From positions 3,782,001-3,846,000 of the forward strand of contig NZ_CP114287.1 of NCBI RefSeq assembly GCF_027111295.1: a stretch of DNA of 64,000 nt, in the 5' to 3' direction. Every line of letters starts with the position of its first letter. Position 1 is the first letter of the stretch. Made by a program: the position numbers and the translations under genes. This document shows positions 1 to 64,000 of the stretch, piece by piece. Under the pieces are notes generated by a model, which searched no databases, had not been told where the DNA came from, and saw only the letters and a list, made by a program, of their open reading frames with translations. The DNA is from Flavobacterium gelatinilyticum (lineage in GTDB: Bacteria; Bacteroidota; Bacteroidia; Flavobacteriales; Flavobacteriaceae).

Positions 1-397
1 TTTGAATCTGATGTAAAATTAGATTATTGCATTACGCCCTTGAAAATCTACACCTTCTGATTTTCTTTTTTTATAATAAAAATATTCTGATAATCAATAT
101 TTTATATATGATTCGTAATGTATCTACGCAGCTTTTGTCGATATTAATGACGTAGATGCACTGCGGTGCGTCTGTATATATATTTGCCGGAAAACCCCGT
201 ATGATATAAATTAACATTTGTGCAAATTTAACAAATGACTTAATTTTACTTATATCACTTAAATGATTCAAAAACGACTTTAAAAATTTTGGCATCAATT
301 TTGGATTGGCGCAAATCGCAGATAATTTTCTTAGTAAATCCGGAATGCTGATTATTATTTGAGATCAAAACCAATTATTAATCCTAAAATTTTTTAA
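1..397. other. gene-free left edge with a degenerate palindromic repeat
   Basis: I see no supported gene here. A hairpin lies at 155-172: GATGCAC, loop TGCG, GTGCGTC, with one G-T pair. An outer pair ATCTACG (122-128) and CGTAGAT (151-157) could form an alternative, competing fold. It resembles the GACGCAC/GTGCGTC palindromes often scattered between flavobacterial genes. A TAnnTTTG box (TATATTTG) lies at 179-186 on the + strand, over 200 bp before the first gene, so its link to that gene is uncertain. Confidence 0.5.
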
Positions 398-1939
398 ATG
401 AAAAATACACCTTTTTATTTGCTGGCATTCCTTTTACTTGTTTTAATAAGTTGTAAAAAACAAGATGCGTCTGCCTACGAAACAGTTGATTTAACTGCTG
501 TAGCTTCGGATGAAATTCCGGAAGAATATGTTTCAGATTCCAATACTGAAAGTTATGCCGGACTCGAAGAAAATCCTTTTGAGTCTCCAAAAAAATCTCC
601 TCTTTCTACTTTTTCCATAGATGTTGACAATGCTTCTTATACCAATATCCGTCGTTTTATAAACGAAGGCCAGCCGGTTCCTAAAGATGCTGTTCGTGTA
701 GAAGAAATGATGAACTTCTTTAAATATAAATATCCGCAGCCTAAAGGTGAGAATCCGTTTTCGATAAATACGGAGTTAAGCGACTGTCCGTGGAATAAAA
801 ATTCGCAGTTACTGAAAATAGGTTTACAGGGAAAGAATATTCCAATGACCAATCTTCCGGCATCTAACCTTGTTTTTTTAATTGATGTTTCGGGTTCGAT
901 GAATGATTCGAATAAACTGCCTTTGCTGAAGGAATCGATGAAAATTCTAGTGAAAGAATTACGTGCCAAGGATAAAGTTTCAATTGTAGTGTATGCCGGT
1001 TCTGCAGGTGTTGTTTTAGAGCCGACTTCCGGCGACGAAAAAGATGAAATTATGAATGCTTTTAACCAACTGAGCGCAGGCGGAAGTACAGCAGGAGGGG
1101 AAGGAATTGAACTGGCATATAAATTAGCGCAGGAAAATTTTATTAAAGAAGGAAATAACAGAGTAGTTATTGCAACCGATGGTGATTTTAATGTTGGTGC
1201 ATCTTCTGATCTGGATATGGAAAAACTAATCGAAGAAAAAAGAAAATCAGGTGTGTTTTTAACTGTTTTAGGATTTGGAATGGGGAATTACAAAGACAGT
1301 AAAATGGAAATTCTGGCTGATAAAGGAAACGGAAATTATGCTTATATCGATAATATCCAGGAGGCCAATCGTTTTTTAGGAAAAGAATTTAAAGGATCAA
1401 TGTTTGCCATTGCCAAAGATGTAAAAATCCAGATTGAATTTAATCCAAAACACGTTCAGGCGTATCGATTAATTGGTTATGAAAACCGAAAGTTAAAAGA
1501 CGAAGATTTTAAAAATGATGCGGTCGATGCAGGAGAATTAGGAAGCGGCCATACGGTAACAGCTCTTTATGAGATTATTCCGCCGGGTGTCGAAAGTAAT
1601 TATGTTCCGTCAGATTTAAAATATACCAAAGTAAAGACCGATGAAACAGCTTACAGCGATGAACTGGCCACGATTAAATTCCGTTATAAAAAACCGGATG
1701 GCGATAAAAGTATTGAAATCGTGAATACAATTGCAAACAAAAAAACAGCATTGAACAATAGTTCTGAAGATTTTAAATTTACAACTGCTGTTGCCTGGTT
1801 TGGTTTAAAATTGAGAGATTCAAAGTTTATCACAAATTCATCAAGTGCCGATATTAAGAAACTGGCCAAATCAGGATTATCATACGATGATGAAGGTTAC
1901 AGAGCAGAGTTTGTCCGATTGGTAGAGGCTGTGAATTAA
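398..1939 (+). CDS. YfbK-like von Willebrand factor A domain lipoprotein
   Basis: Predicted lipoprotein of 513 residues; the signal sequence ends in LISC with the lipidated Cys at position 19. After a low-complexity acidic linker comes the N-terminal domain typical of YfbK proteins (STFSIDVDNASY, about 70-150). A vWA domain follows with a complete MIDAS metal site: DVSGS near 164, the GGST threonine, and ATDGD. The last 170 or so residues match the DUF3520 type of C-terminus. The family has no established biochemical role; vWA domains usually bind protein partners through a divalent metal. It converges on the Bat operon, which has two more vWA proteins, so a related envelope role is possible but only inferred. 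Confidence 0.85.
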   Translation: MKNTPFYLLAFLLLVLISCKKQDASAYETVDLTAVASDEIPEEYVSDSNTESYAGLEENPFESPKKSPLSTFSIDVDNASYTNIRRFINEGQPVPKDAVRVEEMMNFFKYKYPQPKGENPFSINTELSDCPWNKNSQLLKIGLQGKNIPMTNLPASNLVFLIDVSGSMNDSNKLPLLKESMKILVKELRAKDKVSIVVYAGSAGVVLEPTSGDEKDEIMNAFNQLSAGGSTAGGEGIELAYKLAQENFIKEGNNRVVIATDGDFNVGASSDLDMEKLIEEKRKSGVFLTVLGFGMGNYKDSKMEILADKGNGNYAYIDNIQEANRFLGKEFKGSMFAIAKDVKIQIEFNPKHVQAYRLIGYENRKLKDEDFKNDAVDAGELGSGHTVTALYEIIPPGVESNYVPSDLKYTKVKTDETAYSDELATIKFRYKKPDGDKSIEIVNTIANKKTALNNSSEDFKFTTAVAWFGLKLRDSKFITNSSSADIKKLAKSGLSYDDEGYRAEFVRLVEAVN

Positions 1940-2010
1940 TATTAAATTCCAGTATAGAAATTGCTTCGCCTGTTCGCTGTCGTTCAGGTACAAATTTTAA
2001 ATCTCAAAAT

Positions 2011-2060
2011 AAAAAATTCCAAATCCCAGGTCAGATAGACATTGGGATTTGGAATTTTTT
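2011..2060. terminator. bidirectional terminator between yfbK-like gene and batE
   Basis: Perfect 18-bp stem, 2011-2028 against 2043-2060, with a 14-nt loop. The left arm begins with six A and the right arm ends with six T, so it gives a U-tract in both directions, fitting two convergent genes. The stem uses the word TTCCAAATCCCA, which recurs in other terminators of the window. Confidence 0.85.
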
Positions 2061-2078
2061 TATTGAAATTTTATACCG

Positions 2079-2825
2079 TTATTTTACTTCCTTAATTGTT
2101 GTTCCGTCGATCCAGCCTTCGGTACCGTCTGTTAATTCGACTTTTTTCCATTTTCCAAGGCTTTCCATTACATATACTTTTGCACCTTCATGAAGTAAAA
2201 TAATCGCAGCACCACCTTTTTGAGGCTCGCTTCTTACTTCGCTTAATTCGGCAAAAACAATCGCCGGACGATCGTTGTCAAAATGATCTTTTTCAGACAT
2301 TCCCGCAGAAACGCTTAAAGCCAGAGCAACCAAAAAAATAAACATTGCAACAAAATAGATTCGTTTCGTAATAGTACGTTGTGAAAAGTAATACCCGATA
2401 AAACCAAGTAAAAACAAAAAAGCAATTCCAACCGAAATTTTTGCCCACATGTTGTAATCGAAAATTGAAGTAAAATTCTGGATCAGTTTTGCAAAACCTA
2501 CTTTCGGTACTTCTTTTATTTCATCGATAGTTAGTTTTTTGGCAAATTTTAAGTTGTTTAGAGTCTCCGGATCGTTTGGTTTTAATACCAGAGCCTTTTC
2601 ATAATTGTAAATTGAAGGAGCAACTTTGTTCAGTTTATAATAACTGTTTGCCAGATTAAAATACAATTCAGCCGACTCCAGTTTATCTTCTTTGATAATA
2701 TCTTCATAAACCTGAACCGCTTCTTTATATTGTCCCTTTTGGTACAAAGCATTTCCTTTTTCAAAGCTGCTTTGAGCAAAGAAAACCTGCGAGATTAATA
2801 AAAAGAGATATAGTATGTTTTTCAT
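2079..2825 (-). CDS. batE: BatE: TPR and SH3-type protein, last gene of Bat operon
   Basis: 248 residues with a signal peptide (cleavage after FFAQ), then TPR repeats over about residues 20-95 (ALYQKGQYKEAVQVYEDII, and a second unit with SIYNYEKALVLKPND). Two membrane segments follow at about 126-149 and 157-176, and a bacterial SH3-like domain closes the protein (VYVMESLGKWKKVEL, then GWIDG). This order matches BatE of Bacteroidota Bat operons. The TPR part likely faces the periplasm and binds partners. It is the last gene before the shared terminator, 56 bp after batD. Bat genes were named for aerotolerance in Bacteroides; the molecular role is not settled. Confidence 0.85.
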   Translation of the reverse strand: MKNILYLFLLISQVFFAQSSFEKGNALYQKGQYKEAVQVYEDIIKEDKLESAELYFNLANSYYKLNKVAPSIYNYEKALVLKPNDPETLNNLKFAKKLTIDEIKEVPKVGFAKLIQNFTSIFDYNMWAKISVGIAFLFLLGFIGYYFSQRTITKRIYFVAMFIFLVALALSVSAGMSEKDHFDNDRPAIVFAELSEVRSEPQKGGAAIILLHEGAKVYVMESLGKWKKVELTDGTEGWIDGTTIKEVK

Positions 2826-2881
2826 TTTATTTTCTTTAAACCCGACAGTTTTTTTAATCTGCCAGGTTTGATTTATAACGT

Positions 2882-4633
2882 TTAAACAATCTGTTTTTCT
2901 AATTCGGAAATAATCAAAACAGCTTTATCATAATCCTGCTGAATCGAAGCACTCGATGCCGGAGCATAACGTGCAAACTCACAGTTTTCGGTTAGATTAA
3001 TAAAATTTTGAACCGTTTCAGGATTTGCATTTCTTGACAGCAGCAATTCGCGGATATTGTCTTTACTCATTTCTGAGGTTTCAATATGCAGTTTTGCTTT
3101 TAAGAAATTATGCATTGCTTTTTCAAGAGCAATATAAAAGGCTTCTTTATTGCCAAGCTGTTTTTTAGCCTGCGACAGGTATTTCTTTGCCAGCTTGTTG
3201 TTCATTCTGATTCGGTTTCCTTTTACATCACTGTCAATAGCTTCTTTTTTCTTCTTAGCCAAAATAATAATCGGGATAATGGCAAATGGGAAAAATATCA
3301 AAATGTAATACAAATCAGAGCCGTAGAAATCGTTTTTAGCTGTTCCGGTTAAGATCGTTTTTGATTTATTATATTTAAACTGTTCTGCTTTTTCAACAAC
3401 ATTTTTAGATGCAGTCGACGGATTGGCTTCTGCTAATGTAGGGCCGTCCAGAACATCCACCATAATTTCCTTAGAGGTTATGGTTTTATAAGAACCGGAG
3501 CTCAGGTCAAAATACGAGAACGAGATTGGTTTTATTGCATATTTGCCTTTGTACTGCGGAATGATCGTGTACTTGTCGGTTATTTTTCCGGACATTCCGG
3601 ATAATGTTGTATTTATTCTTTCATCATGAACCGGGTCATACATTTCCAATGCATTTGGCACAACCGGTTTTGGCAGCGTAAATAATTTTAGATTACCGCT
3701 TCCTGCAGCGCTGACAACCAAATCAAGACTTTCACCGCTTTTAAGAGTAGTTCTTGATGGTGTCACTGTAAAGTTAAAATTACCTACTGCACCTGTAAAC
3801 CCTTCCGGTTTTCCTGCTTCCGGAAGTGGTCTTACGGTAATTGTTTTTGCTCCTGTTGAAACTGTTTTATTATCTTCAGCAATAATCATCTGTCCAAACA
3901 TATCACGGCGATTGGTTGGCAGCTGTACGCCAATGTCTAATGAAAGCGGCTCAATAGTAAGTCTGCCGCTTTTTTGCGGATATAATATTGTTTTCTTTAA
4001 AACCACATAATAACATCTTTCGCCTCTGTAGCTTCCTTCAACGGGATTAAGCTGTTTTATTTCGATATTCTGATTCCAGAAATCATTGTATTTTGGTTTG
4101 GTAAGTTCCTTAAAACCAGTAACACCAATGTTACCAAAGTATAATTTGTAAACTACCGTAATAGGCTCATTTAAATATGGCGTTGTTTTAGAAACTTCTG
4201 CTTCCAGATGCAGCAATTCATTTGAAGACCCCTGCTGTTGTTGTCTGTCATAAGGATCTCGTTCCTGCGCTACAGCATTTGTCACGGTAATTTTTACCGG
4301 AGCCGTTTTATAAATCTGACCGTTGTATTCTATTGCAGCTGGTTTGATTGTAAAAGTCCCTTTTTTTTGCGGCTGCAAAATATAGGAATATACTTTTTGA
4401 AAAGAACTTCGTCCGTTTATCCAGGACTGGCTTATCTGCTGGCTTGGTCCGCCTACAAGCGTAAATCCTTCAAATGACGGCTGGTCAAAATTATCGCCGT
4501 CGACATTCATAACAAAATCAATACGAAATCTTTCGTTAAGTCCGAGCGTGTTTTTGCTCACTTTTGCCTCAAACTGAACCTGAGCCAAAAGGCCTTGAAA
4601 AGTGAATAATAATAGAATTAAATATCTTTTCAT
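2882..4633 (-). CDS. batD: BatD: large envelope protein of Bat operon
   Basis: 583 residues with a signal peptide (ends LLAQ), a long periplasmic region of repeated beta-sandwich-like units (VSKNTLGLNERFRIDFVMN near the start; VSKTTPYLNEPITVVYKLY about 145 residues later; PSRTTLKSGESLDLVVSA later), one membrane segment at about 437-460, and a charged cytoplasmic tail of about 120 residues. The repeated opening Sxx(T/L)xLxE marks each unit. This is the BatD architecture. It lies between batC and batE on the same strand. The protein is probably a scaffold for the vWA proteins; no catalytic motif is visible. Confidence 0.85.
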   Translation of the reverse strand: MKRYLILLLFTFQGLLAQVQFEAKVSKNTLGLNERFRIDFVMNVDGDNFDQPSFEGFTLVGGPSQQISQSWINGRSSFQKVYSYILQPQKKGTFTIKPAAIEYNGQIYKTAPVKITVTNAVAQERDPYDRQQQQGSSNELLHLEAEVSKTTPYLNEPITVVYKLYFGNIGVTGFKELTKPKYNDFWNQNIEIKQLNPVEGSYRGERCYYVVLKKTILYPQKSGRLTIEPLSLDIGVQLPTNRRDMFGQMIIAEDNKTVSTGAKTITVRPLPEAGKPEGFTGAVGNFNFTVTPSRTTLKSGESLDLVVSAAGSGNLKLFTLPKPVVPNALEMYDPVHDERINTTLSGMSGKITDKYTIIPQYKGKYAIKPISFSYFDLSSGSYKTITSKEIMVDVLDGPTLAEANPSTASKNVVEKAEQFKYNKSKTILTGTAKNDFYGSDLYYILIFFPFAIIPIIILAKKKKEAIDSDVKGNRIRMNNKLAKKYLSQAKKQLGNKEAFYIALEKAMHNFLKAKLHIETSEMSKDNIRELLLSRNANPETVQNFINLTENCEFARYAPASSASIQQDYDKAVLIISELEKQIV

Positions 4634-4639
4634 TACTGT

Positions 4640-4722
4640 GTTTAAATCGTTTTTTAATGATTAAATCGTTTAATCGTTTATTGAATATTTAAAATATACA
4701 GAATAACGATTAAACGAATCAA
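4640..4722. repeat. word-repeat hairpin between batC and batD
   Basis: The 98-bp gap between batC and batD is filled with the repeated word AATCGTTT and its complement. A perfect 13-bp inverted pair, TCGTTTAATCGTT at 4666-4678 and its complement at 4705-4717, could fold in the mRNA. Similar elements with different words lie at 9320-9338/9789-9807, 10694-10763 and 62858-62920. Confidence 0.6.
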
Positions 4723-4731
4723 CTTATTTTT

Positions 4732-5496
4732 CTACCAGTCTTTTTCTGGTTTTCTTGGACTTCCTTTTTCTTTCTGGGCGTTTACTTTATCCTGAATTTT
4801 CTTTTCTTCATTGTTTACAGCATCTAACAGATTCTGAACACGTTCTTTTGAAATACCGCCGGGCTGTGGTTTTGGTTCTCCTTTATTGTCAGACTTGTCG
4901 TCTTTTTTAGGATCATTTTTACCATCTTTTTTGTCTTTGTCTTTATCGCCCTTGTCGTCTTTTTTATCCTGATCTTTGTCTTTATTCTGATCCTTGTTTT
5001 TATCTTTGTTTTTATCCTTGTCTTTGTCCTTATCCTTATTCTTGTCTTTGTTCTGATCGTTTTTAGGAGGATTTTCTTTTAGCTTTTGTTTGGCATAAGC
5101 ATAATTATAACGTGTTTCGTCATCGGCTGGATTGTTGCGTAAGGCTTCTTTATAAGCTTCAACTGCCTGCGAATAATTTTTTTCTTTCATCAAAACGTTT
5201 CCAAGATTGTGAAATGCTTTGTGCTTTTCAGGTCTAGTTTTGGCGTTTTTGATAGCATTTGCATAGGCATATTTTGCTTCCGAAACCTGATTTTGTTTGT
5301 AAATCGAGTTTCCTAAGTTATAAGAAGCAGCTGCTTTTTTTGGAAATTTTGAGGCCGAAATTCTGTAATCAGCTTCAGCATCAGTAAATTTATTCTGCTT
5401 ATATTCTTCATTGGCGCCAGGCAATACTTTGTCTTTTTCCTGAGCAGAAACTGCAAAAGAAAGCGATAGTAAAATATAAAGAAGTAAATTTTTCAT
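4732..5496 (-). CDS. batC: BatC: TPR protein with long charged low-complexity tract
   Basis: 254 residues. A signal peptide ends VSAQ; TPR units cover about 30-140 (AAASYNLGNSIYKQNQVSEA; KAFHNLGNVLMKEKNYSQA). Residues 145-209 are a near-pure Lys/Asp/Asn tract (repeats of DKNK and DKDK), encoded at 4870-5064. The C-terminus has a predicted helix (RVQNLLDAVNNEEKKIQDKV). TPR plus a polar tail fits BatC, a periplasmic or membrane-attached partner of the vWA proteins. The repeat tract is codon-repetitive and so prone to length change. It is cotranscribed with batB upstream, 58 bp away. Confidence 0.83.
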   Translation of the reverse strand: MKNLLLYILLSLSFAVSAQEKDKVLPGANEEYKQNKFTDAEADYRISASKFPKKAAASYNLGNSIYKQNQVSEAKYAYANAIKNAKTRPEKHKAFHNLGNVLMKEKNYSQAVEAYKEALRNNPADDETRYNYAYAKQKLKENPPKNDQNKDKNKDKDKDKDKNKDKNKDQNKDKDQDKKDDKGDKDKDKKDGKNDPKKDDKSDNKGEPKPQPGGISKERVQNLLDAVNNEEKKIQDKVNAQKEKGSPRKPEKDW

Positions 5497-5554
5497 TCTG
5501 ATTTTTATGTTTTTTATTTTACCGCAAATTCATGTAATCAGCGGGTAAATAGTA

Positions 5555-6589
5555 TTATTTCTTTTCGTTAAATAAATTCAGCTCTTTAATCCAGTTTGTT
5601 TTCCTTTCTAAAAGGAAAATGTCAACAAATAACAACAGGAATCCAAAGCCAAGGAACCACTGAAACTGCGATTGATAATCTGCCATTTGAGTCGATTCGA
5701 ATTCGGTTTTCTGAATATTGTTCAAAGCATTTTTGATATACTCTAAAACTTCTTTTGTGTTTCCGCCGTAAACATAACCGCCTTTTGTTGCTTTAGCAAT
5801 CGTTCTTAAACCTTCCTGATTTAGTTTTGTGATAACGGTTTGTCCGTTTTGATCTTTTTGAAAATTTCTCACAATACCGTTTTCTTTCAGCGGAATTGTT
5901 CCTCCTTTTTCTGTACCAACTCCAATCGTGATAATTTTCATGCCTATTTTGTTGGCTTCTTCTGCAGCAACAGAAGCTCCTTCAGAGTGATCTTCTCCAT
6001 CAGAAATTAGGATAAGAAGTTTGCTGGTTTTGCTTTTTTCATCAAAATATTTAGCTGATAACCGGATAGCTTCGTCAAGAGAAGTTCCCTGCGATGAAAC
6101 CATATCAGGACTCATTCCTTGAAGGAACATTTTGGCCACGCTGTAATCTGACGTGATTGGCAGTACCGGAAATGCACTTCCAGCATAAGCCACAATCCCA
6201 ATTCGGTCGCTTCCCAATGAGTTTATGATCTGAGAAACTAATTGTTTGCTTTTTTCAAGACGGCTTGGTGCAACATCTTCTGCAAGCATACTTTTTGAAA
6301 CATCGACCGCAAAAACAATATCAATACCTTCACGTTTTACGGTTTCCATTTTGGTACCGATTTTCGGATTCACTAATCCTATAATAATAAACGCAAGTGC
6401 CAGAAGCAGGATCGATAATTTTAGTACAGGTTTAAAAACAGAACTTTCCGGACTCAGTTTTTTAACCATTTCCAAATCACCAAATTCACGCTGTTTTTTT
6501 CTTTTCCAATACATAGTGAAAAGAAAAACAGCCGCCACAATTGGCAGTAATATAAGGAGATATAAATATTTTTTTTCGTCTAATTCCAT
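5555..6589 (-). CDS. batB: BatB: membrane vWA protein
   Basis: 344 residues. Two N-terminal membrane segments (about 8-27 and 56-75) precede a vWA domain with a complete MIDAS: DVSKS near 95, the QGTS threonine, and SDGED. A final hydrophobic segment near 312-330 anchors the C-terminus. The layout TM-TM-vWA-TM is that of BatA/BatB proteins. It follows batA on the same strand with 75 bp between; that gap again carries short repeated words (CAGTTTT, AAACTG). It is probably paired with BatA in one complex at the inner membrane, with vWA metal-dependent binding of partners. Confidence 0.88.
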   Translation of the reverse strand: MELDEKKYLYLLILLPIVAAVFLFTMYWKRKKQREFGDLEMVKKLSPESSVFKPVLKLSILLLALAFIIIGLVNPKIGTKMETVKREGIDIVFAVDVSKSMLAEDVAPSRLEKSKQLVSQIINSLGSDRIGIVAYAGSAFPVLPITSDYSVAKMFLQGMSPDMVSSQGTSLDEAIRLSAKYFDEKSKTSKLLILISDGEDHSEGASVAAEEANKIGMKIITIGVGTEKGGTIPLKENGIVRNFQKDQNGQTVITKLNQEGLRTIAKATKGGYVYGGNTKEVLEYIKNALNNIQKTEFESTQMADYQSQFQWFLGFGFLLLFVDIFLLERKTNWIKELNLFNEKK

Positions 6590-6664
6590 TTCTTAATTCT
6601 AGTGTTCAGTTCTCTGCCGCAGTTTTCAAGTTGTTAACTGTAAACTGTGACCGCAACTAAAATA

Positions 6665-7669
6665 TTAAATAAAGCTTCTGTAAACTGTATTTCTTAAACC
6701 TACTTCCAGCAAGATCATAAACAGTGCAATCATGACAAAAAGCCTGTATTTTTCGTCGTAATCGTAGAATTTCAGTTCCTGTATTTCGGTTGTTTCCAGT
6801 TTATTGATCGAGTTATAGATTTCGGCTAATTTATCGTTGCTTGTTGCTCTAAAATACGTTCCGTCAGTTTTACGAGCGATATTTTTCATGAGTGTTTCAT
6901 CGATTTCAACCTTCTGCATTTTGAATAAAAAACCTCCATTTGGTGCATATGCATAAGGCGATTCGGCCATTCCGTTTGTTCCAAGACCAATTGTATACAC
7001 TTTTATTCCGTATTGTTTGGCAATGTCTGCTGCAGTTTCCGGTTCTATAAATCCGGCATTGTTTACACCATCTGTCAACAGAATAATTACACGGCTTTTT
7101 GCTTTACTGTCTTTTAAACGATTTACAGCAGTTGCAAGCCCCATTCCAATTCCGGTTCCATCTTGTAAAACCGTGTCGTATCGAATACCCTTTATCGCTT
7201 CCAGAATAATAGGTTTGTCACTTGTAACCGGTGTTTTGGTATAAGCCTCAGAAGCGTATAAAACCAATCCGATCCTATCGTTTGGTCTTTCTTCAACAAA
7301 GTCGGCAGCTACTCTTTTTAAAGCTTCCATACGGTTTGGCTTTAAATCTTTTGCCAGCATACTTCCTGAAACGTCGATTGCCATTACAATATCAATTCCT
7401 TTTGTTGTTTTGGTCTGATTGCTTATGTCTACTGTTCTGGGTCTTGCCAAAGCAATAATCAGGGAACTTAAAGCAATAATCCTGAAAACATATAAACTTG
7501 GTTTTAATTTCGTTAATAACGATTCGCTGTTTTTAAAACCTGCTGTCGAACTCATTTTTAAAGAAGCCGACTGCTGGTTTCTTTTCCAGAAAAACCAAAT
7601 AACAGCAATTGGAATTAAAAGAAACAGCCAAAAGAATTCCGGATTTAAAAAAGAAATCTGATTATTCAT
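6665..7669 (-). CDS. batA: BatA: membrane vWA protein
   Basis: 334 residues with membrane segments at about 10-28 and 58-76, a vWA domain with an intact MIDAS (DVSGS near 99, DGTG, TDGVN) and a C-terminal hydrophobic segment. It is a paralogue of BatB by architecture. The ATG overlaps the stop of the gene before it by one base (TAATG at 7669), so translation is probably coupled. The gene order moxR, DUF58, membrane protein, batA, batB, batC, batD, batE is conserved in Bacteroidota, which supports the assignment of this copy as BatA. Confidence 0.88.
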   Translation of the reverse strand: MNNQISFLNPEFFWLFLLIPIAVIWFFWKRNQQSASLKMSSTAGFKNSESLLTKLKPSLYVFRIIALSSLIIALARPRTVDISNQTKTTKGIDIVMAIDVSGSMLAKDLKPNRMEALKRVAADFVEERPNDRIGLVLYASEAYTKTPVTSDKPIILEAIKGIRYDTVLQDGTGIGMGLATAVNRLKDSKAKSRVIILLTDGVNNAGFIEPETAADIAKQYGIKVYTIGLGTNGMAESPYAYAPNGGFLFKMQKVEIDETLMKNIARKTDGTYFRATSNDKLAEIYNSINKLETTEIQELKFYDYDEKYRLFVMIALFMILLEVGLRNTVYRSFI

Positions 7670-9303
7670 TAGTTACTTGCTTTTTTAAGTTCAACAGAAT
7701 TTAGGATTCGAGAGGTGATATCATTTGCATAAGTGTCGCCTTCTTCATGCAAAATCATAATTTGCTGTAATCCTTGATCTTGTTTGAAAAGAAGGATTTC
7801 ATAATAGGCTTTTATACTTGTTTTATCAACTGGATTTAAAATGGTCATCGTTCCGTAACCTTTTACTCCCTGAATGCCCTGATTCGTTTGGAAATCTTCC
7901 TGTTTTACAATAATATTTTGTCCGCCCTGCAGTTCAATTATTTTTAAACTTCCTTCAAGGGCTTTTGACAAATCAATTTCGGTAGGGTTTTTAAACTGGC
8001 TGGTAGAAACTGTTATGTAAAAATTCTCAAGCATGCTTCCGTAAGCAAAAAACTGCATTTCTTTAAGTAATGCCATGGCTTCTTTTGGAAGTACTTTTTG
8101 AGTATCCATACGTTTTAAAACTTTTGGAGTTTCAATTAAAACGCCCGGATTTCCATATTCACTTTTTACCCATTCGCCTTCTAAAAGTTCTTTAGACTGG
8201 TTGCCAAAAACATTGTCGATTACAAATTTAAATCCTTTGGTTGCAATAAAGAATGTAGTTACGGCAAACACTAAAAACACAACAGAAGCTGCTGCAATAG
8301 TGATTCGTTTGTTTCTTTGTTTCTTTAACTGAAGCTGGATTTGTTTTTGTCTCTGCGCTTCGTTTAATAATTCATTTTCTTCCTCAGCTGTAACTTCCGT
8401 CGGAATTGCATTATCAAGCGTTAGAATTACTCGCTGGATTTTATTTCTGTCTTCGGTAATCTCAAATTCAAGCGGTTTCGATTTTGCAAATTTTACCAAA
8501 TCGGCCTGGCGTAAAACACGCTCTAAGTTTTCAACCGTTTCCGGCGTTAAAGTCATTTTCTTTTTATTCGAAGCCGTTCTGATGGCCTGAATTAATTCAG
8601 AAGTGGTGCTTTCCATTGCCGGAATATGAATGGCTTCTTCGATATAATTACGGGCAATATCAGTAAGTTCACTATAGTATTCTTTTATTTCTCCTTTTTG
8701 AACCAGTTCTTTCTGCTCCAGGTTGTTTAAAAGACTTGTTGCTTTTTCAATAGGCGTTTTATAAACTTCTTCTTCAATTTTTTTCTTCTGATTTTTTTTG
8801 ACAAACCAATAAACGCCTCCGCCAATTGCTAAAAGTACAACAACAGCCAATAGATATTTCCACCAGTCGCCAAGTCCTTCTTCGGCAGGTGTAATATCTT
8901 TAATGTCATACATTTTTTGCTGTAAAGTATCTACTTTAACATTTGCTACTTCAACTCTAATTGAATCCGTTAAGTACGGTTTTTTGTCAATTAAAATTTT
9001 AATACTTGGAATTACATATTTTCCAGAATCAAACTGGGTTAATCCATATTTCTTGATTAGTTCGTAAGTGTCGTCTTTTTTTACGGTATCAACAGGATAG
9101 GACTGAATTACCTCTAGAGCTCCAATGTTTTTAAGTTTAGGAAAAACAACTTTAGATTTTGAACTTACAACCGTTTTAAGTGTCAGCTTAAACTCGGCAC
9201 CAATTTTATTTTTTGTTGTATCAATACTTGTTTCTACTTGTTTCTGCTGAGCAAAAATCATAGTAGAAAAGAGCAGTAAAAATATATAAAGTTTAAATTT
9301 CAT
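7669..9303 (-). CDS. two-TM envelope protein of Bat operon, BatD/DUF4381-like
   Basis: 544 residues: signal peptide ending IFAQ; a periplasmic beta-rich part (about 20-140) resembling a single BatD unit; a membrane segment near 150-166 (YLLAVVVLLAIGGGVYWF); a cytoplasmic helical part up to about 335; a second membrane segment near 338-360 (ITIAAASVVFLVFAVTTFF); and a C-terminal domain of about 170 residues with a regular alpha/beta pattern. Its position between the DUF58 gene and batA is where other Bacteroidota carry an uncharacterised operon member. I do not recognise a catalytic motif. The stop overlaps the batA start. It is longer than the usual protein at this position because of the C-terminal domain. 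Confidence 0.7.
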   Translation of the reverse strand: MKFKLYIFLLLFSTMIFAQQKQVETSIDTTKNKIGAEFKLTLKTVVSSKSKVVFPKLKNIGALEVIQSYPVDTVKKDDTYELIKKYGLTQFDSGKYVIPSIKILIDKKPYLTDSIRVEVANVKVDTLQQKMYDIKDITPAEEGLGDWWKYLLAVVVLLAIGGGVYWFVKKNQKKKIEEEVYKTPIEKATSLLNNLEQKELVQKGEIKEYYSELTDIARNYIEEAIHIPAMESTTSELIQAIRTASNKKKMTLTPETVENLERVLRQADLVKFAKSKPLEFEITEDRNKIQRVILTLDNAIPTEVTAEEENELLNEAQRQKQIQLQLKKQRNKRITIAAASVVFLVFAVTTFFIATKGFKFVIDNVFGNQSKELLEGEWVKSEYGNPGVLIETPKVLKRMDTQKVLPKEAMALLKEMQFFAYGSMLENFYITVSTSQFKNPTEIDLSKALEGSLKIIELQGGQNIIVKQEDFQTNQGIQGVKGYGTMTILNPVDKTSIKAYYEILLFKQDQGLQQIMILHEEGDTYANDITSRILNSVELKKASN

Positions 9304-9319
9304 TTGATTAACGATTGAA

Positions 9320-9807
9320 GATTAACGATTTTTGATTTTTGATTTTTCCAAGGATTGTCAATAGTTTTCTAAAATTGTAATCTTTAATTTTTATGAATTA
9401 TTTTTTGATGTTTTAATACTGGAAACAAAGATTGAAATTAATTGATTTGCTTCTATTTTTTACTTGCATTAAACTTTCTCGGTCTGTTGATAGATTTGCT
9501 TTTTCTATTATTTTTAAGCAAACAAATGTTTCTCTTAATTCTTTCAGACAAATTCCCATTTTATGAATAAAATCCTTTTTACTCTCTGCACTTTGCGCTT
9601 CACCATAATTTAAAGCTGGTGATGTTCCTGATCTAATTATTTGTCCTGACAAATGATTTCCTGCATAATTTTTCTCAAACTTACTTGCTATAATTATAAT
9701 TGTTGCAGCAAAATCAATCAATCTGTTTTCTAATTCTTGTTTAGTCATTCTAAAATATTCCCTATTAATCACAAATCTCAAACATCATAAATCAAAAATC
9801 GTTAATC
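9320..9807. repeat. 19-bp inverted repeat flanking the four-helix-bundle gene
   Basis: GATTAACGATTTTTGATTT at 9320-9338 is exactly repeated in inverse orientation at 9789-9807. Further copies of the words GATTTTTG and GATTAACG extend both sides (9304-9350 and 9785-9822). The pair encloses the frameshifted four-helix-bundle gene and nothing else, as if that gene came with the repeats or was inserted within one. Confidence 0.7.
9391..9748 (-). pseudogene. frameshifted four-helix-bundle (S23/IVP-like) protein
   Basis: From ATG 9748 the frame reads MTKQELENRLIDFAA..., with the family hallmarks GNHLSGQIIRSGTS and ALNYGEAQSAES and an LKELRET helix. It leaves the family pattern after LMQVKN and stops at 9413. 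Removing one base from the T run at 9456-9461 (A run on the coding strand) restores a frame reading EANQLISIFVSSIKTSKNN, stopping at 9391-9393. That ending is the expected last helix of this family, so a +1 slip in the homopolymer is the simplest reading. The gene is either newly broken, switched by slippage, or a sequencing error. Family members are small helical oligomers, also found inside 23S rRNA intervening sequences; their role is unknown. A TTG at 9781 could extend the frame, but lies at the repeat and adds no family sequence. Confidence 0.8.
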
Positions 9808-9822
9808 AAAAATCAAAAATTT

Positions 9823-10686
9823 TTACCTCGATTTGAAATAGCCTAATAATTTAGTTACGTAATTCTCGTCGACTCTTGTATGTACAATTCCCGCTCCGGA
9901 TTTACGAAATGTATCTTTGAAATAGTTGATTCTTTCCTGATAATGTTTTTCGTAATTCAGGCGGACTGTTTTTGAGCTGGTGTCTACTAGCTGCGTTTTG
10001 CCGGTCTCGGCATCAAGCATGGTCACCATTCCTAAATTTGGAATTTTTTCTTCACGGATGTCATACACGCGAACGCCGGTAAGGTCATGTTTTTTTGAAG
10101 CAATTTTTAAAGTCTGTTCATAATTATCAGACATAAAATCTGAAATCATAAAAACAATTGCTTTCTTTTTTTGTGTCCCCGATAAGAATTTTAAAGCCTG
10201 TGCAATATCTGTTTTGTGGCTTTTTGGTTCAAATTCGATCAATTCGCGAATGATTCTCAAAACATGCGAACGGCCTTTTTTGGGCGGAATGTATAATTCG
10301 ACGTTATCAGAAAATAAGATTAACCCAATCTTATCATTGTTTTGTGTAGCCGAAAAAGCCATCGTTGCCGCGATTTCGGTTACGATGTCTTTTTTAAACT
10401 GGCTTTTTGAACCAAAACCTTCAGAACCAGAAATATCGACCATTAATACCATGGTCAATTCGCGTTCTTCTTCAAAAACTTTTACGTGAGCTTCGTTATA
10501 GCGTGCGGTTACATTCCAATCGATGTTACGAATATCATCTCCGTATTGGTATTGACGCACCTCGCTAAACGTCATTCCTCGTCCTTTAAATGAAGAGTGG
10601 TATTCTCCCGAAAAGATATGATTGCTCAGTCTTTTGGTTTTGATTTCTATTTTCCGTACTTTTTTTAAAAGCTCTTTTGTATCCAT
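9823..10686 (-). CDS. DUF58 domain protein of Bat operon
   Basis: 287 residues without membrane segments. The N-terminal half has the DUF58 signature: HSSFKGRGMTFSEVRQYQYG then DDIRNIDWNVTAR. The rest is a vWA-like fold whose metal site is altered but recognisable (MVDISGSEGFGS; MISDFMSDN). DUF58 proteins are nearly always encoded next to a MoxR ATPase, as here, and are thought to be a client or partner of it. It is 93 bp after moxR, and that gap holds a strong word-repeat hairpin. Cytoplasmic. Confidence 0.88.
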   Translation of the reverse strand: MDTKELLKKVRKIEIKTKRLSNHIFSGEYHSSFKGRGMTFSEVRQYQYGDDIRNIDWNVTARYNEAHVKVFEEERELTMVLMVDISGSEGFGSKSQFKKDIVTEIAATMAFSATQNNDKIGLILFSDNVELYIPPKKGRSHVLRIIRELIEFEPKSHKTDIAQALKFLSGTQKKKAIVFMISDFMSDNYEQTLKIASKKHDLTGVRVYDIREEKIPNLGMVTMLDAETGKTQLVDTSSKTVRLNYEKHYQERINYFKDTFRKSGAGIVHTRVDENYVTKLLGYFKSR

Positions 10687-10693
10687 TTTTTCG

Positions 10694-10763
10694 GATTGCA
10701 GATTTTAGATTTTAGATTTCAGATTATTTTTAGATTGCAGAATTTAATCTAAAATCTGCAATC
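10694..10763. repeat. word-repeat hairpin between DUF58 gene and moxR
   Basis: The gap between the two genes is built from repeats of AGATTTT and GATTGCAG. GATTGCAGATTTTAGATT at 10694-10711 is perfectly complementary to 10746-10763 (18 bp), with further copies inside and outside the arms, so several foldings compete. It lies within the operon, after the moxR stop codon. Confidence 0.7.
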
Positions 10764-10779
10764 TAAAATCTAAAATTTT

Positions 10780-11784
10780 TTAAGGTACTTCAATCTCGTT
10801 TACGATTTTGTTGATAATGTCTACAGAAGTAATGTTTTCGGCTTCAGCCTCATACGTGATTCCAACTCTGTGACGTAATACATCATGTACAACAGCACGA
10901 ACATCTTCTGGAATTACATAACCGCGGCGTTTGATAAAAGCATAACATTTAGCGGCATTTGCCAGGTTGATACTTCCACGCGGAGAAGCTCCGAAACTGA
11001 TAAGTGGTTTTAAATCGGCTAATTTGTATTTTTCAGGATAACGTGTAGCAAAGATGATATCCAGGATATATTTCTCAATTTTTTCATCCATATAAACTTC
11101 ACGAACGGCTTCCTGCGCACGTAAAATCTGATCTACAGAAACTACAGGATTTACTTTTTCGTAAGTTCCTTTTAAGTTCTGGCGTATTACGAAACGCTCT
11201 TCGTCAATTTTAGGATAATCGATAACAGTTTTCAGCATAAAACGGTCAACCTGAGCTTCAGGAAGCGCATATGTTCCTTCCTGCTCAACAGGGTTTTGAG
11301 TTGCTAATACTAAAAACGGACGGTCTAATTTGAAAGTAGAATCACCAATTGTAACCTGTTTTTCCTGCATCGCCTCAAGAAGTGCTGACTGTACTTTGGC
11401 AGGAGCACGGTTGATCTCATCAGCAAGTACGAAGTTGGCAAAAATAGGTCCTTTTTTAATAGAGAATTCGTTTGCTTTAATATTGTAAATCATGGTTCCG
11501 ATAACATCGGCAGGTAATAAATCCGGCGTAAACTGGATACGGCTGAAAGAACCCTGAACTGCCTGCGATAAAGTATTAATCGCTAATGTTTTTGCTAACC
11601 CCGGAACACCTTCAAGTAAAATGTGACCCTGACCCAAAAGACCGATTAATAAACGCTCGACCATATGTTTCTGGCCCACAATAACTTTGTTCATTTCCAT
11701 TGTAAGAAGGTCTATAAAAGCACTTTCTCTCTCAATTTTTTCATTTATCGCTCTAATGTCTAAAGTCGTTGTATTTTCTTCCAT
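10780..11784 (-). CDS. MoxR family AAA+ ATPase, first gene of Bat operon
   Basis: 334 residues from ATG 11784, chosen because MoxR proteins start close to this point; an in-frame extension to 11835 has no family sequence. Walker A is GVPGLAKT, Walker B is VLADEINRAPAKVQ, and the arginine-bearing loop and sensor are in ATQNPVEQEGTYALPEAQ followed by VDRFM. The C-terminal helical lid has the FGASPRGS motif. MoxR ATPases act as chaperone-like remodelers; with DUF58 and vWA proteins they are thought to assemble or metallate envelope targets. This is the first gene of the leftward operon. No clear TAnnTTTG box was found upstream; TCAATTTG near 11835 is a near match. Confidence 0.9.
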   Translation of the reverse strand: MEENTTTLDIRAINEKIERESAFIDLLTMEMNKVIVGQKHMVERLLIGLLGQGHILLEGVPGLAKTLAINTLSQAVQGSFSRIQFTPDLLPADVIGTMIYNIKANEFSIKKGPIFANFVLADEINRAPAKVQSALLEAMQEKQVTIGDSTFKLDRPFLVLATQNPVEQEGTYALPEAQVDRFMLKTVIDYPKIDEERFVIRQNLKGTYEKVNPVVSVDQILRAQEAVREVYMDEKIEKYILDIIFATRYPEKYKLADLKPLISFGASPRGSINLANAAKCYAFIKRRGYVIPEDVRAVVHDVLRHRVGITYEAEAENITSVDIINKIVNEIEVP

Positions 11785-11996
11785 ATAGATATTTTTATAA
11801 ACCTTGATTTGTACGCCTAATTTTTGAGAGTGCAAATTGACTATTTTTTGAGAAGTAAGATGTTAAAGAATGGTTAAAACTTCGACCAATCGCTTAATTT
11901 TAAGGACGAATTGTGATTCTATTTTTATATTTTTAAGAACTTTGGTGATTATGCTTTACAAAGGCATAAATAGTATCAAAAATAATGCAATATACC

Positions 11997-12869
11997 ATGA
12001 GCAAAACAACGTTATCGCCTGTAATTTCAGGCACTATGAATTGGGGAGTCTGGGATAAAAACCTGACGACTAAAGAAATGGAAAACCTGATACAAGTTTG
12101 TATCGAAAACAAAATTACTACTTTTGATCACGCCGATATTTACGGGGATTATACAACGGAAGCAGATTTTGGAAAAGCTTTTAAAGCAAGTAAAATTTCG
12201 CGCGAAAAATTACAATTAATTACCAAATGCGGTATCCAGCTGGTTGCCGAGGGACGTAATAACAAAATCAAACATTACGATTATTCCAAAGATTACATTA
12301 TATGGTCTGTTGAAGAATCTTTGAAAAAACTTAAAACAGATTATGTTGATGTTTTTTTACTGCACAGACCAAGTCCGCTAATGCAGGCCGATGAAATTGC
12401 AGAAGCAGTTGAGAAATTAAAAACAGAAGGAAAAATTATAGATTTCGGACTTTCAAACTTTACAAGTTCACAAACCGAATTAATTCGTCAAAAAACAGAA
12501 GTAAGCTTTAACCAGGTACATTTTTCGGCAACTAATTTTGAACCAATGGTTGATGGAAGTTTAGATTATATGCAGACACACGGAATCCGTCCGTTGTCAT
12601 GGAATCCGCTTGGAACTGTTTTTAGAGAAGATACAAAGCAGACACGTCGATTAAAACAATTGTTTTCGACATTGTTAGAGAAATACCATTTAGGAGCTGA
12701 TACACTTTTATTATCATGGATCTTAAAACACCCGGCCGGAATTATTCCGATTGCAGGAACGGTTAACGTTGCCAGAATCCAGTCATTAGTAAAAGCGGCA
12801 GAACTGGATATGGACAAAGAAGACTGGTTTGCAATCTGGAAAGAGAGCATGGGCAATGATGTGCCTTAA
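11997..12869 (+). CDS. aldo/keto reductase, YdhF-like
   Basis: About 290 residues from ATG 11997 (MSKTTLSPVISGTMNWGVW); an ATG four codons earlier is possible. The catalytic tetrad of the family is visible: Asp and Tyr in DHADIYGDY, Lys in ITKCG, His in LLHRPSP. The phosphate-binding end for NADPH is in PIAGTVNVARIQSLVKA. The protein resembles YdhF of E. coli. The substrate cannot be told from sequence. It stands alone between the divergent moxR and the co-directional SDR gene 157 bp downstream. Confidence 0.88.
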   Translation: MSKTTLSPVISGTMNWGVWDKNLTTKEMENLIQVCIENKITTFDHADIYGDYTTEADFGKAFKASKISREKLQLITKCGIQLVAEGRNNKIKHYDYSKDYIIWSVEESLKKLKTDYVDVFLLHRPSPLMQADEIAEAVEKLKTEGKIIDFGLSNFTSSQTELIRQKTEVSFNQVHFSATNFEPMVDGSLDYMQTHGIRPLSWNPLGTVFREDTKQTRRLKQLFSTLLEKYHLGADTLLLSWILKHPAGIIPIAGTVNVARIQSLVKAAELDMDKEDWFAIWKESMGNDVP

Positions 12870-12949
12870 TTTTTAGTGTTCAGTCGCAGTCTCTGGTATT
12901 GCGTCAATGCAGGATCTTTGATGCCGATGCTTCAAATTTGCTGCAGATT

Positions 12950-13011
12950 ATTATAAGATTAGTTTCGATTTTTTAGTTTGTTAAAATCTTGTAATCTGCG
13001 GCAAAAAATCT
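12950..13011. repeat. imperfect word-repeat hairpin before the SDR gene
   Basis: The arm from 12950 (GCTGCAGATTATTATAAGATT) pairs imperfectly with the segment ending near 13002 (AATCTTGTAATCTGCGGC). The same word, CGCAGATT, recurs at 54485. Just upstream, at 12877-12892, the words TAGTGTTCAGT and CGCAG repeat those at 6600-6622 between batB and batA. Confidence 0.4.
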
Positions 13012-13026
13012 TAAAAAGAAAGTAGA

Positions 13027-13782
13027 ATGAAAAAAACAGTTTTAATTACGGGCGCTACAAGCGGAATAGGAAAAGCAGCTGCTCAGATACTGGCAAAAAA
13101 CAATTATAAAGTAGTTCTCTGCGGCAGACGTAAAGAACGTTTGGAAGAGCTGGAAAAAGAACTTTCTGCCTTTACGGAAATATATTCATTAGCTTTTGAT
13201 GTTCGTAATAAAAATGAAGTTACTGAAAAAATAAATTCTCTTCCGGATGTATTTTCAGATATTGATATATTGATTAATAACGCCGGAAATGCCCACGGTC
13301 TTGATCCTATTCAGACAGGAGATTTAGAAGACTGGGATGCGATGATTGATATTAATGTAAAAGGACTTTTATATGTTTCGAAAGTAGTGATCCCTAAAAT
13401 GACTGCAAAAAATTCCGGACATATAATCAATATTGGTTCAACGGCCGCAAAAGAAGTGTATCCAAACGGAAATGTGTACTGCGGTACCAAACATGCAGTC
13501 GATGCCATTACAGCCGGAATGCGAATTGACTTAAATCCATTCGGAATAAGAGTAGGGGCAATTCATCCCGGAATGGTGGCAACAGAATTTAGTGAAGTAC
13601 GATTTAAAGGAGATGTAGAAAGAGCTTCAAATGTGTATAAAGGATTTGATCCTCTTCAGGCAGAAGATATTGCCGATATTATTCATTTTGTGGTTTCAAG
13701 ACCGTATCATGTCAATATAGCCGATTTAGTTGTAATGAGTACAGCGCAGGCATCTTCGACGATTGTCAAGAGAAATATTTAA
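13027..13782 (+). CDS. SDR family NAD(P)-dependent oxidoreductase, YdfG-like
   Basis: 251 residues. The classical SDR signature is complete: TGATSGIGKAAA for the cofactor, an Arg pair in CGRRKERL suggesting NADP(H), the NNAGNAHG motif, catalytic Ser in NIGSTA, and YCGTKHAV with the Tyr and Lys. The closest familiar type is YdfG, which reduces 3-hydroxy acids such as malonic semialdehyde or oxidises serine-like substrates; this is by resemblance only. It has its own terminator and probably its own transcript. Confidence 0.9.
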   Translation: MKKTVLITGATSGIGKAAAQILAKNNYKVVLCGRRKERLEELEKELSAFTEIYSLAFDVRNKNEVTEKINSLPDVFSDIDILINNAGNAHGLDPIQTGDLEDWDAMIDINVKGLLYVSKVVIPKMTAKNSGHIINIGSTAAKEVYPNGNVYCGTKHAVDAITAGMRIDLNPFGIRVGAIHPGMVATEFSEVRFKGDVERASNVYKGFDPLQAEDIADIIHFVVSRPYHVNIADLVVMSTAQASSTIVKRNI

Positions 13783-13794
13783 AAATAGATATAT

Positions 13795-13824
13795 AAAGAC
13801 GCACAGTTGTGCGTCTTTTTTTTT
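13795..13824 (+). terminator. terminator of SDR gene
   Basis: Perfect 11-bp stem AAAGACGCACA (13795-13805) with TGTGCGTCTTT (13808-13818), a minimal GT loop, then nine T. It shares the GACGCAC word with the repeat at 155-172. Confidence 0.85.
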
Positions 13825-13899
13825 GGATTCAGGGTACGAACTTCGGAGTGTTTTAAAATTAGTGAGATTATTATAATTCGCTGCCAAATAAACAAAGCT

Positions 13900-15042
13900 A
13901 TGATCAATAAACGCCTTTTAATAAAGAATCTCCTTGCTCATAATGACGAGAACAGTTTTTATGACAAAAAAAGACAGTTGAATCTGCATTCGCGAGAAGG
14001 AAAAGCAAAATTCCTCAAACATATCTGTGCGCTTTCTAATTCAAATCCGGCCAATAATTCCTATATCGTAGTCGGGGTCGAAGATCAGGATAATGAAATT
14101 GTAGGCGATGATTTCTTCGACGACAGCCGAATCCAGAATCTTGTGAATGCTTTTCTTGAAAACCCGCCTAAAATTCAGTACGAAAACGTGCCCTTTCCCA
14201 ATCTTCCAAAAGACAGGGTAATTGGTCTGGTAACCATTAAACCCAAAAGCCAGATTTCACATTTCAAAAAAGGAATACACACTATTTTAGCGAATAGCAC
14301 ATTTATTAGGATAGGAAGTAATTCTGTCCCTGTTGAAGAGTGGCAGGAAATCGAAAAAAACTATCAAAATACAGAGGCTGTTATTGGTATTGAAAACAGT
14401 TCCAGAAACAGCATTCAGTATACACTCGACGGGGTTATTGATTTTATGAATTTCAGGCATAAAGACATGGCGCCAAAATACCGTGTTTTTAAGGAACTGT
14501 TTGTAATCTGTTGGGCTGGTGTTCCTAAAAAATCCCGCGAAAAAACCTTTTTATCCCGTGTTGATATTGAATTAATCAACGAACAGGTTAAGCTTTTTTA
14601 TTCGGCTCAGGATGTGGTTACTATTGTATATAACGATGACAGCTTTACCATTACCGAATATGTACCGTTGGGGTTAAATGACAAAACGAGTTATTATCCT
14701 TTAGAAGAACAAACTATTCATTTTTTTGACAACGGTTATTATAAAATTGACCGACAGATACTTTTTCAGCCTCCTGAATTTAATAGAAAAATGCTGTTTC
14801 ATATCTATAATTCAAACTTGGCTCTTCTTCAAAAACTGGAAAAAGGAATCGCATTGTCTGACCGTGAATTAAAAGATCTGGGTAATCTGCCTTCGACTTT
14901 TATGATTTGTTACCTGAATGGTTTCGACGATGCCAGACAAAGATTAATTGATGCTAAATTACTTTTAAAGCCTTTCGGACAGGTGTATTTGTCGTTTAAA
15001 GAAGCTTTGAGAGTTTTGCGAAAAATGAAGTATGATGTTTAG
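13900..15042 (+). CDS. AlbA_2/Schlafen-type putative DNA-binding protein
   Basis: 380 residues from ATG 13900; the frame runs open further up to 13807, but that part overlaps the preceding terminator and looks non-coding. The N-terminal half matches the AlbA_2 (Schlafen AAA_4-like) domain: ENSFYDKKRQL, KAKFLKHICALSNSNPANN, SYIVVGVEDQDNEIVGDD, with a later RIGSNSVP strand. The C-terminal half (about 150-380) has no motif I know. Proteins with this domain are often annotated as ATP-binding or as transcription regulators; some sit in defence loci, but no defence gene adjoins this one. Role unknown. Confidence 0.72.
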   Translation: MINKRLLIKNLLAHNDENSFYDKKRQLNLHSREGKAKFLKHICALSNSNPANNSYIVVGVEDQDNEIVGDDFFDDSRIQNLVNAFLENPPKIQYENVPFPNLPKDRVIGLVTIKPKSQISHFKKGIHTILANSTFIRIGSNSVPVEEWQEIEKNYQNTEAVIGIENSSRNSIQYTLDGVIDFMNFRHKDMAPKYRVFKELFVICWAGVPKKSREKTFLSRVDIELINEQVKLFYSAQDVVTIVYNDDSFTITEYVPLGLNDKTSYYPLEEQTIHFFDNGYYKIDRQILFQPPEFNRKMLFHIYNSNLALLQKLEKGIALSDRELKDLGNLPSTFMICYLNGFDDARQRLIDAKLLLKPFGQVYLSFKEALRVLRKMKYDV

Positions 15043-15206
15043 AGGAAGGTTCTGAGGTGCTAAGTTACTAAGGTTCTGAGGTTTTTTTAATCCCTATTCA
15101 TTCCGGAGGAATGTCTTATTGGTAAAAAAAAATAAATTTGCGTTTTGGTTATACGTTTCGGAGAAACGTTTGATTGATGTTGTTTCTGTAGAGATGCATC
15201 GTAACA
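15043..15206. repeat. intergenic repeat patch with two GGA-loop hairpins
   Basis: Downstream of the AlbA_2 gene the DNA holds the repeated word GGTTCTGAGG (near 15047 and 15071) and two tight hairpins with the same loop: CATTCC-GGA-GGAATG (15099-15113) and ACGTTTC-GGA-GAAACGT (15153-15169). A GTAGAGATGCATC half-palindrome lies at 15188-15200. The patch looks like stacked dispersed repeats and holds no gene I can support. Confidence 0.55.
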
Positions 15207-15950
15207 TTATCGAAATTTCAAATATTTCGCGACTTTCTCATATGGAAACAAAATTTCTTTCGGGCCATCTGCATACGACGCGGCTTCATAAGAGTTGTAA
15301 TATAAAAGCAAACCTTCAGAGGTGTAAAAAATATTCTGGGGCAGTTGAAACTGATCGTTTTCAAACATTAATCCGGTGGCATTGATATTGGCTTTTTGCG
15401 GAATTTTATATTTAGCCCGGAATTCCTTTTCGGCGAAAGCCTTAAATTCCTTTTCGTTTTTAAACAACTGATCGTTAAAAATGGTTTTTCCGTTTTTTTT
15501 ATCAAACAATAAAGAGCGGAAACCCTGATAACCGTGAGCACCTCCTGTAAAGGTATAATGATCTAGTTTGATGTTTAAAACCTGATCCGATTCAAACTCA
15601 ATATTTCCTGTTACTTTTCCTTCCCATCCAAAAGTATCGTGAGGGAATTTTTTGTGCATTTCTTCATAAGAGGCAATAAAAGCTTTCGTCAAAGACTTAT
15701 AATCATTGACCTGAGTTGAATCATCACCAAAATAAAGAATATCCTTTATAACAGCAAAAACCTTTTTGTTGATACTGTCGGCGACAATTTTTTTATTTTT
15801 AGCAATTGGGACTTCTATTATGATATTCGGGCAATCATTCTTGCACGGAATTGTGGATTTTTCTTCAAACGCTTCATTGTCAAATGAAAGCTCTTTTTTG
15901 CAACTTGTAAAAATCAAACACAATAAGATTGTAAATATGTAATTTTTCAT
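15207..15950 (-). CDS. DUF3298 (RsiV-type) lipoprotein
   Basis: 247 residues. The signal peptide ends in IFTSC, with Cys 17 as the lipidation site. The C-terminal half carries the DUF3298 signature YTFTGGAHGYQG, followed by KTIFNDQLFKN and a final LFPYEKVAKYL. The N-terminal part matches the linked DUF4163 region (CPNIIIEVPIAKNKKIVAD). In Bacillus RsiV this fold binds lysozyme; here no sigma factor is adjacent, so only a surface lipoprotein role can be inferred. A TACCTTTG promoter box lies 23-30 bases upstream of its start. Confidence 0.8.
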   Translation of the reverse strand: MKNYIFTILLCLIFTSCKKELSFDNEAFEEKSTIPCKNDCPNIIIEVPIAKNKKIVADSINKKVFAVIKDILYFGDDSTQVNDYKSLTKAFIASYEEMHKKFPHDTFGWEGKVTGNIEFESDQVLNIKLDHYTFTGGAHGYQGFRSLLFDKKNGKTIFNDQLFKNEKEFKAFAEKEFRAKYKIPQKANINATGLMFENDQFQLPQNIFYTSEGLLLYYNSYEAASYADGPKEILFPYEKVAKYLKFR

Positions 15951-15972
15951 ATCAAAAAGTGTTAATTATCTA

Positions 15973-15980
15973 CAAAGGTA
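15973..15980 (-). promoter_or_regulatory. -7 box (TACCTTTG) for the DUF3298 gene
   Basis: On the - strand this reads TACCTTTG, a full match to the Bacteroidota TAnnTTTG box, about 22 bases before the ATG. I see no matching -33 TTG. Confidence 0.55.
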
Positions 15981-16013
15981 AGAAGTTGTATCCCGATAAA
16001 ATAAATTAAAAGG

Positions 16014-16021
16014 TAAATTTG
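16014..16021 (+). promoter_or_regulatory. -7 box (TAAATTTG) for the cystathionine gene
   Basis: TAAATTTG, 33 bases before the ATG at 16055. A TTG at 15986-15988 lies 25 bp upstream, a little far for the -33 element. Confidence 0.6.
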
Positions 16022-16054
16022 TAAAAGAATTAAGGATTTAAAAAATATAACTAT

Positions 16055-17197
16055 ATGAAATTCAATACAAAAGTAATACACGGTGGCCAGCATCATGATC
16101 CAAGTACAGGAGCTGTTATGCCTCCGGTGTATCAAACTTCAACTTTTATTCAGACGAGCCCGGGGAAACCTTTGGCGGATTACGAATACAGCCGCGCTTC
16201 AAATCCAACCCGTACGGCTTTAGAAAATGCTTTGGCAAGTATTGAAAACGGAACACGAGGACTGGCTTTTTCATCTGGTCTTGCGGCGACCGATTGTATC
16301 TTAAGGTCATTTAAAGCCGGCGATGAAGTAATCGCTATGGATGATTTATACGGAGGAACGTACCGTATGTTCTCAAGAATATATAAGGATTCGGGAATCA
16401 AATTCCATTTTGTTGATATGACCGATATTGCGAAACTTAAGTCGCTTATTAATGAAAATACAAAACTGGTCTGGGTCGAAACGCCTACAAATCCGTTAAT
16501 GAAACTGGCTGATATAGCCGAAGTGGCTAAAATTACCAAAGAACATAAAATATGGTTTGCGGTTGATAATACTTTTGCAACACCTTATTTGCAAAAACCG
16601 CTTGATTTAGGTGCCGATATCGTAATGCACTCAGCAACAAAATATTTAGGCGGACATTCTGATGTTATTGCCGGAGCTTTAATTGTAAAAGATGAAGCAC
16701 TGGGCGAACAATTACATTTTCAGCAGTTTGCAACCGGAGCGACTTTAGGTCCAATGGACAGTTTTTTAGTTTTAAGAGGAATCAAAACGCTGGCATTACG
16801 TGTACAGAGACATTGTGAAAATGGAGAAAAAGTAGTGGAGTTTTTAAATAAACATCCCAAAATTAATACAGTTTATTATCCGGGACTAGAAAATCATCCG
16901 TTTCATGAAATTGCAAAGAAACAAATGAAAGCTTTTGGCGGTATGGTTTCTTTTACTTTTAAATCGGGTAAAAAAGAAGATGCTGTAGCGTTTTTAGAAA
17001 AAGTAAAAGTGTTTACACTGGCAGAATCTTTGGGGGGAGTGGAATCATTGGCAAATCATCCGGCATTAATGACGCATGCCTCTATTCCTGCTGATAAAAG
17101 AGCCGAAGTTGGAATTACCGATGATTTAGTGAGATTAAGTGTTGGTATTGAAGATGCTGAAGATTTAATTGCAGATCTGGAACAAGCTCTGGCTTAA
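16055..17197 (+). CDS. cystathionine gamma-synthase or gamma-lyase (PLP)
   Basis: 380 residues, full family length. Typical markers are YEYSRASNPTR, the phosphate-binding SSGLAA, the AMDDLYGGTYRM loop, the Asp of VDNTFATPYLQ that holds the pyridine nitrogen, and the PLP lysine in HSATKYLGGH. The C-terminal AESLGGVESL and SVGIEDAEDLIADL are also conserved. The enzyme acts in transsulfuration between cysteine, homocysteine and methionine in the cytoplasm. Whether it works as synthase (metB) or lyase cannot be told from sequence alone. It stands alone with its own promoter and terminator. Confidence 0.9.
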   Translation: MKFNTKVIHGGQHHDPSTGAVMPPVYQTSTFIQTSPGKPLADYEYSRASNPTRTALENALASIENGTRGLAFSSGLAATDCILRSFKAGDEVIAMDDLYGGTYRMFSRIYKDSGIKFHFVDMTDIAKLKSLINENTKLVWVETPTNPLMKLADIAEVAKITKEHKIWFAVDNTFATPYLQKPLDLGADIVMHSATKYLGGHSDVIAGALIVKDEALGEQLHFQQFATGATLGPMDSFLVLRGIKTLALRVQRHCENGEKVVEFLNKHPKINTVYYPGLENHPFHEIAKKQMKAFGGMVSFTFKSGKKEDAVAFLEKVKVFTLAESLGGVESLANHPALMTHASIPADKRAEVGITDDLVRLSVGIEDAEDLIADLEQALA

Positions 17198-17210
17198 AGA
17201 ATCCAAATAT

Positions 17211-17260
17211 AAAAAATCCCAAATTCCAGTTTTTTCAACATTCGGAATTTGGGATTTTTT
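17211..17260. terminator. bidirectional terminator after the cystathionine gene
   Basis: Perfect 17-bp stem, 17211-17227 against 17244-17260, opening with six A and closing with six T, between convergent genes. Core word ATCCCAAATTCC, the mirror of the word used at 2011-2060. Confidence 0.88.
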
Positions 17261-17279
17261 AATTGGAGTTTATTTTGTT

Positions 17280-18071
17280 TTAGAACTCTAAATAATGGAT
17301 ATATCCAAAGTTAAACCAAACCTGCCAGTCATTCGACTTATTTTCTTTGTAAAGGTCTTTGTTAGGATTTAATCCGTCAATCCAGTCAGAATTGTACATT
17401 TGGAATTTTGTTTCAAACATTAAATCACTCATTGTAGTGAGTTTGTAATGCACACCAAGACCTGCTGTTGCAGAAAGTACTACTCCGTTTTCATTAGAAA
17501 AACCGTGAGGACGTCCGTCTGATGGAGTTAAATATTTTTCAGGAATAATGGCCGGATGCAATACATTCCCCAGTCTTGACCCGATACTGGTAGAAAAATA
17601 ACTAACCATAAATCCGGCACTTAAATAGGGACTTAACGACCCAACTGAATTTTCAAAATCATGTATTTTTATAAAAGAGAACTCTAACTGAGATCCTAAT
17701 CCAATAATGGTAGTATTGGCGTACATGTTTTTTAGCTGCTGAGCAAATAGTCCGTTTGGTTTTCTTTCAACCCACTCTCCGTAATGTTTAAGATTAGTTC
17801 TGTTGAAAGATAGTTCAGATCTCACTTTAAAATGTTCAGCAAAGAAACGATCTCTGTTGTTAGCAGCGGAAAAATTTAACCAATGAGCGAATCCAATACC
17901 AAAACCTGCATTTCCGGAATTTGTGTCAAAGTTATTTCTTTCCCCAAAATCAGACTGTAAAGTTACCGGACCTGCAAAAATTCCAATCTCATGTGCAAGA
18001 TTAGATTGGGCTGTAGCAATTGTAGAGACGCCCAGTAAGGCGAAAATTCTGATATATAGGTGTTTAAACAT
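17280..18071 (-). CDS. outer-membrane beta-barrel-like protein, THC0290_0291 type
   Basis: 263 residues. A signal peptide ends ATAQ, and the rest alternates polar and aromatic residues as in small outer-membrane barrels: IGIFAGPVTLQSDFG, GFGIGFAHWLNF, FSTSIGSRLG, and an aromatic end with VWFNFGYIHYLEF. It resembles a Flavobacteriaceae-specific family known to me as THC0290_0291, which has no known function. That name is from memory and not checked. The -7 box TATATTTG lies 23-30 bases upstream. Confidence 0.65.
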   Translation of the reverse strand: MFKHLYIRIFALLGVSTIATAQSNLAHEIGIFAGPVTLQSDFGERNNFDTNSGNAGFGIGFAHWLNFSAANNRDRFFAEHFKVRSELSFNRTNLKHYGEWVERKPNGLFAQQLKNMYANTTIIGLGSQLEFSFIKIHDFENSVGSLSPYLSAGFMVSYFSTSIGSRLGNVLHPAIIPEKYLTPSDGRPHGFSNENGVVLSATAGLGVHYKLTTMSDLMFETKFQMYNSDWIDGLNPNKDLYKENKSNDWQVWFNFGYIHYLEF

Positions 18072-18093
18072 GTTTTGGCTTTGAAAATATTGG

Positions 18094-18122
18094 CAAATAT
18101 ATAAAAAACCTTATCCAAACAA
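18094..18122 (-). promoter_or_regulatory. promoter of the THC0290_0291-like gene
   Basis: The - strand reads TATATTTG at 18101-18094, with TTG at 18122-18120 and 18 bp between, a good match to the Bacteroidota promoter pattern. Confidence 0.65.
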
Positions 18123-18296
18123 AATATAAAATTCCTCTATTAAACAATTAGTAACAAAACACTTAATTTTCTGACTTTAAGTATACTGTTTAGATGTAAT
18201 TTCGGAAGTGTGAAATTGTATTTTTAGGTTTGTTTAAAAATAACACAATTCTATCTTAAAAACAAAAAAAAATAACAAAACATATCCATTTTAATA

Positions 18297-18304
18297 TATC
18301 TTTG
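18297..18304 (+). promoter_or_regulatory. -7 box (TATCTTTG) for gdhA
   Basis: Full TAnnTTTG match 88 bases before the gdhA ATG. Transcription would begin near 18311, just before the palindrome at 18316-18327. Confidence 0.6.
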
Positions 18305-18315
18305 CCTGTTATAAC

Positions 18316-18327
18316 GAAAACGTTTTC
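18316..18327. promoter_or_regulatory. LacI-type operator palindrome in the gdhA leader
   Basis: GAAAACGTTTTC is a perfect 12-bp palindrome with the central ACGT typical of LacI/GalR-family operators. It lies a few bases after the predicted transcription start of gdhA, where a bound repressor would block transcription. It is framed by GTTATAAC (18308-18315) and a second GTTATAA (18343-18349). No LacI-type gene is in the window. Confidence 0.45.
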
Positions 18328-18392
18328 TTAAGCGTATTTTCTTGTTATAATTAGTTGATTTAAAAACGATTATTTGAATAATTTATTTAAAA

Positions 18393-19736
18393 ATGGAACA
18401 GAAAATAAATGAATTTATGGCTCTGGTTGAGTCAAAAAATCCAAACGAGCCAGAATTTCTTCAAGCAGTAAGAGAATTTGCAGAAACAGTAATTCCATTT
18501 ATCGCTGAGAGAAAAAAATACGACGGAAAAAATTTACTATTGAGAATAGCCGAACCGGAAAGATCGGTGATTTTCAGAGTTCCGTGGGTAGATGATAAAG
18601 GCGAAATAGTTGTAAACAGAGGTTTTAGAATTCAAATGAATTCAGCAATTGGTCCGTACAAAGGCGGTATCAGATTTCATCATACTGTGAATTTATCAGT
18701 TTTAAAATTCCTGGCTTTCGAGCAAGTATTCAAAAATAGTTTGACAACACTGCCAATGGGAGGCGGAAAAGGAGGTTCTGATTTTGATCCTGAAGGAAAA
18801 TCTGATGGAGAAATTATGCGTTTCTGCCAGTCGTTTATGACTGAATTATGCCGTCATATTGGTCCTGATCTTGACGTTCCTGCCGGAGATATCGGGGTAG
18901 GAGCCAGAGAAATCGGATACTTATTCGGGCAGTATAAAAGAATCAGAAATGAATTTACAGGAGTTTTAACCGGAAAAGGTCTTGCTTACGGTGGTTCATT
19001 AATCAGACCTGAAGCTACCGGTTACGGGGTGGTTTATTTTACAGACCAGATGCTTCGTACAATCGGACATGAAATTAAAGGCAAAAGAGTAGCGATTTCG
19101 GGATTTGGAAACGTTGCGTGGGGAGTAGCCTTAAAAGTAAATGAACTGGGAGGAAAACTTGTTACTATTTCAGGTCCTGATGGTTATATTTATGATGAAG
19201 AAGGGATCTCTGGCGAAAAAATCGATCATATGGTCGAAATGAGAGCAAGTGGAGATAACAGAGCAGAAAGATATTTAGAGAAATATCCAAATGCCGTATT
19301 CCATAAAGGAAAAAGCCCTTGGGAAGTAAAAGTAGATATCGCAATTCCGTGTGCAACTCAAAATGAGTTAAATGGAGAAGATGCAAAGAAATTAATTGAT
19401 AATGGTGTTTTATGTGTAACAGAAGCCGCTAATATGCCTTCTACTCTGGATGCCATTAAATTATTCCTGGATAATAAAGTTCTTTTTGCTCCCGGAAAAG
19501 CAGCAAATGCAGGAGGTGTGGCAGCATCTGGATTAGAAATGACACAAAACTCTATTCGTTTAAACTGGACGAGCGAGGAAGTAGATCTAAGATTAAAAGA
19601 AATCATGGTTGGAATTCACAACCAGTGTAAAAAATACGGTGCAGAAGAAGATGGTTATGTTAACTACGTAAAAGGAGCGAACATTGCCGGATTTGTAAAA
19701 GTGGCCGATGCTATGCTTGCTCAGGGTGTAGTATAA
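18393..19736 (+). CDS. gdhA: NADP-specific glutamate dehydrogenase
   Basis: 447 residues, the length of the hexameric E. coli-type GdhA. The substrate-binding part has KGGIRFHHTVNLSVLKFLAF, the catalytic lysine region LPMGGGKGGSDFDPEGKSD, and PAGDIGVGAREIGYL. The nucleotide-binding part has SGFGNVAWG. It makes glutamate from 2-oxoglutarate and ammonia with NADPH in the cytoplasm. The leader of about 80 bases has a LacI-type palindrome, so carbon-linked control is plausible. A strong terminator follows. Confidence 0.95.
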   Translation: MEQKINEFMALVESKNPNEPEFLQAVREFAETVIPFIAERKKYDGKNLLLRIAEPERSVIFRVPWVDDKGEIVVNRGFRIQMNSAIGPYKGGIRFHHTVNLSVLKFLAFEQVFKNSLTTLPMGGGKGGSDFDPEGKSDGEIMRFCQSFMTELCRHIGPDLDVPAGDIGVGAREIGYLFGQYKRIRNEFTGVLTGKGLAYGGSLIRPEATGYGVVYFTDQMLRTIGHEIKGKRVAISGFGNVAWGVALKVNELGGKLVTISGPDGYIYDEEGISGEKIDHMVEMRASGDNRAERYLEKYPNAVFHKGKSPWEVKVDIAIPCATQNELNGEDAKKLIDNGVLCVTEAANMPSTLDAIKLFLDNKVLFAPGKAANAGGVAASGLEMTQNSIRLNWTSEEVDLRLKEIMVGIHNQCKKYGAEEDGYVNYVKGANIAGFVKVADAMLAQGVV

Positions 19737-19751
19737 GATTAATTACAATTG

Positions 19752-19800
19752 AAAAATGCTCTCATTTGTCTCTAAAAAGATAAATCGGGAGCATTTTTTT
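19752..19800 (+). terminator. terminator of gdhA
   Basis: Outer stem AAAAATGCTC (19752-19761) with GAGCATTTTT (19789-19798), an imperfect inner stem (ATTT/AAAT), then T residues. Confidence 0.8.
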
Positions 19801-19839
19801 ATTTACCACAGAACAAAAATCTATTACTTTCGTTTGTAG

Positions 19840-19847
19840 TATATTTG
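19840..19847 (+). promoter_or_regulatory. -7 box (TATATTTG) for porZ
   Basis: Full TAnnTTTG match, only 12-24 bases before the candidate ATG codons, implying a very short leader. Confidence 0.6.
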
Positions 19848-19867
19848 TCTATCCGAGAATGTATTTT

Positions 19868-22153
19868 ATGATGAAGAACAACTTTTGGTTTATTACCTGC
19901 TTATTGCTTTTTCAATTTGGTTCTGCCCAAAACCAGTTGTCATGGCAGGGGCATTTTTCGTTTAATGAAATAAAAGATATTTCAGAATCTCCAACTACGG
20001 TTTTCGCAGCATCTGAAAATGCCTTGTTTTCTAAGAATGCAGCATCAAATACTTTAAAAACAATTACAACAGTCGAAGGACTTTCGGGACAAACCATATC
20101 GGCAATATATTACAGCGCCGCTTTCAAAAAAACAATTATAGGTTACGAAAATGGTTTGATGATTCTGGTGAATGATGCAGATAATGGTATTGTAAAAAAA
20201 GTAGATATTATCAATAAACAGCTGCAGCCAAGCCTGAAGAAAATAAATCATATAATGGAACATAATGGTTTCTTATATGTTTCGTGCGATTTTGGAATCG
20301 TACAGTTTAATTTGTCAACATCACAATTTGGCGATACGTACTTTATAGGCGATACCGGAAATGAAATTAGTGTACGGCAAACTGCTCTTTACAACGGATT
20401 TATTTTTGCCGCAACTTCGAGCGGGATCAAGAGAGCTGATATTACCAACGCAAACCTGAATGATTATAGTCAATGGGCGATCTTAAATACAGGTGACTGG
20501 AGAGGAATTGCAGCTTTGGATACTGAACTTGCTGCAATTAATTCAGGCGGAAATATTCATCGTTACAATTCAAATTCATTTGTGAGTATTATGCAGCTGC
20601 CAAGAGCAGCATCGGCTTTTCATGCGGCGAATCATAATTTATTTGTAACAACGGCAGAGTCGGTTTATGTTTTTAATAATCAATTGGTCCTAAGCCGTCA
20701 GGCTTCAAACTCACAGCTTCCGGAACCTGATTTAACTTTAACCTGTGCATCTGCTGCCGGCGATGTGTTTTATATCGGAACCAAAGAAAAAGGGCTTTTT
20801 TCCGGCAGTCTTTCCAATATGAGTGTTTTTGAAAATTCTACTCCGCCGGGTCCTCTTAAAAATAATATTTTTTCGATTGATGTTACGCCAAATTCACTTT
20901 GGGCTGTTTACGGAGATTATACTGCCAATTATGATCCGTACAGTTTAGACAGCTACGGCATTAGTAAATACAACGGTTCGGGCTGGTTGAATATTCCGTA
21001 TTCAGAAGTTTTAGGGGCAAAATCGATTACCCGTATTTTGGTTAATCCAAATAATGAGCGACAAGTTTATGCAAGTTCTTTCTTTTCGGGATTATTAAAA
21101 ATAGAAGACAATGTTCCGGGTTTATTGTACAATGATAAAAACAGCGGTTTAGAAAGTTTAACAACCAGCGATCCTAATTATGTCGACATTCGTATAAACG
21201 CAAATGCATTCGATAAAGCAGGAAATTTATGGGTAACCAACAGCCGTATCAAAAACGGGCTCAAAGTTTTAAAAACTAACGGACAATGGCAGACATATTC
21301 TATAAGCACCGTTTTAAATAATCCTACAGAACTAAATTATGCGGCTATTGTTATTGACAAAAACAACACAAAATGGATGGCAACCAGCAGCGACGGTGTA
21401 ATTGCTTTTAATGAAAGTAACAATATCTTCAAAAAAATAACGGTTGGAGCAGATGCCGGAAATTTACCATTTGCAGATGTGAGATCGCTTGCGCTGGATA
21501 CTAAAAATCAGTTATGGATTGGTACAACACGAGGTCTGCGTGTTTTGTCTAATGTAGGCAATTTTCAAACCGAAAGCCAGCTCAAAGCAAATCCAATTAT
21601 TATTATGGATGATAATCTGGCGCAGGAATTAATGTACGAGCAGTCTGTTACTTCGATTGCAGTTGACGGCGCCAATAATAAATGGATTGGTACAGCAGAT
21701 TCGGGTGTTTTTATGGTGTCGCCAAACGGACAGGAAACAAAATATCATTTTACGATCAATAATTCGCCTCTGCCAAGTAATACCATAAACGATATTAAAA
21801 TTAACAGTGCCAGCGGTGAGGTTTTTATTGTGACTAACAAAGGAATGATTTCTTTTAAAGGAATTGCGACCGGAGCAAATGACAATTTGAATGATGTGTA
21901 TGTATATCCAAATCCCGTCAGGCCAAATTTTACAGGAACAGTAAAAGTGGCCGGATTGTTAGATAAAGCAAATGTAAAAATAACTGATATCGAAGGAAAT
22001 CTGGTTCATGAAACCACTTCAGAAGGCGGAACAATCGAATGGGATACTACAGCCTTTGGGCGTTATAAAGTCTCCTCAGGCGTGTATATGATTTTTATCT
22101 CAGCACAAGACGGCGGCGAAACGAAGGTTAAGAAAGTTATGATTATTCGTTAG
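19868..22153 (+). CDS. porZ: PorZ-like type IX secretion beta-propeller protein
   Basis: About 760 residues. ATGs at 19859, 19868 and 19871 are all possible; the promoter box favours one of the later two. A signal peptide ends FGSAQ. The body is a two-component-regulator-type propeller with repeated blades (GLSGQTISAIYYS; NNKWIGTADSGVFMV; NQLWIGTTRGLRVLS). The last 80 residues are a type A C-terminal sorting domain (VYVYPNPVRPNFTG, ending VKKVMIIR). In Porphyromonas, PorZ is part of the surface complex that trims and anchors secreted cargo. Its place directly before recO is also familiar in flavobacteria. Confidence 0.82.
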   Translation: MMKNNFWFITCLLLFQFGSAQNQLSWQGHFSFNEIKDISESPTTVFAASENALFSKNAASNTLKTITTVEGLSGQTISAIYYSAAFKKTIIGYENGLMILVNDADNGIVKKVDIINKQLQPSLKKINHIMEHNGFLYVSCDFGIVQFNLSTSQFGDTYFIGDTGNEISVRQTALYNGFIFAATSSGIKRADITNANLNDYSQWAILNTGDWRGIAALDTELAAINSGGNIHRYNSNSFVSIMQLPRAASAFHAANHNLFVTTAESVYVFNNQLVLSRQASNSQLPEPDLTLTCASAAGDVFYIGTKEKGLFSGSLSNMSVFENSTPPGPLKNNIFSIDVTPNSLWAVYGDYTANYDPYSLDSYGISKYNGSGWLNIPYSEVLGAKSITRILVNPNNERQVYASSFFSGLLKIEDNVPGLLYNDKNSGLESLTTSDPNYVDIRINANAFDKAGNLWVTNSRIKNGLKVLKTNGQWQTYSISTVLNNPTELNYAAIVIDKNNTKWMATSSDGVIAFNESNNIFKKITVGADAGNLPFADVRSLALDTKNQLWIGTTRGLRVLSNVGNFQTESQLKANPIIIMDDNLAQELMYEQSVTSIAVDGANNKWIGTADSGVFMVSPNGQETKYHFTINNSPLPSNTINDIKINSASGEVFIVTNKGMISFKGIATGANDNLNDVYVYPNPVRPNFTGTVKVAGLLDKANVKITDIEGNLVHETTSEGGTIEWDTTAFGRYKVSSGVYMIFISAQDGGETKVKKVMIIR

Positions 22154-22219
22154 TTTATTGGTATCAGTTTTAAGTTCTCGAGCTTGAAAGTTGAACCTCA
22201 AACAAAAAACACACAAATT

Positions 22220-22933
22220 TTGTTAGTCAAAACCAAAGCAATAGTAATTTCATCTTTAAAATTTCAAGAGAAAAGTCTTGTAGTTAAGTGTTTTACGCTT
22301 TCAAACGGATTGAAGTCTTATTTTGTAAGGGATGCTTTTTCGAGTCGGAAAGCCAGCCAGAAAATTGCTTACTTTCAGCCATTGTCGATTTTAGAGATTG
22401 AAGCCGTTCATAAAAACAAAGGCACATTAGAAAACTTTAAAGAAATTAAAACCGCAGTTCCGTTTCGGACTATTCATACCGATATTTTTAAAAGCACAAT
22501 CGTAATGTTTTTGTCGGAGATGCTTCATTATTCTATACAGGAAGAAGAAAAAAACGAATCTCTTTTTTTGTTTTTAGAAACAGCACTTACCTGGCTTGAT
22601 ACACACAATGAAATTGCCAACTTTCATTTGATTTTACTTCTGGAAGCAACAAAGTATTTAGGCTTTTATCCGGATGTATCCGAAATAGATTTGCCGTACT
22701 TCGAAATGAAAGAAGGTATTTTTACTTTGTTCCATACTTCAACGGCTCTTTCTGAGCACGAAACCAATTTGTTAAAAAAACTAATCGATTTAAAGTTCGA
22801 TACCTCGCAGAAAATCTTTCATGTAATTGAAAGGCAAATACTACTTAAGGTTTTGATTGATTTTTACAGCTCTCATTTAGAGGGTTTTAAGCGTCCTAAG
22901 TCACTCGATATTTTGAAGGAAATTTTTTCATAA
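22220..22933 (+). CDS. recO: DNA repair protein RecO, TTG start
   Basis: The frame has no ATG near its beginning. A TTG at 22184 and another at 22220 are available. I chose 22220 because RecO proteins in this group begin LVKTKAIVISSLKFQEKSL, and the 12 codons before it add nothing family-like. About 237 residues: an N-terminal OB fold (KTKAIVISSLKF, LVVKCFTLSNGLKSYFVRDAF) and a helical C-terminal half (AELLHYSIQEEE-like region, LLLEATKYLGFYPD). RecO loads RecA with RecR on gapped DNA. It follows porZ by 66 bp. Confidence 0.88.
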   Translation: MLVKTKAIVISSLKFQEKSLVVKCFTLSNGLKSYFVRDAFSSRKASQKIAYFQPLSILEIEAVHKNKGTLENFKEIKTAVPFRTIHTDIFKSTIVMFLSEMLHYSIQEEEKNESLFLFLETALTWLDTHNEIANFHLILLLEATKYLGFYPDVSEIDLPYFEMKEGIFTLFHTSTALSEHETNLLKKLIDLKFDTSQKIFHVIERQILLKVLIDFYSSHLEGFKRPKSLDILKEIFS

Positions 22934-22950
22934 CCGCATTGCTATTTTTA

Positions 22951-22958
22951 TATATTTG
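22951..22958 (+). promoter_or_regulatory. -7 box (TATATTTG) for the PQQ-type gene
   Basis: Full TAnnTTTG match, leaving a leader of about 95 bases before the ATG at 23059. The leader holds AAAAAAG (22978-22984) and CTTTTTT, which could pair weakly. Confidence 0.5.
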
Positions 22959-23058
22959 CTCAGTAATTTTTTATTAAAAAAGATCCCCCGTTTACCTTTT
23001 TTAGTAGGATGCAAATTCTCATAAATACGTAATAACCAACAATTAAAAAAAATCTACC

Positions 23059-24948
23059 ATGAAGAAAATTACCTTTTCGATTATTTTACTTCTGACGGTT
23101 TCGATTTCGTCTTTTGCACAGCGAAAGTATGATGAAATAGTTACTACAGAAAACACTGTCCAGGATATGGTTCAGAATGGAATCACCGGAATTGTTGTCT
23201 TTAAAGAAGGCGGAACAATTAAAGGTCTGGATCCTGAAACCAAAAAAGTGGTTTGGACATTAACAAAAGATGATTTTGGAACAGCATCTGCAGGAGACAT
23301 TTTAACAGATCCTGATTTTGGAAAAGTTTTCAAAGAAAAAAGTGCTTTGACAACCGTTCCGGGAAGCCCTTACGTTGAGGCTTATATCAACAGCAAATAC
23401 ATCATTATCAATACTGACAGCGGTAAAGTGGTGTACAATTCATCAAAAGAATCTTTTTGGGTAACGCAATCAGATTTTATTCCTGAAACAGATGAGTATC
23501 TGCTTACTTTGAAAAAAGACGGAGATATGGCTATCGCTTTACTGGATATGAAAACAGGTGAATTAAAATGGAATACAACTGTAGATAAAGCAAAATCATT
23601 ATTCAGCTTTTCTTTCAAAGAATCTGCAAACACTAATATTGCAACCGTTCACGGATCTGTAATTTATTATTTATTGTACGGAAAACTATACTCTTTCGAC
23701 AGAAATTCGGGAAAATTAAACTGGAAAGGTGAAGAAGATTATTCTAAATTCTATTTAACTCAAAACGACAAAAACATTGTTGTAGTTAATAATGCCGGAA
23801 CTTTTTCAAGCAAACAATACTTAAATGTATTGAACACAGAAAACGGAAAAAGTATCTGGAAAGAATCTATCAAAACTAAAAGAGTTGTTTACCTTGAAGA
23901 CTGGGGAACAAAGTTATTAGTTGCACACTACAGCGGATTTAACTTTTATGACTTAAATTCTGGAGAAAAAATCTGGAAAAAAGACGCTCGCGGGGACGGA
24001 TTGAAAAGAGTTATTCCAATCGATCAGGATTTCTTATATGTTGCTGAAAACGAAATGATGTTAATCAACAAAGACGGAGAAAAACTTTGGAAAAAATTCA
24101 TCGAAATTTCAGATGATAAAGAAGACCCAATCTATTACTTAGGAAAAGTTGGTGAAAAAGTAATGTATCTTACAGGTACTTACGGAAACATGGTTGACTA
24201 CAAAACGGGAGTTAAACTTTGGAAACGTAACATCAATTTTGATAAAAACCGTCCGGTACTGCCAACTTACGATGAGTCTACAAACTCTTACTTAGTTTAC
24301 AACGACGAGAAATTATACAAATTCGATCCAAGCATCAGCGACAAACCGGATCCGTTTGCTAAAGTAAATGTTAAAAAAGAGAAAGAATTAAACAGCATCG
24401 AATTATTCCCTTGGGGAGTTGTTCTTTCAGGACCGGTTGAGGTAATGGGAGTTAACATGGATGGAACAATTAAATACCATTTAACATACAGCCAGCCAGG
24501 TGAAACAGGAAGACGTTTACTTAAAAGTGCCGCTATTGCAGGAAGTATTGGTTTAGGTGTTGGTTCTGCAGTAAGTTCAGTTAAAGGTGCTGATCTAACT
24601 ATGACATATCGCGATTCTGATGGTAACATGAGAACTGCAGTTGCAAAAGGAGATCAAACAAATAAGGATCAGGCAAAAACATACGCGGCAGGATCTGCAG
24701 CACTTGGAATCGTTGCAGCTAAGTTTAATTCTCGTTTCAACGCTATGAAACAAAACAGAGACTTCTCTTATATTTTTGCAAAAGCAGATTCAGGAGAAAA
24801 AGTTTTGGTTAAAGTAAGTAAAACGGATGGAAAAGAAATTGATAAAATCATCTTCACTAACAACCAGCCAGTTTACGAAATTGACCCGGCAACTCAGAAT
24901 ATTTTTTATGTTTCTGATAAGTCAATTCAGATTTTTAATAAAAAATAA
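23059..24948 (+). CDS. secreted PQQ-type beta-propeller protein
   Basis: 629 residues with a signal peptide ending SFAQ. At least six WD/PQQ-like strands repeat the pattern DxxTGxxxW: LDPETKKVVWTL, LDMKTGELKWNT, FDRNSGKLNWKG, LNTENGKSIWKE, YDLNSGEKIWKK, VDYKTGVKLWKR. This is the non-enzymatic PQQ-like propeller, probably a periplasmic or outer-membrane binding scaffold (as in BamB-like proteins). Near residues 490-560 the propeller is interrupted by a glycine/alanine-rich hydrophobic stretch (AAIAGSIGLGVGSAV and AAGSAALGIVAAKF) that could enter a membrane. Function unknown. Confidence 0.8.
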   Translation: MKKITFSIILLLTVSISSFAQRKYDEIVTTENTVQDMVQNGITGIVVFKEGGTIKGLDPETKKVVWTLTKDDFGTASAGDILTDPDFGKVFKEKSALTTVPGSPYVEAYINSKYIIINTDSGKVVYNSSKESFWVTQSDFIPETDEYLLTLKKDGDMAIALLDMKTGELKWNTTVDKAKSLFSFSFKESANTNIATVHGSVIYYLLYGKLYSFDRNSGKLNWKGEEDYSKFYLTQNDKNIVVVNNAGTFSSKQYLNVLNTENGKSIWKESIKTKRVVYLEDWGTKLLVAHYSGFNFYDLNSGEKIWKKDARGDGLKRVIPIDQDFLYVAENEMMLINKDGEKLWKKFIEISDDKEDPIYYLGKVGEKVMYLTGTYGNMVDYKTGVKLWKRNINFDKNRPVLPTYDESTNSYLVYNDEKLYKFDPSISDKPDPFAKVNVKKEKELNSIELFPWGVVLSGPVEVMGVNMDGTIKYHLTYSQPGETGRRLLKSAAIAGSIGLGVGSAVSSVKGADLTMTYRDSDGNMRTAVAKGDQTNKDQAKTYAAGSAALGIVAAKFNSRFNAMKQNRDFSYIFAKADSGEKVLVKVSKTDGKEIDKIIFTNNQPVYEIDPATQNIFYVSDKSIQIFNKK

Positions 24949-24967
24949 AAATTTAAAAAAATCAATG

Positions 24968-25000
24968 GCCATCAGGATCTGATTCTGATGGCTTTTTTTT
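24968..25000 (+). terminator. terminator between the propeller gene and the next
   Basis: GCCATCAG (24968-24975) pairs perfectly with CTGATGGC (24985-24992), followed by eight T. The T run ends four bases before the next ATG at 25005. Confidence 0.85.
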
Positions 25001-25004
25001 GCCT

Positions 25005-26924
25005 ATGAAAAAAATACTACTCCTAATAGCTTTGCTTGTAGCTGCTTCAAATCAGGCACAAGAAAAAATAAGCTCCAAGAAGAAGAAATTCTATATACCG
25101 GTAATCGAATATCCGGAATTTCCTGTTCTGGATAATGTTTTAACTCAGACTGCTTTTTATCAGATAGATAAATCCCTGCAGGAAGAAGAATCGAATTTAA
25201 AAAAGCATTTTTTTGATATTAAAGGATTTATAAAAGATCCGGTAAACGGAAAGGTTAAAATTTACCTGACTTTTGCAACGCCCAGATATACAGAGATGCA
25301 GATAGACAGTACGTATGATAAAGAAAAAAGTAAGTGGAGTTACAGCGCACGTTCCAACTATATTACGAATGTAAAAGTGGATGTCAAATACGGAGACAAA
25401 CTATTACTTACAAAGGATTTTGGCGGTTCAGAATCTTATTCTATGAGCGTGGGAAATAGTCTGGGAGCTGTGAAGATTGCAGCATCTGAACATGATAAAA
25501 AAATAAGAACTGCAGTTAAAAATTCTGATTACAGTGATGTAGGTCTTGGAATTGACAATGTGGTGTATAAAACCGCAGACAGAATTCAGGATTTTCTAAA
25601 TTATAAACTTGGATATTCGAAACGTGAAGCAACAGTGCGGTTTCAGTTTGTAACTTCAAAGGGACATTCAGAATATGCTCAAATGCAGGCTTTTGAAAAT
25701 GAAATTACGGCTCAGATGCAAAAAATAACTCTTGAAAAAGGATTAGATGAAAAACTGCTTACGCCGCATTTGCAATACTTGGAAAGTTTACTGGTAAAAT
25801 ATCCGCCTTCACCGCAAAACGTAAACATTCGTTTTATTGTGACCAATAATTTAGCCGAAACCTATTTTTTACTTGAAAACAAAGAAAAAGCATTAATGTA
25901 CGCTAATCTGCTTATCGAAAACGATAAACAAGATTCAAGAGGCGAAGCAATTGTTCAAAAAGTAAACGAAGTTGTTTTTGCTGATAAAAGATTAAGAGCC
26001 CACAATTCGCGATTTGTAGAACTTAAAAAACTGGGACTTAAAATGGAAGAAGAAAAAGAAGAAAAAAGACTGGCCTTTTTTGAAAAAATACAACAGCAGG
26101 AAGCTGACTGGGAAATTGAAAAATCGAACCGTGAAGCAAAACTGGAAAAATCAAAAACGAACAGACATAATCTTCTGGATTCGATTCCGTACCAGTTAAA
26201 CGCAAGTCTTCTGGCAAAAGTGGTGGATAATCTTGGCGGCAGCCAGGCTTTGAAAAAAGTAGAAAAAGCACATGTATTATCTAAACTTTCGATAGAAGGA
26301 ACCAATATTCCGCAGACAGAAGAAAGATGGGCAACTCACACGAATTATCTTCTAAAGAAAAAAATGCCTGAAAACTATTATGAAATCGTAAACGGTGCAG
26401 AAGCATGGAATCACGATGACCGCGAAACAGGTGTAAATGCAAAATGGAACAAATTATCAGCCTATGATTACGGGAACTTATCCAAGAATGTTGATTTAGT
26501 AAACTTTTTAACCGATTTAAGACTGGATCTCTGGAATAATTTCGAAATGTTAAACGACGAAATGTACGAAGGCAGATTGTGTTATCATTTAAATTATTTT
26601 GAAAAAACATTAAGTTCAGGTAACAGAAGTATTCCGAAAACAGATTTTCATGTTTTTATTGATAAAGAGAATTTTAATATCGTTTCGACCGAAAAAACCG
26701 AATTTGATAACGGTAACAAAAGCTTTTTCGAAAGAAAACTTTTCAGCGATTATCGTCCGCTTGTCGGATTAAATTCCGGAAAGGTTCCGCATAAAATCAA
26801 TTACGAAATTGAAGACTTTAACGGAGAAACGTTCTATCAGGAAATCCGTGAAAAGGTTGAAGTAAATCCGGTTTTTGGAAATAGAATTTTCATGAAAGAA
26901 GTCTATTTTGGAGGATTTAAATAA
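25005..26924 (+). CDS. secreted protein of unknown function (639 aa)
   Basis: Start ATG 25005; an upstream TTG at 24999 is inside the terminator tail and is unlikely. A signal peptide ends NQAQ. Residues 20-320 are a mixed fold with a lipoprotein-attachment-like pattern absent; I recognise no domain. Residues about 340-385 form a highly charged helix, probably coiled coil (EEEKEEKRLAFFEKIQQQEA). The last 250 residues resemble the periplasmic LolA/outer-membrane-sorting type of fold in pattern (GGSQALKKVEKAHVLSKLSI; FDNGNKSFFERKLFSDYRP), a weak suggestion only. Transcribed after the PQQ-type gene but separated from it by a strong terminator. Confidence 0.72.
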   Translation: MKKILLLIALLVAASNQAQEKISSKKKKFYIPVIEYPEFPVLDNVLTQTAFYQIDKSLQEEESNLKKHFFDIKGFIKDPVNGKVKIYLTFATPRYTEMQIDSTYDKEKSKWSYSARSNYITNVKVDVKYGDKLLLTKDFGGSESYSMSVGNSLGAVKIAASEHDKKIRTAVKNSDYSDVGLGIDNVVYKTADRIQDFLNYKLGYSKREATVRFQFVTSKGHSEYAQMQAFENEITAQMQKITLEKGLDEKLLTPHLQYLESLLVKYPPSPQNVNIRFIVTNNLAETYFLLENKEKALMYANLLIENDKQDSRGEAIVQKVNEVVFADKRLRAHNSRFVELKKLGLKMEEEKEEKRLAFFEKIQQQEADWEIEKSNREAKLEKSKTNRHNLLDSIPYQLNASLLAKVVDNLGGSQALKKVEKAHVLSKLSIEGTNIPQTEERWATHTNYLLKKKMPENYYEIVNGAEAWNHDDRETGVNAKWNKLSAYDYGNLSKNVDLVNFLTDLRLDLWNNFEMLNDEMYEGRLCYHLNYFEKTLSSGNRSIPKTDFHVFIDKENFNIVSTEKTEFDNGNKSFFERKLFSDYRPLVGLNSGKVPHKINYEIEDFNGETFYQEIREKVEVNPVFGNRIFMKEVYFGGFK

Positions 26925-26951
26925 GAAATAAACTTTTTGAATAAACCATTT

Positions 26952-27022
26952 GAAGAATTGGTTGCTTTTTGATTTCTCAACTCAAAAAAATGAGAATAAT
27001 ATCAAGAAGTAACCAATTCTTC
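26952..27022 (+). terminator. nested inverted repeat after the 639-aa gene
   Basis: GAAGAATTGGTTGCTT (26952-26967) pairs with 27007-27022 over 16 bp with one G-T pair. Inside lies a second stem, TTCTCA with TGAGAA. A T-rich TGTTTTTGT follows. Likely terminator, or a small foldback element. Confidence 0.6.
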
Positions 27023-27096
27023 TGTTTTTGTATCTATTATCCCAACAAAAGTTTGTGAAATTTAAAGAAATTGATGGACAATAGGGCAAAATTCCT

Positions 27097-27104
27097 TACT
27101 TTCG
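27097..27104 (+). promoter_or_regulatory. -7 box variant (TACTTTCG) for ileS
   Basis: TACTTTCG differs from TAnnTTTG at one base. A TTG at 27071-27073 sits 23 bp upstream. The leader to ATG 27129 is about 18 bases, too short for a riboswitch or T-box. Confidence 0.5.
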
Positions 27105-27128
27105 CACCTCGTTTAAGAAAAGGATAAA

Positions 27129-30100
27129 ATGAGTACAAAATTTACTGAATACAAAGGACTTGACTTACCAACAGTAGCGTCTGAAGTTCTTGATTTTTGG
27201 AAGAAAGAAAATATATTTGAAAAGAGTGTTACAACTCGCGAAGGTGCTGAGCCTTTCGTATTTTTTGAAGGTCCGCCTTCAGCAAACGGATTACCAGGAA
27301 TTCACCACGTAATGGCACGTGCGATTAAAGATATTTTTTGCAGATATAAAACTCAAAAAGGTTTTCAGGTTAAAAGAAAAGCCGGATGGGATACTCACGG
27401 TTTGCCTGTAGAATTGGGTACCGAAAAAGAATTAGGAATTACAAAAGAAGATATTGGTAAAACGATTTCTATCGAAGAATATAACGAAGCGTGTAAAAAA
27501 ACCGTTATGCGTTATACCGACGTATGGAATGATTTGACCGAAAAAATGGGATATTGGGTTGATATGGAAGATCCGTATGTGACTTATAAACCAAAATATA
27601 TGGAGTCTGTTTGGTGGCTTTTGAAACAAATCTACGATAAAGGTTTGTTGTACAAAGGATACACAATTCAGCCATATTCTCCAAAAGCAGGAACGGGATT
27701 GTCTTCTCACGAGGTAAACCAGCCTGGAGCTTACCGTGATGTTACGGATACTACAATTGTGGCGCAGTTTAAAACGCTTCCGGAAACTTTGCCTTCATTT
27801 TTGCAAGGTTTTGGAGATATCCACATTTTAGCTTGGACGACAACTCCTTGGACACTTCCGTCAAACACCGCTTTGACAGTGGGTCCAAAAATTGATTATG
27901 TTTTAGTTAAAACTTTCAATCAATATACTTTTGAGCCAATCAATGTTGTTTTGGCTAAAAACTTAGTTGGAAAACAATTCGGAAAAGGATTTTTCTTAAG
28001 TGAAGACGACGCTGATTTTGATAATGTGAAAAATGGCGACAAAAAACTTCCGTACAAAATCTTAACCGAAGCAAAAGGAGCAGATTTAGTAGAAATCCGT
28101 TATGAGCAATTATTGCCTTACGTATTGCCTTATGAAAATGCTGAAAACGCATTTAGAGTGATCTCTGGCGATTTCGTTACAACCGAAGACGGAACCGGAA
28201 TTGTGCATACAGCTCCAACTTTTGGTGCAGATGATGCTAAAGTAGCAAAAGAAGCAAAGCCAGAAGTTCCGCCAATGTTGGTTTTAGACGAAAACGGAAC
28301 TCCGGTTCCATTAGTAGATTTACAAGGAAAATTCACTTCTCATTTAGGTGATTTGGCTGGTAAATATGTTAAAAATGAATATTATGATGCAGGACAAGCT
28401 CCAGAGAAATCTGTAGATGTTGAAATCGCTATTCGTTTAAAAGAAGAAAATAAAGCATTTAAAGTTGAAAAATACGTGCACAGTTATCCACACAGCTGGA
28501 GAACAGACGAGCCGTTATTATACTATCCTCTAGATTCATGGTTCATCAAAGTAACCGATGTAAAAGATAGAATGTTCGACCTGAACGAAACTATCAATTG
28601 GAAACCTAAATCTACTGGTGAAGGACGTTTTGGGAATTGGCTTAAAAATGCCAACGATTGGAACTTATCTCGTTCTAGATATTGGGGAATTCCGTTGCCA
28701 ATTTGGAGAACAGAAGATAAAACAGAAGAAGTTATTATCGGTTCTGTTGAAGAATTGTACAATGCAATCGAAAAATCGATCGAAGCAGGTTTCCAAAAAG
28801 AAAATCCGTTTAAAGGATTTGAGATCGGAAACATGTCTGAGACTAATTACGATTTAATCGATTTACACAAAAATGTGGTTGATGGACTTACTTTAGTTTC
28901 GGCTTCAGGGAAACCAATGAAGCGCGAAAGTGATCTAATCGACGTTTGGTTTGATTCTGGAGCAATGCCGTATGCACAATGGCATTATCCTTTTGAAAAC
29001 AAAGAAAAAATTGATGACAACAAAGATTTTCCAGCAAATTTCATTGCAGAAGGAGTAGACCAGACTCGTGGATGGTTCTATACCTTGCATGCAATCGGAA
29101 CTTTGGTTTTTGATAAAATAGCATACAAAAACGTAGTTTCAAACGGTCTTGTTTTGGATAAAAATGGAATTAAAATGTCTAAGAGTAAAGGAAATACGAT
29201 AGACCCATTTAAAACCATTGCAGAAAACGGTCCAGATGCTACACGCTGGTATATGATTATGAATGCAAATCCGTGGGATAACTTGAAGTTTGACCTTGAA
29301 GGAATTGCTGAGGTGAAACGGAAATTCTTCGGAACACTTTACAATACCTATTCATTCTTCTCGTTATATGCTAACATCGACGGATTTAAATACGCAGAAG
29401 CTGAAATTCCGTTAAACGAAAGACCTGAAATCGATCAGTGGATTATTTCTGAATTACATTCGCTAATAAAATTTGTTGACGAATGCTACGAAGATTACGA
29501 GCCTACAAAAGCAACAAGAGCGATTTCTGACTTCGTTCAGGAGAATTTAAGTAACTGGTACGTTCGTTTATGCCGTCGTCGTTTCTGGAAAGGCGAATAT
29601 GCAAAAGATAAAATTGCCGCTTACCAAACGCTTTATACTTGTTTGCTTACAATCAGTAAATTGAGTGCTCCGGTAGCTCCATTTTTTATGGATAAATTGT
29701 ACCGCGATTTAACAACTTCTACGGGAAGTGAGGATTTTGCTAGTGTTCACTTGGCAGAATTTCCAAAATTTGTCGAAAACTTTGTTAATAAAACGTTGGA
29801 AAGCAAAATGCAGAAGGCGCAAACGATCTCTTCTTTAGTTTTATCACTGCGTAAAAAAGAGATGATAAAAGTTCGTCAGCCTCTGCAAAAGGTAATGATT
29901 CCGGTACTTGACGAGAATCAGCGTGCCGAAATCGAAGCTATTTCTGACTTGGTAAAAGCGGAAGTAAACGTAAAAGAAATTGAACTTTTAGACGATGCTT
30001 CGGGTATTTTGGTAAAGCAGATTAAACCTAATTTTAAAGCATTAGGGCCACGTTTTGGAAAGGATATGGGCTTGATTTCTAAAGAGATACAAGGTTTTTC

Positions 30101-30530
30101 TGCAGATCAGATTAATCAGTTGGACAAGCAGGGAACGCTGGATATTGTTATTGCCGGAAATAATGTAACTTTATCATTAGAAGACGTCGAAATTACATCG
30201 CAGGATATCGAAGGATGGTTAGTTGCGAATTCAAACGGAATAACAGTTGCGCTTGATATTACACTTACCGAAGAATTAAAAAATGAAGGTATCGCAAGAG
30301 AATTAGTAAACAGAATTCAGAACATTCGTAAAGATTCAGGATTTGAAGTTACGGATAAGATTAAAGTTCAAATAAAAAGAGACGGTATTTTAGAAGAAGC
30401 TGTTTCAAAAAATGAAGACTATATTAAGTCTGAGACACTAACAGATAGCTTAACTTTTGCTGACGCTCTGGAAAACGGCACAGAAATTGAGTTTGATGAT
30501 ATTAAAACAATGATATTAATTTCAAAATAG
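27129..30530 (+). CDS. ileS: isoleucyl-tRNA synthetase
   Basis: 1133 residues, class I synthetase. The HIGH motif appears as GLPGIHHVMARAIKD, the KMSKS loop as GIKMSKSKGN, and the editing domain threonine-rich segment as AWTTTPWTLPSNTAL. The tRNA-binding helical part has WIISELHSLIKFVDE and ENLSNWYVRLCRRRFW. The C-terminus matches the long eukaryotic-like IleS type found in Bacteroidota, longer than the about 940 residues of E. coli IleS, and lacks the final zinc-binding Cys cluster. It charges tRNA-Ile in the cytoplasm. It is followed by a DksA-like gene only 7 bp away. Confidence 0.96.
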   Translation: MSTKFTEYKGLDLPTVASEVLDFWKKENIFEKSVTTREGAEPFVFFEGPPSANGLPGIHHVMARAIKDIFCRYKTQKGFQVKRKAGWDTHGLPVELGTEKELGITKEDIGKTISIEEYNEACKKTVMRYTDVWNDLTEKMGYWVDMEDPYVTYKPKYMESVWWLLKQIYDKGLLYKGYTIQPYSPKAGTGLSSHEVNQPGAYRDVTDTTIVAQFKTLPETLPSFLQGFGDIHILAWTTTPWTLPSNTALTVGPKIDYVLVKTFNQYTFEPINVVLAKNLVGKQFGKGFFLSEDDADFDNVKNGDKKLPYKILTEAKGADLVEIRYEQLLPYVLPYENAENAFRVISGDFVTTEDGTGIVHTAPTFGADDAKVAKEAKPEVPPMLVLDENGTPVPLVDLQGKFTSHLGDLAGKYVKNEYYDAGQAPEKSVDVEIAIRLKEENKAFKVEKYVHSYPHSWRTDEPLLYYPLDSWFIKVTDVKDRMFDLNETINWKPKSTGEGRFGNWLKNANDWNLSRSRYWGIPLPIWRTEDKTEEVIIGSVEELYNAIEKSIEAGFQKENPFKGFEIGNMSETNYDLIDLHKNVVDGLTLVSASGKPMKRESDLIDVWFDSGAMPYAQWHYPFENKEKIDDNKDFPANFIAEGVDQTRGWFYTLHAIGTLVFDKIAYKNVVSNGLVLDKNGIKMSKSKGNTIDPFKTIAENGPDATRWYMIMNANPWDNLKFDLEGIAEVKRKFFGTLYNTYSFFSLYANIDGFKYAEAEIPLNERPEIDQWIISELHSLIKFVDECYEDYEPTKATRAISDFVQENLSNWYVRLCRRRFWKGEYAKDKIAAYQTLYTCLLTISKLSAPVAPFFMDKLYRDLTTSTGSEDFASVHLAEFPKFVENFVNKTLESKMQKAQTISSLVLSLRKKEMIKVRQPLQKVMIPVLDENQRAEIEAISDLVKAEVNVKEIELLDDASGILVKQIKPNFKALGPRFGKDMGLISKEIQGFSADQINQLDKQGTLDIVIAGNNVTLSLEDVEITSQDIEGWLVANSNGITVALDITLTEELKNEGIARELVNRIQNIRKDSGFEVTDKIKVQIKRDGILEEAVSKNEDYIKSETLTDSLTFADALENGTEIEFDDIKTMILISK

Positions 30531-30537
30531 TTATAAA

Positions 30538-30918
30538 ATGATAGATGAAATTACAAGGTACTCTGATGCAGATTTAGCAGAGTTCAAAGAAATAATCCAG
30601 GCAAAAATAAAAAAAGCACAGGAAGATCTTGATTTGATCAAAAGTGCCTATATGAACGATTTGAATAACGGAACTGACGATACTTCTCCAACTTTTAAAG
30701 CTTTTGAAGAAGGAAGTGAGACCATGTCAAAAGAAGCAAACTCACAGTTGGCTATCAGACAAGAGAAATTCATTCGTGACTTAAAAAATGCCTTATTCCG
30801 TGTTGAAAATAAAACATACGGTATCTGCAAAGTAACGGGTAAATTAATCAGCAAAGAAAGGCTTAAAATCGTTCCTCATGCTACAATGAGTATCGAAGCT
30901 AAAAACTTGCAGAGATAA
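30538..30918 (+). CDS. TraR/DksA family regulator lacking zinc cysteines
   Basis: 126 residues. The coiled-coil part (EFKEIIQAKIKKAQEDLDLI) and the GTDDTSPTFKAFEEGSETMSKE region, with acidic tip residues, match DksA-like proteins, as does the end YGICKVTGKLISKERLKIVP. Only one cysteine remains of the usual C4 zinc finger. This degenerate finger is common in flavobacterial members. DksA-type proteins bind the secondary channel of RNA polymerase and tune transcription with ppGpp. Tightly linked to ileS, so cotranscribed. Confidence 0.88.
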   Translation: MIDEITRYSDADLAEFKEIIQAKIKKAQEDLDLIKSAYMNDLNNGTDDTSPTFKAFEEGSETMSKEANSQLAIRQEKFIRDLKNALFRVENKTYGICKVTGKLISKERLKIVPHATMSIEAKNLQR

Positions 30919-30940
30919 TAAAAAAAATACTCAAAATAAG

Positions 30941-30964
30941 CGCTCCTTTCAGGGGCGTTTTTTT
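30941..30964 (+). terminator. terminator of ileS-dksA operon
   Basis: CGCTCC (30941-30946), loop TTTCA, GGGGCG (30952-30957) with one G-T pair, then seven T. Confidence 0.8.
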
Positions 30965-30970
30965 GTTTAA

Positions 30971-31096
30971 TGTTTTAGTGATTCAGGTATTGGCGCGAAC
31001 GATGCTGTTTTGGGAGAATTTGATTACAAAGTAACAGCCGTCCTGAAAAAAGAAGTTTTTCTTTTTGTAAGAAAGGTAAAAGGAGGAAATAAGTGA
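30971..31096 (+). pseudogene. possible remnant of a lost gene (41 codons, no start)
   Basis: After a stop at 30968 an open frame of 41 codons runs to TGA at 31094-31096, reading ...SGIGANDAVLGEFDY then KVTAVLKKEVFLFVRKVKGG. Its composition and hydrophobic pattern look protein-like, yet it has no ATG. It may be the tail of a gene removed by deletion. Weak call. Confidence 0.25.
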
Positions 31097-31108
31097 GAAT
31101 AAAATAAA

Positions 31109-31148
31109 TTAAATTAGAACTGCCCGTTTTCAGGCAGTTCTAATTTAA
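31109..31148. terminator. terminator of roadblock pair, locus 1
   Basis: Perfect 16-bp stem, 31109-31124 with 31133-31148, loop CGTTTTCA, ten bases beyond the end of the leftward roadblock B gene. Confidence 0.75.
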
Positions 31149-31157
31149 ATGAAAAAT

Positions 31158-31538
31158 TTAAGCAAGATTTTTTTCCAGATCAGCTTTGTGCTTTCTTAAT
31201 ACAGCTCTTGTCATTCCAAGATTTGCTTTAGCAGAATCTGCTGCAAGGTAAATCATGAATTTTTTGTTTGGCGAAATGTCAATAATGTGAATTTGATTTG
31301 AAAGCGTAATCAGGATATCTTCGATGTCCTGGTTTAAGTTCAAAGCTTTTACGGCATTCAGTTTTGCTTTTACAACTTCTAAGTTATAAGCCGCTGCCAG
31401 CTCAGGATCAAAGGCAGGATCGATGGTTATATTTCCAAAGCTCAATCCTGATTCAATTTCTGTTACTGCTACTGCTATAAAGCCGTTTACGTTTGTTTTC
31501 ATTTCATTCAAAAACACGTTTAAAAAGTCGTTGCTCAT
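31158..31538 (-). CDS. roadblock/LC7-like protein B, locus 1
   Basis: 126 residues, cytoplasmic, no signal. The predicted order of helix and five strands matches the roadblock/LC7 fold: an N-terminal helix FLNEMKTNVNGF, strand IAVAVTEIESG, middle helix AAAYNLEVVKAKLNAVKAL, strands DILITLSNQIHIIDI and KFMIYLAADS, and a last helix NLGMTRAVLRKH. Its close paralogue lies at 43200 (shared PELA-AYNLEVVKAKLNA-KAL, KANLG-TRA-L). It follows protein A by 33 bp, so the two are probably cotranslated and may form a heterodimer. Roadblock proteins regulate small GTPases such as MglA, none of which is nearby. Confidence 0.7.
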   Translation of the reverse strand: MSNDFLNVFLNEMKTNVNGFIAVAVTEIESGLSFGNITIDPAFDPELAAAYNLEVVKAKLNAVKALNLNQDIEDILITLSNQIHIIDISPNKKFMIYLAADSAKANLGMTRAVLRKHKADLEKNLA

Positions 31539-31571
31539 AGTTTTTGGAATTAGGGTGGTTAAAAGATTATG

Positions 31572-31928
31572 TTATTTTAAAAGGGAATTTTTGCTGAGTT
31601 CAGTCGACAGTTCTTCTGTTGAATGCATTAGCAGGCCTAAATTACTGCCTTCTTTTGAAAAAACAATAACAAAATTAGAACCGCTTATTTTATTGCCAAT
31701 TATAACACCTTCAGAACTTTTTAAATAAAGTTGTTTCAAGGAGCCTTTTTCAAGGTCAATTAAAAATTTTTCGCTCATGGATAAAATTGCGGCACTCATA
31801 GCGGCAATGCTGTCGCCGTAGTCAAGGTTCAGAGAAGTGATTAATTTTCCTTTTCCATTTAAGATTAAAGCAGCGCTTGCTTTAGTGTTGACCAAAAAGT
31901 TGTTTAGAATAGTAGTTATTTCATTCAT
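31572..31928 (-). CDS. roadblock/LC7-like protein A, locus 1
   Basis: 118 residues with the roadblock pattern: SAALILNGKGKLITSLNLDYGD, central helix IAAMSAAILSMSEKFL, GSLKQLYLKSSEGVIIGN and the end NLGLLMHSTEEL. Its counterpart at 42846 shares N-L-Y at the first loop, an AAM-ILxM helix, the G-LKQ turn, and a GLL ending, so the pair is paralogous though diverged. Cytoplasmic. First gene of the leftward pair, with a TATATTTG box about 100 bases upstream on its strand. Confidence 0.68.
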   Translation of the reverse strand: MNEITTILNNFLVNTKASAALILNGKGKLITSLNLDYGDSIAAMSAAILSMSEKFLIDLEKGSLKQLYLKSSEGVIIGNKISGSNFVIVFSKEGSNLGLLMHSTEELSTELSKNSLLK

Positions 31929-32026
31929 ATTTGTAGGATTAGGGAAAGTGTTAAAATTAATTCATTTTTAGCAGTGTTTCTGGGTTTTGTTGTGTTTTGC
32001 TCTAAACAAGTGTTAATTTTTATTAA

Positions 32027-32034
32027 CAAATATA
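32027..32034 (-). promoter_or_regulatory. -7 box (TATATTTG) for roadblock pair, locus 1
   Basis: Reads TATATTTG on the - strand, 99 bases before the ATG of protein A. Confidence 0.55.
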
Positions 32035-32104
32035 ATTTAAAATATGTATTATTGTAAAAGCAAATCGTTAAATATTTAATTTTTTTACTTAAAAAACTTA
32101 CACA

Positions 32105-32311
32105 ATGGCTAAAGTATTGAAATTCAAAGATGTGAATTCTGATGTTGAACACAGAATGAAAGAATTCGAAAAATTACGCGTCAGGTTCAAAGCTGATGTA
32201 AAGAAGGCTGAAGCCAAAAGAGCAGCAGCCGGAAAAGAAAGTAAAGGCATCTTTAAATCCATTTCGGATTTCTTTTCAGACAGCCCTGCAAACGATGCCA
32301 AAAAGAAATAA
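32105..32311 (+). CDS. small basic protein beside roadblock pair, locus 1
   Basis: 68 residues, rich in Lys, Ala and Asp. A helical, amphipathic first half (DVEHRMKEFEKLRVRFKADV) is followed by an Ala/Lys helix and a short hydrophobic tail (KGIFKSISDFFSD). No domain is known to me. It is divergent from the roadblock pair. The very small gene next to the second roadblock pair ends in a similar KG(F)FKKI tail, which suggests a common origin or function as a membrane-binding amphipathic helix. Conserved reading frame, starting just after an AT-rich leader; a terminator follows at 32369. Confidence 0.65.
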   Translation: MAKVLKFKDVNSDVEHRMKEFEKLRVRFKADVKKAEAKRAAAGKESKGIFKSISDFFSDSPANDAKKK

Positions 32312-32368
32312 TTCCATAACAGCTTCAAACGAAATACATTCGCATATTTAAATTACAAAACAATTAAC

Positions 32369-32388
32369 GCTCCCTCGGGGGCTTTTTT
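32369..32388 (+). terminator. terminator of the 68-residue gene
   Basis: GCTCC (32369-32373), tetraloop CTCG, GGGGC (32378-32382) with one G-T pair, then six T. Confidence 0.8.
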
Positions 32389-32431
32389 GTTGATTAAATT
32401 ATTACTTTTGCGCATCCAAAAAAATTATAAA

Positions 32432-33028
32432 ATGTCATTACGAAAAGCGTATCTCCTTATATTTTTAGTATTAATTATCGATCAACTCTCAAAAATCTAC
32501 GTAAAAACAAATTTTGTTTTGGGTGATGAAGTTGTAATTTTTGACTGGTTTAGAATTCATTTTATCGAAAATGAAGGCATGGCCTGGGGAACAAAAATTC
32601 CGGGAGCATACGGAAAATTAATTTTGACTGTTTTTAGAATCTTTGCCGTATTCGGAATTGGGTATTGGTTGGCAGATGCTGTAAAAAAACGTCATTCAGC
32701 TTATTTGATTGTTTCAATAGCTTTGATACTCGCCGGAGCAGCAGGAAATATTATTGATTCTGTTTTTTATGGTGTAATTTTCGACGACAGTACACATAAT
32801 CTTGCAACACTATTTTCTTCGGAGCCTTACGGAACATGGTTTCATGGTCTAGTTGTAGATATGTTTTACTTTCCTATCTGGGAAGGTGAGCTTCCGTCAT
32901 GGATGCCCTTTTTTGGAGGAAAACATTTTATGTTCTTTAATGCTATTTTTAATGTTGCCGATATGGCAATTTCTACCGGAGTCGGAATTTTATTAGTATT
33001 TAATAAACGAGCGTTTCCAAAACATTAA
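32432..33028 (+). CDS. lspA: lipoprotein signal peptidase II
   Basis: 198 residues from ATG 32432; a TTG 45 bases earlier lies in the terminator and is rejected. Four membrane segments. The two catalytic aspartates are in the conserved boxes GAAGNIIDSVFYG and FNVADMAIS; VVDMFYFP is also typical. It cleaves the signal peptide of diacylglyceryl-prolipoproteins in the inner membrane. The window encodes several of its likely substrates, such as the YfbK-like, DUF3298 and SusD lipoproteins. In relatives it follows ileS and the dksA-like gene directly; here three genes intervene. Confidence 0.94.
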   Translation: MSLRKAYLLIFLVLIIDQLSKIYVKTNFVLGDEVVIFDWFRIHFIENEGMAWGTKIPGAYGKLILTVFRIFAVFGIGYWLADAVKKRHSAYLIVSIALILAGAAGNIIDSVFYGVIFDDSTHNLATLFSSEPYGTWFHGLVVDMFYFPIWEGELPSWMPFFGGKHFMFFNAIFNVADMAISTGVGILLVFNKRAFPKH

Positions 33029-33054
33029 TAAAAATTTAGAATCGATAAAATTTT

Positions 33055-33112
33055 AAATTCCAAATACCAATATTCTTTGCAATAAAAGAGAAGATGCTGG
33101 TATTTGGAATTT
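33055..33112 (+). terminator. terminator of lspA
   Basis: Perfect 15-bp stem AAATTCCAAATACCA (33055-33069) with 33098-33112, 28-nt loop, T-rich tail. Built from the same word family as the stems at 2011 and 17211. Confidence 0.75.
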
Positions 33113-33193
33113 TTATTTTTTAGAATTTGAAAGTTTCACATTATTGGGATTTGATATTATTGTACTATTTTTACAATACAAAAACCAAAGCTT

Positions 33194-36100
33194 ATGCAAA
33201 GTCCGTCTTTCTCTATTTATGATGCTTCTGCAGGATCAGGAAAGACCTATACTCTGGTAAAAGAATATCTGAAAATTATTCTTTCGTCTCCCAAAAACGA
33301 TGCGTACCGGAATATTTTAGCAATAACCTTTACCAATAAAGCGGTTCACGAAATGAAAAGCCGTATTGTGGGAAGTTTGTCTGAATTTGCCAAAGACGAA
33401 CCTTCGGCAAAAGCAGTGGATTTAATGGAGGATTTGTCGCGCGATACAGGTCTTTCGGTTATACAGCTAAAAGTAAAATCCCAAAACATCATCAAGCACT
33501 TAATTCATAATTATGCAGCTTTTGATATTTCGACCATTGATAAATTTACGCATAAAGTTATCAGGGCTTTTGCTCATGATCTGAATCTTCCTATGACTTT
33601 TGACGTTACGCTGGATACTGAAAATCTTTTGGTAGAGGCCGTAGATGCTATTATTGCTCAGGCAGGCCAGGATGAAACACTGACCAAACTGCTGATCGAT
33701 TTTACAATGGAGAAAACCGATGACGATAAAAGCTGGGATGTTTCGAGAGAAATCTTAGAAACAGGACGTTTGGTTTTGAATGAAAATAACCGAAATGAAA
33801 TTCTTCATTTTAATGATAAAACAATTGAAGAATTTGTCGAGATAAAAAAGAAAATGCTGGTTTTGTGCAAGGACCTCGAAGCCGAAAATGAGCAGTTTGC
33901 AATTGAAGCACTTTCGTTGATAGATCAAAACGGAATTGATTTGAAATCTTTTTCGAGAGGTACATTTCCAAATCACCTGGAAAATATTCGTGACGGTAAA
34001 TTTAATCCAAGAAATAAAACTTTTCATGAATTCGATGATATTGCGATAAATAAAACGGCCAAAGACCGCGCGATTATTGAAAGTATTATTCCTGAGTTAC
34101 TCCAGATGTTAGTGAAGATTTATAAGAATTTTGAAAAAAGAGATTTTTATAAAGCCTTTCTCAAAAATATTACACCGCTCTCTTTATTAAATACAGTCAG
34201 CAACGAACTTGCTAAAATTCAGTCAGAACAAAATGTTCTTTCTATATCAGAGTTTAATGCTATTATTCACCGCGAAATTCAGAACCAGCCTGCACCTTTC
34301 ATTTATGAGCGTCTGGGCGAGCGTTACCGGCACTTTTTTATAGATGAATTTCAGGATACGTCCGAAATGCAGTGGCATAACCTGATTCCGCTTATCGATA
34401 ACTCTCTTTCAGGTTTGGATGATTTTGGAAATAAAGGAACTCTAATGATTGTAGGCGATCCAAAGCAGTCTATTTACAGATGGCGCGGCGGAAAAGCGGA
34501 GCAGTTTATCGAATTAAGCAAAGATGTGAATCCGTTTGTAAATCCGGATAAAGTCATTAAACATTTAAATACCAATTACAGAAGTTACAGTGAAGTAATT
34601 GAATTTAATAATGCGTTTTTTAAACTGATTTCTTCTGAATTTTCAAACGATGATTATAAAGATTTATACGAGAATCATAGTTTTCAGAATACCAATTCAA
34701 AAAAAGGCGGTTATGTAAATATTTCATTTCTTCCCATTATAGAAAAAAATGAAGCTGACGATGAAGATCCGGTTGAAAAATCAGATTTGTACGTTTTAGC
34801 AACGCTGAATACGATTCAAAAAGTTCTCAGGGAAGGTTTTGAATATAAAGATATCGTAATTCTGACCCGAAAAAGAGGGCAGGGAGTCGCGATCGCTAAT
34901 TATTTAACCGAACAGAATATTCCGCTTTTGTCTTCAGAAACATTAATGATTCAGAATGCGACAGAAGTGCGACTTATAATTCATCTTCTGAAATATTTAA
35001 ATAACGGTGCCGATTTAGAATCCAAGGCTTATTTTTTAAATTCCCTCGCTAATAGCTTAAAACCCGAAATTCCGGTACATGATTTTATTGCGCTTGGAAT
35101 GTCGCATAAAATTGAAGAAGAATTTGAAAAATGGCTTCAGACTTTTGATGTTTCGCTTTCTTTTGAAAATGTCCGCAAAAAATCACTTTACGAAGCTGTT
35201 GAAATTATTATTTCAAAATTCATACTTCCGTCAGAAGGAAATGCTTATGTGCAGTTTTTTCTTGATATTGTTTTGGAGCGCGATATGAGAAACCAGGCCG
35301 GAATTGCCGACTTTTTGGTGTATTGGGATAAGAATTCGGAAAAATTCAGCATTCCGTCGCCCGAAGGCAATAATGCAGTTCGTATTATGACCATTCACAA
35401 ATCAAAAGGTTTGGAATTTCCGGTTGTAATTATGCCTTTTGCAGAAGAAGATTATAATAGAAAGCCAAAAGATAAACTCTGGCTGGATACAGAAGAATCA
35501 GATCTTGGTGTTCCAAAAGCATTAATTGATAACAGCAGTGCAGTGGAAGGTTTTGGCGAAAGTGCCGCAGTTGTTTTTAATTCAAAAAAGCAGGAAGAAT
35601 TACTGGATAATATAAATGTTTTATACGTAGCACTAACCCGTGCAGAAGAACAGCTTTACATTATTTCGCAAGCTTTAAAAGAAAGAAAAGATGGAGAACT
35701 GCCTAATAATATGGCTTCTTATTTTATTAAATATCTGATCCACAAAGGAAATTATGAGCCTGAAATTTTAGAATACGAATTTGGGAATAAAACCCGGCTT
35801 TCAAAATCAGAAAAAACAGTTGATCTGGTAAAAACAATTCCTGTTGTAAAAGAAGTGCTTGATCCTAAAAATATAAAAATTGCCCAGCGTGAAGCTCTTA
35901 TGTGGGGAACACATCAGCAGGAGGCAATTTCGTATGGTAACATTGTGCATGAAATTCTGGCTTTTGTAAAAGATGAATCAGATGTAGATCTGGCACTCAC
36001 AAAAGCATTGGAAAACGGATTGATTACTATGGAACAGTCTGAAAAAGTATTGAAAACACTCCGGGATATAGTAACACATCCTGAACTGAATATATGTTTT

Positions 36101-36349
36101 AATGGAAAGTATAAAATTTTGAACGAACAGACAATAGTTCAAAAAGAAGGCAAGATTCTAAAACCGGACCGGGTTGTATTGACAGATAGTAAAGAAGCTT
36201 ATCTGCTGGATTATAAAACTGGTGCCATAAATCCAAAATACAAACAGCAAATTCAGGAATATCAAGATGCTGTTGAGGATTTAGGATATAAAGTGTTAAA
36301 AAGGGTTTTGGTATATATAGGATCGGAAATTGAAGTGGTAAATTTGTGA
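33194..36349 (+). CDS. AddA/RecB-like UvrD helicase with nuclease domain
   Basis: 1051 residues. All UvrD helicase motifs are present: Walker A DASAGSGKTYTLVKEYL, motif II FIDEFQDTSEMQW, motif III GDPKQSIYRWRGG, NYRSYSEVIEFNN, motif V MTIHKSKGLEFPVVI and motif VI LYVALTRAEEQLY. The C-terminus is a RecB-type nuclease with YGNIVHEILAF, and LDYKTG preceded by VVLTD. This matches the AddA subunit of AddAB double-strand break resection. The partner AddB is encoded about 3 kb downstream on the same strand, after kbl and ompA. The protein acts on DNA ends, and RecA loading follows. Confidence 0.9.
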   Translation: MQSPSFSIYDASAGSGKTYTLVKEYLKIILSSPKNDAYRNILAITFTNKAVHEMKSRIVGSLSEFAKDEPSAKAVDLMEDLSRDTGLSVIQLKVKSQNIIKHLIHNYAAFDISTIDKFTHKVIRAFAHDLNLPMTFDVTLDTENLLVEAVDAIIAQAGQDETLTKLLIDFTMEKTDDDKSWDVSREILETGRLVLNENNRNEILHFNDKTIEEFVEIKKKMLVLCKDLEAENEQFAIEALSLIDQNGIDLKSFSRGTFPNHLENIRDGKFNPRNKTFHEFDDIAINKTAKDRAIIESIIPELLQMLVKIYKNFEKRDFYKAFLKNITPLSLLNTVSNELAKIQSEQNVLSISEFNAIIHREIQNQPAPFIYERLGERYRHFFIDEFQDTSEMQWHNLIPLIDNSLSGLDDFGNKGTLMIVGDPKQSIYRWRGGKAEQFIELSKDVNPFVNPDKVIKHLNTNYRSYSEVIEFNNAFFKLISSEFSNDDYKDLYENHSFQNTNSKKGGYVNISFLPIIEKNEADDEDPVEKSDLYVLATLNTIQKVLREGFEYKDIVILTRKRGQGVAIANYLTEQNIPLLSSETLMIQNATEVRLIIHLLKYLNNGADLESKAYFLNSLANSLKPEIPVHDFIALGMSHKIEEEFEKWLQTFDVSLSFENVRKKSLYEAVEIIISKFILPSEGNAYVQFFLDIVLERDMRNQAGIADFLVYWDKNSEKFSIPSPEGNNAVRIMTIHKSKGLEFPVVIMPFAEEDYNRKPKDKLWLDTEESDLGVPKALIDNSSAVEGFGESAAVVFNSKKQEELLDNINVLYVALTRAEEQLYIISQALKERKDGELPNNMASYFIKYLIHKGNYEPEILEYEFGNKTRLSKSEKTVDLVKTIPVVKEVLDPKNIKIAQREALMWGTHQQEAISYGNIVHEILAFVKDESDVDLALTKALENGLITMEQSEKVLKTLRDIVTHPELNICFNGKYKILNEQTIVQKEGKILKPDRVVLTDSKEAYLLDYKTGAINPKYKQQIQEYQDAVEDLGYKVLKRVLVYIGSEIEVVNL

Positions 36350-36430
36350 AAAAATTAATCAGATGTTAAAGGAATAACGAAGCTTTTTTATGGTTAAGTT
36401 GTTAATATTTAACGTTTTAAATAGTTAAAA

Positions 36431-37624
36431 ATGTACGGTAAAATTAAAGAACATCTGCAAAGTGAGCTGCAGACAATTGAAGAAAATGGAATTTTCAAAA
36501 AAGAGCGAATTATAACATCAGCTCAGGGTGCCGAAATTACGATTTCGACAGGCGAAACAGTTTTAAACTTTTGTGCTAATAATTATTTAGGTCTTTCATC
36601 TCATCCTGAAGTAGTTCAGGCAGCTAAAGATGCAATGGATACACATGGCTTCGGGATGTCGTCTGTACGTTTTATCTGCGGGACTCAGGATATTCATAAA
36701 ACATTAGAAAAAAAGATAGCTGACTTTTATGGTACAGAAGATACTATATTATATGCTGCAGCTTTTGACGCGAACGGAGGGGTTTTTGAACCTTTATTAG
36801 GGGAGAACGATGCCATAATTTCAGACAGTTTAAACCATGCTTCTATTATTGATGGAGTTCGTTTGTGTAAAGCAGCGCGCTACCGCTACGAAAACAGCAA
36901 TATGGAAGATCTGGAACAGCAGTTGATAAAAGCTAATGAAGCCGGTGCCCGTTTTAAACTTATTGTGACAGATGGTGTATTTTCAATGGATGGTTTAGTA
37001 GCACCGTTGGATAAAATCTGTGATCTTGCTGATAAATACGATGCCATGGTGATGGTTGACGAATGCCATGCTGCTGGATTTATTGGTGCAACCGGAAAAG
37101 GAACTCTTGAGGCAAAAGGGGTTATGGGGCGTGTTGATATTATTACAGGAACTCTTGGTAAAGCTTTAGGCGGTGCAATGGGAGGATATACAACAGCCAA
37201 AAAAGAAATCATTGAAATACTTCGCCAGCGTTCAAGACCTTATTTATTTTCAAATTCACTTGCACCGTCTATTGTAGGGGCTTCTATTAAAGTTTTTGAA
37301 TTGCTGGAAAAAGATACTGCTCTTAGAGATAAGTTAGAGTGGAATACGAACTACTTTAAGGAAGGAATGAAAAAAGCAGGTTTCGATATTATCGATGGAG
37401 ATTCAGCTATTGTACCGGTTATGCTGTACGATGCAAAGTTGTCTCAGGTAATGGCAAATGAACTTTTAAAGCAGGGTATATACGTGATTGGATTTTTCTT
37501 TCCTGTGGTTCCAAAGGATAAAGCGAGAATCAGAGTACAGTTGTCTGCAGCCCATACCAAAGAACATTTAGACAAGGCAATCGAAGCATTTATATTAACA
37601 GGTAAAATGTTAAAAGTTATATAA
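36431..37624 (+). CDS. kbl: glycine C-acetyltransferase
   Basis: 397 residues, the normal family length. Alpha-oxoamine synthase motifs are clear: [44 protein letters not shown] and the PLP lysine in [14 protein letters not shown]. It links glycine and acetyl-CoA to 2-amino-3-ketobutyrate, working with threonine dehydrogenase to break down threonine. No tdh is nearby. Other members of the family (BioF) have different substrate loops; the N-terminus [10 protein letters not shown] and the R-S-R segment favour Kbl. It lies between addA and ompA with 81 bp upstream. Confidence 0.93.
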
Positions 37625-37670
37625 TTACCACGTTTAGTGCTTTTTTGTAGGTTTTTTTTAACATTTGATT

Positions 37671-37700
37671 TTGTATTTAAAAAATTTGGTGTTACTTTTG
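37671..37700 (+). promoter_or_regulatory. strong promoter of ompA
   Basis: TTG at 37671-37673, 19 bp, then TACTTTTG at 37693-37700. Both elements match the Bacteroidota pattern with good spacing. Leader about 31 bases. Confidence 0.75.
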
Positions 37701-37737
37701 CTTGTAATTAACTAAATTGTAATTAAAAAAATTAAGT

Positions 37738-39204
37738 ATGAAACATCTTAACAAACTTTTAGTTGCTGTGATGATGGCGATGGGTTTAAGTTCTCACGCG
37801 CAAGACAGTAACAATCCATGGGCGATCTCTTTTGGGGTTAATGCCGTGGATACAAGGACTAGTGCAAGTCCAGAGCATGTAGATTTTTTCCCGGCACACT
37901 TTTCTCAGCCATTTGATGTAAAAGGAAACTGGAATATCCTTCCTTCTTTATCTTACATTGGTGTGTCTAGATACGTTGGAAGCGGTTTCTCTGTAGGTTT
38001 ACAGGGGTCTGTTAACAAAATCGACAAATTTGTTGTTTTTGACCCAACTGCTGCTGGTCATGATGCAAGAGGTATGGTTGTAGAGAATCCAGGTGACTTA
38101 ATGTACTACGGAATTGATGCTACTATCAAATACAGCTTCAAAGAATTAATCAAATCTAAAGTGATTGATCCTTCGTTATCTGTAGGTGGTGGTTATACTT
38201 TCTTCGGAGATAGCAGCTACGGAACTGTTAACCCAGGTGCTGGATTAACTTTCTGGTTTACTGATGCTATTGGTCTTGAATTAGCTACAAGATACAAATG
38301 GTCAGTTAGTGGAGACAGAGTAGATGCAGCTGGTGTTCCAGACGCTCCATCTCACTTCCAACACACTGCTGGTTTAGTTTTCAAATTCGGAGGTAAAGAT
38401 ACTGACGGAGACGGAATCTATGACAAAGATGATGCTTGTCCAGATGTTGCTGGTCTAAAACAATTCAACGGATGTCCTGATACTGACGGTGACGGAATCG
38501 TTGATGCTTCAGATGCTTGTCCAAACGAATTTGGTTTAGCTGCATTAAACGGATGTCCTGATAGAGACGGAGACGGTGTTGCTGACAAAGATGACGCTTG
38601 TCCAGATGTTGCTGGTTTACCTGCTTTAAAAGGTTGTCCTGATACTGACGGTGACGGAATCGCTGACAAAGATGACAAATGTCCTACAGTTGCTGGTCCT
38701 AAAGAAAATGGTGGTTGTCCTTTCTTAGACGCTGATAAAGATGGTGTTTTAGATAAAGATGATGACTGTCCTACAGTTCCAGGTCCTGCAAGTAACAGAG
38801 GATGTCCAGAAGTAACTTCTCAAGCATTAGAAGATCTTAAAGTTCAAGCTAGAGCAATCTACTTCAACTCTGGAAAAGCTACTTTCAAAACTGGTGACAA
38901 AGAAACTCCAGCTAGATTAGACGCTATTAAAGAAATCCTTAAAAACTACCCTAACGCTAAATTCAGCATCGAAGGACACACAGATAGTACAGGTTCTGCT
39001 AAAGTAAACCAAAAACTTTCTGAAGATAGAGCTAACGCTGTATTAAACGCTTTAGTTGAAAGAGGTGTTAACGCTGAAAACTTAGAAGCTAAAGGATTTG
39101 GATCTTCTCAACCAGTTGCAAGTAACAAAACTGCTGCAGGTAAAGCACAAAACAGAAGAACTGAAATTAAACACGTAGGTTCTAAATTCCAAGGTAAACT
39201 ATAA
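37738..39204 (+). CDS. OmpA family protein with thrombospondin type 3 repeats
   Basis: 488 residues. A signal peptide ends SHAQ; residues 25-215 form an eight-strand-like barrel; residues about 220-358 hold five calcium-binding TSP3 units (DTDGDGI, then [10 protein letters not shown] and similar); the last 120 residues are the OmpA peptidoglycan-binding domain ([10 protein letters not shown], and LSEDRANAV with the conserved Asp and Arg). Codons are strongly biased (GGT, AAC, CTG-poor, GCT), as in highly expressed genes, unlike the neighbours. It anchors the outer membrane to the cell wall. Clear promoter and terminator make it monocistronic. Confidence 0.93.
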
Positions 39205-39227
39205 TTTACTTTGTAAATAATATTGAA

Positions 39228-39257
39228 AAGCCATTCTTAATTGAATGGCTTTTTTTA
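39228..39257 (+). terminator. terminator of ompA
   Basis: AAGCCATTC (39228-39236) with GAATGGCTT (39243-39251), then T residues. It ends 11 bases before the addB ATG at 39268. Confidence 0.85.
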
Positions 39258-39267
39258 TTTTTATCAA

Positions 39268-42030
39268 ATGATAGATAATTCTTTTTTAGGGAAAATTGCA
39301 AAAGTTGTAATCGAAAATTATTCAGAGAAACTTACTGAAACTACGATCATTCTGCCAAATAAAAGAGCAAAGGTTTTTTTAATTGAAGAGCTTAAAAAAG
39401 AAACAAATAAAACTATTATTTCTCCAAACATTATAAGTATTGAAGACTTTGTACAGGATGTTGCATCAATACGATCTATAGATTCGATTGAACTGTTGTT
39501 TGAGTTTTACGAAGTTTATTTATCTGTAACAGAAAAACAGCATCAGCAGACTTTTGAATTATTTGCCAATTGGGCAAAAACACTGCTTCAGGATTTTAAT
39601 GAAATTGACCGCTATCTTCTTGAACCAAATCACGTTTTATCTTACCTGAAAGATATTGAGGATATAAAAAAATGGGGAATAGAAGTAGAAAACAAAACAA
39701 AACTTCTTGAAAATTATATCGACTTCTGGAAACTGCTTCCGCTTTATTATACTTCCTTATACGAGCATTTACTGAATAAAGGAATTGGTTATCAGGGATT
39801 AATTTACAGGGAAGCCGTAAATAACCTGAATCATTTTTCGAATACTATTTCGGGGCTGAATTTTATTTTTGCCGGATTTAATGCGTTGAATGCAGCCGAG
39901 GAAAGAATTGTGCAGCATCTTTTGGCATTGGATCAGGCTAAAATCTATTGGGATTCTGATCAGGTATTTTTAAATGACCCTTATCATGATGCGGGGCTTT
40001 TTGTACGCCGATTTAAAGAAAGCTGGAAACATTATAAATCACATCCTTTTGAGTGGATTGTAGATGATTTTTCGCAGTCAAAAAATATTCAGGTAATCGG
40101 TACGCCAAAAACCATAGGTCAGGCTAAACTTGCTGGAAGTATAATTGAAAATTTAATTAATGAAAATCCCGCAGAATCTCTGGATAAAGTTGCGGTTGTT
40201 TTAGGAGAGGAAAATTTATTAATTCCTGTTTTATATTCGCTTCCGTCTTCGGTTGGGGCACTTAATATTACGATGGGATATTCCGGAAAAAATAACCCTT
40301 CTCAAATATTGGTGGCGAAGTTTTTTAAAATGCATACCAACGCGCTTTCACGTGCGGGAGAAAGTTATGTGTTTTATTATAAAGATGTTTTGGATATTCT
40401 GACACATCCTTTGGTAGAGCCGTATGCGAACTGCAGTCATCTGGTGAGGATAATAAAAGAGAATAATTATACTTTTATTACACTGAATAAGATTTTGGAG
40501 CTTAATCCGGATCCTTCCAGAATGTTTTCTTTATTATTTCAGAAATGGGACAAAGGATCGATCGCGGTTCTTGAAACTATTTCGGCGCTTTTACTTTTAA
40601 TAAAAGAAAATTTCAGCAATGATAATCAGGAAGAAAAAATAGCTAAGACTTTTGTTTATGCTGTTTTTAAAGTGATAAACAAGCTCATTAATTATTATTC
40701 ACAGCACAATCATATTGATAATATTAATACACTCCATGCGATTTATAAACAAATCATAGATGTGGCCGAAGTTTCGTTTGAAGGAGAACCGTTACGGGGG
40801 CTTCAGATTATGGGGGTTCTGGAAAGCCGTGTGCTTGATTTTGAAACCGTGATTGTAACTTCGATGAATGAAGGCAAATTTCCGGCAGGAAAATCTCAGA
40901 ATTCATTTATTCCGTATGATGTTAAAAAAGAATTAGGACTGCCGACTTTCAAGGAGAAGGATGCTATTTATACCTATCATTTTTATCATCTGCTGCAAAG
41001 GGCGAAAAACATTTACCTTGTTTATAACACCGAAAACGACGGGCTTGATGCCGGGGAACGAAGCCGTTTTATAACGCAGCTTGAAGTTGAAAAACAAAAA
41101 AATCACAATCTCACTTTTGATATTTATAATCCTGTTTTGCCTGCAACAGCTTATCAGCCTATGGTGATTCCGAAATCGGAGGCTGTTTTGGAAAGACTGC
41201 GCGAAATAGCGGCTGCAGGATTTTCTCCATCGGCATTAACGAGTTATATCCGAAACCCGATCGATTTTTATTTTCAAAAAATTCTCCGAATACGTGAAGT
41301 AGAGGAAGTAGAAGAAAATATTGCTTTGAATACACTCGGGACGATTATTCACGAAACATTAAAAGCTTTATATGAGCCTTTTATTGGCAGGTTTATTTCG
41401 GAAACAGATCTTTTAAATTGTTTCAAATTACTCGATGATGAAGTTTTGAAACAATTCAGGTTGGTTTACAAAGAAGGAGAAATTAAAAAAGGCCGTAATC
41501 TTTTGGCTTTTGAAGTTGCAAAACGTAACGTTTTTAACTTTTTAAAAATGGAGCTGGATTCTTTGAAAAACGGCGATGCTGTTAAAATCATTGCATTGGA
41601 ACAGACTTACCAGAGAGAACTCGAACATCCCGGTCTGCCTTTTCCGGTTTTAATTAAAGGAAATGTTGACAGAATCGAACTTAGAAACGGCAGAATCAGA
41701 ATTATCGATTATAAGACCGGAAAAGTCGAAAAAACAAACGTAGTTCTTAAATCCTGGACCGGATTAACTCAGGAGCTTAAAAACGACAAAATAATTCAGG
41801 TTTTAGCTTATGCTTATATGTTCGAAAATGAAGCAGGAGATGTACCTGTTGAAGTTGGAATTATTTCGTTTAAAAATCTTAAGTCAGGATTTCTTCCTTT
41901 TGGTTTTAAAGAAGAAAAAGACATGGAAGTTATTGTAAGTAAGGTAATTCTGAAAAGTTATCTGGAAGAAATTGTCTTGCTTTTAAGTGAAATATTCAAT
42001 CCTGAAATTCCATTTGAAGAAAAAATCTAA
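39268..42030 (+). CDS. AddB-like PD-(D/E)XK nuclease family protein
   Basis: 920 residues from ATG 39268; an earlier TTG lies in the ompA terminator. The N-terminal half has a degenerate helicase fold with no Walker A (ETTIILPNKRAKVFLIEELK at the start; FIFAGFNALNAAEERI). The C-terminal nuclease is intact: FSPSALTSYIRNPIDFYFQK, GTIIHETLKALYEP, and IIDYKTGK with VDRIELR before it. This is the usual AddB pattern. It lacks the four-cysteine iron-sulfur cluster seen in Firmicute AddB. It probably pairs with the AddA-like protein encoded at 33194. Confidence 0.87.
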   Translation: MIDNSFLGKIAKVVIENYSEKLTETTIILPNKRAKVFLIEELKKETNKTIISPNIISIEDFVQDVASIRSIDSIELLFEFYEVYLSVTEKQHQQTFELFANWAKTLLQDFNEIDRYLLEPNHVLSYLKDIEDIKKWGIEVENKTKLLENYIDFWKLLPLYYTSLYEHLLNKGIGYQGLIYREAVNNLNHFSNTISGLNFIFAGFNALNAAEERIVQHLLALDQAKIYWDSDQVFLNDPYHDAGLFVRRFKESWKHYKSHPFEWIVDDFSQSKNIQVIGTPKTIGQAKLAGSIIENLINENPAESLDKVAVVLGEENLLIPVLYSLPSSVGALNITMGYSGKNNPSQILVAKFFKMHTNALSRAGESYVFYYKDVLDILTHPLVEPYANCSHLVRIIKENNYTFITLNKILELNPDPSRMFSLLFQKWDKGSIAVLETISALLLLIKENFSNDNQEEKIAKTFVYAVFKVINKLINYYSQHNHIDNINTLHAIYKQIIDVAEVSFEGEPLRGLQIMGVLESRVLDFETVIVTSMNEGKFPAGKSQNSFIPYDVKKELGLPTFKEKDAIYTYHFYHLLQRAKNIYLVYNTENDGLDAGERSRFITQLEVEKQKNHNLTFDIYNPVLPATAYQPMVIPKSEAVLERLREIAAAGFSPSALTSYIRNPIDFYFQKILRIREVEEVEENIALNTLGTIIHETLKALYEPFIGRFISETDLLNCFKLLDDEVLKQFRLVYKEGEIKKGRNLLAFEVAKRNVFNFLKMELDSLKNGDAVKIIALEQTYQRELEHPGLPFPVLIKGNVDRIELRNGRIRIIDYKTGKVEKTNVVLKSWTGLTQELKNDKIIQVLAYAYMFENEAGDVPVEVGIISFKNLKSGFLPFGFKEEKDMEVIVSKVILKSYLEEIVLLLSEIFNPEIPFEEKI

Positions 42031-42373
42031 CCGGGATCTGCTTTTTAAAAAGCGGTAATTTTTTCACCGATAAACAAAACAGCACTTTTTTTAGTTTAAA
42101 TTGGAGTATTCAATCTGTTTCAGATTAAAAAATTACCTGTTTGTTTAATGGGAAATGAAGCTCTGCAATAGCAGAAAGGATTTTTTAGATTGAAAAAAGG
42201 GAATGTTACATTGAATATTTTTACGACTTACCGATTTAACTGACTCTTGAAATTTTATCTGAATAATTGAAAAATCTTGTAGAGAATATAAAATAAGTTA
42301 TCTGTTAAAATTGTAATCCTGATTTGGAAAGAATCTATTTACAGATAAAAATATAATTGGCATAACATAAAGG
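42031..42373. other. gene-free stretch after addB
   Basis: No gene is supported. A weak hairpin (CTGCTTTT with AAAAGCGG) at 42041-42058, followed by T-rich sequence, may end addB transcription. The rest is AT-rich and without a motif I can name. Confidence 0.4.
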
Positions 42374-42414
42374 AAAAAGGTGCAATAATTAATCTATAAT
42401 TATTGCACCTTTTT
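42374..42414. terminator. bidirectional terminator facing the 47-codon gene
   Basis: Perfect 18-bp stem, 42374-42391 with 42397-42414, 5-nt loop, starting with five A and ending with five T. It lies 12 bases past the stop of the small leftward gene and therefore supports expression of that gene. Confidence 0.88.
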
Positions 42415-42425
42415 GTAAGTGGTTT

Positions 42426-42569
42426 TTAACTAAATATTTTTTTGAAGAAGCCTTTTTTAACTTGTTCCGGAGAATTCGGATTGTTAATTGGTCCGTTTTC
42501 AAATCGAAATCTTCTAAACTTCATCAGCTTTACATTTAAGTCAAAGCGTAATTCATCAACTGTTTTCAT
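42426..42569 (-). CDS. small basic protein beside roadblock pair, locus 2
   Basis: 47 residues from ATG 42569, reading MKTVDELRFDLNVKLMKFRR... and ending VKKGFFKKIFS. The frame is open to 42608, but a TAAATTTG box on the - strand at 42591-42584 means transcription starts inside that extension, so the short form is chosen. A perfect terminator lies just past the stop. The product is very basic, with a hydrophobic-basic tail. Its tail resembles KGIFKSI of the 68-residue protein next to the other roadblock pair. No domain known. Confidence 0.6.
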   Translation of the reverse strand: MKTVDELRFDLNVKLMKFRRFRFENGPINNPNSPEQVKKGFFKKIFS

Positions 42570-42583
42570 CGGAAAATTTTTTG

Positions 42584-42591
42584 CAAATTTA
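42584..42591 (-). promoter_or_regulatory. -7 box (TAAATTTG) for the 47-codon gene
   Basis: Reads TAAATTTG on the - strand, 15 bases before the ATG at 42569. It decides the start codon. Confidence 0.6.
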
Positions 42592-42818
42592 CGAAAAACA
42601 TCCAGCAAAATAAGGGAATGGCAAATGTTAATTTAAATATTGAGTTTTATGGATCAAAATGTTTGAATTTTGATAATATATCTTTTTTCTGTTAAATTTT
42701 TTTAAATATTTTCTTTTAAAAAACGGGATTAATTGTACTATAAATAAAAGTGATTCAGCTAGTTGTGTCTTGAGTTTTTTTTAACAAGTGTTTAGGGATC
42801 ATTTTTATTTTTTACAAA

Positions 42819-42826
42819 TAACTTTG
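42819..42826 (+). promoter_or_regulatory. -7 box (TAACTTTG) for roadblock pair, locus 2
   Basis: Full TAnnTTTG match, 20 bases before ATG 42846. Confidence 0.6.
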
Positions 42827-42845
42827 ATCTTTTAGAATAAAATTA

Positions 42846-43172
42846 ATGTATATGGTTGATTTAAATACGCTGGTAGAAGAAACAGGGGCAGAGTCGGGAA
42901 TTACTTTTAATATTGACGGAATTTTAATGGAATCTGTTAATTTAGAATACGATGGAAACGTGGCTGCAATGATTGGGATGATTTTGAAAATGTGTCTTGA
43001 AATGTCAGAAGATGTTAATAATGGAGATTTGAAGCAGGTAATGATCAAAAACAACGACGGAATTGTGGTGGCAAACAAAGATCAGGATGATAACTGTGTG
43101 GCGCTTCTTTCTAAAGATATTAGCAAAATGGGACTTTTGCTTAGAAAAATGGATACGATTTTTAATAATTAA
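42846..43172 (+). CDS. roadblock/LC7-like protein A, locus 2
   Basis: 108 residues; ATG 42846 or the one at 42852. The pattern ITFNIDGILMESVNLEYDG, the helix VAAMIGMILKMCLEMSED, GDLKQVMIKNNDGIVVAN, VALLSKDISKMGLLL is that of a roadblock/LC7 protein. It corresponds to the A protein of locus 1 in order and in sequence. Cytoplasmic. Followed by B after 27 bp. No GTPase partner gene is nearby. Confidence 0.68.
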   Translation: MYMVDLNTLVEETGAESGITFNIDGILMESVNLEYDGNVAAMIGMILKMCLEMSEDVNNGDLKQVMIKNNDGIVVANKDQDDNCVALLSKDISKMGLLLRKMDTIFNN

Positions 43173-43199
43173 TTTTAAACCAAATTTTATATATAAAAC

Positions 43200-43574
43200 A
43201 TGTCAGATTTTTTACAGAATTTTCAAAATGATTTAAGAGAGAATGTTAGCGGATTTATTGCGGTTTCAGTAACTGAAGTTGAGACAGGAATGTCTTACTG
43301 TTCGCTTTCTGTAAATCCGGATTTTGACCCGGAACTAGCTTCTGCTTATAATTTAGAAGTTGTAAAAGCAAAATTAAACGCTATTAAAGCTTTGGGATTA
43401 ACTCAAAAAATCAACGATATTTTAATTACATTGACAGATCAAATACATATTTTAGATGTTTCTGAAGATGGAAAATACTTTATTTATTTAGCAGTTGACA
43501 GTAATAAAGCAAATCTTGGATTAACAAGAGCTACTTTGTCTAAATTCAAAAAAGACATTATTACGAAACTATAA
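43200..43574 (+). CDS. roadblock/LC7-like protein B, locus 2
   Basis: 124 residues, close paralogue of the locus 1 B protein: both have FDPELA-AYNLEVVKAKLNA, DILITL-QIHI-D and KANLG-TRA. The fold order (helix, strand, helix, strands, helix) matches roadblock/LC7. High conservation of the central helix suggests a dimer interface under constraint. Second gene of the pair; a terminator follows at 43594. Confidence 0.7.
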   Translation: MSDFLQNFQNDLRENVSGFIAVSVTEVETGMSYCSLSVNPDFDPELASAYNLEVVKAKLNAIKALGLTQKINDILITLTDQIHILDVSEDGKYFIYLAVDSNKANLGLTRATLSKFKKDIITKL

Positions 43575-43593
43575 TTTTTGCCCCCAAAATGAA

Positions 43594-43635
43594 GAAAAGG
43601 CTGTTCCACTTATGCGGAATGGCCTTTTCTGCTTT
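43594..43635 (+). terminator. terminator of roadblock pair, locus 2
   Basis: GAAAAGGC...TTCC (from 43594) pairs with GGAA...GCCTTTTC (to 43629), with two mismatched positions, followed by T-rich sequence. Confidence 0.7.
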
Positions 43636-43649
43636 TATGAATTATCTTT

Positions 43650-44426
43650 TTATTTGAAGAATTCTAATAATACGGCTTTTAGTTCTTCTTTGTTTTCGAT
43701 CTGGCTCATATGGCCGTCATCAAAAGAAGCTAATTGAACGGAAGTCCCTTTAATTTGCGGCAGACTTTCTTCGTAGTTTAAAACCGTATCTTTTTTGCCT
43801 AAAATTAAAAGTACAGGAAATAAATCTTTGCGCAGCAGTTCTTCTCTGTCTTTTCTTATTTTCATTCCTTCCAGCGAGGCTATAATTCCCTGTAAAGGTG
43901 TTTTTAAGGCTTCGGCTTTTGCTTTTTCAATTTCTGAGGCTAAACGTGTTCTGTTGTTTTCGCTGAACAAATTGCCAATAGCAAGACTCACGAAGTTTGT
44001 ATAATTCTGTTTGACAGCCTTTATGGCTCTTGTTCTGTTTGTTTTTTTCTCTTCACTGTCTTCTTTAGAAGTAGAATTGAGCAGAACCAGTTTTTGGATT
44101 TTCTTCGGGAATAATTCGGCGAAAGCCAAACCAACATAACCGCCCATTGAATGCCCCAGAATGATTGCTTTTTCGATATTTAAGTTTTCCAGAACTTTGT
44201 TAACTGCTTTGGCATTGTCTTCCATTTCATGAACATAACCCAGAGAATCTGATTCGCCATGACCTAATAAATCGACGGTAATAACACGGTATTTTTTTGA
44301 AAATAAATCAACATAGTCTGTCCACATTTTTTTGTTTTCTAAAAAACCGTGCAGTAATACGATTGCTGTTCCTTCACCAGAATCGGTAAAAGATATTTTG
44401 GTGTTTTTGTAAAGTACTTGATTCAA
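43650..44426 (-). CDS. alpha/beta hydrolase, TTG start
   Basis: About 258 residues. The frame has no ATG at its start; a TTG at 44447 overlaps a TATTTTTG promoter box, so I place the start at the next TTG (44426), giving NQVLYKNTKISFTDSGEG. The oxyanion motif is LLHGFLENKKMW, the nucleophile elbow GHSMGG, the acid is probably the Asp in GKKDTVLN and the His is in DDGHMSQIENKE. It belongs to the broad hydrolase/esterase class; the substrate is unknown. It directly follows the sigma-factor gene on the same strand. Confidence 0.85.
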   Translation of the reverse strand: MNQVLYKNTKISFTDSGEGTAIVLLHGFLENKKMWTDYVDLFSKKYRVITVDLLGHGESDSLGYVHEMEDNAKAVNKVLENLNIEKAIILGHSMGGYVGLAFAELFPKKIQKLVLLNSTSKEDSEEKKTNRTRAIKAVKQNYTNFVSLAIGNLFSENNRTRLASEIEKAKAEALKTPLQGIIASLEGMKIRKDREELLRKDLFPVLLILGKKDTVLNYEESLPQIKGTSVQLASFDDGHMSQIENKEELKAVLLEFFK

Positions 44427-44444
44427 AATGGAAAATTTAAATAA

Positions 44445-44452
44445 CAAAAATA
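44445..44452 (-). promoter_or_regulatory. -7 box (TATTTTTG) for the hydrolase
   Basis: Reads TATTTTTG on the - strand, ending at 44445. It lies just before the TTG chosen as the start and overlaps the end of the sigma gene spacer. Confidence 0.55.
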
Positions 44453-44454
44453 CG

Positions 44455-44997
44455 CTATTTTATCAGCCAGATGAAATATAAGATAAAATTTAAGAAGGAG
44501 CTTTTTTGAGATTCTCTCAAGGATGCATACGCTCTTTTCATTTGAGTTTTTACCGTGTTTATTGAGATATTCTGGTTTTCTGCAATTTCGGCATAGCTTA
44601 ATCCTTCAACAACATGGGATATAAAAATTTCTCTTCTGGCCTGCGGAATCTTTTCGACTAAAGTCTGAATTTTAGGCTTTTTGTTTTCTTCGATGTTTTC
44701 AAATGCAATTTGTTCTTCGGCTTTTGGAACAGCTATTTTTTTGGTTTGTAAACTGATGGTTTTGTTTTTTTCTACATATTGAAGGCTTAAATTTTTTACT
44801 GCTTTTGCTCCGTAAGCTTTAAATGAAACGGTAAAGTTTATGGCTTCTTCTTTTTCCCATAAATAAATAAAAAAATCCTGAACAATATCTTTCGCTGTGT
44901 GTTTGTCCTTGACTATGCTAAAGGCAGTCAAAGAAAAAAACACAAAATGCTCTTTGTATAAGGCTTCAAATATTTTTAAATCTTTATGATTTACCAT
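44455..44997 (-). CDS. ECF RNA polymerase sigma factor, FecI-like
   Basis: 180 residues with region 2 (ALYKEHFVFFSLTAFSIVKD, AKDIVQDFFIYLWE) and region 4 (RREIFISHVVEGLSYAEIAE and SINTVKTQMKRAYASLRE). The last 15 residues are hydrophobic (FLNFILYFIWLI), as often seen in Bacteroidota ECF sigma factors. It directs RNA polymerase to a few promoters, most likely those of its own system, controlled by the FecR-type protein. Here the sigma gene is divergent from fecR rather than cotranscribed with it, which is less usual. A TACATTTG box lies 44 bases upstream. Confidence 0.88.
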   Translation of the reverse strand: MVNHKDLKIFEALYKEHFVFFSLTAFSIVKDKHTAKDIVQDFFIYLWEKEEAINFTVSFKAYGAKAVKNLSLQYVEKNKTISLQTKKIAVPKAEEQIAFENIEENKKPKIQTLVEKIPQARREIFISHVVEGLSYAEIAENQNISINTVKTQMKRAYASLRESQKSSFLNFILYFIWLIK

Positions 44998-45040
44998 CTA
45001 AAAAATAACATTTATTGTTTTGTAATGGATTGTATAGTGT

Positions 45041-45048
45041 CAAATGTA
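45041..45048 (-). promoter_or_regulatory. -7 box (TACATTTG) for the sigma factor
   Basis: Reads TACATTTG on the - strand, 44 bases before the ATG at 44997. Confidence 0.55.
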
Positions 45049-45162
45049 AAATAAAAACTTAATTTTTTTTCATAATGTGTAAAAAAAATCAAAATATATT
45101 GATTTGTTGTCACCCTAAAAAAAAGTTTTCCCAACATAATAAAAACCACTATATAAAAAACA

Positions 45163-46296
45163 ATGATTCCAAACACAAAATTGATTAATGTTCTAAAGGA
45201 AATAACGTCCGATGGAACTTTTGATGTTTCTAAAATAGCATCATTACCTCCTGAAGATCAGGAATTAATAAAAAACCTCCAGAACAGCGGCCTGCTCGAA
45301 GAAGCACTGCTGTATGCAGAATCTGTGGATGTTGATGAAAATTGGGAAGAATTGCAGGAGAAATTAAATAGTGATGAAAAATCAATTCTGGTAAATTGGA
45401 AAAGTATTTTTCAGTATGCAGCGGTCTTTTTGTGCCTTTTGAGTTTGGTTTATCTTTTTCAATACAAAAATGATAGACACAATGAAGCAAAAATACCTTC
45501 TGATGCAATTCAGCTGATTTTAGAAAATGGAGATATTCAGGTTTTAAATGCTGAAGGAGAACAGCAAATAATAAAAAAAGACGGAGAAGTGGTTGCTTCT
45601 CAAAAGGATAACACAATTAATTATCAGTCGGATAATTTGAGAGGTAAATTGGTTTACAACGAAATTAAAATTCCCAATGGCAAAACTTTTAAAGTAACGC
45701 TGTCTGACGGGACTGTTGTAAATATTAATGCGGGATCTTCATTAAAATATCCGGTTCAATTTGTTAAAGGACACAGCAGAGAAGTTGTCTTAGAGGGCGA
45801 AGCTTTTTTTGATGTTGCAAAAGATAAAGCTCATCCGTTTATTGTAAAAACAAGAGGGGTAGATGTGAAGGTTTTAGGAACAAAGTTTAATGTGAGTTCA
45901 TATAAAGAAGATTTAGATATTTATACCGTGCTGGTTGAAGGTTCGGTTAGTTTATCTGACAAGGTGAATCAAAAAGCAATACTGGTTCCCGGTGAAAAAG
46001 GAACCTGGAATAATAAAAATGCAGAAATAGCTGTAGATAAAGTCGATACTCGTTTTTATACAGAGTGGGTAAATGGCGAAATTGTTTTTAGAAAAACAGC
46101 TTTTAGAGACATCATCATAAAACTGGAGAGAACTTATGACGTTACAATTGAAAATAACAGGAAAGATATTTTAGATAAAAAATTTAATGCCAGTTTCAAT
46201 AAAAATATTGAAAGCATAGAAAAGGTATTAGAAACAATGAGTAAGATTCAAGGCTTTACTTATAAGAAAGAAGGAAGGCTTATAAAAATTAACTAA
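45163..46296 (+). CDS. FecR family anti-sigma protein
   Basis: 377 residues. A short cytoplasmic anti-sigma part precedes one membrane segment at about 86-102 (IFQYAAVFLCLLSLVYLF). The periplasmic FecR domain follows with NGKTFKVTLSDGTVVNINAGSSLKYP, REVVLEGEAFFDVAKD and PFIVKTRGVDVKVLGTKFNVSS. The end matches the DUF4974 domain (FRKTAFRDIIIKLERTYDV; FNASFNKNIESIEKVLETMS), which contacts the STN domain of the partner transporter. It senses ligand via SusC and frees or activates the divergently encoded sigma factor. Confidence 0.92.
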   Translation: MIPNTKLINVLKEITSDGTFDVSKIASLPPEDQELIKNLQNSGLLEEALLYAESVDVDENWEELQEKLNSDEKSILVNWKSIFQYAAVFLCLLSLVYLFQYKNDRHNEAKIPSDAIQLILENGDIQVLNAEGEQQIIKKDGEVVASQKDNTINYQSDNLRGKLVYNEIKIPNGKTFKVTLSDGTVVNINAGSSLKYPVQFVKGHSREVVLEGEAFFDVAKDKAHPFIVKTRGVDVKVLGTKFNVSSYKEDLDIYTVLVEGSVSLSDKVNQKAILVPGEKGTWNNKNAEIAVDKVDTRFYTEWVNGEIVFRKTAFRDIIIKLERTYDVTIENNRKDILDKKFNASFNKNIESIEKVLETMSKIQGFTYKKEGRLIKIN

Positions 46297-46372
46297 CTAA
46301 TTTACTAACCAACTAAAAACCAATTTTTTTATGAAGTGATAATGTAATTCTTTTTGAGAAATACAAGAAAGA

Positions 46373-46405
46373 AAATCGGAAAATAGGACGAGTATTTCCC
46401 GATTT
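46373..46405 (+). other. hairpin between fecR and susC
   Basis: AAATCGGAAAATA (46373-46385) pairs with 46393-46405, one mismatch, loop GGACGAG. No U-tract follows, so it is not an obvious terminator; it could be a processing site or leader fold for the susC message. Confidence 0.35.
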
Positions 46406-46462
46406 AGTATTGTGTTTTAAACGACGTATCGAAATTAAATCATTTAAAATCAATCCAAAATT

Positions 46463-49400
46463 ATGAAAAAAATAATTAAGAGGAATTGGCCTGGCCGCTA
46501 TATGCCTAAAATTAGTCTTAGAATGAAATTAACTACATTTTTTTTGATGCTTTCTTTGATGAAAATTCAAGCTGGTGTCTATTCGCAAAATACAAAGCTG
46601 ACATTAAACTTAAATAATGTTCCTGTCGAAAAGCTGTTTAACAAAGTAGAATCTGTTTCTCAATACAGGTTTCTTTTTGAAAGCAGTGCAATTGACTTAA
46701 ATAGAAAAGTAACCATTAATGTTAAGAAAAAAGGAATAGCTGAAATACTGGAAGAAGTATTTAAGAATACCGATATCTCTTATAGTATAAATGACCGCCA
46801 GATTATATTGGTCAGGAAAAAACAACAGATAAATTTAACAGAAAAACATTCTGCTGAAAAATTAGCAGTAGAACAAGGTATAGAAATTACAGGGGTAGTG
46901 ACGGACTCCCAAAACATGCCTGTTCCCGGAGCTAATGTTAACGAAAAAGGAACAAAAAATGGTGTGTCGACCGACTTAGACGGAAAGTTTGCCATTCGCG
47001 TAAGCGGATCAAGCAGTGTATTGGTTTTTTCCTTTATCGGATTTGAGAATAAAGAGGTAACAGTTGGTCAGAGTAAGTCTTTAAGTGTAATTCTAAGCGA
47101 ACAAAATTCGGCATTAAACGAAGTTATAGTGGTGGGTTACGGATCTGTAAAGAAAAAAGACTTGACAGGAGCTGTGGCAACAGTTAAATCATCAGATATT
47201 CTTTTGAGTCCTGTGGCTAGTCCAATGGAGGCCCTTCAAGGAAGAGTTTCAGGTATGGATATTCAGCGTGGATCTGGAAAAGCAGGCACTTCTCCAAAGG
47301 TATTAGTAAGAGGAAACAGATCTTTAACAGCAAGTCAGGACCCGTTGTATATTGTTGACGGAATTCCTTCGAGTATTGATAATTTAAATACAAATGATAT
47401 TGAGAGTATTGATGTTTTAAAAGACGCTTCGTCTACAGCAATATACGGTTCTTCAGGAGCTAACGGAGTTATTATAGTTACGACTAAAAAGGCAAAAGCA
47501 GGAAAGACACAAATAGATTTTAACAGCTATTTTGGATTAAATGGTTTCTCCTCTTTTCCGGCTCCGCTTACTGGAGAGAGATGGCTGAATTATAAAAAAG
47601 ACAGATTTTATCTGGACAACGGCTACGAAGCAACAAATTTAACCGATTTAGGTTTGAACGCATCGGCAGTTGCAGCAATCGAAAAAGGGCAATATGTAAA
47701 TTGGATTGATGAAAGTCTGCAGGTCGGAATACAGCAAAATCATAATCTTTTTATGAGAGGAGGATCAGAAAAAGTTCAGGGTTATTTTTCTTTAGGATAT
47801 GTGGGAGAAGAAGGGATTTATCAAAATGATAAAATGAACAAATTTAACTCGAGAGGAGGAATTGATCTTAAATTCAGCGATAAATTCAAGACTGGTTTTC
47901 AATTGATTTTAAATTATAGCAAAGGAAGCACAACAAATAGCAGAATTAACAAAGCCTACAGCGTTTACCCGTTAGGAGTGCCATTTGATGAAGATGGAGT
48001 TGTAAATCTTTATCCGTTAGAAGGAGATCCTAATAACATTAGCATTCTGGCAAATAATTATCCAGGGGCTTTTGCAGATGAAACTATAGGTTATAATGTG
48101 CAATTTAACCCTTATCTTGAATTTGAATTTGCCAAAAATTTTAAACTGAGATCTAATCTGGGAACTAAATTTTCTGGAAACAGAGCCGGTACTTTTCAAA
48201 ATAAAAATTCATACAATTTACTGACAGAAGGAAGAACGGCAAGTGAGGCAACTTACAACATAGAACTGGCTTACAGTTATATTTGGGAAAATATATTGAA
48301 TTACAATTTTAAACTTGGAAAAGATCATGAGTTTACTGCAACAGGAATCACTTCCTGGGCAGATAGCAGAGAAGAAGGATCTTATATGGGAGGGAATGGT
48401 TTAGATTACGATGATTTCTTGTTCTACAATATGGGCGCTGTAAAAAATCTTACTACGAGAATGAATACCTACAGCCAGTTTAACAGAATGTCATTTGCTG
48501 GACGTCTTAACTATAGTTTTAAAGGGAAGTATCTTTTTCAATTAACCAATAGATGGGACGGAGTTTCTCCCTTGGCAGAGGGTAACAAATGGTCCTCTTT
48601 CCCTTCGGCATCGGTAGCCTGGCGCATCAGCGATGAAGGTTTTATGCAGGGAACAAGTTCATGGCTTAATAATCTAAAACTAAGACTTGGTTATGGTGTT
48701 TCAGGATCGGCAAATATTGACCCGTATTCTAGTTTAACACGTACATCGACCAAAACCAGCAATCTTTCTCTTGGCGGTGGTACAGTTTTGCCTTTGTATG
48801 TTCCTACTGAGCATATTTCAAATCCAGATTTAACATGGGAACGCTCTACAAATACGAATTTAGGTTTAGATGTTTCTGTATTGCGTAATAAAATAGATCT
48901 TGTGGCCGAATACTACTGGACCAATACAGATGGTATTTTGTGGGATCGCCGTCTGCCTACTAGTTCAGGAGGTTATGATGCTAAAACACCTTATAAAAAG
49001 ACGTCTAATATTGCGGCTTCTAAAAATGAAGGATTCGAATTGGCTATAAATACTAAAAATATCGAAACTGAAAACTTCAAATGGAGCACTTCATTTACGT
49101 ATACCCACGCAAAAGAAAAGCTTACAAATATTGATTTGGGGAATTTAAGTGTCAGCCAGTTAATTTCTGAAGGTCTTTTCATCGGACAAACTCCTGCAGC
49201 AGGAGGGGTGTTTTATGATTATAAAAAAATAGGAATCTGGCAATTAGGACAAGAAGCAGAAGCGGCCTTGTACGGAGCGAAACCGGGAGATATTAAACTG
49301 CAGACTGTAGAGCAATTTGATGCCAACGGAGTATCTGATAATGGTGTGCATGTTTATTCTACAAAAGACAGAATGATTGTTGGTAACAATGTTCCGGACT

Positions 49401-49849
49401 ATTTTTTTGGATTACAAAACACCTTAAAATATAAAAATTTTGATTTTACGGTATTTGTAAACGGAAGATACGGCGGTATGATGCGTGCGCAGGTACTTGG
49501 ATATTGGAACAAAGAAGCACAGCCGTCTACATACGATTACTGGACACAAGATAACCCTACAAACGATTTTCCGAGACCCGGAGGAACTTTCAATACGCAA
49601 TTTCAGTCGGCATTAGAATTGGTAGATGCATCTTATATCAAAATCAAAAATATTACGATTGGCTACTCTATGCCGGAAGATTTTCTTAAAAAAAGCGGCC
49701 TGAATTCTTTAAGGCTGTATGCAACAGCTTACAATCCTTTTGTTTTTAGCCGCAGCCATTTATTAAAAGATGTTGATCCGGAAAACGGAGGGTCAGATTC
49801 TTTCCCATTATTTAAACAAGTTATTTTCGGTCTTAATTTATCATTGTAA
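46463..49849 (+). CDS. SusC/RagA TonB-linked outer-membrane transporter with STN domain
   Basis: 1128 residues from ATG 46463 (alternatives at 46502 and 46523; the signal peptide itself starts LRMKLTTFFLML). After it comes an STN domain (TLNLNNVPVEKLFNKVE; VTINVKKKGIAEILEEVF), a carboxypeptidase-like barrel-side domain (ITGVVTDSQNMPVPGANV; IGFENKEVTVGQ), the TonB-dependent plug with SusC signature (VVVGYGSVKKKDLTGAVATV, and PLYIVDGIPSS, DASSTAIYGSSGANGVI), then the barrel to the end (QVIFGLNLSL). It imports a ligand with SusD. The STN domain fits signalling to the FecR upstream. Substrate unknown. Confidence 0.94.
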   Translation: MKKIIKRNWPGRYMPKISLRMKLTTFFLMLSLMKIQAGVYSQNTKLTLNLNNVPVEKLFNKVESVSQYRFLFESSAIDLNRKVTINVKKKGIAEILEEVFKNTDISYSINDRQIILVRKKQQINLTEKHSAEKLAVEQGIEITGVVTDSQNMPVPGANVNEKGTKNGVSTDLDGKFAIRVSGSSSVLVFSFIGFENKEVTVGQSKSLSVILSEQNSALNEVIVVGYGSVKKKDLTGAVATVKSSDILLSPVASPMEALQGRVSGMDIQRGSGKAGTSPKVLVRGNRSLTASQDPLYIVDGIPSSIDNLNTNDIESIDVLKDASSTAIYGSSGANGVIIVTTKKAKAGKTQIDFNSYFGLNGFSSFPAPLTGERWLNYKKDRFYLDNGYEATNLTDLGLNASAVAAIEKGQYVNWIDESLQVGIQQNHNLFMRGGSEKVQGYFSLGYVGEEGIYQNDKMNKFNSRGGIDLKFSDKFKTGFQLILNYSKGSTTNSRINKAYSVYPLGVPFDEDGVVNLYPLEGDPNNISILANNYPGAFADETIGYNVQFNPYLEFEFAKNFKLRSNLGTKFSGNRAGTFQNKNSYNLLTEGRTASEATYNIELAYSYIWENILNYNFKLGKDHEFTATGITSWADSREEGSYMGGNGLDYDDFLFYNMGAVKNLTTRMNTYSQFNRMSFAGRLNYSFKGKYLFQLTNRWDGVSPLAEGNKWSSFPSASVAWRISDEGFMQGTSSWLNNLKLRLGYGVSGSANIDPYSSLTRTSTKTSNLSLGGGTVLPLYVPTEHISNPDLTWERSTNTNLGLDVSVLRNKIDLVAEYYWTNTDGILWDRRLPTSSGGYDAKTPYKKTSNIAASKNEGFELAINTKNIETENFKWSTSFTYTHAKEKLTNIDLGNLSVSQLISEGLFIGQTPAAGGVFYDYKKIGIWQLGQEAEAALYGAKPGDIKLQTVEQFDANGVSDNGVHVYSTKDRMIVGNNVPDYFFGLQNTLKYKNFDFTVFVNGRYGGMMRAQVLGYWNKEAQPSTYDYWTQDNPTNDFPRPGGTFNTQFQSALELVDASYIKIKNITIGYSMPEDFLKKSGLNSLRLYATAYNPFVFSRSHLLKDVDPENGGSDSFPLFKQVIFGLNLSL

Positions 49850-49850
49850 T

Positions 49851-51707
49851 ATGAAAAAGTATATAAAATTAAAAATAGTAATCGCAGCGTTTTTTCTGGT
49901 TGGTTTAATTCAGTCATGCAGTTTAGATGAAAAGAATTTAACCACTGTTTCTTTGGATAAATCATACGGTGAAAGAGCCGGATTTGAAGGGTTGATTAAT
50001 AGTTGCTATGAGAATCTGTATTATTTGCACGGAAAAGTCGATTACATTGCGCCAACAGAAGCAGGAACTGATTCATGGGAAAATATTGGCACGAGCGGAA
50101 TTGGTTATGCGCAATATGCAAGCCAGCTAAATCCGGACGACGGAAATATTAAAGTAATCTGGGGAACTTCGTATGCGACTATAAATCTTTGTAACACGGC
50201 TATTTATTACTCAAAAGATGTGAAAGGCTATTCTTCTGAAGACGAAATGAATGCGGTATTGGCAGAAGCATATTTCCTGAGAGCATTTTGCAATTTTGTT
50301 TTAGTAGAGCAATTTGGAGGTGTAGTTTTAAGAACAGAATCATCAATTATTGAAGGAGCAGACAATGCGCCGGTTCGCAGTTCTGAAAAAGAATTCTATG
50401 ATTTAATTATCGGAGATTTAAAATTTGCCTGTACACATCTTCCTGTTCAGCAGACTTTACAAGGCCGAGTGGCTAAAAAAGCCGCTTACGGTTTACTGGC
50501 AAAAGTATATTTGCAAAGAACAAGATTAGGCGATGCTGCACAGTATTCTAAACTAGCTTTGGATACTGCCGAAGAATTAATTAATAATGCGGCAAAATAC
50601 AATACAGCTTTATATTTGAGCGATAATACTTCATCGGGATTTAAAAAACTGTGGGACGGCAGCAATAATAAGAAAAACACAGAATTTTTGTTTACACAGG
50701 GAATTGATCCCGGAGGTCTTAACCCCGAGGGATTTAACAGAGGAAGAACAAGACAATATTATTTACCGGATTTAGCAACAAGAGGAGCCGAGTGGGGAGC
50801 CGGGGCAACCAGTATCCTGTACGGAAGAGCCAACAGCCGTATGCTGAAACCAAGTAAATATTTATTGACAGAAGTATTTTCTCCGGTACCATCGCCGGCA
50901 GATACACGTTTTGCAGAAACATTTACGTTTAAATTTTATGCGGCGGCCAATAAAACAATTACACAAGCTATGGCAGATGCTTACAAAAAAGACGCTTCGG
51001 TAGTGGGTTACACCATTAAAAACACATTAGCTCAGGCACTTCCATCGGTTAACTTTTATTCTCAAAGAATAGAAGAGCAGATTAATATGAATAATGATGA
51101 AGGTCTGGCTGTCTTTACTCCTAACTGGAATATTGATCCGGTTGTTAAAAGTAAAATGCCAGTGCTTGTTGCTGATCCAAGTGATGTTTTCGAACCCGGA
51201 ACGAATAAATATAAAGATCCGGCAATGTATCCAAACGATCCAAATTTAATTAATATGTTTCCGGCCATGCGAAAATTCTCTGCCGCATTGTATTGCCAGA
51301 GCAATCAGTATTGGTTAGGCGATATTCCTATTATTCGTTTGGGCGAAATTTATCTGGTTGCAGCAGAAGCCGCTATTTTAAGCGACAATCAGGCTAAAGC
51401 TCTGGTTTATGTAAATACTTTAAGAAAAAGAGCGGCCATAACTTCGAGAGAAAATGAAATGTTAGCGACGAGCGGAGATATGAATATCGATTTTATTTTG
51501 AAAGAAAGAGCAAGGGAGTTATCTGGCGAGCACACACGATGGACGGATCTTAAACGTACCGGAAAGCTGAATAAAACCTACTTAGATCAAACAAATCCTA
51601 TTGCAGGAGCTAATTTTATTAACGAGAAACATATCGTAAGGCCAATTCCGAGATCATTTTTGGATGCAATTTCAAATGCCAAAGAATTTGGTACTAATGG
51701 ATATTAA
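49851..51707 (+). CDS. SusD/RagB family substrate-binding lipoprotein
   Basis: 618 residues from ATG 49851, one base after the susC stop, so translation is coupled. A signal peptide ends LIQSC, with Cys 22 as the lipid site. The SusD fold has the TPR-like helices (AEAYFLRAFCNFVLVEQFGGV; AAYGLLAKVYLQRT), the RLGEIYLVAAEAAI segment and the conserved ending (KERARELSGEHTRWTDLKRTGKL, and IVRPIPRSFL). It forms the lid of the SusC channel. No glycosidase or peptidase gene follows, so the ligand cannot be guessed. Confidence 0.93.
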   Translation: MKKYIKLKIVIAAFFLVGLIQSCSLDEKNLTTVSLDKSYGERAGFEGLINSCYENLYYLHGKVDYIAPTEAGTDSWENIGTSGIGYAQYASQLNPDDGNIKVIWGTSYATINLCNTAIYYSKDVKGYSSEDEMNAVLAEAYFLRAFCNFVLVEQFGGVVLRTESSIIEGADNAPVRSSEKEFYDLIIGDLKFACTHLPVQQTLQGRVAKKAAYGLLAKVYLQRTRLGDAAQYSKLALDTAEELINNAAKYNTALYLSDNTSSGFKKLWDGSNNKKNTEFLFTQGIDPGGLNPEGFNRGRTRQYYLPDLATRGAEWGAGATSILYGRANSRMLKPSKYLLTEVFSPVPSPADTRFAETFTFKFYAAANKTITQAMADAYKKDASVVGYTIKNTLAQALPSVNFYSQRIEEQINMNNDEGLAVFTPNWNIDPVVKSKMPVLVADPSDVFEPGTNKYKDPAMYPNDPNLINMFPAMRKFSAALYCQSNQYWLGDIPIIRLGEIYLVAAEAAILSDNQAKALVYVNTLRKRAAITSRENEMLATSGDMNIDFILKERARELSGEHTRWTDLKRTGKLNKTYLDQTNPIAGANFINEKHIVRPIPRSFLDAISNAKEFGTNGY

Positions 51708-51727
51708 TTCTTTTTTGGTTAGTCATC

Positions 51728-51756
51728 AAAGGCAGGTCGAAAGATCTGCCTTTACT
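51728..51756 (+). terminator. weak terminator of the SusCD operon
   Basis: AAAGGCAGGTC (51728-51738), a GAAA tetraloop, and GATCTGCCTTT (51743-51753) with one G-T pair. The T tail is short, so efficiency may be low. Confidence 0.6.
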
Positions 51757-51918
51757 AATCTATTTCGTGTGTCTGCTTTAAATAGATTTGCTTTTAAAAT
51801 CAATCGATCATACTTAAGATTACTAGAGTTTTTGTTCTTCAGAAGAGATTAAAAAATAAAAAATGAATTTGTTATTTTAAATTAGTCTTAATTACGTGTT
51901 TAATTGCTTGAAATTCTA

Positions 51919-51926
51919 TATTTTTG
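51919..51926 (+). promoter_or_regulatory. -7 box (TATTTTTG) for the 118-residue gene
   Basis: Full TAnnTTTG match, 22 bases before ATG 51948. An in-frame ATG at 51924 would lie within the box. Confidence 0.6.
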
Positions 51927-51947
51927 CACCGTTATAATTTTATTAGA

Positions 51948-52304
51948 ATGGCTTTAGTTAGTGATTTAACCACCACAGTATTATTTGAAACCGAAAAAGG
52001 ATACAGTTATCAATGTGATTTGACCAATAGTATCGTTATCAATTTTGTTGATACAGTGTCAAGTTATAAAATTCAGGATTTTTTGATTTTTCAAAGAAAA
52101 GTCAATAACGTTGATATTCTTAATATGCTTTATGACTTATCTGATAAGTCAGATGCACAGCTGATTGAAACCACAAAAAGAAATTTTTCCAGAAATCTTA
52201 CCATCTGCGAAATAGTGCAGCTGAGAGAATTATTAAACGGAACTAAATTTACTCTCAACTTACATTCTATGCTTTGTAATATTGGAAACGTAACACTTAT
52301 TTAG
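51948..52304 (+). CDS. conserved-looking cytoplasmic protein of unknown function
   Basis: 118 residues from ATG 51948, chosen because an earlier in-frame ATG at 51924 overlaps the promoter box. No signal or membrane segment. The sequence has two strands (TVLFETEKGYSYQCDLTNSIVINF), a helix pair around SYKIQDFLIFQRKVNNVDI, and a final part with ICEIVQLRELLNGTKFTLN. It faintly resembles DUF6686-type proteins of this phylum; this is not secure. It precedes ferritin by 88 bp on the same strand. Confidence 0.6.
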   Translation: MALVSDLTTTVLFETEKGYSYQCDLTNSIVINFVDTVSSYKIQDFLIFQRKVNNVDILNMLYDLSDKSDAQLIETTKRNFSRNLTICEIVQLRELLNGTKFTLNLHSMLCNIGNVTLI

Positions 52305-52391
52305 ATTCTTACTTAGATTAAATCCAAATTTTCAGACATTTAGGGCTGCTTTCTTAAGTTTTTGTAATTTTACATTCTAAAAATTACTGTT

Positions 52392-52910
52392 ATGAAAGAT
52401 TTACTAAGAACAAGCACGTCATTAACTGAAGGCGTAGAAAATATATTGAATTTACAGGCGAAATTAGAAAGTGATGCTTCTAACAAATATTTAGCTATGG
52501 CTGCATGGCTTGATAGAAATGGTTATGCAAATACAGCAGGATATTTGTATAAGCAGGCAGAAGAAGAAAGAGAGCATTTTCTAAAAATCTTCAAATTCAT
52601 TACAGATATGGGAGGGATTGCTATTACGCCATCGGTTCCTGAAGTACAGCAGGAGTTTGCTTCTTTTAGAGAAGTATTCGAAATTGCTTTACAAAACGAA
52701 ATTGCAGTTACTCAGGCAATCAATAAAGTAATCGCTAAATGTAGAGCTGAAAATGATTATGCTACAGAAGATTTTATGATGTGGTATGTAGCTGAGCAAA
52801 GAGAAGAAGAGAAAAATGCAAGAAGAGCATTAGAACTTTTCGAACTAATTAACGGAAACGAAGCTGACGGTAAATTCCAATTGGATGTTCAGATTTCAAA
52901 AATCGGATAA
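52392..52910 (+). CDS. ferritin (bacterial non-heme type)
   Basis: 172 residues, four-helix ferritin. The diiron ferroxidase ligands are visible: Glu in LQAKLESDASNKYLAMAAW, Glu and His in AEEEREHFLKI, Glu in QNEIAVTQAINKV, and Gln/Glu in YVAEQREEEKNARR. The C-terminal helix has ALELFELING. It stores iron as a 24-mer in the cytoplasm and limits iron-driven oxidative damage. Strong terminator follows. Confidence 0.94.
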   Translation: MKDLLRTSTSLTEGVENILNLQAKLESDASNKYLAMAAWLDRNGYANTAGYLYKQAEEEREHFLKIFKFITDMGGIAITPSVPEVQQEFASFREVFEIALQNEIAVTQAINKVIAKCRAENDYATEDFMMWYVAEQREEEKNARRALELFELINGNEADGKFQLDVQISKIG

Positions 52911-52928
52911 TAACCGATTATAAAAATT

Positions 52929-52966
52929 AAAGCCCTTAATAATCCAGATTATTAAGGGCTTTTTCT
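52929..52966. terminator. bidirectional terminator between ferritin and pepP
   Basis: Perfect 15-bp stem AAAGCCCTTAATAAT (52929-52943) with 52948-52962, loop CCAG, then T residues; convergent genes on both sides. Confidence 0.88.
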
Positions 52967-52969
52967 ATT

Positions 52970-54262
52970 TTACTCATTCATCAAAGTTTCAATTTCATCT
53001 GCTTCAACCGGAATGTTGCGCATTAAATTGAAAGGTTCTCCTTTTTCCTGAACCACAACGTTGTCTTCTAAACGGATTCCGAATTTTTCTCCCGGAATAT
53101 AAATTCCCGGCTCAACCGTAAAAACCATGTTTGGTTTCATTGGTTCGTGAAGCAATCCGTAATCGTGCGTGTCAAGTCCCATGTGGTGAGAAGTTCCGTG
53201 CATGAAATATTTTTTGTAAGCCGGCCATTCCGGATTTTCGTTCTGAACATCGGCTTTGTCTAATAAACCTAAACCAAGTAATTCCGAAGTCATGATTTTA
53301 CCCACTTCAATATGGTATTGTTTCCAAAGTGTTCCCGGAGTAAGCATTTTTGTAGCTTCGTTTTTAACTCTTAAAACAGCATTGTAAACCGCTTTTTGAC
53401 GATCTGTAAAACGTCCCGAAACCGGAATTGTTCTTGTCATGTCGCTTGAATAATTGGCATATTCGGCAGCAACGTCAAGTAATAATAAATCACCTTCTTT
53501 ACATTGCTGATTGTTTTCGATATAATGCAAAACATTCGCATTGTTTCCCGAAGCGATAATTGGTGTATAAGCAAAACCTTTAGAACGGTTACGAATAAAT
53601 TCGTGCGCCAGTTCGGCTTCAACTTCATATTCTGTAACATTTGGTTTTACGAATCCTAATAATCTGCGGAAACCTTTCTCGGTAATATCACAGGCGTGCT
53701 GAATAAGGTCGATTTCTTCGCTTTCTTTTACAGAACGAAGTCTTTGCAGGATTGGATTACTTTTTGCAACATTGTGAGCCGGATAACGTTCTTTCCACCA
53801 TTTTACAAAACGAGCTTCGCGGGTTTCTGTTTCTACAGATGCGCGGTAATGTTCGTTGGTATTAATGTACATCGTATCGGCATACGTCATCATTTCGTTC
53901 AAAACTTTATGAAAATCCTGTAACCAATAAACAGTTCTGATTCCCGAAACCTGAAAAGCACGTTCTTTAGTCAGTTTTTCACCTTCCCAAACCGCGATAT
54001 GATCGTTGGTTTCTCTCAAAAAAAGAATTTCTCTCTGGCTTTCGTAAGGCGCATCCGGAAATAAAAGCAAAACACTTTCTTCCTGATCTACACCACTTAG
54101 ATAAAAAATATCTCTGTGTTGTGCAAACGGCAGCGTACTGTCGGCACTAATTGGGTAAATGTCATTTGAATTGAACACGGCAACCGAATTAGGTTTCATT
54201 TCGGCCATGAATTTTCTGCGGTTTTTTACAAAAAGAGCGCTGTTTATTTGATGATATTTCAT
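52970..54262 (-). CDS. pepP: Xaa-Pro aminopeptidase (aminopeptidase P)
   Basis: 430 residues. The pita-bread metallopeptidase fold carries all metal ligands: two Asp in LLLLDVAAEYANYSSDMTRT, His in HGTSHHMGLDTHD, Glu in FTVEPGIYIPGE and Glu in GIRLEDNVVV. The N-terminal creatinase-like domain has the AQHRDIFYLSGVDQEES segment. No signal peptide, so cytoplasmic. It removes the first residue from peptides with proline second. It stands alone. Confidence 0.93.
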   Translation of the reverse strand: MKYHQINSALFVKNRRKFMAEMKPNSVAVFNSNDIYPISADSTLPFAQHRDIFYLSGVDQEESVLLLFPDAPYESQREILFLRETNDHIAVWEGEKLTKERAFQVSGIRTVYWLQDFHKVLNEMMTYADTMYINTNEHYRASVETETREARFVKWWKERYPAHNVAKSNPILQRLRSVKESEEIDLIQHACDITEKGFRRLLGFVKPNVTEYEVEAELAHEFIRNRSKGFAYTPIIASGNNANVLHYIENNQQCKEGDLLLLDVAAEYANYSSDMTRTIPVSGRFTDRQKAVYNAVLRVKNEATKMLTPGTLWKQYHIEVGKIMTSELLGLGLLDKADVQNENPEWPAYKKYFMHGTSHHMGLDTHDYGLLHEPMKPNMVFTVEPGIYIPGEKFGIRLEDNVVVQEKGEPFNLMRNIPVEADEIETLMNE

Positions 54263-54383
54263 AATTATTTCGTTTTTGAACTTCGAATTTCAAAATTACG
54301 TTTTTTAACCAAACAGCATGAAATTGATTTATTAAAGTTTTCTTATTTGTTTTGAGTTTTGATTCGTATTAAGTTTAACTGCA

Positions 54384-54459
54384 TCCCGATAGCTATCGGG
54401 AGCAAAGATTTGACACAAGTTTGTCATTTCGACGTAAGGAGAAATCACACGCGAAACTC
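54384..54459. repeat. dispersed repeats: 18-bp palindrome and half foldback unit
   Basis: TCCCGATAGCTATCGGGA (54384-54401) is a perfect palindrome. From 54420 to 54459 a segment starting TTTGTCATTTCGACG and running through GAAATCACACGCG matches, with a few changes, the left arm of the foldback element at 58276. So the two sites belong to one repeat family. The whole 304-bp gap 54263-54566 holds no gene. Confidence 0.6.
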
Positions 54460-54566
54460 TAAAAAAAAAGTTGATTCGTTTCACGCAGATTTTTACAGGT
54501 TTAAATTTCATAATCTTTAAAACGATTTTGTATTTTGGCTGATAATATTCTAAACCTAGAAGCGGA

Positions 54567-55118
54567 ATGAAAAATCTTCTTATTTTTCTATTTATCTCAA
54601 ATATTTCATTTTCACAGACAGCTGTCTTAAAATTGAAATTTCCAAAAGAACCAAAGATTTCTCAAAAATTCCAAAATGCAATTGATGAACAAAAAAATGA
54701 AGTTTATTGGGTTTATAAAAGCAACAAAGAAGAGATTAAAAATTATACAGTAGAATTTATTTTAGACAAAATCGACAATAATCCAGAGTATTCATATTTA
54801 TTTAATGCTGAATATTGGATAGCATTTAATTATCAAAATGTAATTCTACAATTAATTGAGCGAATAACAAATAAAAAAGAAATTGGTCTTGTGAATAGTG
54901 CCGATTTAATGATATTGGAAAGAATAGAAAGTGGAGATTTAAAAAAATACGGACATGGATTTATTGTGGATGATGATTTGTTTACAATTGCAGGCAGAGC
55001 AAATAGATTGTTGACAGTAGTAACAGGAGAAAATTTTGGTTCGGTTTCAATGAAATCAACTAAAGAAGATTTAAGAATTCTTCAGGATAAATGGGTGATG
55101 TGGTTGAAGAAACTTTAA
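54567..55118 (+). CDS. small secreted protein of unknown function
   Basis: 183 residues with a signal peptide ending ISFSQ. The mature part is mixed helix and strand (SQKFQNAIDEQKNEVYWVY; ADLMILERIESGDLKKYGHGFIV) and has one NF-G turn near the end. No domain known. First of a patch of four to five small genes with little resemblance to known families. Probably periplasmic. Confidence 0.6.
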   Translation: MKNLLIFLFISNISFSQTAVLKLKFPKEPKISQKFQNAIDEQKNEVYWVYKSNKEEIKNYTVEFILDKIDNNPEYSYLFNAEYWIAFNYQNVILQLIERITNKKEIGLVNSADLMILERIESGDLKKYGHGFIVDDDLFTIAGRANRLLTVVTGENFGSVSMKSTKEDLRILQDKWVMWLKKL

Positions 55119-55201
55119 ATTCTCATACTTAAAATTAATTATGCATTTTAATTCAAATAATAATTATTTAAAAATGAAGTTAGCTTTTAAAAAGAAGAAA
55201 T

Positions 55202-56023
55202 ATGAAGTTTTTTAAAGTAATTCTAATCTTGATCTTAATGGTTTCTTGTAATAAAAAGAACGAAGACAAAAGGGATGAAAGCAATAATGATGTTCTTATT
55301 GTTTATAATGTTGACGAATTCTTTAAAAACAGGGAACGAAAAAATATAAAAGTAATTGATACCTCTTGCCTAAACGAAGAGAAGAGAGCCTTACAAGATA
55401 TAAAAAGAGGGAAATTGGTATATTTCTATTATATGGGAATGACAACAAGATATAGAAGTAATAAGGAAATGAAGCAGATTCTTTCAAGATATAATATTCA
55501 AATGGACTCTGCTCTAACTTACTGTATTGCTATGCCGAAAGGCTTTAGAAGAAATTGTTATTCAACTTTAATGGATAAAGAAATTGAAAAGAAATATGGA
55601 AGTAAATTTATTGATTCTCTGAGAAATATTGCAGAGAAACAATTTGTTATTAATAATCCCGATTTTGTATTTCCTTTTGATGAATGTGATACAATCTCCA
55701 GATATCCCGGAACGAAAAATTACGATGATTTTTTTAAAAAACCCGACGACGATTTTTCAAAACAGTTTATTTATCCTAAAGGGTATTATTATAAAAATGA
55801 GAAAGATTTCTCAAGTACTAATGTGAGTTTTGTTTTGAATAAAAATGGGACATTAACAGATATTGAAACTGATTGCTCATTTGCAAATTCACAAAATGAG
55901 AAATTTGAAGAATATTTTAAACTTAAGGCAGAAAATTTTGTAAAACACGTAAAATGGATTCCTGCAAAACACAACGGTATAAACGTTAATAGTGAGATGC
56001 GGTTTCTATATTTTCATAAGTAG
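55202..56023 (+). CDS. lipoprotein with TonB-like C-terminal domain
   Basis: 273 residues. The signal peptide ends LMVSC, with Cys 16 as lipid site, followed by an acidic linker. Middle part has CLNEEKRALQDIKRGK and a Cys/Asp-rich stretch (PFDECDTISRYPG). The last 90 residues (KNGTLTDIETDCSFANSQNE; VKHVKWIPAKHNGINVNS) follow the pattern of TonB C-terminal domains as found in many Bacteroidota proteins of unknown role. Such a domain may contact TonB-box segments. No exbB/exbD nearby. Confidence 0.6.
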   Translation: MKFFKVILILILMVSCNKKNEDKRDESNNDVLIVYNVDEFFKNRERKNIKVIDTSCLNEEKRALQDIKRGKLVYFYYMGMTTRYRSNKEMKQILSRYNIQMDSALTYCIAMPKGFRRNCYSTLMDKEIEKKYGSKFIDSLRNIAEKQFVINNPDFVFPFDECDTISRYPGTKNYDDFFKKPDDDFSKQFIYPKGYYYKNEKDFSSTNVSFVLNKNGTLTDIETDCSFANSQNEKFEEYFKLKAENFVKHVKWIPAKHNGINVNSEMRFLYFHK

Positions 56024-56042
56024 ACAGAACCAATTCCATAAA

Positions 56043-56075
56043 AAAAACCGAAGCTTAATTTCAGCGTCGGTTTTT
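56043..56075. terminator. bidirectional terminator before the HTH gene
   Basis: AAAAACCGAAGCT (56043-56055) with AGCGTCGGTTTTT (56063-56075), one mismatch, T tail on the + strand and A tract for the - strand; convergent genes. Confidence 0.7.
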
Positions 56076-56094
56076 TCTTTTTATATCGTAAATT

Positions 56095-56511
56095 CTATTT
56101 TTTATCAAGTAACTTCTCCAAATAAGCAGCTTTTTCTCTTTCAACTTGAATCAATCTTTCATAAAGATTTTCATTCTTTTCAATAGTTTCAAGAAGTTTA
56201 TCTAACGGATTGAAAGTGCATCCATAACTTATTACAGAGGAGCCAGTATTATTTTCTATTTCGATAGTATTCCCAATAATATTAAAAACCGCTTCTTCAG
56301 AAAAGTTTCTTATTACTTCGGCAGGAACTCCCAAAGCTTCTGCAATTCTATTTAACTTTTCGTCGTCAACGCTTTCGCTTCCTTCAATAATAGAGATTGA
56401 TTGCTGTGTTGTGCCAATTGCCTGTGCAAGCGCTTCCTGCTTCATGTCTTTCAGTTCTCTAATTCGGCTAATGTTTCTGCCGATGTGTCTGGGTTTTGGT
56501 GCTGTGCTCAT
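56095..56511 (-). CDS. XRE-family HTH transcriptional regulator
   Basis: 138 residues. The HTH is RIRELKDMKQEALAQAIG and TTQQSISIIEGS, a clear Cro/CI-type domain at residues about 14-70, with the sensing half EEAVFNIIGNTIEIENNT and then a coiled-coil-like end (LLETIEKNENLYERLIQVER). Bacteroidota HTH proteins of this layout are common and mostly unassigned. Its -7 box TATCTTTG ends five bases before the ATG, which would make the transcript leaderless or nearly so. It may regulate the divergently transcribed unknown gene at 56691. Confidence 0.8.
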   Translation of the reverse strand: MSTAPKPRHIGRNISRIRELKDMKQEALAQAIGTTQQSISIIEGSESVDDEKLNRIAEALGVPAEVIRNFSEEAVFNIIGNTIEIENNTGSSVISYGCTFNPLDKLLETIEKNENLYERLIQVEREKAAYLEKLLDKK

Positions 56512-56515
56512 AATT

Positions 56516-56523
56516 CAAAGATA
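56516..56523 (-). promoter_or_regulatory. -7 box (TATCTTTG) at the start of the HTH gene
   Basis: Reads TATCTTTG on the - strand, five bases before the ATG, so transcription would begin at or very near the start codon. No -33 TTG is seen. Confidence 0.45.
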
Positions 56524-56690
56524 TTTAAAAATCTTTTACATTTTTAGTTTCGGTACAAAACAAGGCTTTGCTTGTGAGATACATTTCTAAAAATATTTTG
56601 ATGCGGTAAAAATACAATTTTTCTGACTATCGAATTGGTTTTGAATTTAGAATTGTGTAATCTTGGAGTGAGAAAGATTGTTTTGCAAAT

Positions 56691-57302
56691 ATGAATACAG
56701 AAAATATAAAACTACTTCGAAGTAAAATCTCAATTCCTTTAGATAAAGCAATGCAACTTCTTAAAAAGAATAATGACGATGTTGCACTTTCGGAACTTGA
56801 TTTTCATAACGAGAATATCATCGAAATTTGTCAAAAGACAGATTGCGAAGAAGAAACGGCAAGAAAGGAATATCAAATCTGTAATTATGATGTAACAAAA
56901 ACCATTGAAAGAATCAATCAAAAAGTGGTTGTAATCGCGACAGGAAATAATCTGGATTCAAAAATTGGGTTTATTTTATGGCCTCAGAATAAAGAAGGTG
57001 AATTTTATAAAACAGAGAAAAGAAATGATGCTTTTATTTCGGCAGAAGATTTTGAGATTGTTTTAAAGGTGTTTCAATCTGTTTTTCCTTTGCAAAATCT
57101 TTGGAATAATGAAGTTGAAAATAGATTCGATGAGATTGGACATAACTTTTTCGATGCTGAAACCAGCAGATTAATTGTAGAAAAGATAAAACTTCTGCAC
57201 ACAAATGACGAAAAAGAAAAAGCTTTTCTTTTGCAAATAATCAACTGGTTAAACGATAAATTAATCTACGCAGATTGTATCGTCGTTTATGGAAATTTAT
57301 AA
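56691..57302 (+). CDS. unknown protein with two UBA/EF-Ts-like N-terminal units
   Basis: 203 residues. Residues 3-35 (ENIKLLRSKISIPLDKAMQL and then LLKKNNDDVALSE) resemble the UBA-type three-helix start of EF-Ts, and residues 44-74 (IIEICQKTDCEEETARKEYQ) have a second similar unit ending CNYDVTKTIERI. The C-terminal 125 residues are helical with a few strands and match nothing I know. UBA-like units in bacteria are rare outside EF-Ts. Cytoplasmic. Possibly divergent target of the HTH regulator. Confidence 0.55.
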   Translation: MNTENIKLLRSKISIPLDKAMQLLKKNNDDVALSELDFHNENIIEICQKTDCEEETARKEYQICNYDVTKTIERINQKVVVIATGNNLDSKIGFILWPQNKEGEFYKTEKRNDAFISAEDFEIVLKVFQSVFPLQNLWNNEVENRFDEIGHNFFDAETSRLIVEKIKLLHTNDEKEKAFLLQIINWLNDKLIYADCIVVYGNL

Positions 57303-57314
57303 ATATAAAATAAT

Positions 57315-57692
57315 ATGGTCGAGAGAGAAAAAATAATCAAAAATTACCTTGAAGGTTACAATGAATTTAATGTCGATAAAATGACAACGGATTTTAACGA
57401 CGCTATTATTTTCGAAAATGTAACAAATGGCGAAGTAAACCTGTCTTTAAAGGGAGTAAAAGAATTTAAAGAACAGGCTGAGCAGACTAAAAGTTATTTC
57501 TCAAGCCGAAGACAAACGATTACAGCTTTCAATCATTTAGAATCTCAAACCGAAATAGAAATCGATTATCACGCTGTTCTGGCAATGGATTTCCCAAACG
57601 GAATGAAAAAAGGAGACGAATTAAATTTAAAAGGAAAATCTGTTTTTGAATTTTTAGATAATAAAATTATAAAGCTGACTGATATTAGTTAG
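57315..57692 (+). CDS. SnoaL/NTF2-like protein
   Basis: 125 residues, typical length of the fold: N-terminal helix KIIKNYLEGYNEFNVDKM, then TTDFNDAIIFENVTNGE, strand KGVKEFKEQAEQT, and the sheet end IDYHAVLAMDFPNGM, LKGKSVFEFLDNKIIKL. These are small cone-shaped proteins, some enzymes, some binders; the active-site residues are not conserved enough to guess. It is 12 bp after the UBA-like gene and likely cotranscribed with it and the next membrane protein. Confidence 0.75.
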   Translation: MVEREKIIKNYLEGYNEFNVDKMTTDFNDAIIFENVTNGEVNLSLKGVKEFKEQAEQTKSYFSSRRQTITAFNHLESQTEIEIDYHAVLAMDFPNGMKKGDELNLKGKSVFEFLDNKIIKLTDIS

Positions 57693-57709
57693 AAAATTTA
57701 AAACAAATT

Positions 57710-58267
57710 ATGAAAGTAAAAAATCGCTGCTTGATAGGATTAGTATTTTTTCTAATCAGTTATTTATTCTTTTCCAAAGTTTTGCCGAGTTTAAGCGAAT
57801 CGATAGATTTTGCGCATTGGTTTAATTTAATCGGAGCCTGTTTTTTATTATCGTTTAATGATGCTTTTCCAAAAACAAAGATCAATAAAGTGGCTTCTGT
57901 TTTAACAACCATAGGCGTAATTGCGCATATTGGTCTTTGTACAATCGATTTTATAATGTCAGATTACGGAAATAACGAAATCGCAAAAGAACAGTTAAGT
58001 CAGCATATCGGCAATTCACCCTTGATTTTTTATCCGTTTATAGCGGTTGGACCGTCTTTGCTTTTTCTTGGTTTGGCGTTGCATGCATTCGCTTTTATAA
58101 AGACGGAAACTGTAAAATCTTTAATGGTAATTGTTGGTTCAATTGCCGTTGGAATTTCTTTTTTTGCTTTAAAGAACGGAGTTTTGATGCTTTTGAGTTG
58201 TGTCGTTTTTGTTTTAGGATTGGGATTGTTGCTTTTTAATGAGGAAAAGAAAAGTATTAAACTATAA
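57710..58267 (+). CDS. small integral membrane protein of unknown function
   Basis: 185 residues with about five hydrophobic segments: LIGLVFFLISYLFFSKVL; WFNLIGACFLLSF; VLTTIGVIAHIGLCTIDFI; YPFIAVGPSLLFLGLALHAF; LMLLSCVVFVLGLGLLLF. No catalytic residues or known family noted. It follows the SnoaL-like gene by 17 bp, so these three genes look like one short operon. Confidence 0.7.
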   Translation: MKVKNRCLIGLVFFLISYLFFSKVLPSLSESIDFAHWFNLIGACFLLSFNDAFPKTKINKVASVLTTIGVIAHIGLCTIDFIMSDYGNNEIAKEQLSQHIGNSPLIFYPFIAVGPSLLFLGLALHAFAFIKTETVKSLMVIVGSIAVGISFFALKNGVLMLLSCVVFVLGLGLLLFNEEKKSIKL

Positions 58268-58275
58268 CCACAAAG

Positions 58276-58381
58276 TTTGTCATTCCGAGGAACGAGGAAT
58301 CACACTCGGAACTCCGCAAAGTAAATCGCCAATCTTTGTCGAATTACTAGTGTGATTCCTCGTTCCTCGGAATGACAAACC
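58276..58381. repeat. 106-bp foldback element with perfect 32-bp arms
   Basis: 58276-58307 and 58350-58381 are exact inverse complements over 32 bp, with a 42-nt loop. The arms begin GTTTGTCATTCCGAGG. The element sits between convergent genes. A shorter relative of one arm occurs at 54420-54459. No open frame; it could be a palindromic repeat moved by a transposase in trans. Confidence 0.8.
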
Positions 58382-58395
58382 TTAAGAAATAAAAA

Positions 58396-58426
58396 AAAGC
58401 CGAAGCTATTTAAACTTCGGCTTTTA
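58396..58426. terminator. bidirectional terminator of HMG-CoA synthase gene
   Basis: AAAAGCCGAAG (58396-58406) with CTTCGGCTTTT (58416-58426), perfect 11-bp stem. Confidence 0.85.
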
Positions 58427-58437
58427 TTGGAATTTAA

Positions 58438-59799
58438 CTAGTCGATCCATTTATAATAACGAGCTCCAATTAAAACAGGGATTTCTTTTTCGATTCTGTC
58501 TAAAACCCATTCGTTTTTCGGAGTTCTTACGCTTTGTTTTTGTTCTTTTTTATGAAGACTTTCGTAAGTGTTGAAATCAATTTCTACACTTTCTGCTAAA
58601 TTTTCAAAAAGTTTCACGTTTGCCAAAGCCGATTGCCATTCCGGTTGAATTGTTCCTTCAAAAACTTTCGATTTAGAACCGCTTCCGTAAGCTAAGAAAC
58701 CAAATTTAGTTCCGGCAACTTCTTTTTTAGTATCGTAGAAATGAGCCAAAGTCGACAATAATCCCATGAAAATAGAACCTGTATAAAGGTTTCCAATTAA
58801 AGAAGATGCTAATTCAGCAGGCTGTAATTTCTCTGTTACAAATGTTTTGTAGTTATCAGATTTTGCTACTTCTTTAATTTTTGTCTGATAATCTGCAGGT
58901 GCAATATCATCGGCAATAATTTTTTCGGCACTGTCTAAAGCATAAATTTCAGACAACATTCGTCGCCCTTGAAAAGAATACGGAAGGTGCATGATAATAC
59001 TTGTCCAGGTATTATATAGAGTTTCGGTAGTGTTTTTTAATTTTTTGAATGAAAAGTAAGCATTACGCGTACGATCCATATAACATTGATTCGAATATTG
59101 TCCGTCAAAAACAGGCTGGTCTTTGTGGATTTCAATTTCGGCTTCTAAATTATCAAACCAGGAATCGTTGTTGGTGTTTTTAGTGATTTCTTCTTTAGAA
59201 ATAGTTCTGTATGGTTTAAAGAAATCAAAAACACCTTTTGTGCTTGTTGCCCAATTGTCATCAAAAGCAATAATTTTTGGGTTTGCAGTAATCAGCATAG
59301 CGACAGCTCCGGCACCTTGAGTGTATTCTCCGCCAGAATTTAAATCGTATTTCGCAAAATCGCTTGTTACGACAATTGCTTTTTTCGCCGGATTTATTTT
59401 TACAAAATCAAGGCAGTTTTGCATGGCATCTACGCCGCCAATACAAGCAAAAGTAAAGTCAACAACATCGCATTCTGCCAAAACGTCTTCGCCAAATTTT
59501 TGCTCCATTAAACTAATTAAATAAGAAGCAATTGGTTTTGAGCTGTCTACGCTGCTTTCGGTACCAACATAGATTCGGCTTATTTCGTTTAGGTTAATTT
59601 TATTATCAGTAATAAGTTTTGTTAAAGCATTTGCTCCAAAAACAACTGCATCCTGATGAACGTCAGGGAAAGTCATTTTAAGTAATCCAAGACCTTTTTC
59701 TAGTTTTTCTGGTTCAATATTTCTGGCAACTGCCAATGTTTTTATGGGTAAGTGTATGTTTGCGACATCAAACGCGATGGCATCAATTCCTGTTTTCAT
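58438..59799 (-). CDS. hydroxymethylglutaryl-CoA synthase family protein
   Basis: 453 residues, the family length. Catalytic residues: Glu in VGTESSVDSSKP, Cys in DFTFACIGGVDAMQ, and His in IIMHLPYSFQGRRML; YSNQCYMDRTRNAYF is also typical. It condenses acetyl-CoA with acetoacetyl-CoA to HMG-CoA, the second step of the mevalonate route to isoprenoids used by Flavobacteriia. It stands alone; the other mevalonate genes are not in this window. Cytoplasmic. Confidence 0.9.
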   Translation of the reverse strand: MKTGIDAIAFDVANIHLPIKTLAVARNIEPEKLEKGLGLLKMTFPDVHQDAVVFGANALTKLITDNKINLNEISRIYVGTESSVDSSKPIASYLISLMEQKFGEDVLAECDVVDFTFACIGGVDAMQNCLDFVKINPAKKAIVVTSDFAKYDLNSGGEYTQGAGAVAMLITANPKIIAFDDNWATSTKGVFDFFKPYRTISKEEITKNTNNDSWFDNLEAEIEIHKDQPVFDGQYSNQCYMDRTRNAYFSFKKLKNTTETLYNTWTSIIMHLPYSFQGRRMLSEIYALDSAEKIIADDIAPADYQTKIKEVAKSDNYKTFVTEKLQPAELASSLIGNLYTGSIFMGLLSTLAHFYDTKKEVAGTKFGFLAYGSGSKSKVFEGTIQPEWQSALANVKLFENLAESVEIDFNTYESLHKKEQKQSVRTPKNEWVLDRIEKEIPVLIGARYYKWID

Positions 59800-60032
59800 T
59801 CTTGAAATTTTAAGCCGCTAAAGGTAAAACTATGATACGGAATGACAACTTTTTGTCTAAATAAAATTTCTGACGAAATACACTTTTGAAGAAAACAAAT
59901 CAAAAGTTTGAATAAAATAACAATATGATAAAAATTTAATAATAGCACTACGTACTCGATTTTGCTCAGAACCACTGTAAAGCAGTTTTTTAGATTTTTC
60001 TATAGTAAATTAATTATTACGAATTTAAATTT

Positions 60033-60056
60033 TATACGTAAATATACGTATACGTA
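60033..60056. promoter_or_regulatory. triple TATACGTA array upstream of sdh promoter
   Basis: TATACGTA occurs at 60033-60040, 60043-60050 and 60049-60056; the last two overlap in the palindrome ACGTATACGT (60046-60055). The array sits about 40 bp before the -33 element, a typical activator position. Confidence 0.45.
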
Positions 60057-60093
60057 GTCTATTTTAAAATCATTATAAATAAGAGCGAAATGG

Positions 60094-60124
60094 TTGTAGT
60101 TCTTTTGTAATTGAGTTATTTTTG
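60094..60124 (+). promoter_or_regulatory. promoter of sdhCAB
   Basis: TTG at 60094-60096, 20 bp, TATTTTTG at 60117-60124. The leader is about 27 bases. Confidence 0.7.
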
Positions 60125-60157
60125 TCTAATTTTTTAAAACAAACTACTTAAACACTT

Positions 60158-60823
60158 ATGGCACAATCTGCACTATTGAATGCTTCCATCTTAAAGAAAG
60201 TAGCTATGGCTCTTTCGGGAATATTCTTAATCACGTTTTTAGCGCTGCATGTTTCCTTAAATTTTATTTCTATTTTGAGTGAAGACGTTTTCAACGAAGC
60301 TTCTCACTTTATGGGATACAATCCGCTGATTCAGTATGTAATGCAGCCAGTTTTGGCATTTGGGGTAATTTTCCACTTTGTAATGGGATTTATTCTTACG
60401 GCTCAGAACAGCGCGGCACGACCAATTGCATACGCTAAATACAACGGAGCTGCAAACGCTTCTTGGAGTTCTAGAAATATGATTATTTCTGGATTGGTTA
60501 TTTTGGCTTTCTTAGGATTGCACTTTTATGATTTCTGGTTTCCTGAAGTTAGCTACAAATATATAGCTGGAACAGCACCGGATGCTACAAGATATTATGG
60601 TGAGTTAGTTCACAAATTTCAAGACCCAATTCGTACAGGTTTATACTGTATTTCTTTTATCCTTTTAGGATTTCACTTATGGCACGGGTTTGCATCTTCT
60701 CTTCAATCTGTAGGGATGCACAACAAATACTCGAGATTTTTAGCAAAAGTAGGTTACTGGTTCGCAGTTGTAGTTCCGGCTCTTTTCGTAATTATCGCCT
60801 TATTTCATCATTTCAAACAATAA
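60158..60823 (+). CDS. sdhC: succinate dehydrogenase cytochrome b subunit
   Basis: 221 residues with five membrane helices, the fused di-heme type that needs no SdhD. Helices begin near VAMALSGIFLITFLALHVSL, VMQPVLAFGVIFHFVMGFI, MIISGLVILAFLGLHFYDF, GLYCISFILLGFHLWHG and FAVVVPALFVIIALFHHF. Histidines for two b hemes lie in ALHVS, FHFVMG, LHFYDF and FHLWHG. It anchors SdhA and SdhB and passes electrons to menaquinone in the inner membrane. First gene of the operon. Confidence 0.94.
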   Translation: MAQSALLNASILKKVAMALSGIFLITFLALHVSLNFISILSEDVFNEASHFMGYNPLIQYVMQPVLAFGVIFHFVMGFILTAQNSAARPIAYAKYNGAANASWSSRNMIISGLVILAFLGLHFYDFWFPEVSYKYIAGTAPDATRYYGELVHKFQDPIRTGLYCISFILLGFHLWHGFASSLQSVGMHNKYSRFLAKVGYWFAVVVPALFVIIALFHHFKQ

Positions 60824-60838
60824 TTAATATCAATTATA

Positions 60839-62839
60839 ATGGCATTAGATTCAAAAATTCCAAATGGTCCTATAGCGGACAAATGGACAAATTATAAAGA
60901 TCATATTAATTTAGTAAACCCGGCTAACAAACGTAACTTAGATATTATCGTTGTTGGTACAGGTTTGGCTGGAGGTTCGGCTGCGGCTACTCTGGCAGAG
61001 TTAGGATATAACGTAAAAGCATTTTGCTTCCAGGATTCTCCACGTCGTGCGCACTCTATTGCAGCACAAGGGGGTATCAATGCGGCAAAAAACTATAAAG
61101 GAGACGGTGACTCAGTTTACAGATTGTTCTACGATACTGTAAAAGGAGGTGACTACCGTGCACGTGAGGCAAACGTTCACCGTTTGGCTGAGGTTTCTGC
61201 AAATATTATTGACCAATGTGTGGCTCAAGGGGTGCCATTGGCTCGTGAATACGGCGGATTATTAGATAACCGTTCTTTTGGAGGAACTTTGGTTTCTCGT
61301 ACATTCTACGCACAAGGACAAACCGGACAACAGTTATTGTTAGGAGCTTATTCTGCAATGAACCGTCAGATTGGTCGTGGAAAAATTAAAATGTACAACC
61401 GTCACGAAATGCTGGATTTAGTAATCGTAAACGGAAAAGCGAGAGGTATTATCGCTCGTAACTTAATTACAGGAGAAATAGAAAGACATTCTGCTCACGC
61501 GGTAGTAATTGGTTCTGGAGGATACGGAAACGTATTTTTCCTTTCAACAAATGCTATGGGAAGTAACGCAACAGCAGCTTGGAAAATTCATAAAAAAGGA
61601 GCGTTTTTCGCAAATCCTTGCTATACACAAATTCACCCAACATGTATTCCGGTTTCAGGAGATCATCAGTCTAAATTGACTTTGATGTCTGAATCTTTAC
61701 GTAATGACGGTCGTATTTGGGTTCCTAAAAAATTAGAAGATGCTCAGGCAATCCGTGAAGGAAAGAAAAAAGCAACTGATTTATCTGAAGACGAAAGAGA
61801 TTATTTCTTAGAAAGAAGATACCCTGCTTTTGGTAACTTAGTACCTCGTGACGTTGCATCTCGTGCGGCTAAAGAAAGATGTGATGCTGGTTTTGGAGTT
61901 AACAAAACAGGAGAAGCAGTTTACTTAGATTTCGCAGCAGCAATCAAACGTTACGGAACTGAAGATGCTTACGTAAAAGGTTTAGATGATAAAGATACTG
62001 CTTTGGTAACTAAATTAGGAGCTGCAATCGTAAAAAGTAAATACGGAAACTTATTCCAGATGTACTACAAAATCGTCGATGAGGATCCTTATACGACACC
62101 AATGATGATTTACCCTGCGGTTCACTACACAATGGGTGGAACCTGGGTTGATTATAACTTAATGACTACAATTCCTGGATGTTTCTCAATTGGAGAATCT
62201 AACTTCTCTGATCACGGAGCAAACAGACTTGGAGCTTCTGCTTTAATGCAAGGTTTAGCTGATGGATATTTCGTATTACCTTATACTATTGGAGATTATT
62301 TAGCTCCGGATATTAAAATGGGACCAATTTCTACAGATTTACCAGAATTTATTGAAGCTGAAAAAGCAGTAAAAGATCAAATCGAGAAATTTATCAATAA
62401 CAACGGTAAACACTCAGTAGATTACTTCCACAAAAAATTAGGAAAAATTATGTGGAATAAAGTAGGTATGGCTCGTAATGCTAAAGGTTTAACTGAAGCT
62501 ATCGAAGAAATTGCTACTTTACGTGAAGAGTTTTATAAAGATGTAAAAGTACCGGGAAGCGCTAACGAATTTAATCAGGAATTAGAAAAAGCGACTCGTG
62601 TTGCCGATTTCTTAGAATTAGGAGAATTGTTCGCGAAAGATGCTTTACACCGTAATGAATCTTGTGGTGGTCACTTCCGTGAGGAATACCAGACAGAAGA
62701 AGGAGAAGCACTTCGTGACGATGATAACTTTGCATACGTTGCAGCTTGGGAATACAAAGGAAAACCAAGTGATGCAGTATTACACAAAGAACCTCTGAAT
62801 TACGAAAATATTAAATTAGTTCAAAGAAGTTATAAATAA
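60839..62839 (+). CDS. sdhA: succinate dehydrogenase flavoprotein subunit
   Basis: 666 residues. FAD-binding motif [19 protein letters not shown], the covalent-FAD His in [11 protein letters not shown], and the active-site region [23 protein letters not shown] and [20 protein letters not shown] are also conserved. It oxidises succinate to fumarate on the cytoplasmic face. The start lies 15 bp after sdhC. The 95-bp gap to sdhB contains a repeat-built hairpin. Confidence 0.96.
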
Positions 62840-62857
62840 GAATTTGGTCGAAAGCCC

Positions 62858-62920
62858 AAAGTCTTAAAGTCAAAAGGCAAAATGTGCCAAGCGACTTTCG
62901 ACTTTCGACTTTATGACTTT
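62858..62920. repeat. word-repeat hairpin in the sdhA-sdhB spacer
   Basis: The 95-bp gap has repeats of CGACTTT and its complement. AAAGTCTTAAAGTC (62858-62871) pairs with 62907-62920 at 13 of 14 positions, and extra GACTTTCGACTTT copies offer more pairing. It lies inside a cotranscribed operon. Confidence 0.6.
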
Positions 62921-62934
62921 CAAACGAAAAAGGT

Positions 62935-63681
62935 ATGAAACTTACATTAAAAATATGGCGTCAAAAAAACGCCCAAGATAAAGGAGGGATTGTAGAATAT
63001 CCTATCGACGGAATCGAACCGGATATGTCTTTCCTTGAAATGTTAGATGTTCTTAACGAAGATCTAATTAACAAAGGAGATGAGCCTGTAGCATTTGATC
63101 ACGATTGTCGTGAAGGAATCTGCGGAATGTGTTCTTTATTCATTAATGGTGAAGCACACGGACCAGACAGAGGTGTTACAACTTGTCAGTTACACATGCG
63201 TATGTTTAAAGATGGTGATACCATTTTTATCGAGCCATTTAGAGCAAAAGCTTTCCCGGTAATTAAAGATTTAGTTGTTGACAGAAGTTCTTTTGACAGA
63301 ATTCAACACGCAGGAGGATTTATCTCTGTAAATACTTCAGGAAATACAATCGATGCTAATACTATTCCAGTTCCAAAAGACGATGCAGATAAATCATTTG
63401 ATGCGGCTGCTTGTATTGGATGCGGAGCTTGTGTGGCAACTTGTAAAAACTCTTCAGCAATGTTATTCGTTGCTGCAAAAGTTTCTCAATACGCCTTATT
63501 GCCGCAAGGTAAAGTTGAAGCAACTGATCGTGTATTAAACATGGTTCACCAAATGGATTTGGAAGGTTTTGGAAACTGTACCAATACAGGAGCATGCGAA
63601 ATTGAATGTCCAAAAGGAATTTCATTAGAAAATATTGCACGTATGAACCGTGAGTATTTAGCAGCAAGCTTGAAAGGCTAA
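62935..63681 (+). CDS. sdhB: succinate dehydrogenase iron-sulfur subunit
   Basis: 248 residues. The [2Fe-2S] motif is [18 protein letters not shown] with the last Cys in TTCQLHM. The [4Fe-4S] and [3Fe-4S] motifs are [14 protein letters not shown] and [15 protein letters not shown]. It carries electrons from SdhA to the hemes of SdhC. A strong terminator follows. Confidence 0.96.
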
Positions 63682-63706
63682 AAAAAGAGTACAATTTAGT
63701 ATATTT

Positions 63707-63742
63707 AAAAAACGCATCAGCCATTGGTTGATGCGTTTTTTT
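63707..63742 (+). terminator. terminator of sdhCAB
   Basis: AAAA...CGCATCA (63707-63719) pairs with TGATGCG...TTTT (63729-63741), then more T. Confidence 0.88.
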
Positions 63743-63788
63743 GTACTACTTTTATCACTAAATAATAACCAAAAAACAAAAATATTTA

Positions 63789-64000
63789 ATGAAAAGAATT
63801 TTACTTTTTGCAATGCTTGCGTTAAGCATTCAAAATTTTGCTCAGGTTGCCGTTACCTCTTCTGATCGTGGAGCAAACGATGAATTTAAGAAAGGAGAAC
63901 TGGAAAAATTTAAAAGCACTACAACTGTTTTTATACTTCCGGAATTAAATACAAAAGAAGAATATGAAAAAATCTTAAAAGATGTCTGGACTGTAACTCC
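63789..64000 (+). CDS. partial secreted protein of unknown function
   Basis: Starts at ATG 63789 and runs off the right edge. The first 19 residues are a signal peptide (MKRILLFAMLALSIQNFAQ), followed by VAVTSSDRGANDEFKKGELE and an ILPELNTKEEYEKIL segment. No family can be assigned from this fragment. Clear of the sdhB terminator, so a separate transcript. Confidence 0.6.
   Translation, partial: MKRILLFAMLALSIQNFAQVAVTSSDRGANDEFKKGELEKFKSTTTVFILPELNTKEEYEKILKDVWTVT

Follow-up and report, generated by a model that had tools for sequence, protein, structure and literature searches.

Myxococcus xanthus possesses, in its RomR/MglC/MglB polarity complex, the roadblock protein MglB and a distant roadblock paralogue of ~120 amino acid residues, MglC. 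Both take part in defining which end of a gliding cell is the front and which the rear. Each forms homodimers, and the dimers stack (PMC7949163); published descriptions assign MglB binding to the FDI surface motif of MglC (Phe25, Asp26, and Ile28; PMC7949163, PMC10329633) and give Gly27, Gly103, and Arg106 as conserved MglC residues (PMC7949163). Roadblock dimers are also arranged in layers in Ragulator (LAMTOR2/3 and LAMTOR4/5; PMC7949163), which is eukaryotic and serves the Rag GTPases. A further bacterial relative, CvnB5 (PDB 3leq), comes from the Streptomyces conservons (CvnA-D). Roadblock genes without an adjacent mglA are known as well: 328 of 749 MglB homologues were uncoupled from mglA (PMC4316618), and the orphan mglB-3 of Snodgrassella, which does have mglA, is tied to motility and colonisation (PMC11112851).

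We analyzed a 64-kb stretch of Flavobacterium gelatinilyticum DNA (hereafter, the window) and found two intact tandem gene pairs, each likewise combining one roadblock protein with a putative distant roadblock paralogue of ~120 residues. A1-B1 runs from 31928 to 31158 on the minus strand, with A1 at 31572..31928 (an ORF of 118 amino acids) and B1 at 31158..31538 (126 amino acids); A2-B2 runs from 42846 to 43574 on the plus strand, with A2 at 42846..43172 (108 amino acids) and B2 at 43200..43574 (124 amino acids). An earlier, sequence-only reading of this DNA had described the same order of A then B at both loci, close paralogy of the B proteins, and divergence of the A proteins. The ORFs confirm the order, with spacings of 33 bp in A1-B1 and 27 bp in A2-B2, and the identities agree with the rest: 63% between B1 and B2 over 119 residues (E 1e-57), and 35% between A1 and A2 over 98 residues (E 4e-19). 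Both similarities are far beyond chance, and the pair is duplicated. A third B gene is located elsewhere in the genome (G000:C1:4818778-4819149), with no A detected beside it. Unlike the orphan MglB proteins, the A proteins come with a predicted MglC-like partner at both loci, and searches of the genome detected no MglA. As a further difference from the Myxococcus system, A and B are encoded side by side in what is probably a single operon.

On the evidence of profile and structure matches, A is a roadblock protein of the MglB/CvnB-like kind. A1 matches the Pfam family Robl_LC7 (PF03259) above its cut-off of 23 bits (32.3 bits, E 8.1e-8) and the roadblock entries 7f8m, 9jue_D, and 3leq in the PDB; A2 falls slightly below the same cut-off (21 bits, E 2.8e-4). 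Robl_LC7 is matched at E 0.01 by seven of the eight members of the A-family profile (A5), and this profile retrieves roadblock structures including MglB, LAMTOR2, and CvnB5. Compared with the MglB chains of 160 residues, the A proteins are shorter, and the profile covers MglB residues 23–122. The two versions of A differ in the β1-β2 turn, which reads Lys-Gly in A1 and Asp-Gly in A2; the Lys is present in all 68 distinct A1 sequences and the Asp in all 26 distinct A2 sequences.

The assignment of B takes a longer route. The sequence-only reading had seen roadblock patterns in both proteins, which stands for A and not, as far as Robl_LC7 is concerned, for B: B1 gave no Pfam family over the cut-off and B2 no Pfam match whatsoever, PF03259 was found neither in B1 or B2 at E 10 nor in 18 B members at E 0.1, and the NCBIfam search returned no match. 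Instead, a profile built from 18 diverse relatives of B (A6) has Myxococcus xanthus MglC (7ct3) as its top match with an E of 8.5e-5, the next being 0.4, and a second profile of the B family (A9) finds it at 6.6e-4, the next being 0.34. The alignment pairs B-family profile positions 10–121 with MglC residues 4–113, that is, over the length of MglC. The link depends on distant relatives, since MglC was not retrieved by a Flavobacterium-only profile (A7, 37 B1 orthologues plus B2) or by B1 alone as a single-sequence PDB query, which had no credible match. The residue aligned to Gly27 of MglC, the turn glycine, is Gly in 18 of the 18 B rows, the one aligned to Gly103 is Gly in 10 of 18, and the one aligned to Arg106 is Arg or Lys in all 18. 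The FDI motif is not retained as such: B1 and B2 carry I/V-E-(S/T)-G-L/M at this position, with one residue inserted before the Gly, which is similar in kind and not identical, and the Glu is variable in the wider B family. LAMTOR5 is matched by two of the 18 B members (best 4e-5, in a table that also holds chance-looking families), and the likeness of A and B to Ragulator is weak and at the superfamily level. Direct hhalign comparisons of A with B were also weak, at 8% and 16%, the two negative controls of the second giving 0.4% and 1.6%. In a tree of 71 of the 127 distinct B sequences (one in ten of the rows L006-L085 being retained), built on 110 columns, 20 of the 68 inner branches are starred, so its deep order was left unused. 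B probably belongs to the roadblock superfamily as well, with a presumed fold of that type, and an MglB/MglC-like pair is the best reading of the cassette.

A goes with B, yet B is frequently alone. Among 199 Flavobacterium genomes, B lies immediately downstream of A in 61 of the 63 A matches, while 33 of the 94 B matches, including the third B of this genome, have no A (one of the 94, G439, is a partial sequence where its contig ends). A1-B1 is kept as a pair in 79 of 80 named loci, and the A frame of L082 is broken; most of these loci are closely related, and therefore the counts are not independent. Conservation of the pair as a unit, proposed from the sequence alone, is accordingly borne out as seen from A. 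The further proposal of an obligate A/B heterodimer is unsupported because so many B genes lack A and because MglB and MglC, the nearest solved case, each form homodimers that stack (PMC7949163). Within the genus the distribution is patchy, with B in 45 and A in 37 of the 199 genomes; one genome has an intact A2 and a B2 shrunk to about its last 25 codons (G025), and in another A2 has a stop (G400). The suggested connection with gliding or secretion is not supported either: gliding and T9SS genes are common throughout the Flavobacteriaceae, and B occurs in one of the 12 same-family genomes outside the genus, among those listed.

As the sequence-only reading had noted for the 64 kb, the window yielded no MglA-type GTPase, and neither did the whole 5.83-Mb genome when searched; the idea of a GTPase gene just beyond the window was rejected on the same searches. 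The GTPase query on this genome (A3) had a best match of 0.132; the query is CvnD-like, with a probably false N-terminal extension in its L124 row, and other MglA groups could escape it at 1e-8. Roc and Arf gave 23 and six matches, respectively, none in a frame resembling a small MglA GTPase, as judged from the ORFs viewed at three loci (L235, L238, and L245) and from frame length at the rest. With no MglA switch found, the MglB/MglC-like unit probably has a function of its own. Three distant Bacteroidota genomes have B within or next to a cluster of roadblock and GTPase genes: the gene runs are Robl-X-GTPase-B in L124 and Robl-GTPase-protoglobin-B in L156, and in L120 a B gene and a receiver-B fusion adjoin Robl-X-GTPase. 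The pair is thus plausibly part of a GTPase module that was kept or transferred without its GTPase. L120 and L124, in which the roadblock gene, X (of unassigned kind), and a small GTPase gene follow one another, are comparable to conservons; here, however, the genome search detected no such GTPase, and neither pair has a kinase gene next to it. We know of no conservon counterpart of B. The roadblock rows of L120 and L124 have Asp-Gly in the turn (in a separate alignment, these rows being cut before the turn in the count above). Because A2 retains Asp-Gly although no GTPase was found, its turn Asp may have a structural role.

On balance, we favor the reading that each cassette is an operon for an MglB/CvnB-like and an MglC-like protein, which would contact each other and act as a GTPase-independent scaffold in two specialised versions. 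It is unlikely, in our judgement, that the pair still regulates an ordinary or very divergent cellular GTPase encoded elsewhere, such as Obg, Era, Der, or HflX. GTPases of these types are near-universal, and the patchy occurrence of A and B fits them poorly. A gene that we take to be Obg-like adjoins the pair in one other Flavobacterium genome (L134) and is one gene off in another (L130), but in each case it is encoded on the opposite strand, and the other pair sites adjoin unrelated genes. The genome does encode P-loop proteins matching Roc and Arf, and roadblock proteins are described as regulators of NTPases in general (PMC4316618). We also hold it to be improbable that the pair is a platform serving a different NTPase, for instance of the ParA/MinD type, or a signal input such as a response regulator. 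ParA-like genes are located near B in L123, L156, L277, and L281; L277 combines an A-B pair and a ParA-like gene with no GTPase seen in the stretch (genome G328 has a GTPase elsewhere), and the receiver fusion of L120 points the same way. However, these links are drawn from a few distant genomes, and no ParA-like or receiver gene adjoins either pair in the window (29000–46000 viewed).

A1 and B1, the two genes for which values were obtained, are under purifying selection, with median dN/dS of 0.066 and 0.038, respectively; the values are rough because the median dS is near 1. A palindrome, AACA-NN-TGTT, lies upstream of both pairs as a candidate operator: TTAACACTTGTTTAG at 32002..32016 on the minus strand upstream of A1, and TTAACAAGTGTTTAG at 42781..42795 on the plus strand upstream of A2. 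Its core AACANNTGTT is present in 78 of 84 distinct A1 and 28 of 28 distinct A2 upstream regions, the groups being defined by protein. Two more genomic matches, at 528774 (L218) and 1968982 (L219), lie near presumably thioredoxin/efflux-like and peroxiredoxin-like genes and were taken as chance, since a reversed control pattern equally yields two. Terminator-like hairpins follow B1 (31109..31148, minus strand, 18 pairs, −25.1 kcal/mol, z −8.60) and B2 (43593..43630, plus strand, 15 pairs, −23.5 kcal/mol, z −4.54). That the pairs are functionless decaying relics, as the B2 remnant of G025, the A2 stop of G400, the broken frame of L082, and the patchy distribution might suggest, is scarcely credible in view of the low dN/dS, the conserved palindrome, and the retention of B next to A at varied genomic sites.

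According to the scaffold reading, the pair would descend from, or have been transferred out of, a module that once included a small GTPase; its operation in Flavobacterium would require no MglA-type GTPase. Dimers of A and dimers of B may stack via the β1-β2 turn to build the scaffold, and B may be able to function alone. An old duplication would have produced A1B1 and A2B2, both retaining the common candidate operator. Since the turn residues have diverged, to Lys in A1 and Asp in A2, the two units probably bind different clients. More tentatively, the genome may hold two insulated GTPase-free scaffolds of the MglB/MglC type and a solitary MglC-like protein. Both pairs would be governed by one kind of operator, and the charge of the turn would set their specificity, yielding a Ragulator-like platform with a switch other than a small GTPase, such as a phosphorylated receiver domain or a ParA-type ATPase.

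Roadblock proteins are mainly regarded as GTPase regulators. By 2014, none of the orphan MglB proteins had yet been characterised (PMC4316618). The conserved MglB/MglC-like pair, in a genome without a detected MglA, makes the role of a GTPase-less roadblock scaffold directly testable. A strain named Flavobacterium johnsoniae (L025) carries the A1-B1 pair and, with the good genetics of this species, the question is open to genetic study there.

Four open reading frames were found where the sequence-only reading had placed a duplicated pair of roadblock-type genes: A1 (31572-31928) and B1 (31158-31538) on the minus strand, and A2 (42846-43172) and B2 (43200-43574) on the plus strand, with A-to-B gaps of 33 and 27 bp. 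The paralogy of the pairs was borne out by sequence comparison, B1 and B2 being 63% identical and A1 and A2 35%. Hairpin search and folding place a separate terminator-like hairpin 3' of each pair, which fits two separate two-gene operons. Between the pairs stand a helicase gene (33194-36349), which we take to be UvrD/RecB-like, and a nuclease-protein gene (39241-42030), presumably AddB-like, which are separated from each other by two unrelated genes.

In Pfam, A1 scores above the cut-off of the roadblock family Robl_LC7 (PF03259) and A2 slightly below it. A profile of eight A relatives matched 37 PDB sequences at E ≤1, mostly named roadblock, dynein light chain, LAMTOR2 or MglB, with one CvnB5. 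For B1 and B2, we found no NCBIfam family match and no Pfam family above cut-off. The top PDB match of a diverse 18-member B profile was MglC of Myxococcus xanthus (E 8.5e-5, covering profile positions 10-121), the next match standing at E 0.4, and with an alternative 16-row profile MglC was the sole credible PDB match (E 6.6e-4). A profile of 37 B1 orthologues plus B2 gave no credible PDB match; hence, the link between B and MglC depends on distant family members. Among the 18 diverse relatives, the columns aligned to G27, G103 and R106, which are conserved features of MglC (PMC7949163), hold Gly in 18, Gly in 10 and Arg/Lys in 18 rows, respectively. LAMTOR5 was matched by two of the 18 members (best 4e-5), alongside families that look like chance matches, and a direct profile comparison of A with B gave a weak match, yet above two controls.

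The B1 query yielded 80 named loci, from Flavobacterium, three unplaced Flavobacteriaceae and one genome labelled [Flexibacter]; A1 lies 26-40 bp ahead of B1 in 79 of them, and in the odd one (L082) the A frame is broken. A survey of the genus (199 genomes) gave 94 B hits in 45 genomes and 63 A hits in 37; for 61 of the 63 A hits, B follows directly downstream on the same strand. Both exceptions are second loci: in G025, A2 is intact and B2 is a C-terminal remnant only (L136 15594-16104), and in G400, A2 contains a stop. For 33 of the 94 B hits in these genomes, the survey found no A. Two pairs occur in 24 genomes of the genus and a single pair in 13; in 23 of the 24, the pairs are divergent and separated by 11.3-12.3 kb, the arrangement seen in the window, and in the remaining one (G452) they are 3.3 Mb apart. 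Pairs were also seen at other sites (L130/L134 and L132/L133) and in a second genus (L125), so the pair has been kept while its neighbours changed.

Support in the B tree is high for the B1 group (100/99) and lower for the B2 group (90/93). Solitary B genes group with the pairs of L094 and L113 (98/93, well supported), which suggests, from the gene tree, that A was lost in the solitary-B lineage. The genome under study has a third B gene of the solitary kind (G000:C1:4818778-4819149; L117 8775-9203), with no A found upstream and followed by a 151-aa ORF that is presumably zinc-ribbon-like. The earlier proposal of an obligate A/B heterodimer is unnecessary, since two MglB homodimers enclose one MglC homodimer as in a sandwich (PMC7949163) and B is often present without A. 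A role in gliding, also proposed there, is unsupported, though possible.

The genome is a single 5.83-Mb contig with 23 matches to the Roc family and six to the Arf family; none falls within the window's range. Three of the Roc matches lie in frames <240 aa, namely a 60-aa frame with a stop and two ORFs that we take to be TsaE-like and EngB-like, and all six Arf matches lie in frames ≥336 aa. A CvnD-like GTPase query (from L120) found a best match of only E 0.132 in this genome. The phylum survey at 1e-8 detected the GTPase in 10 of 395 genomes, none of which is among the own-genus genomes (20 listed). Each of nine further GTPase loci has a roadblock gene nearby, and one (L156) also has B.

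B itself occurs in 25 of the 395 genomes, 10 of them outside Flavobacterium. Three of these ten have it within or next to a roadblock-GTPase cluster: Robl-X-GTPase-B in L124 (G280), where X is an unassigned gene; B and a receiver-B fusion adjoining Robl-X-GTPase in L120 (G005); and Robl-GTPase-protoglobin-B in L156 (G388). Two others, L125 (G088) and L277 (G328), carry an A-B pair with the GTPase absent from the stretch viewed, G328 having a Robl-GTPase locus elsewhere (L157); in the remaining five, the loci viewed showed no A close to B. Robl_LC7 was detected in at least 32 of the 395 genomes (12 of the own genus, 20 of distant lineages), a lower bound, the profile missing the A of G088. The pair may have arisen by loss of the GTPase or by its own transfer without one.

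The fusion in L120 (8679-9500) joins a receiver domain (PF00072) to a B domain beside Robl-X-GTPase, and parallels the binding of RomR to MglC in Myxococcus; in M. xanthus, MglC bridges RomR and MglB in a complex that is broken by MglA at the front (PMC10329633). Genes for ParA/MinD-like ATPases lie near B in distant Bacteroidota (L123 9315-10145, L156 5263-6327, L277 7486-8481 and L281 6554-7417). G166 has five B genes in groups of two and three (L119 8309-10593 and L118 7259-8088), with no A found in either stretch. In G175 (L122 8090-9229), B is closely followed by two small genes (101 and 150 aa) without a Pfam match, and the end of the 101-aa protein resembles, by eye, that of A. Tandem roadblock genes ~0.4-0.6 kb apart occur in distant Bacteroidota lineages (G001, G079, G125, G133, G237 and others).

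The residue preceding the glycine of the β1-β2 turn is Lys in all 68 distinct A1 and Asp in all 26 A2 sequences; six other Flavobacteriaceae A sequences have three Asp, two Asn and one Lys. Asp occupies this position in 11 of 11 GTPase-coupled relatives (nine counted, two read from another alignment) and also in the A of the L277 pair. In the literature, Asp-Gly is found in MglB of Groups 2-5 with the Asp predicted near MglA (PMC4316618), and this turn holds both the LAMTOR5 contact and the MglB-binding FDGI of MglC (PMC7949163). With Lys in place of Asp, A1 has thus inverted the charge where contact is expected. The Asp may be structural as well, since A2 retains it where no GTPase was found.

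With sequence pairs outside dS 0.1-1.5 excluded, the median dN/dS was 0.066 for A1 (75 sequences, 1126 sequence pairs) and 0.038 for B1 (81 sequences, 2354 sequence pairs), both rough because the median dS is near 1, and 0.017 for the DksA-like neighbour (65 sequences, 2002 sequence pairs). The palindrome TTAACA-NN-TGTTTAG (≤1 mismatch) occurs twice in the window, each time a short distance upstream of A and oriented like it, against an expected 0.27; at least two were seen in 5 of 100 shuffles. Among distinct upstream regions, its core, AACA-NN-TGTT, is present ≤200 nt from the start for A1 in 78 of 84, for A2 in 28 of 28 and for others in 1 of 19; it was not found within 320 nt of the solitary third B gene. 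The arms at A1 are constant and the centre is variable (CT 56, AT 12, GT 9 and TT 1). TTAACA-NN-TGTTTA occurs four times in the whole genome, twice at these pairs, and the reversed control twice. Shared ancestry of the two promoters can account for the motif being present at both; its retention suggests that a regulator acts there.

Among the listed titles and abstract openings of open-licence papers, we found no description of an MglB/MglC-like pair in Bacteroidota. The simplest account is that the pair is MglB/MglC-like, uncoupled from a GTPase, duplicated and specialised; in this genome, where the switch was not found, the scaffold part of an Mgl-type complex would have been retained.
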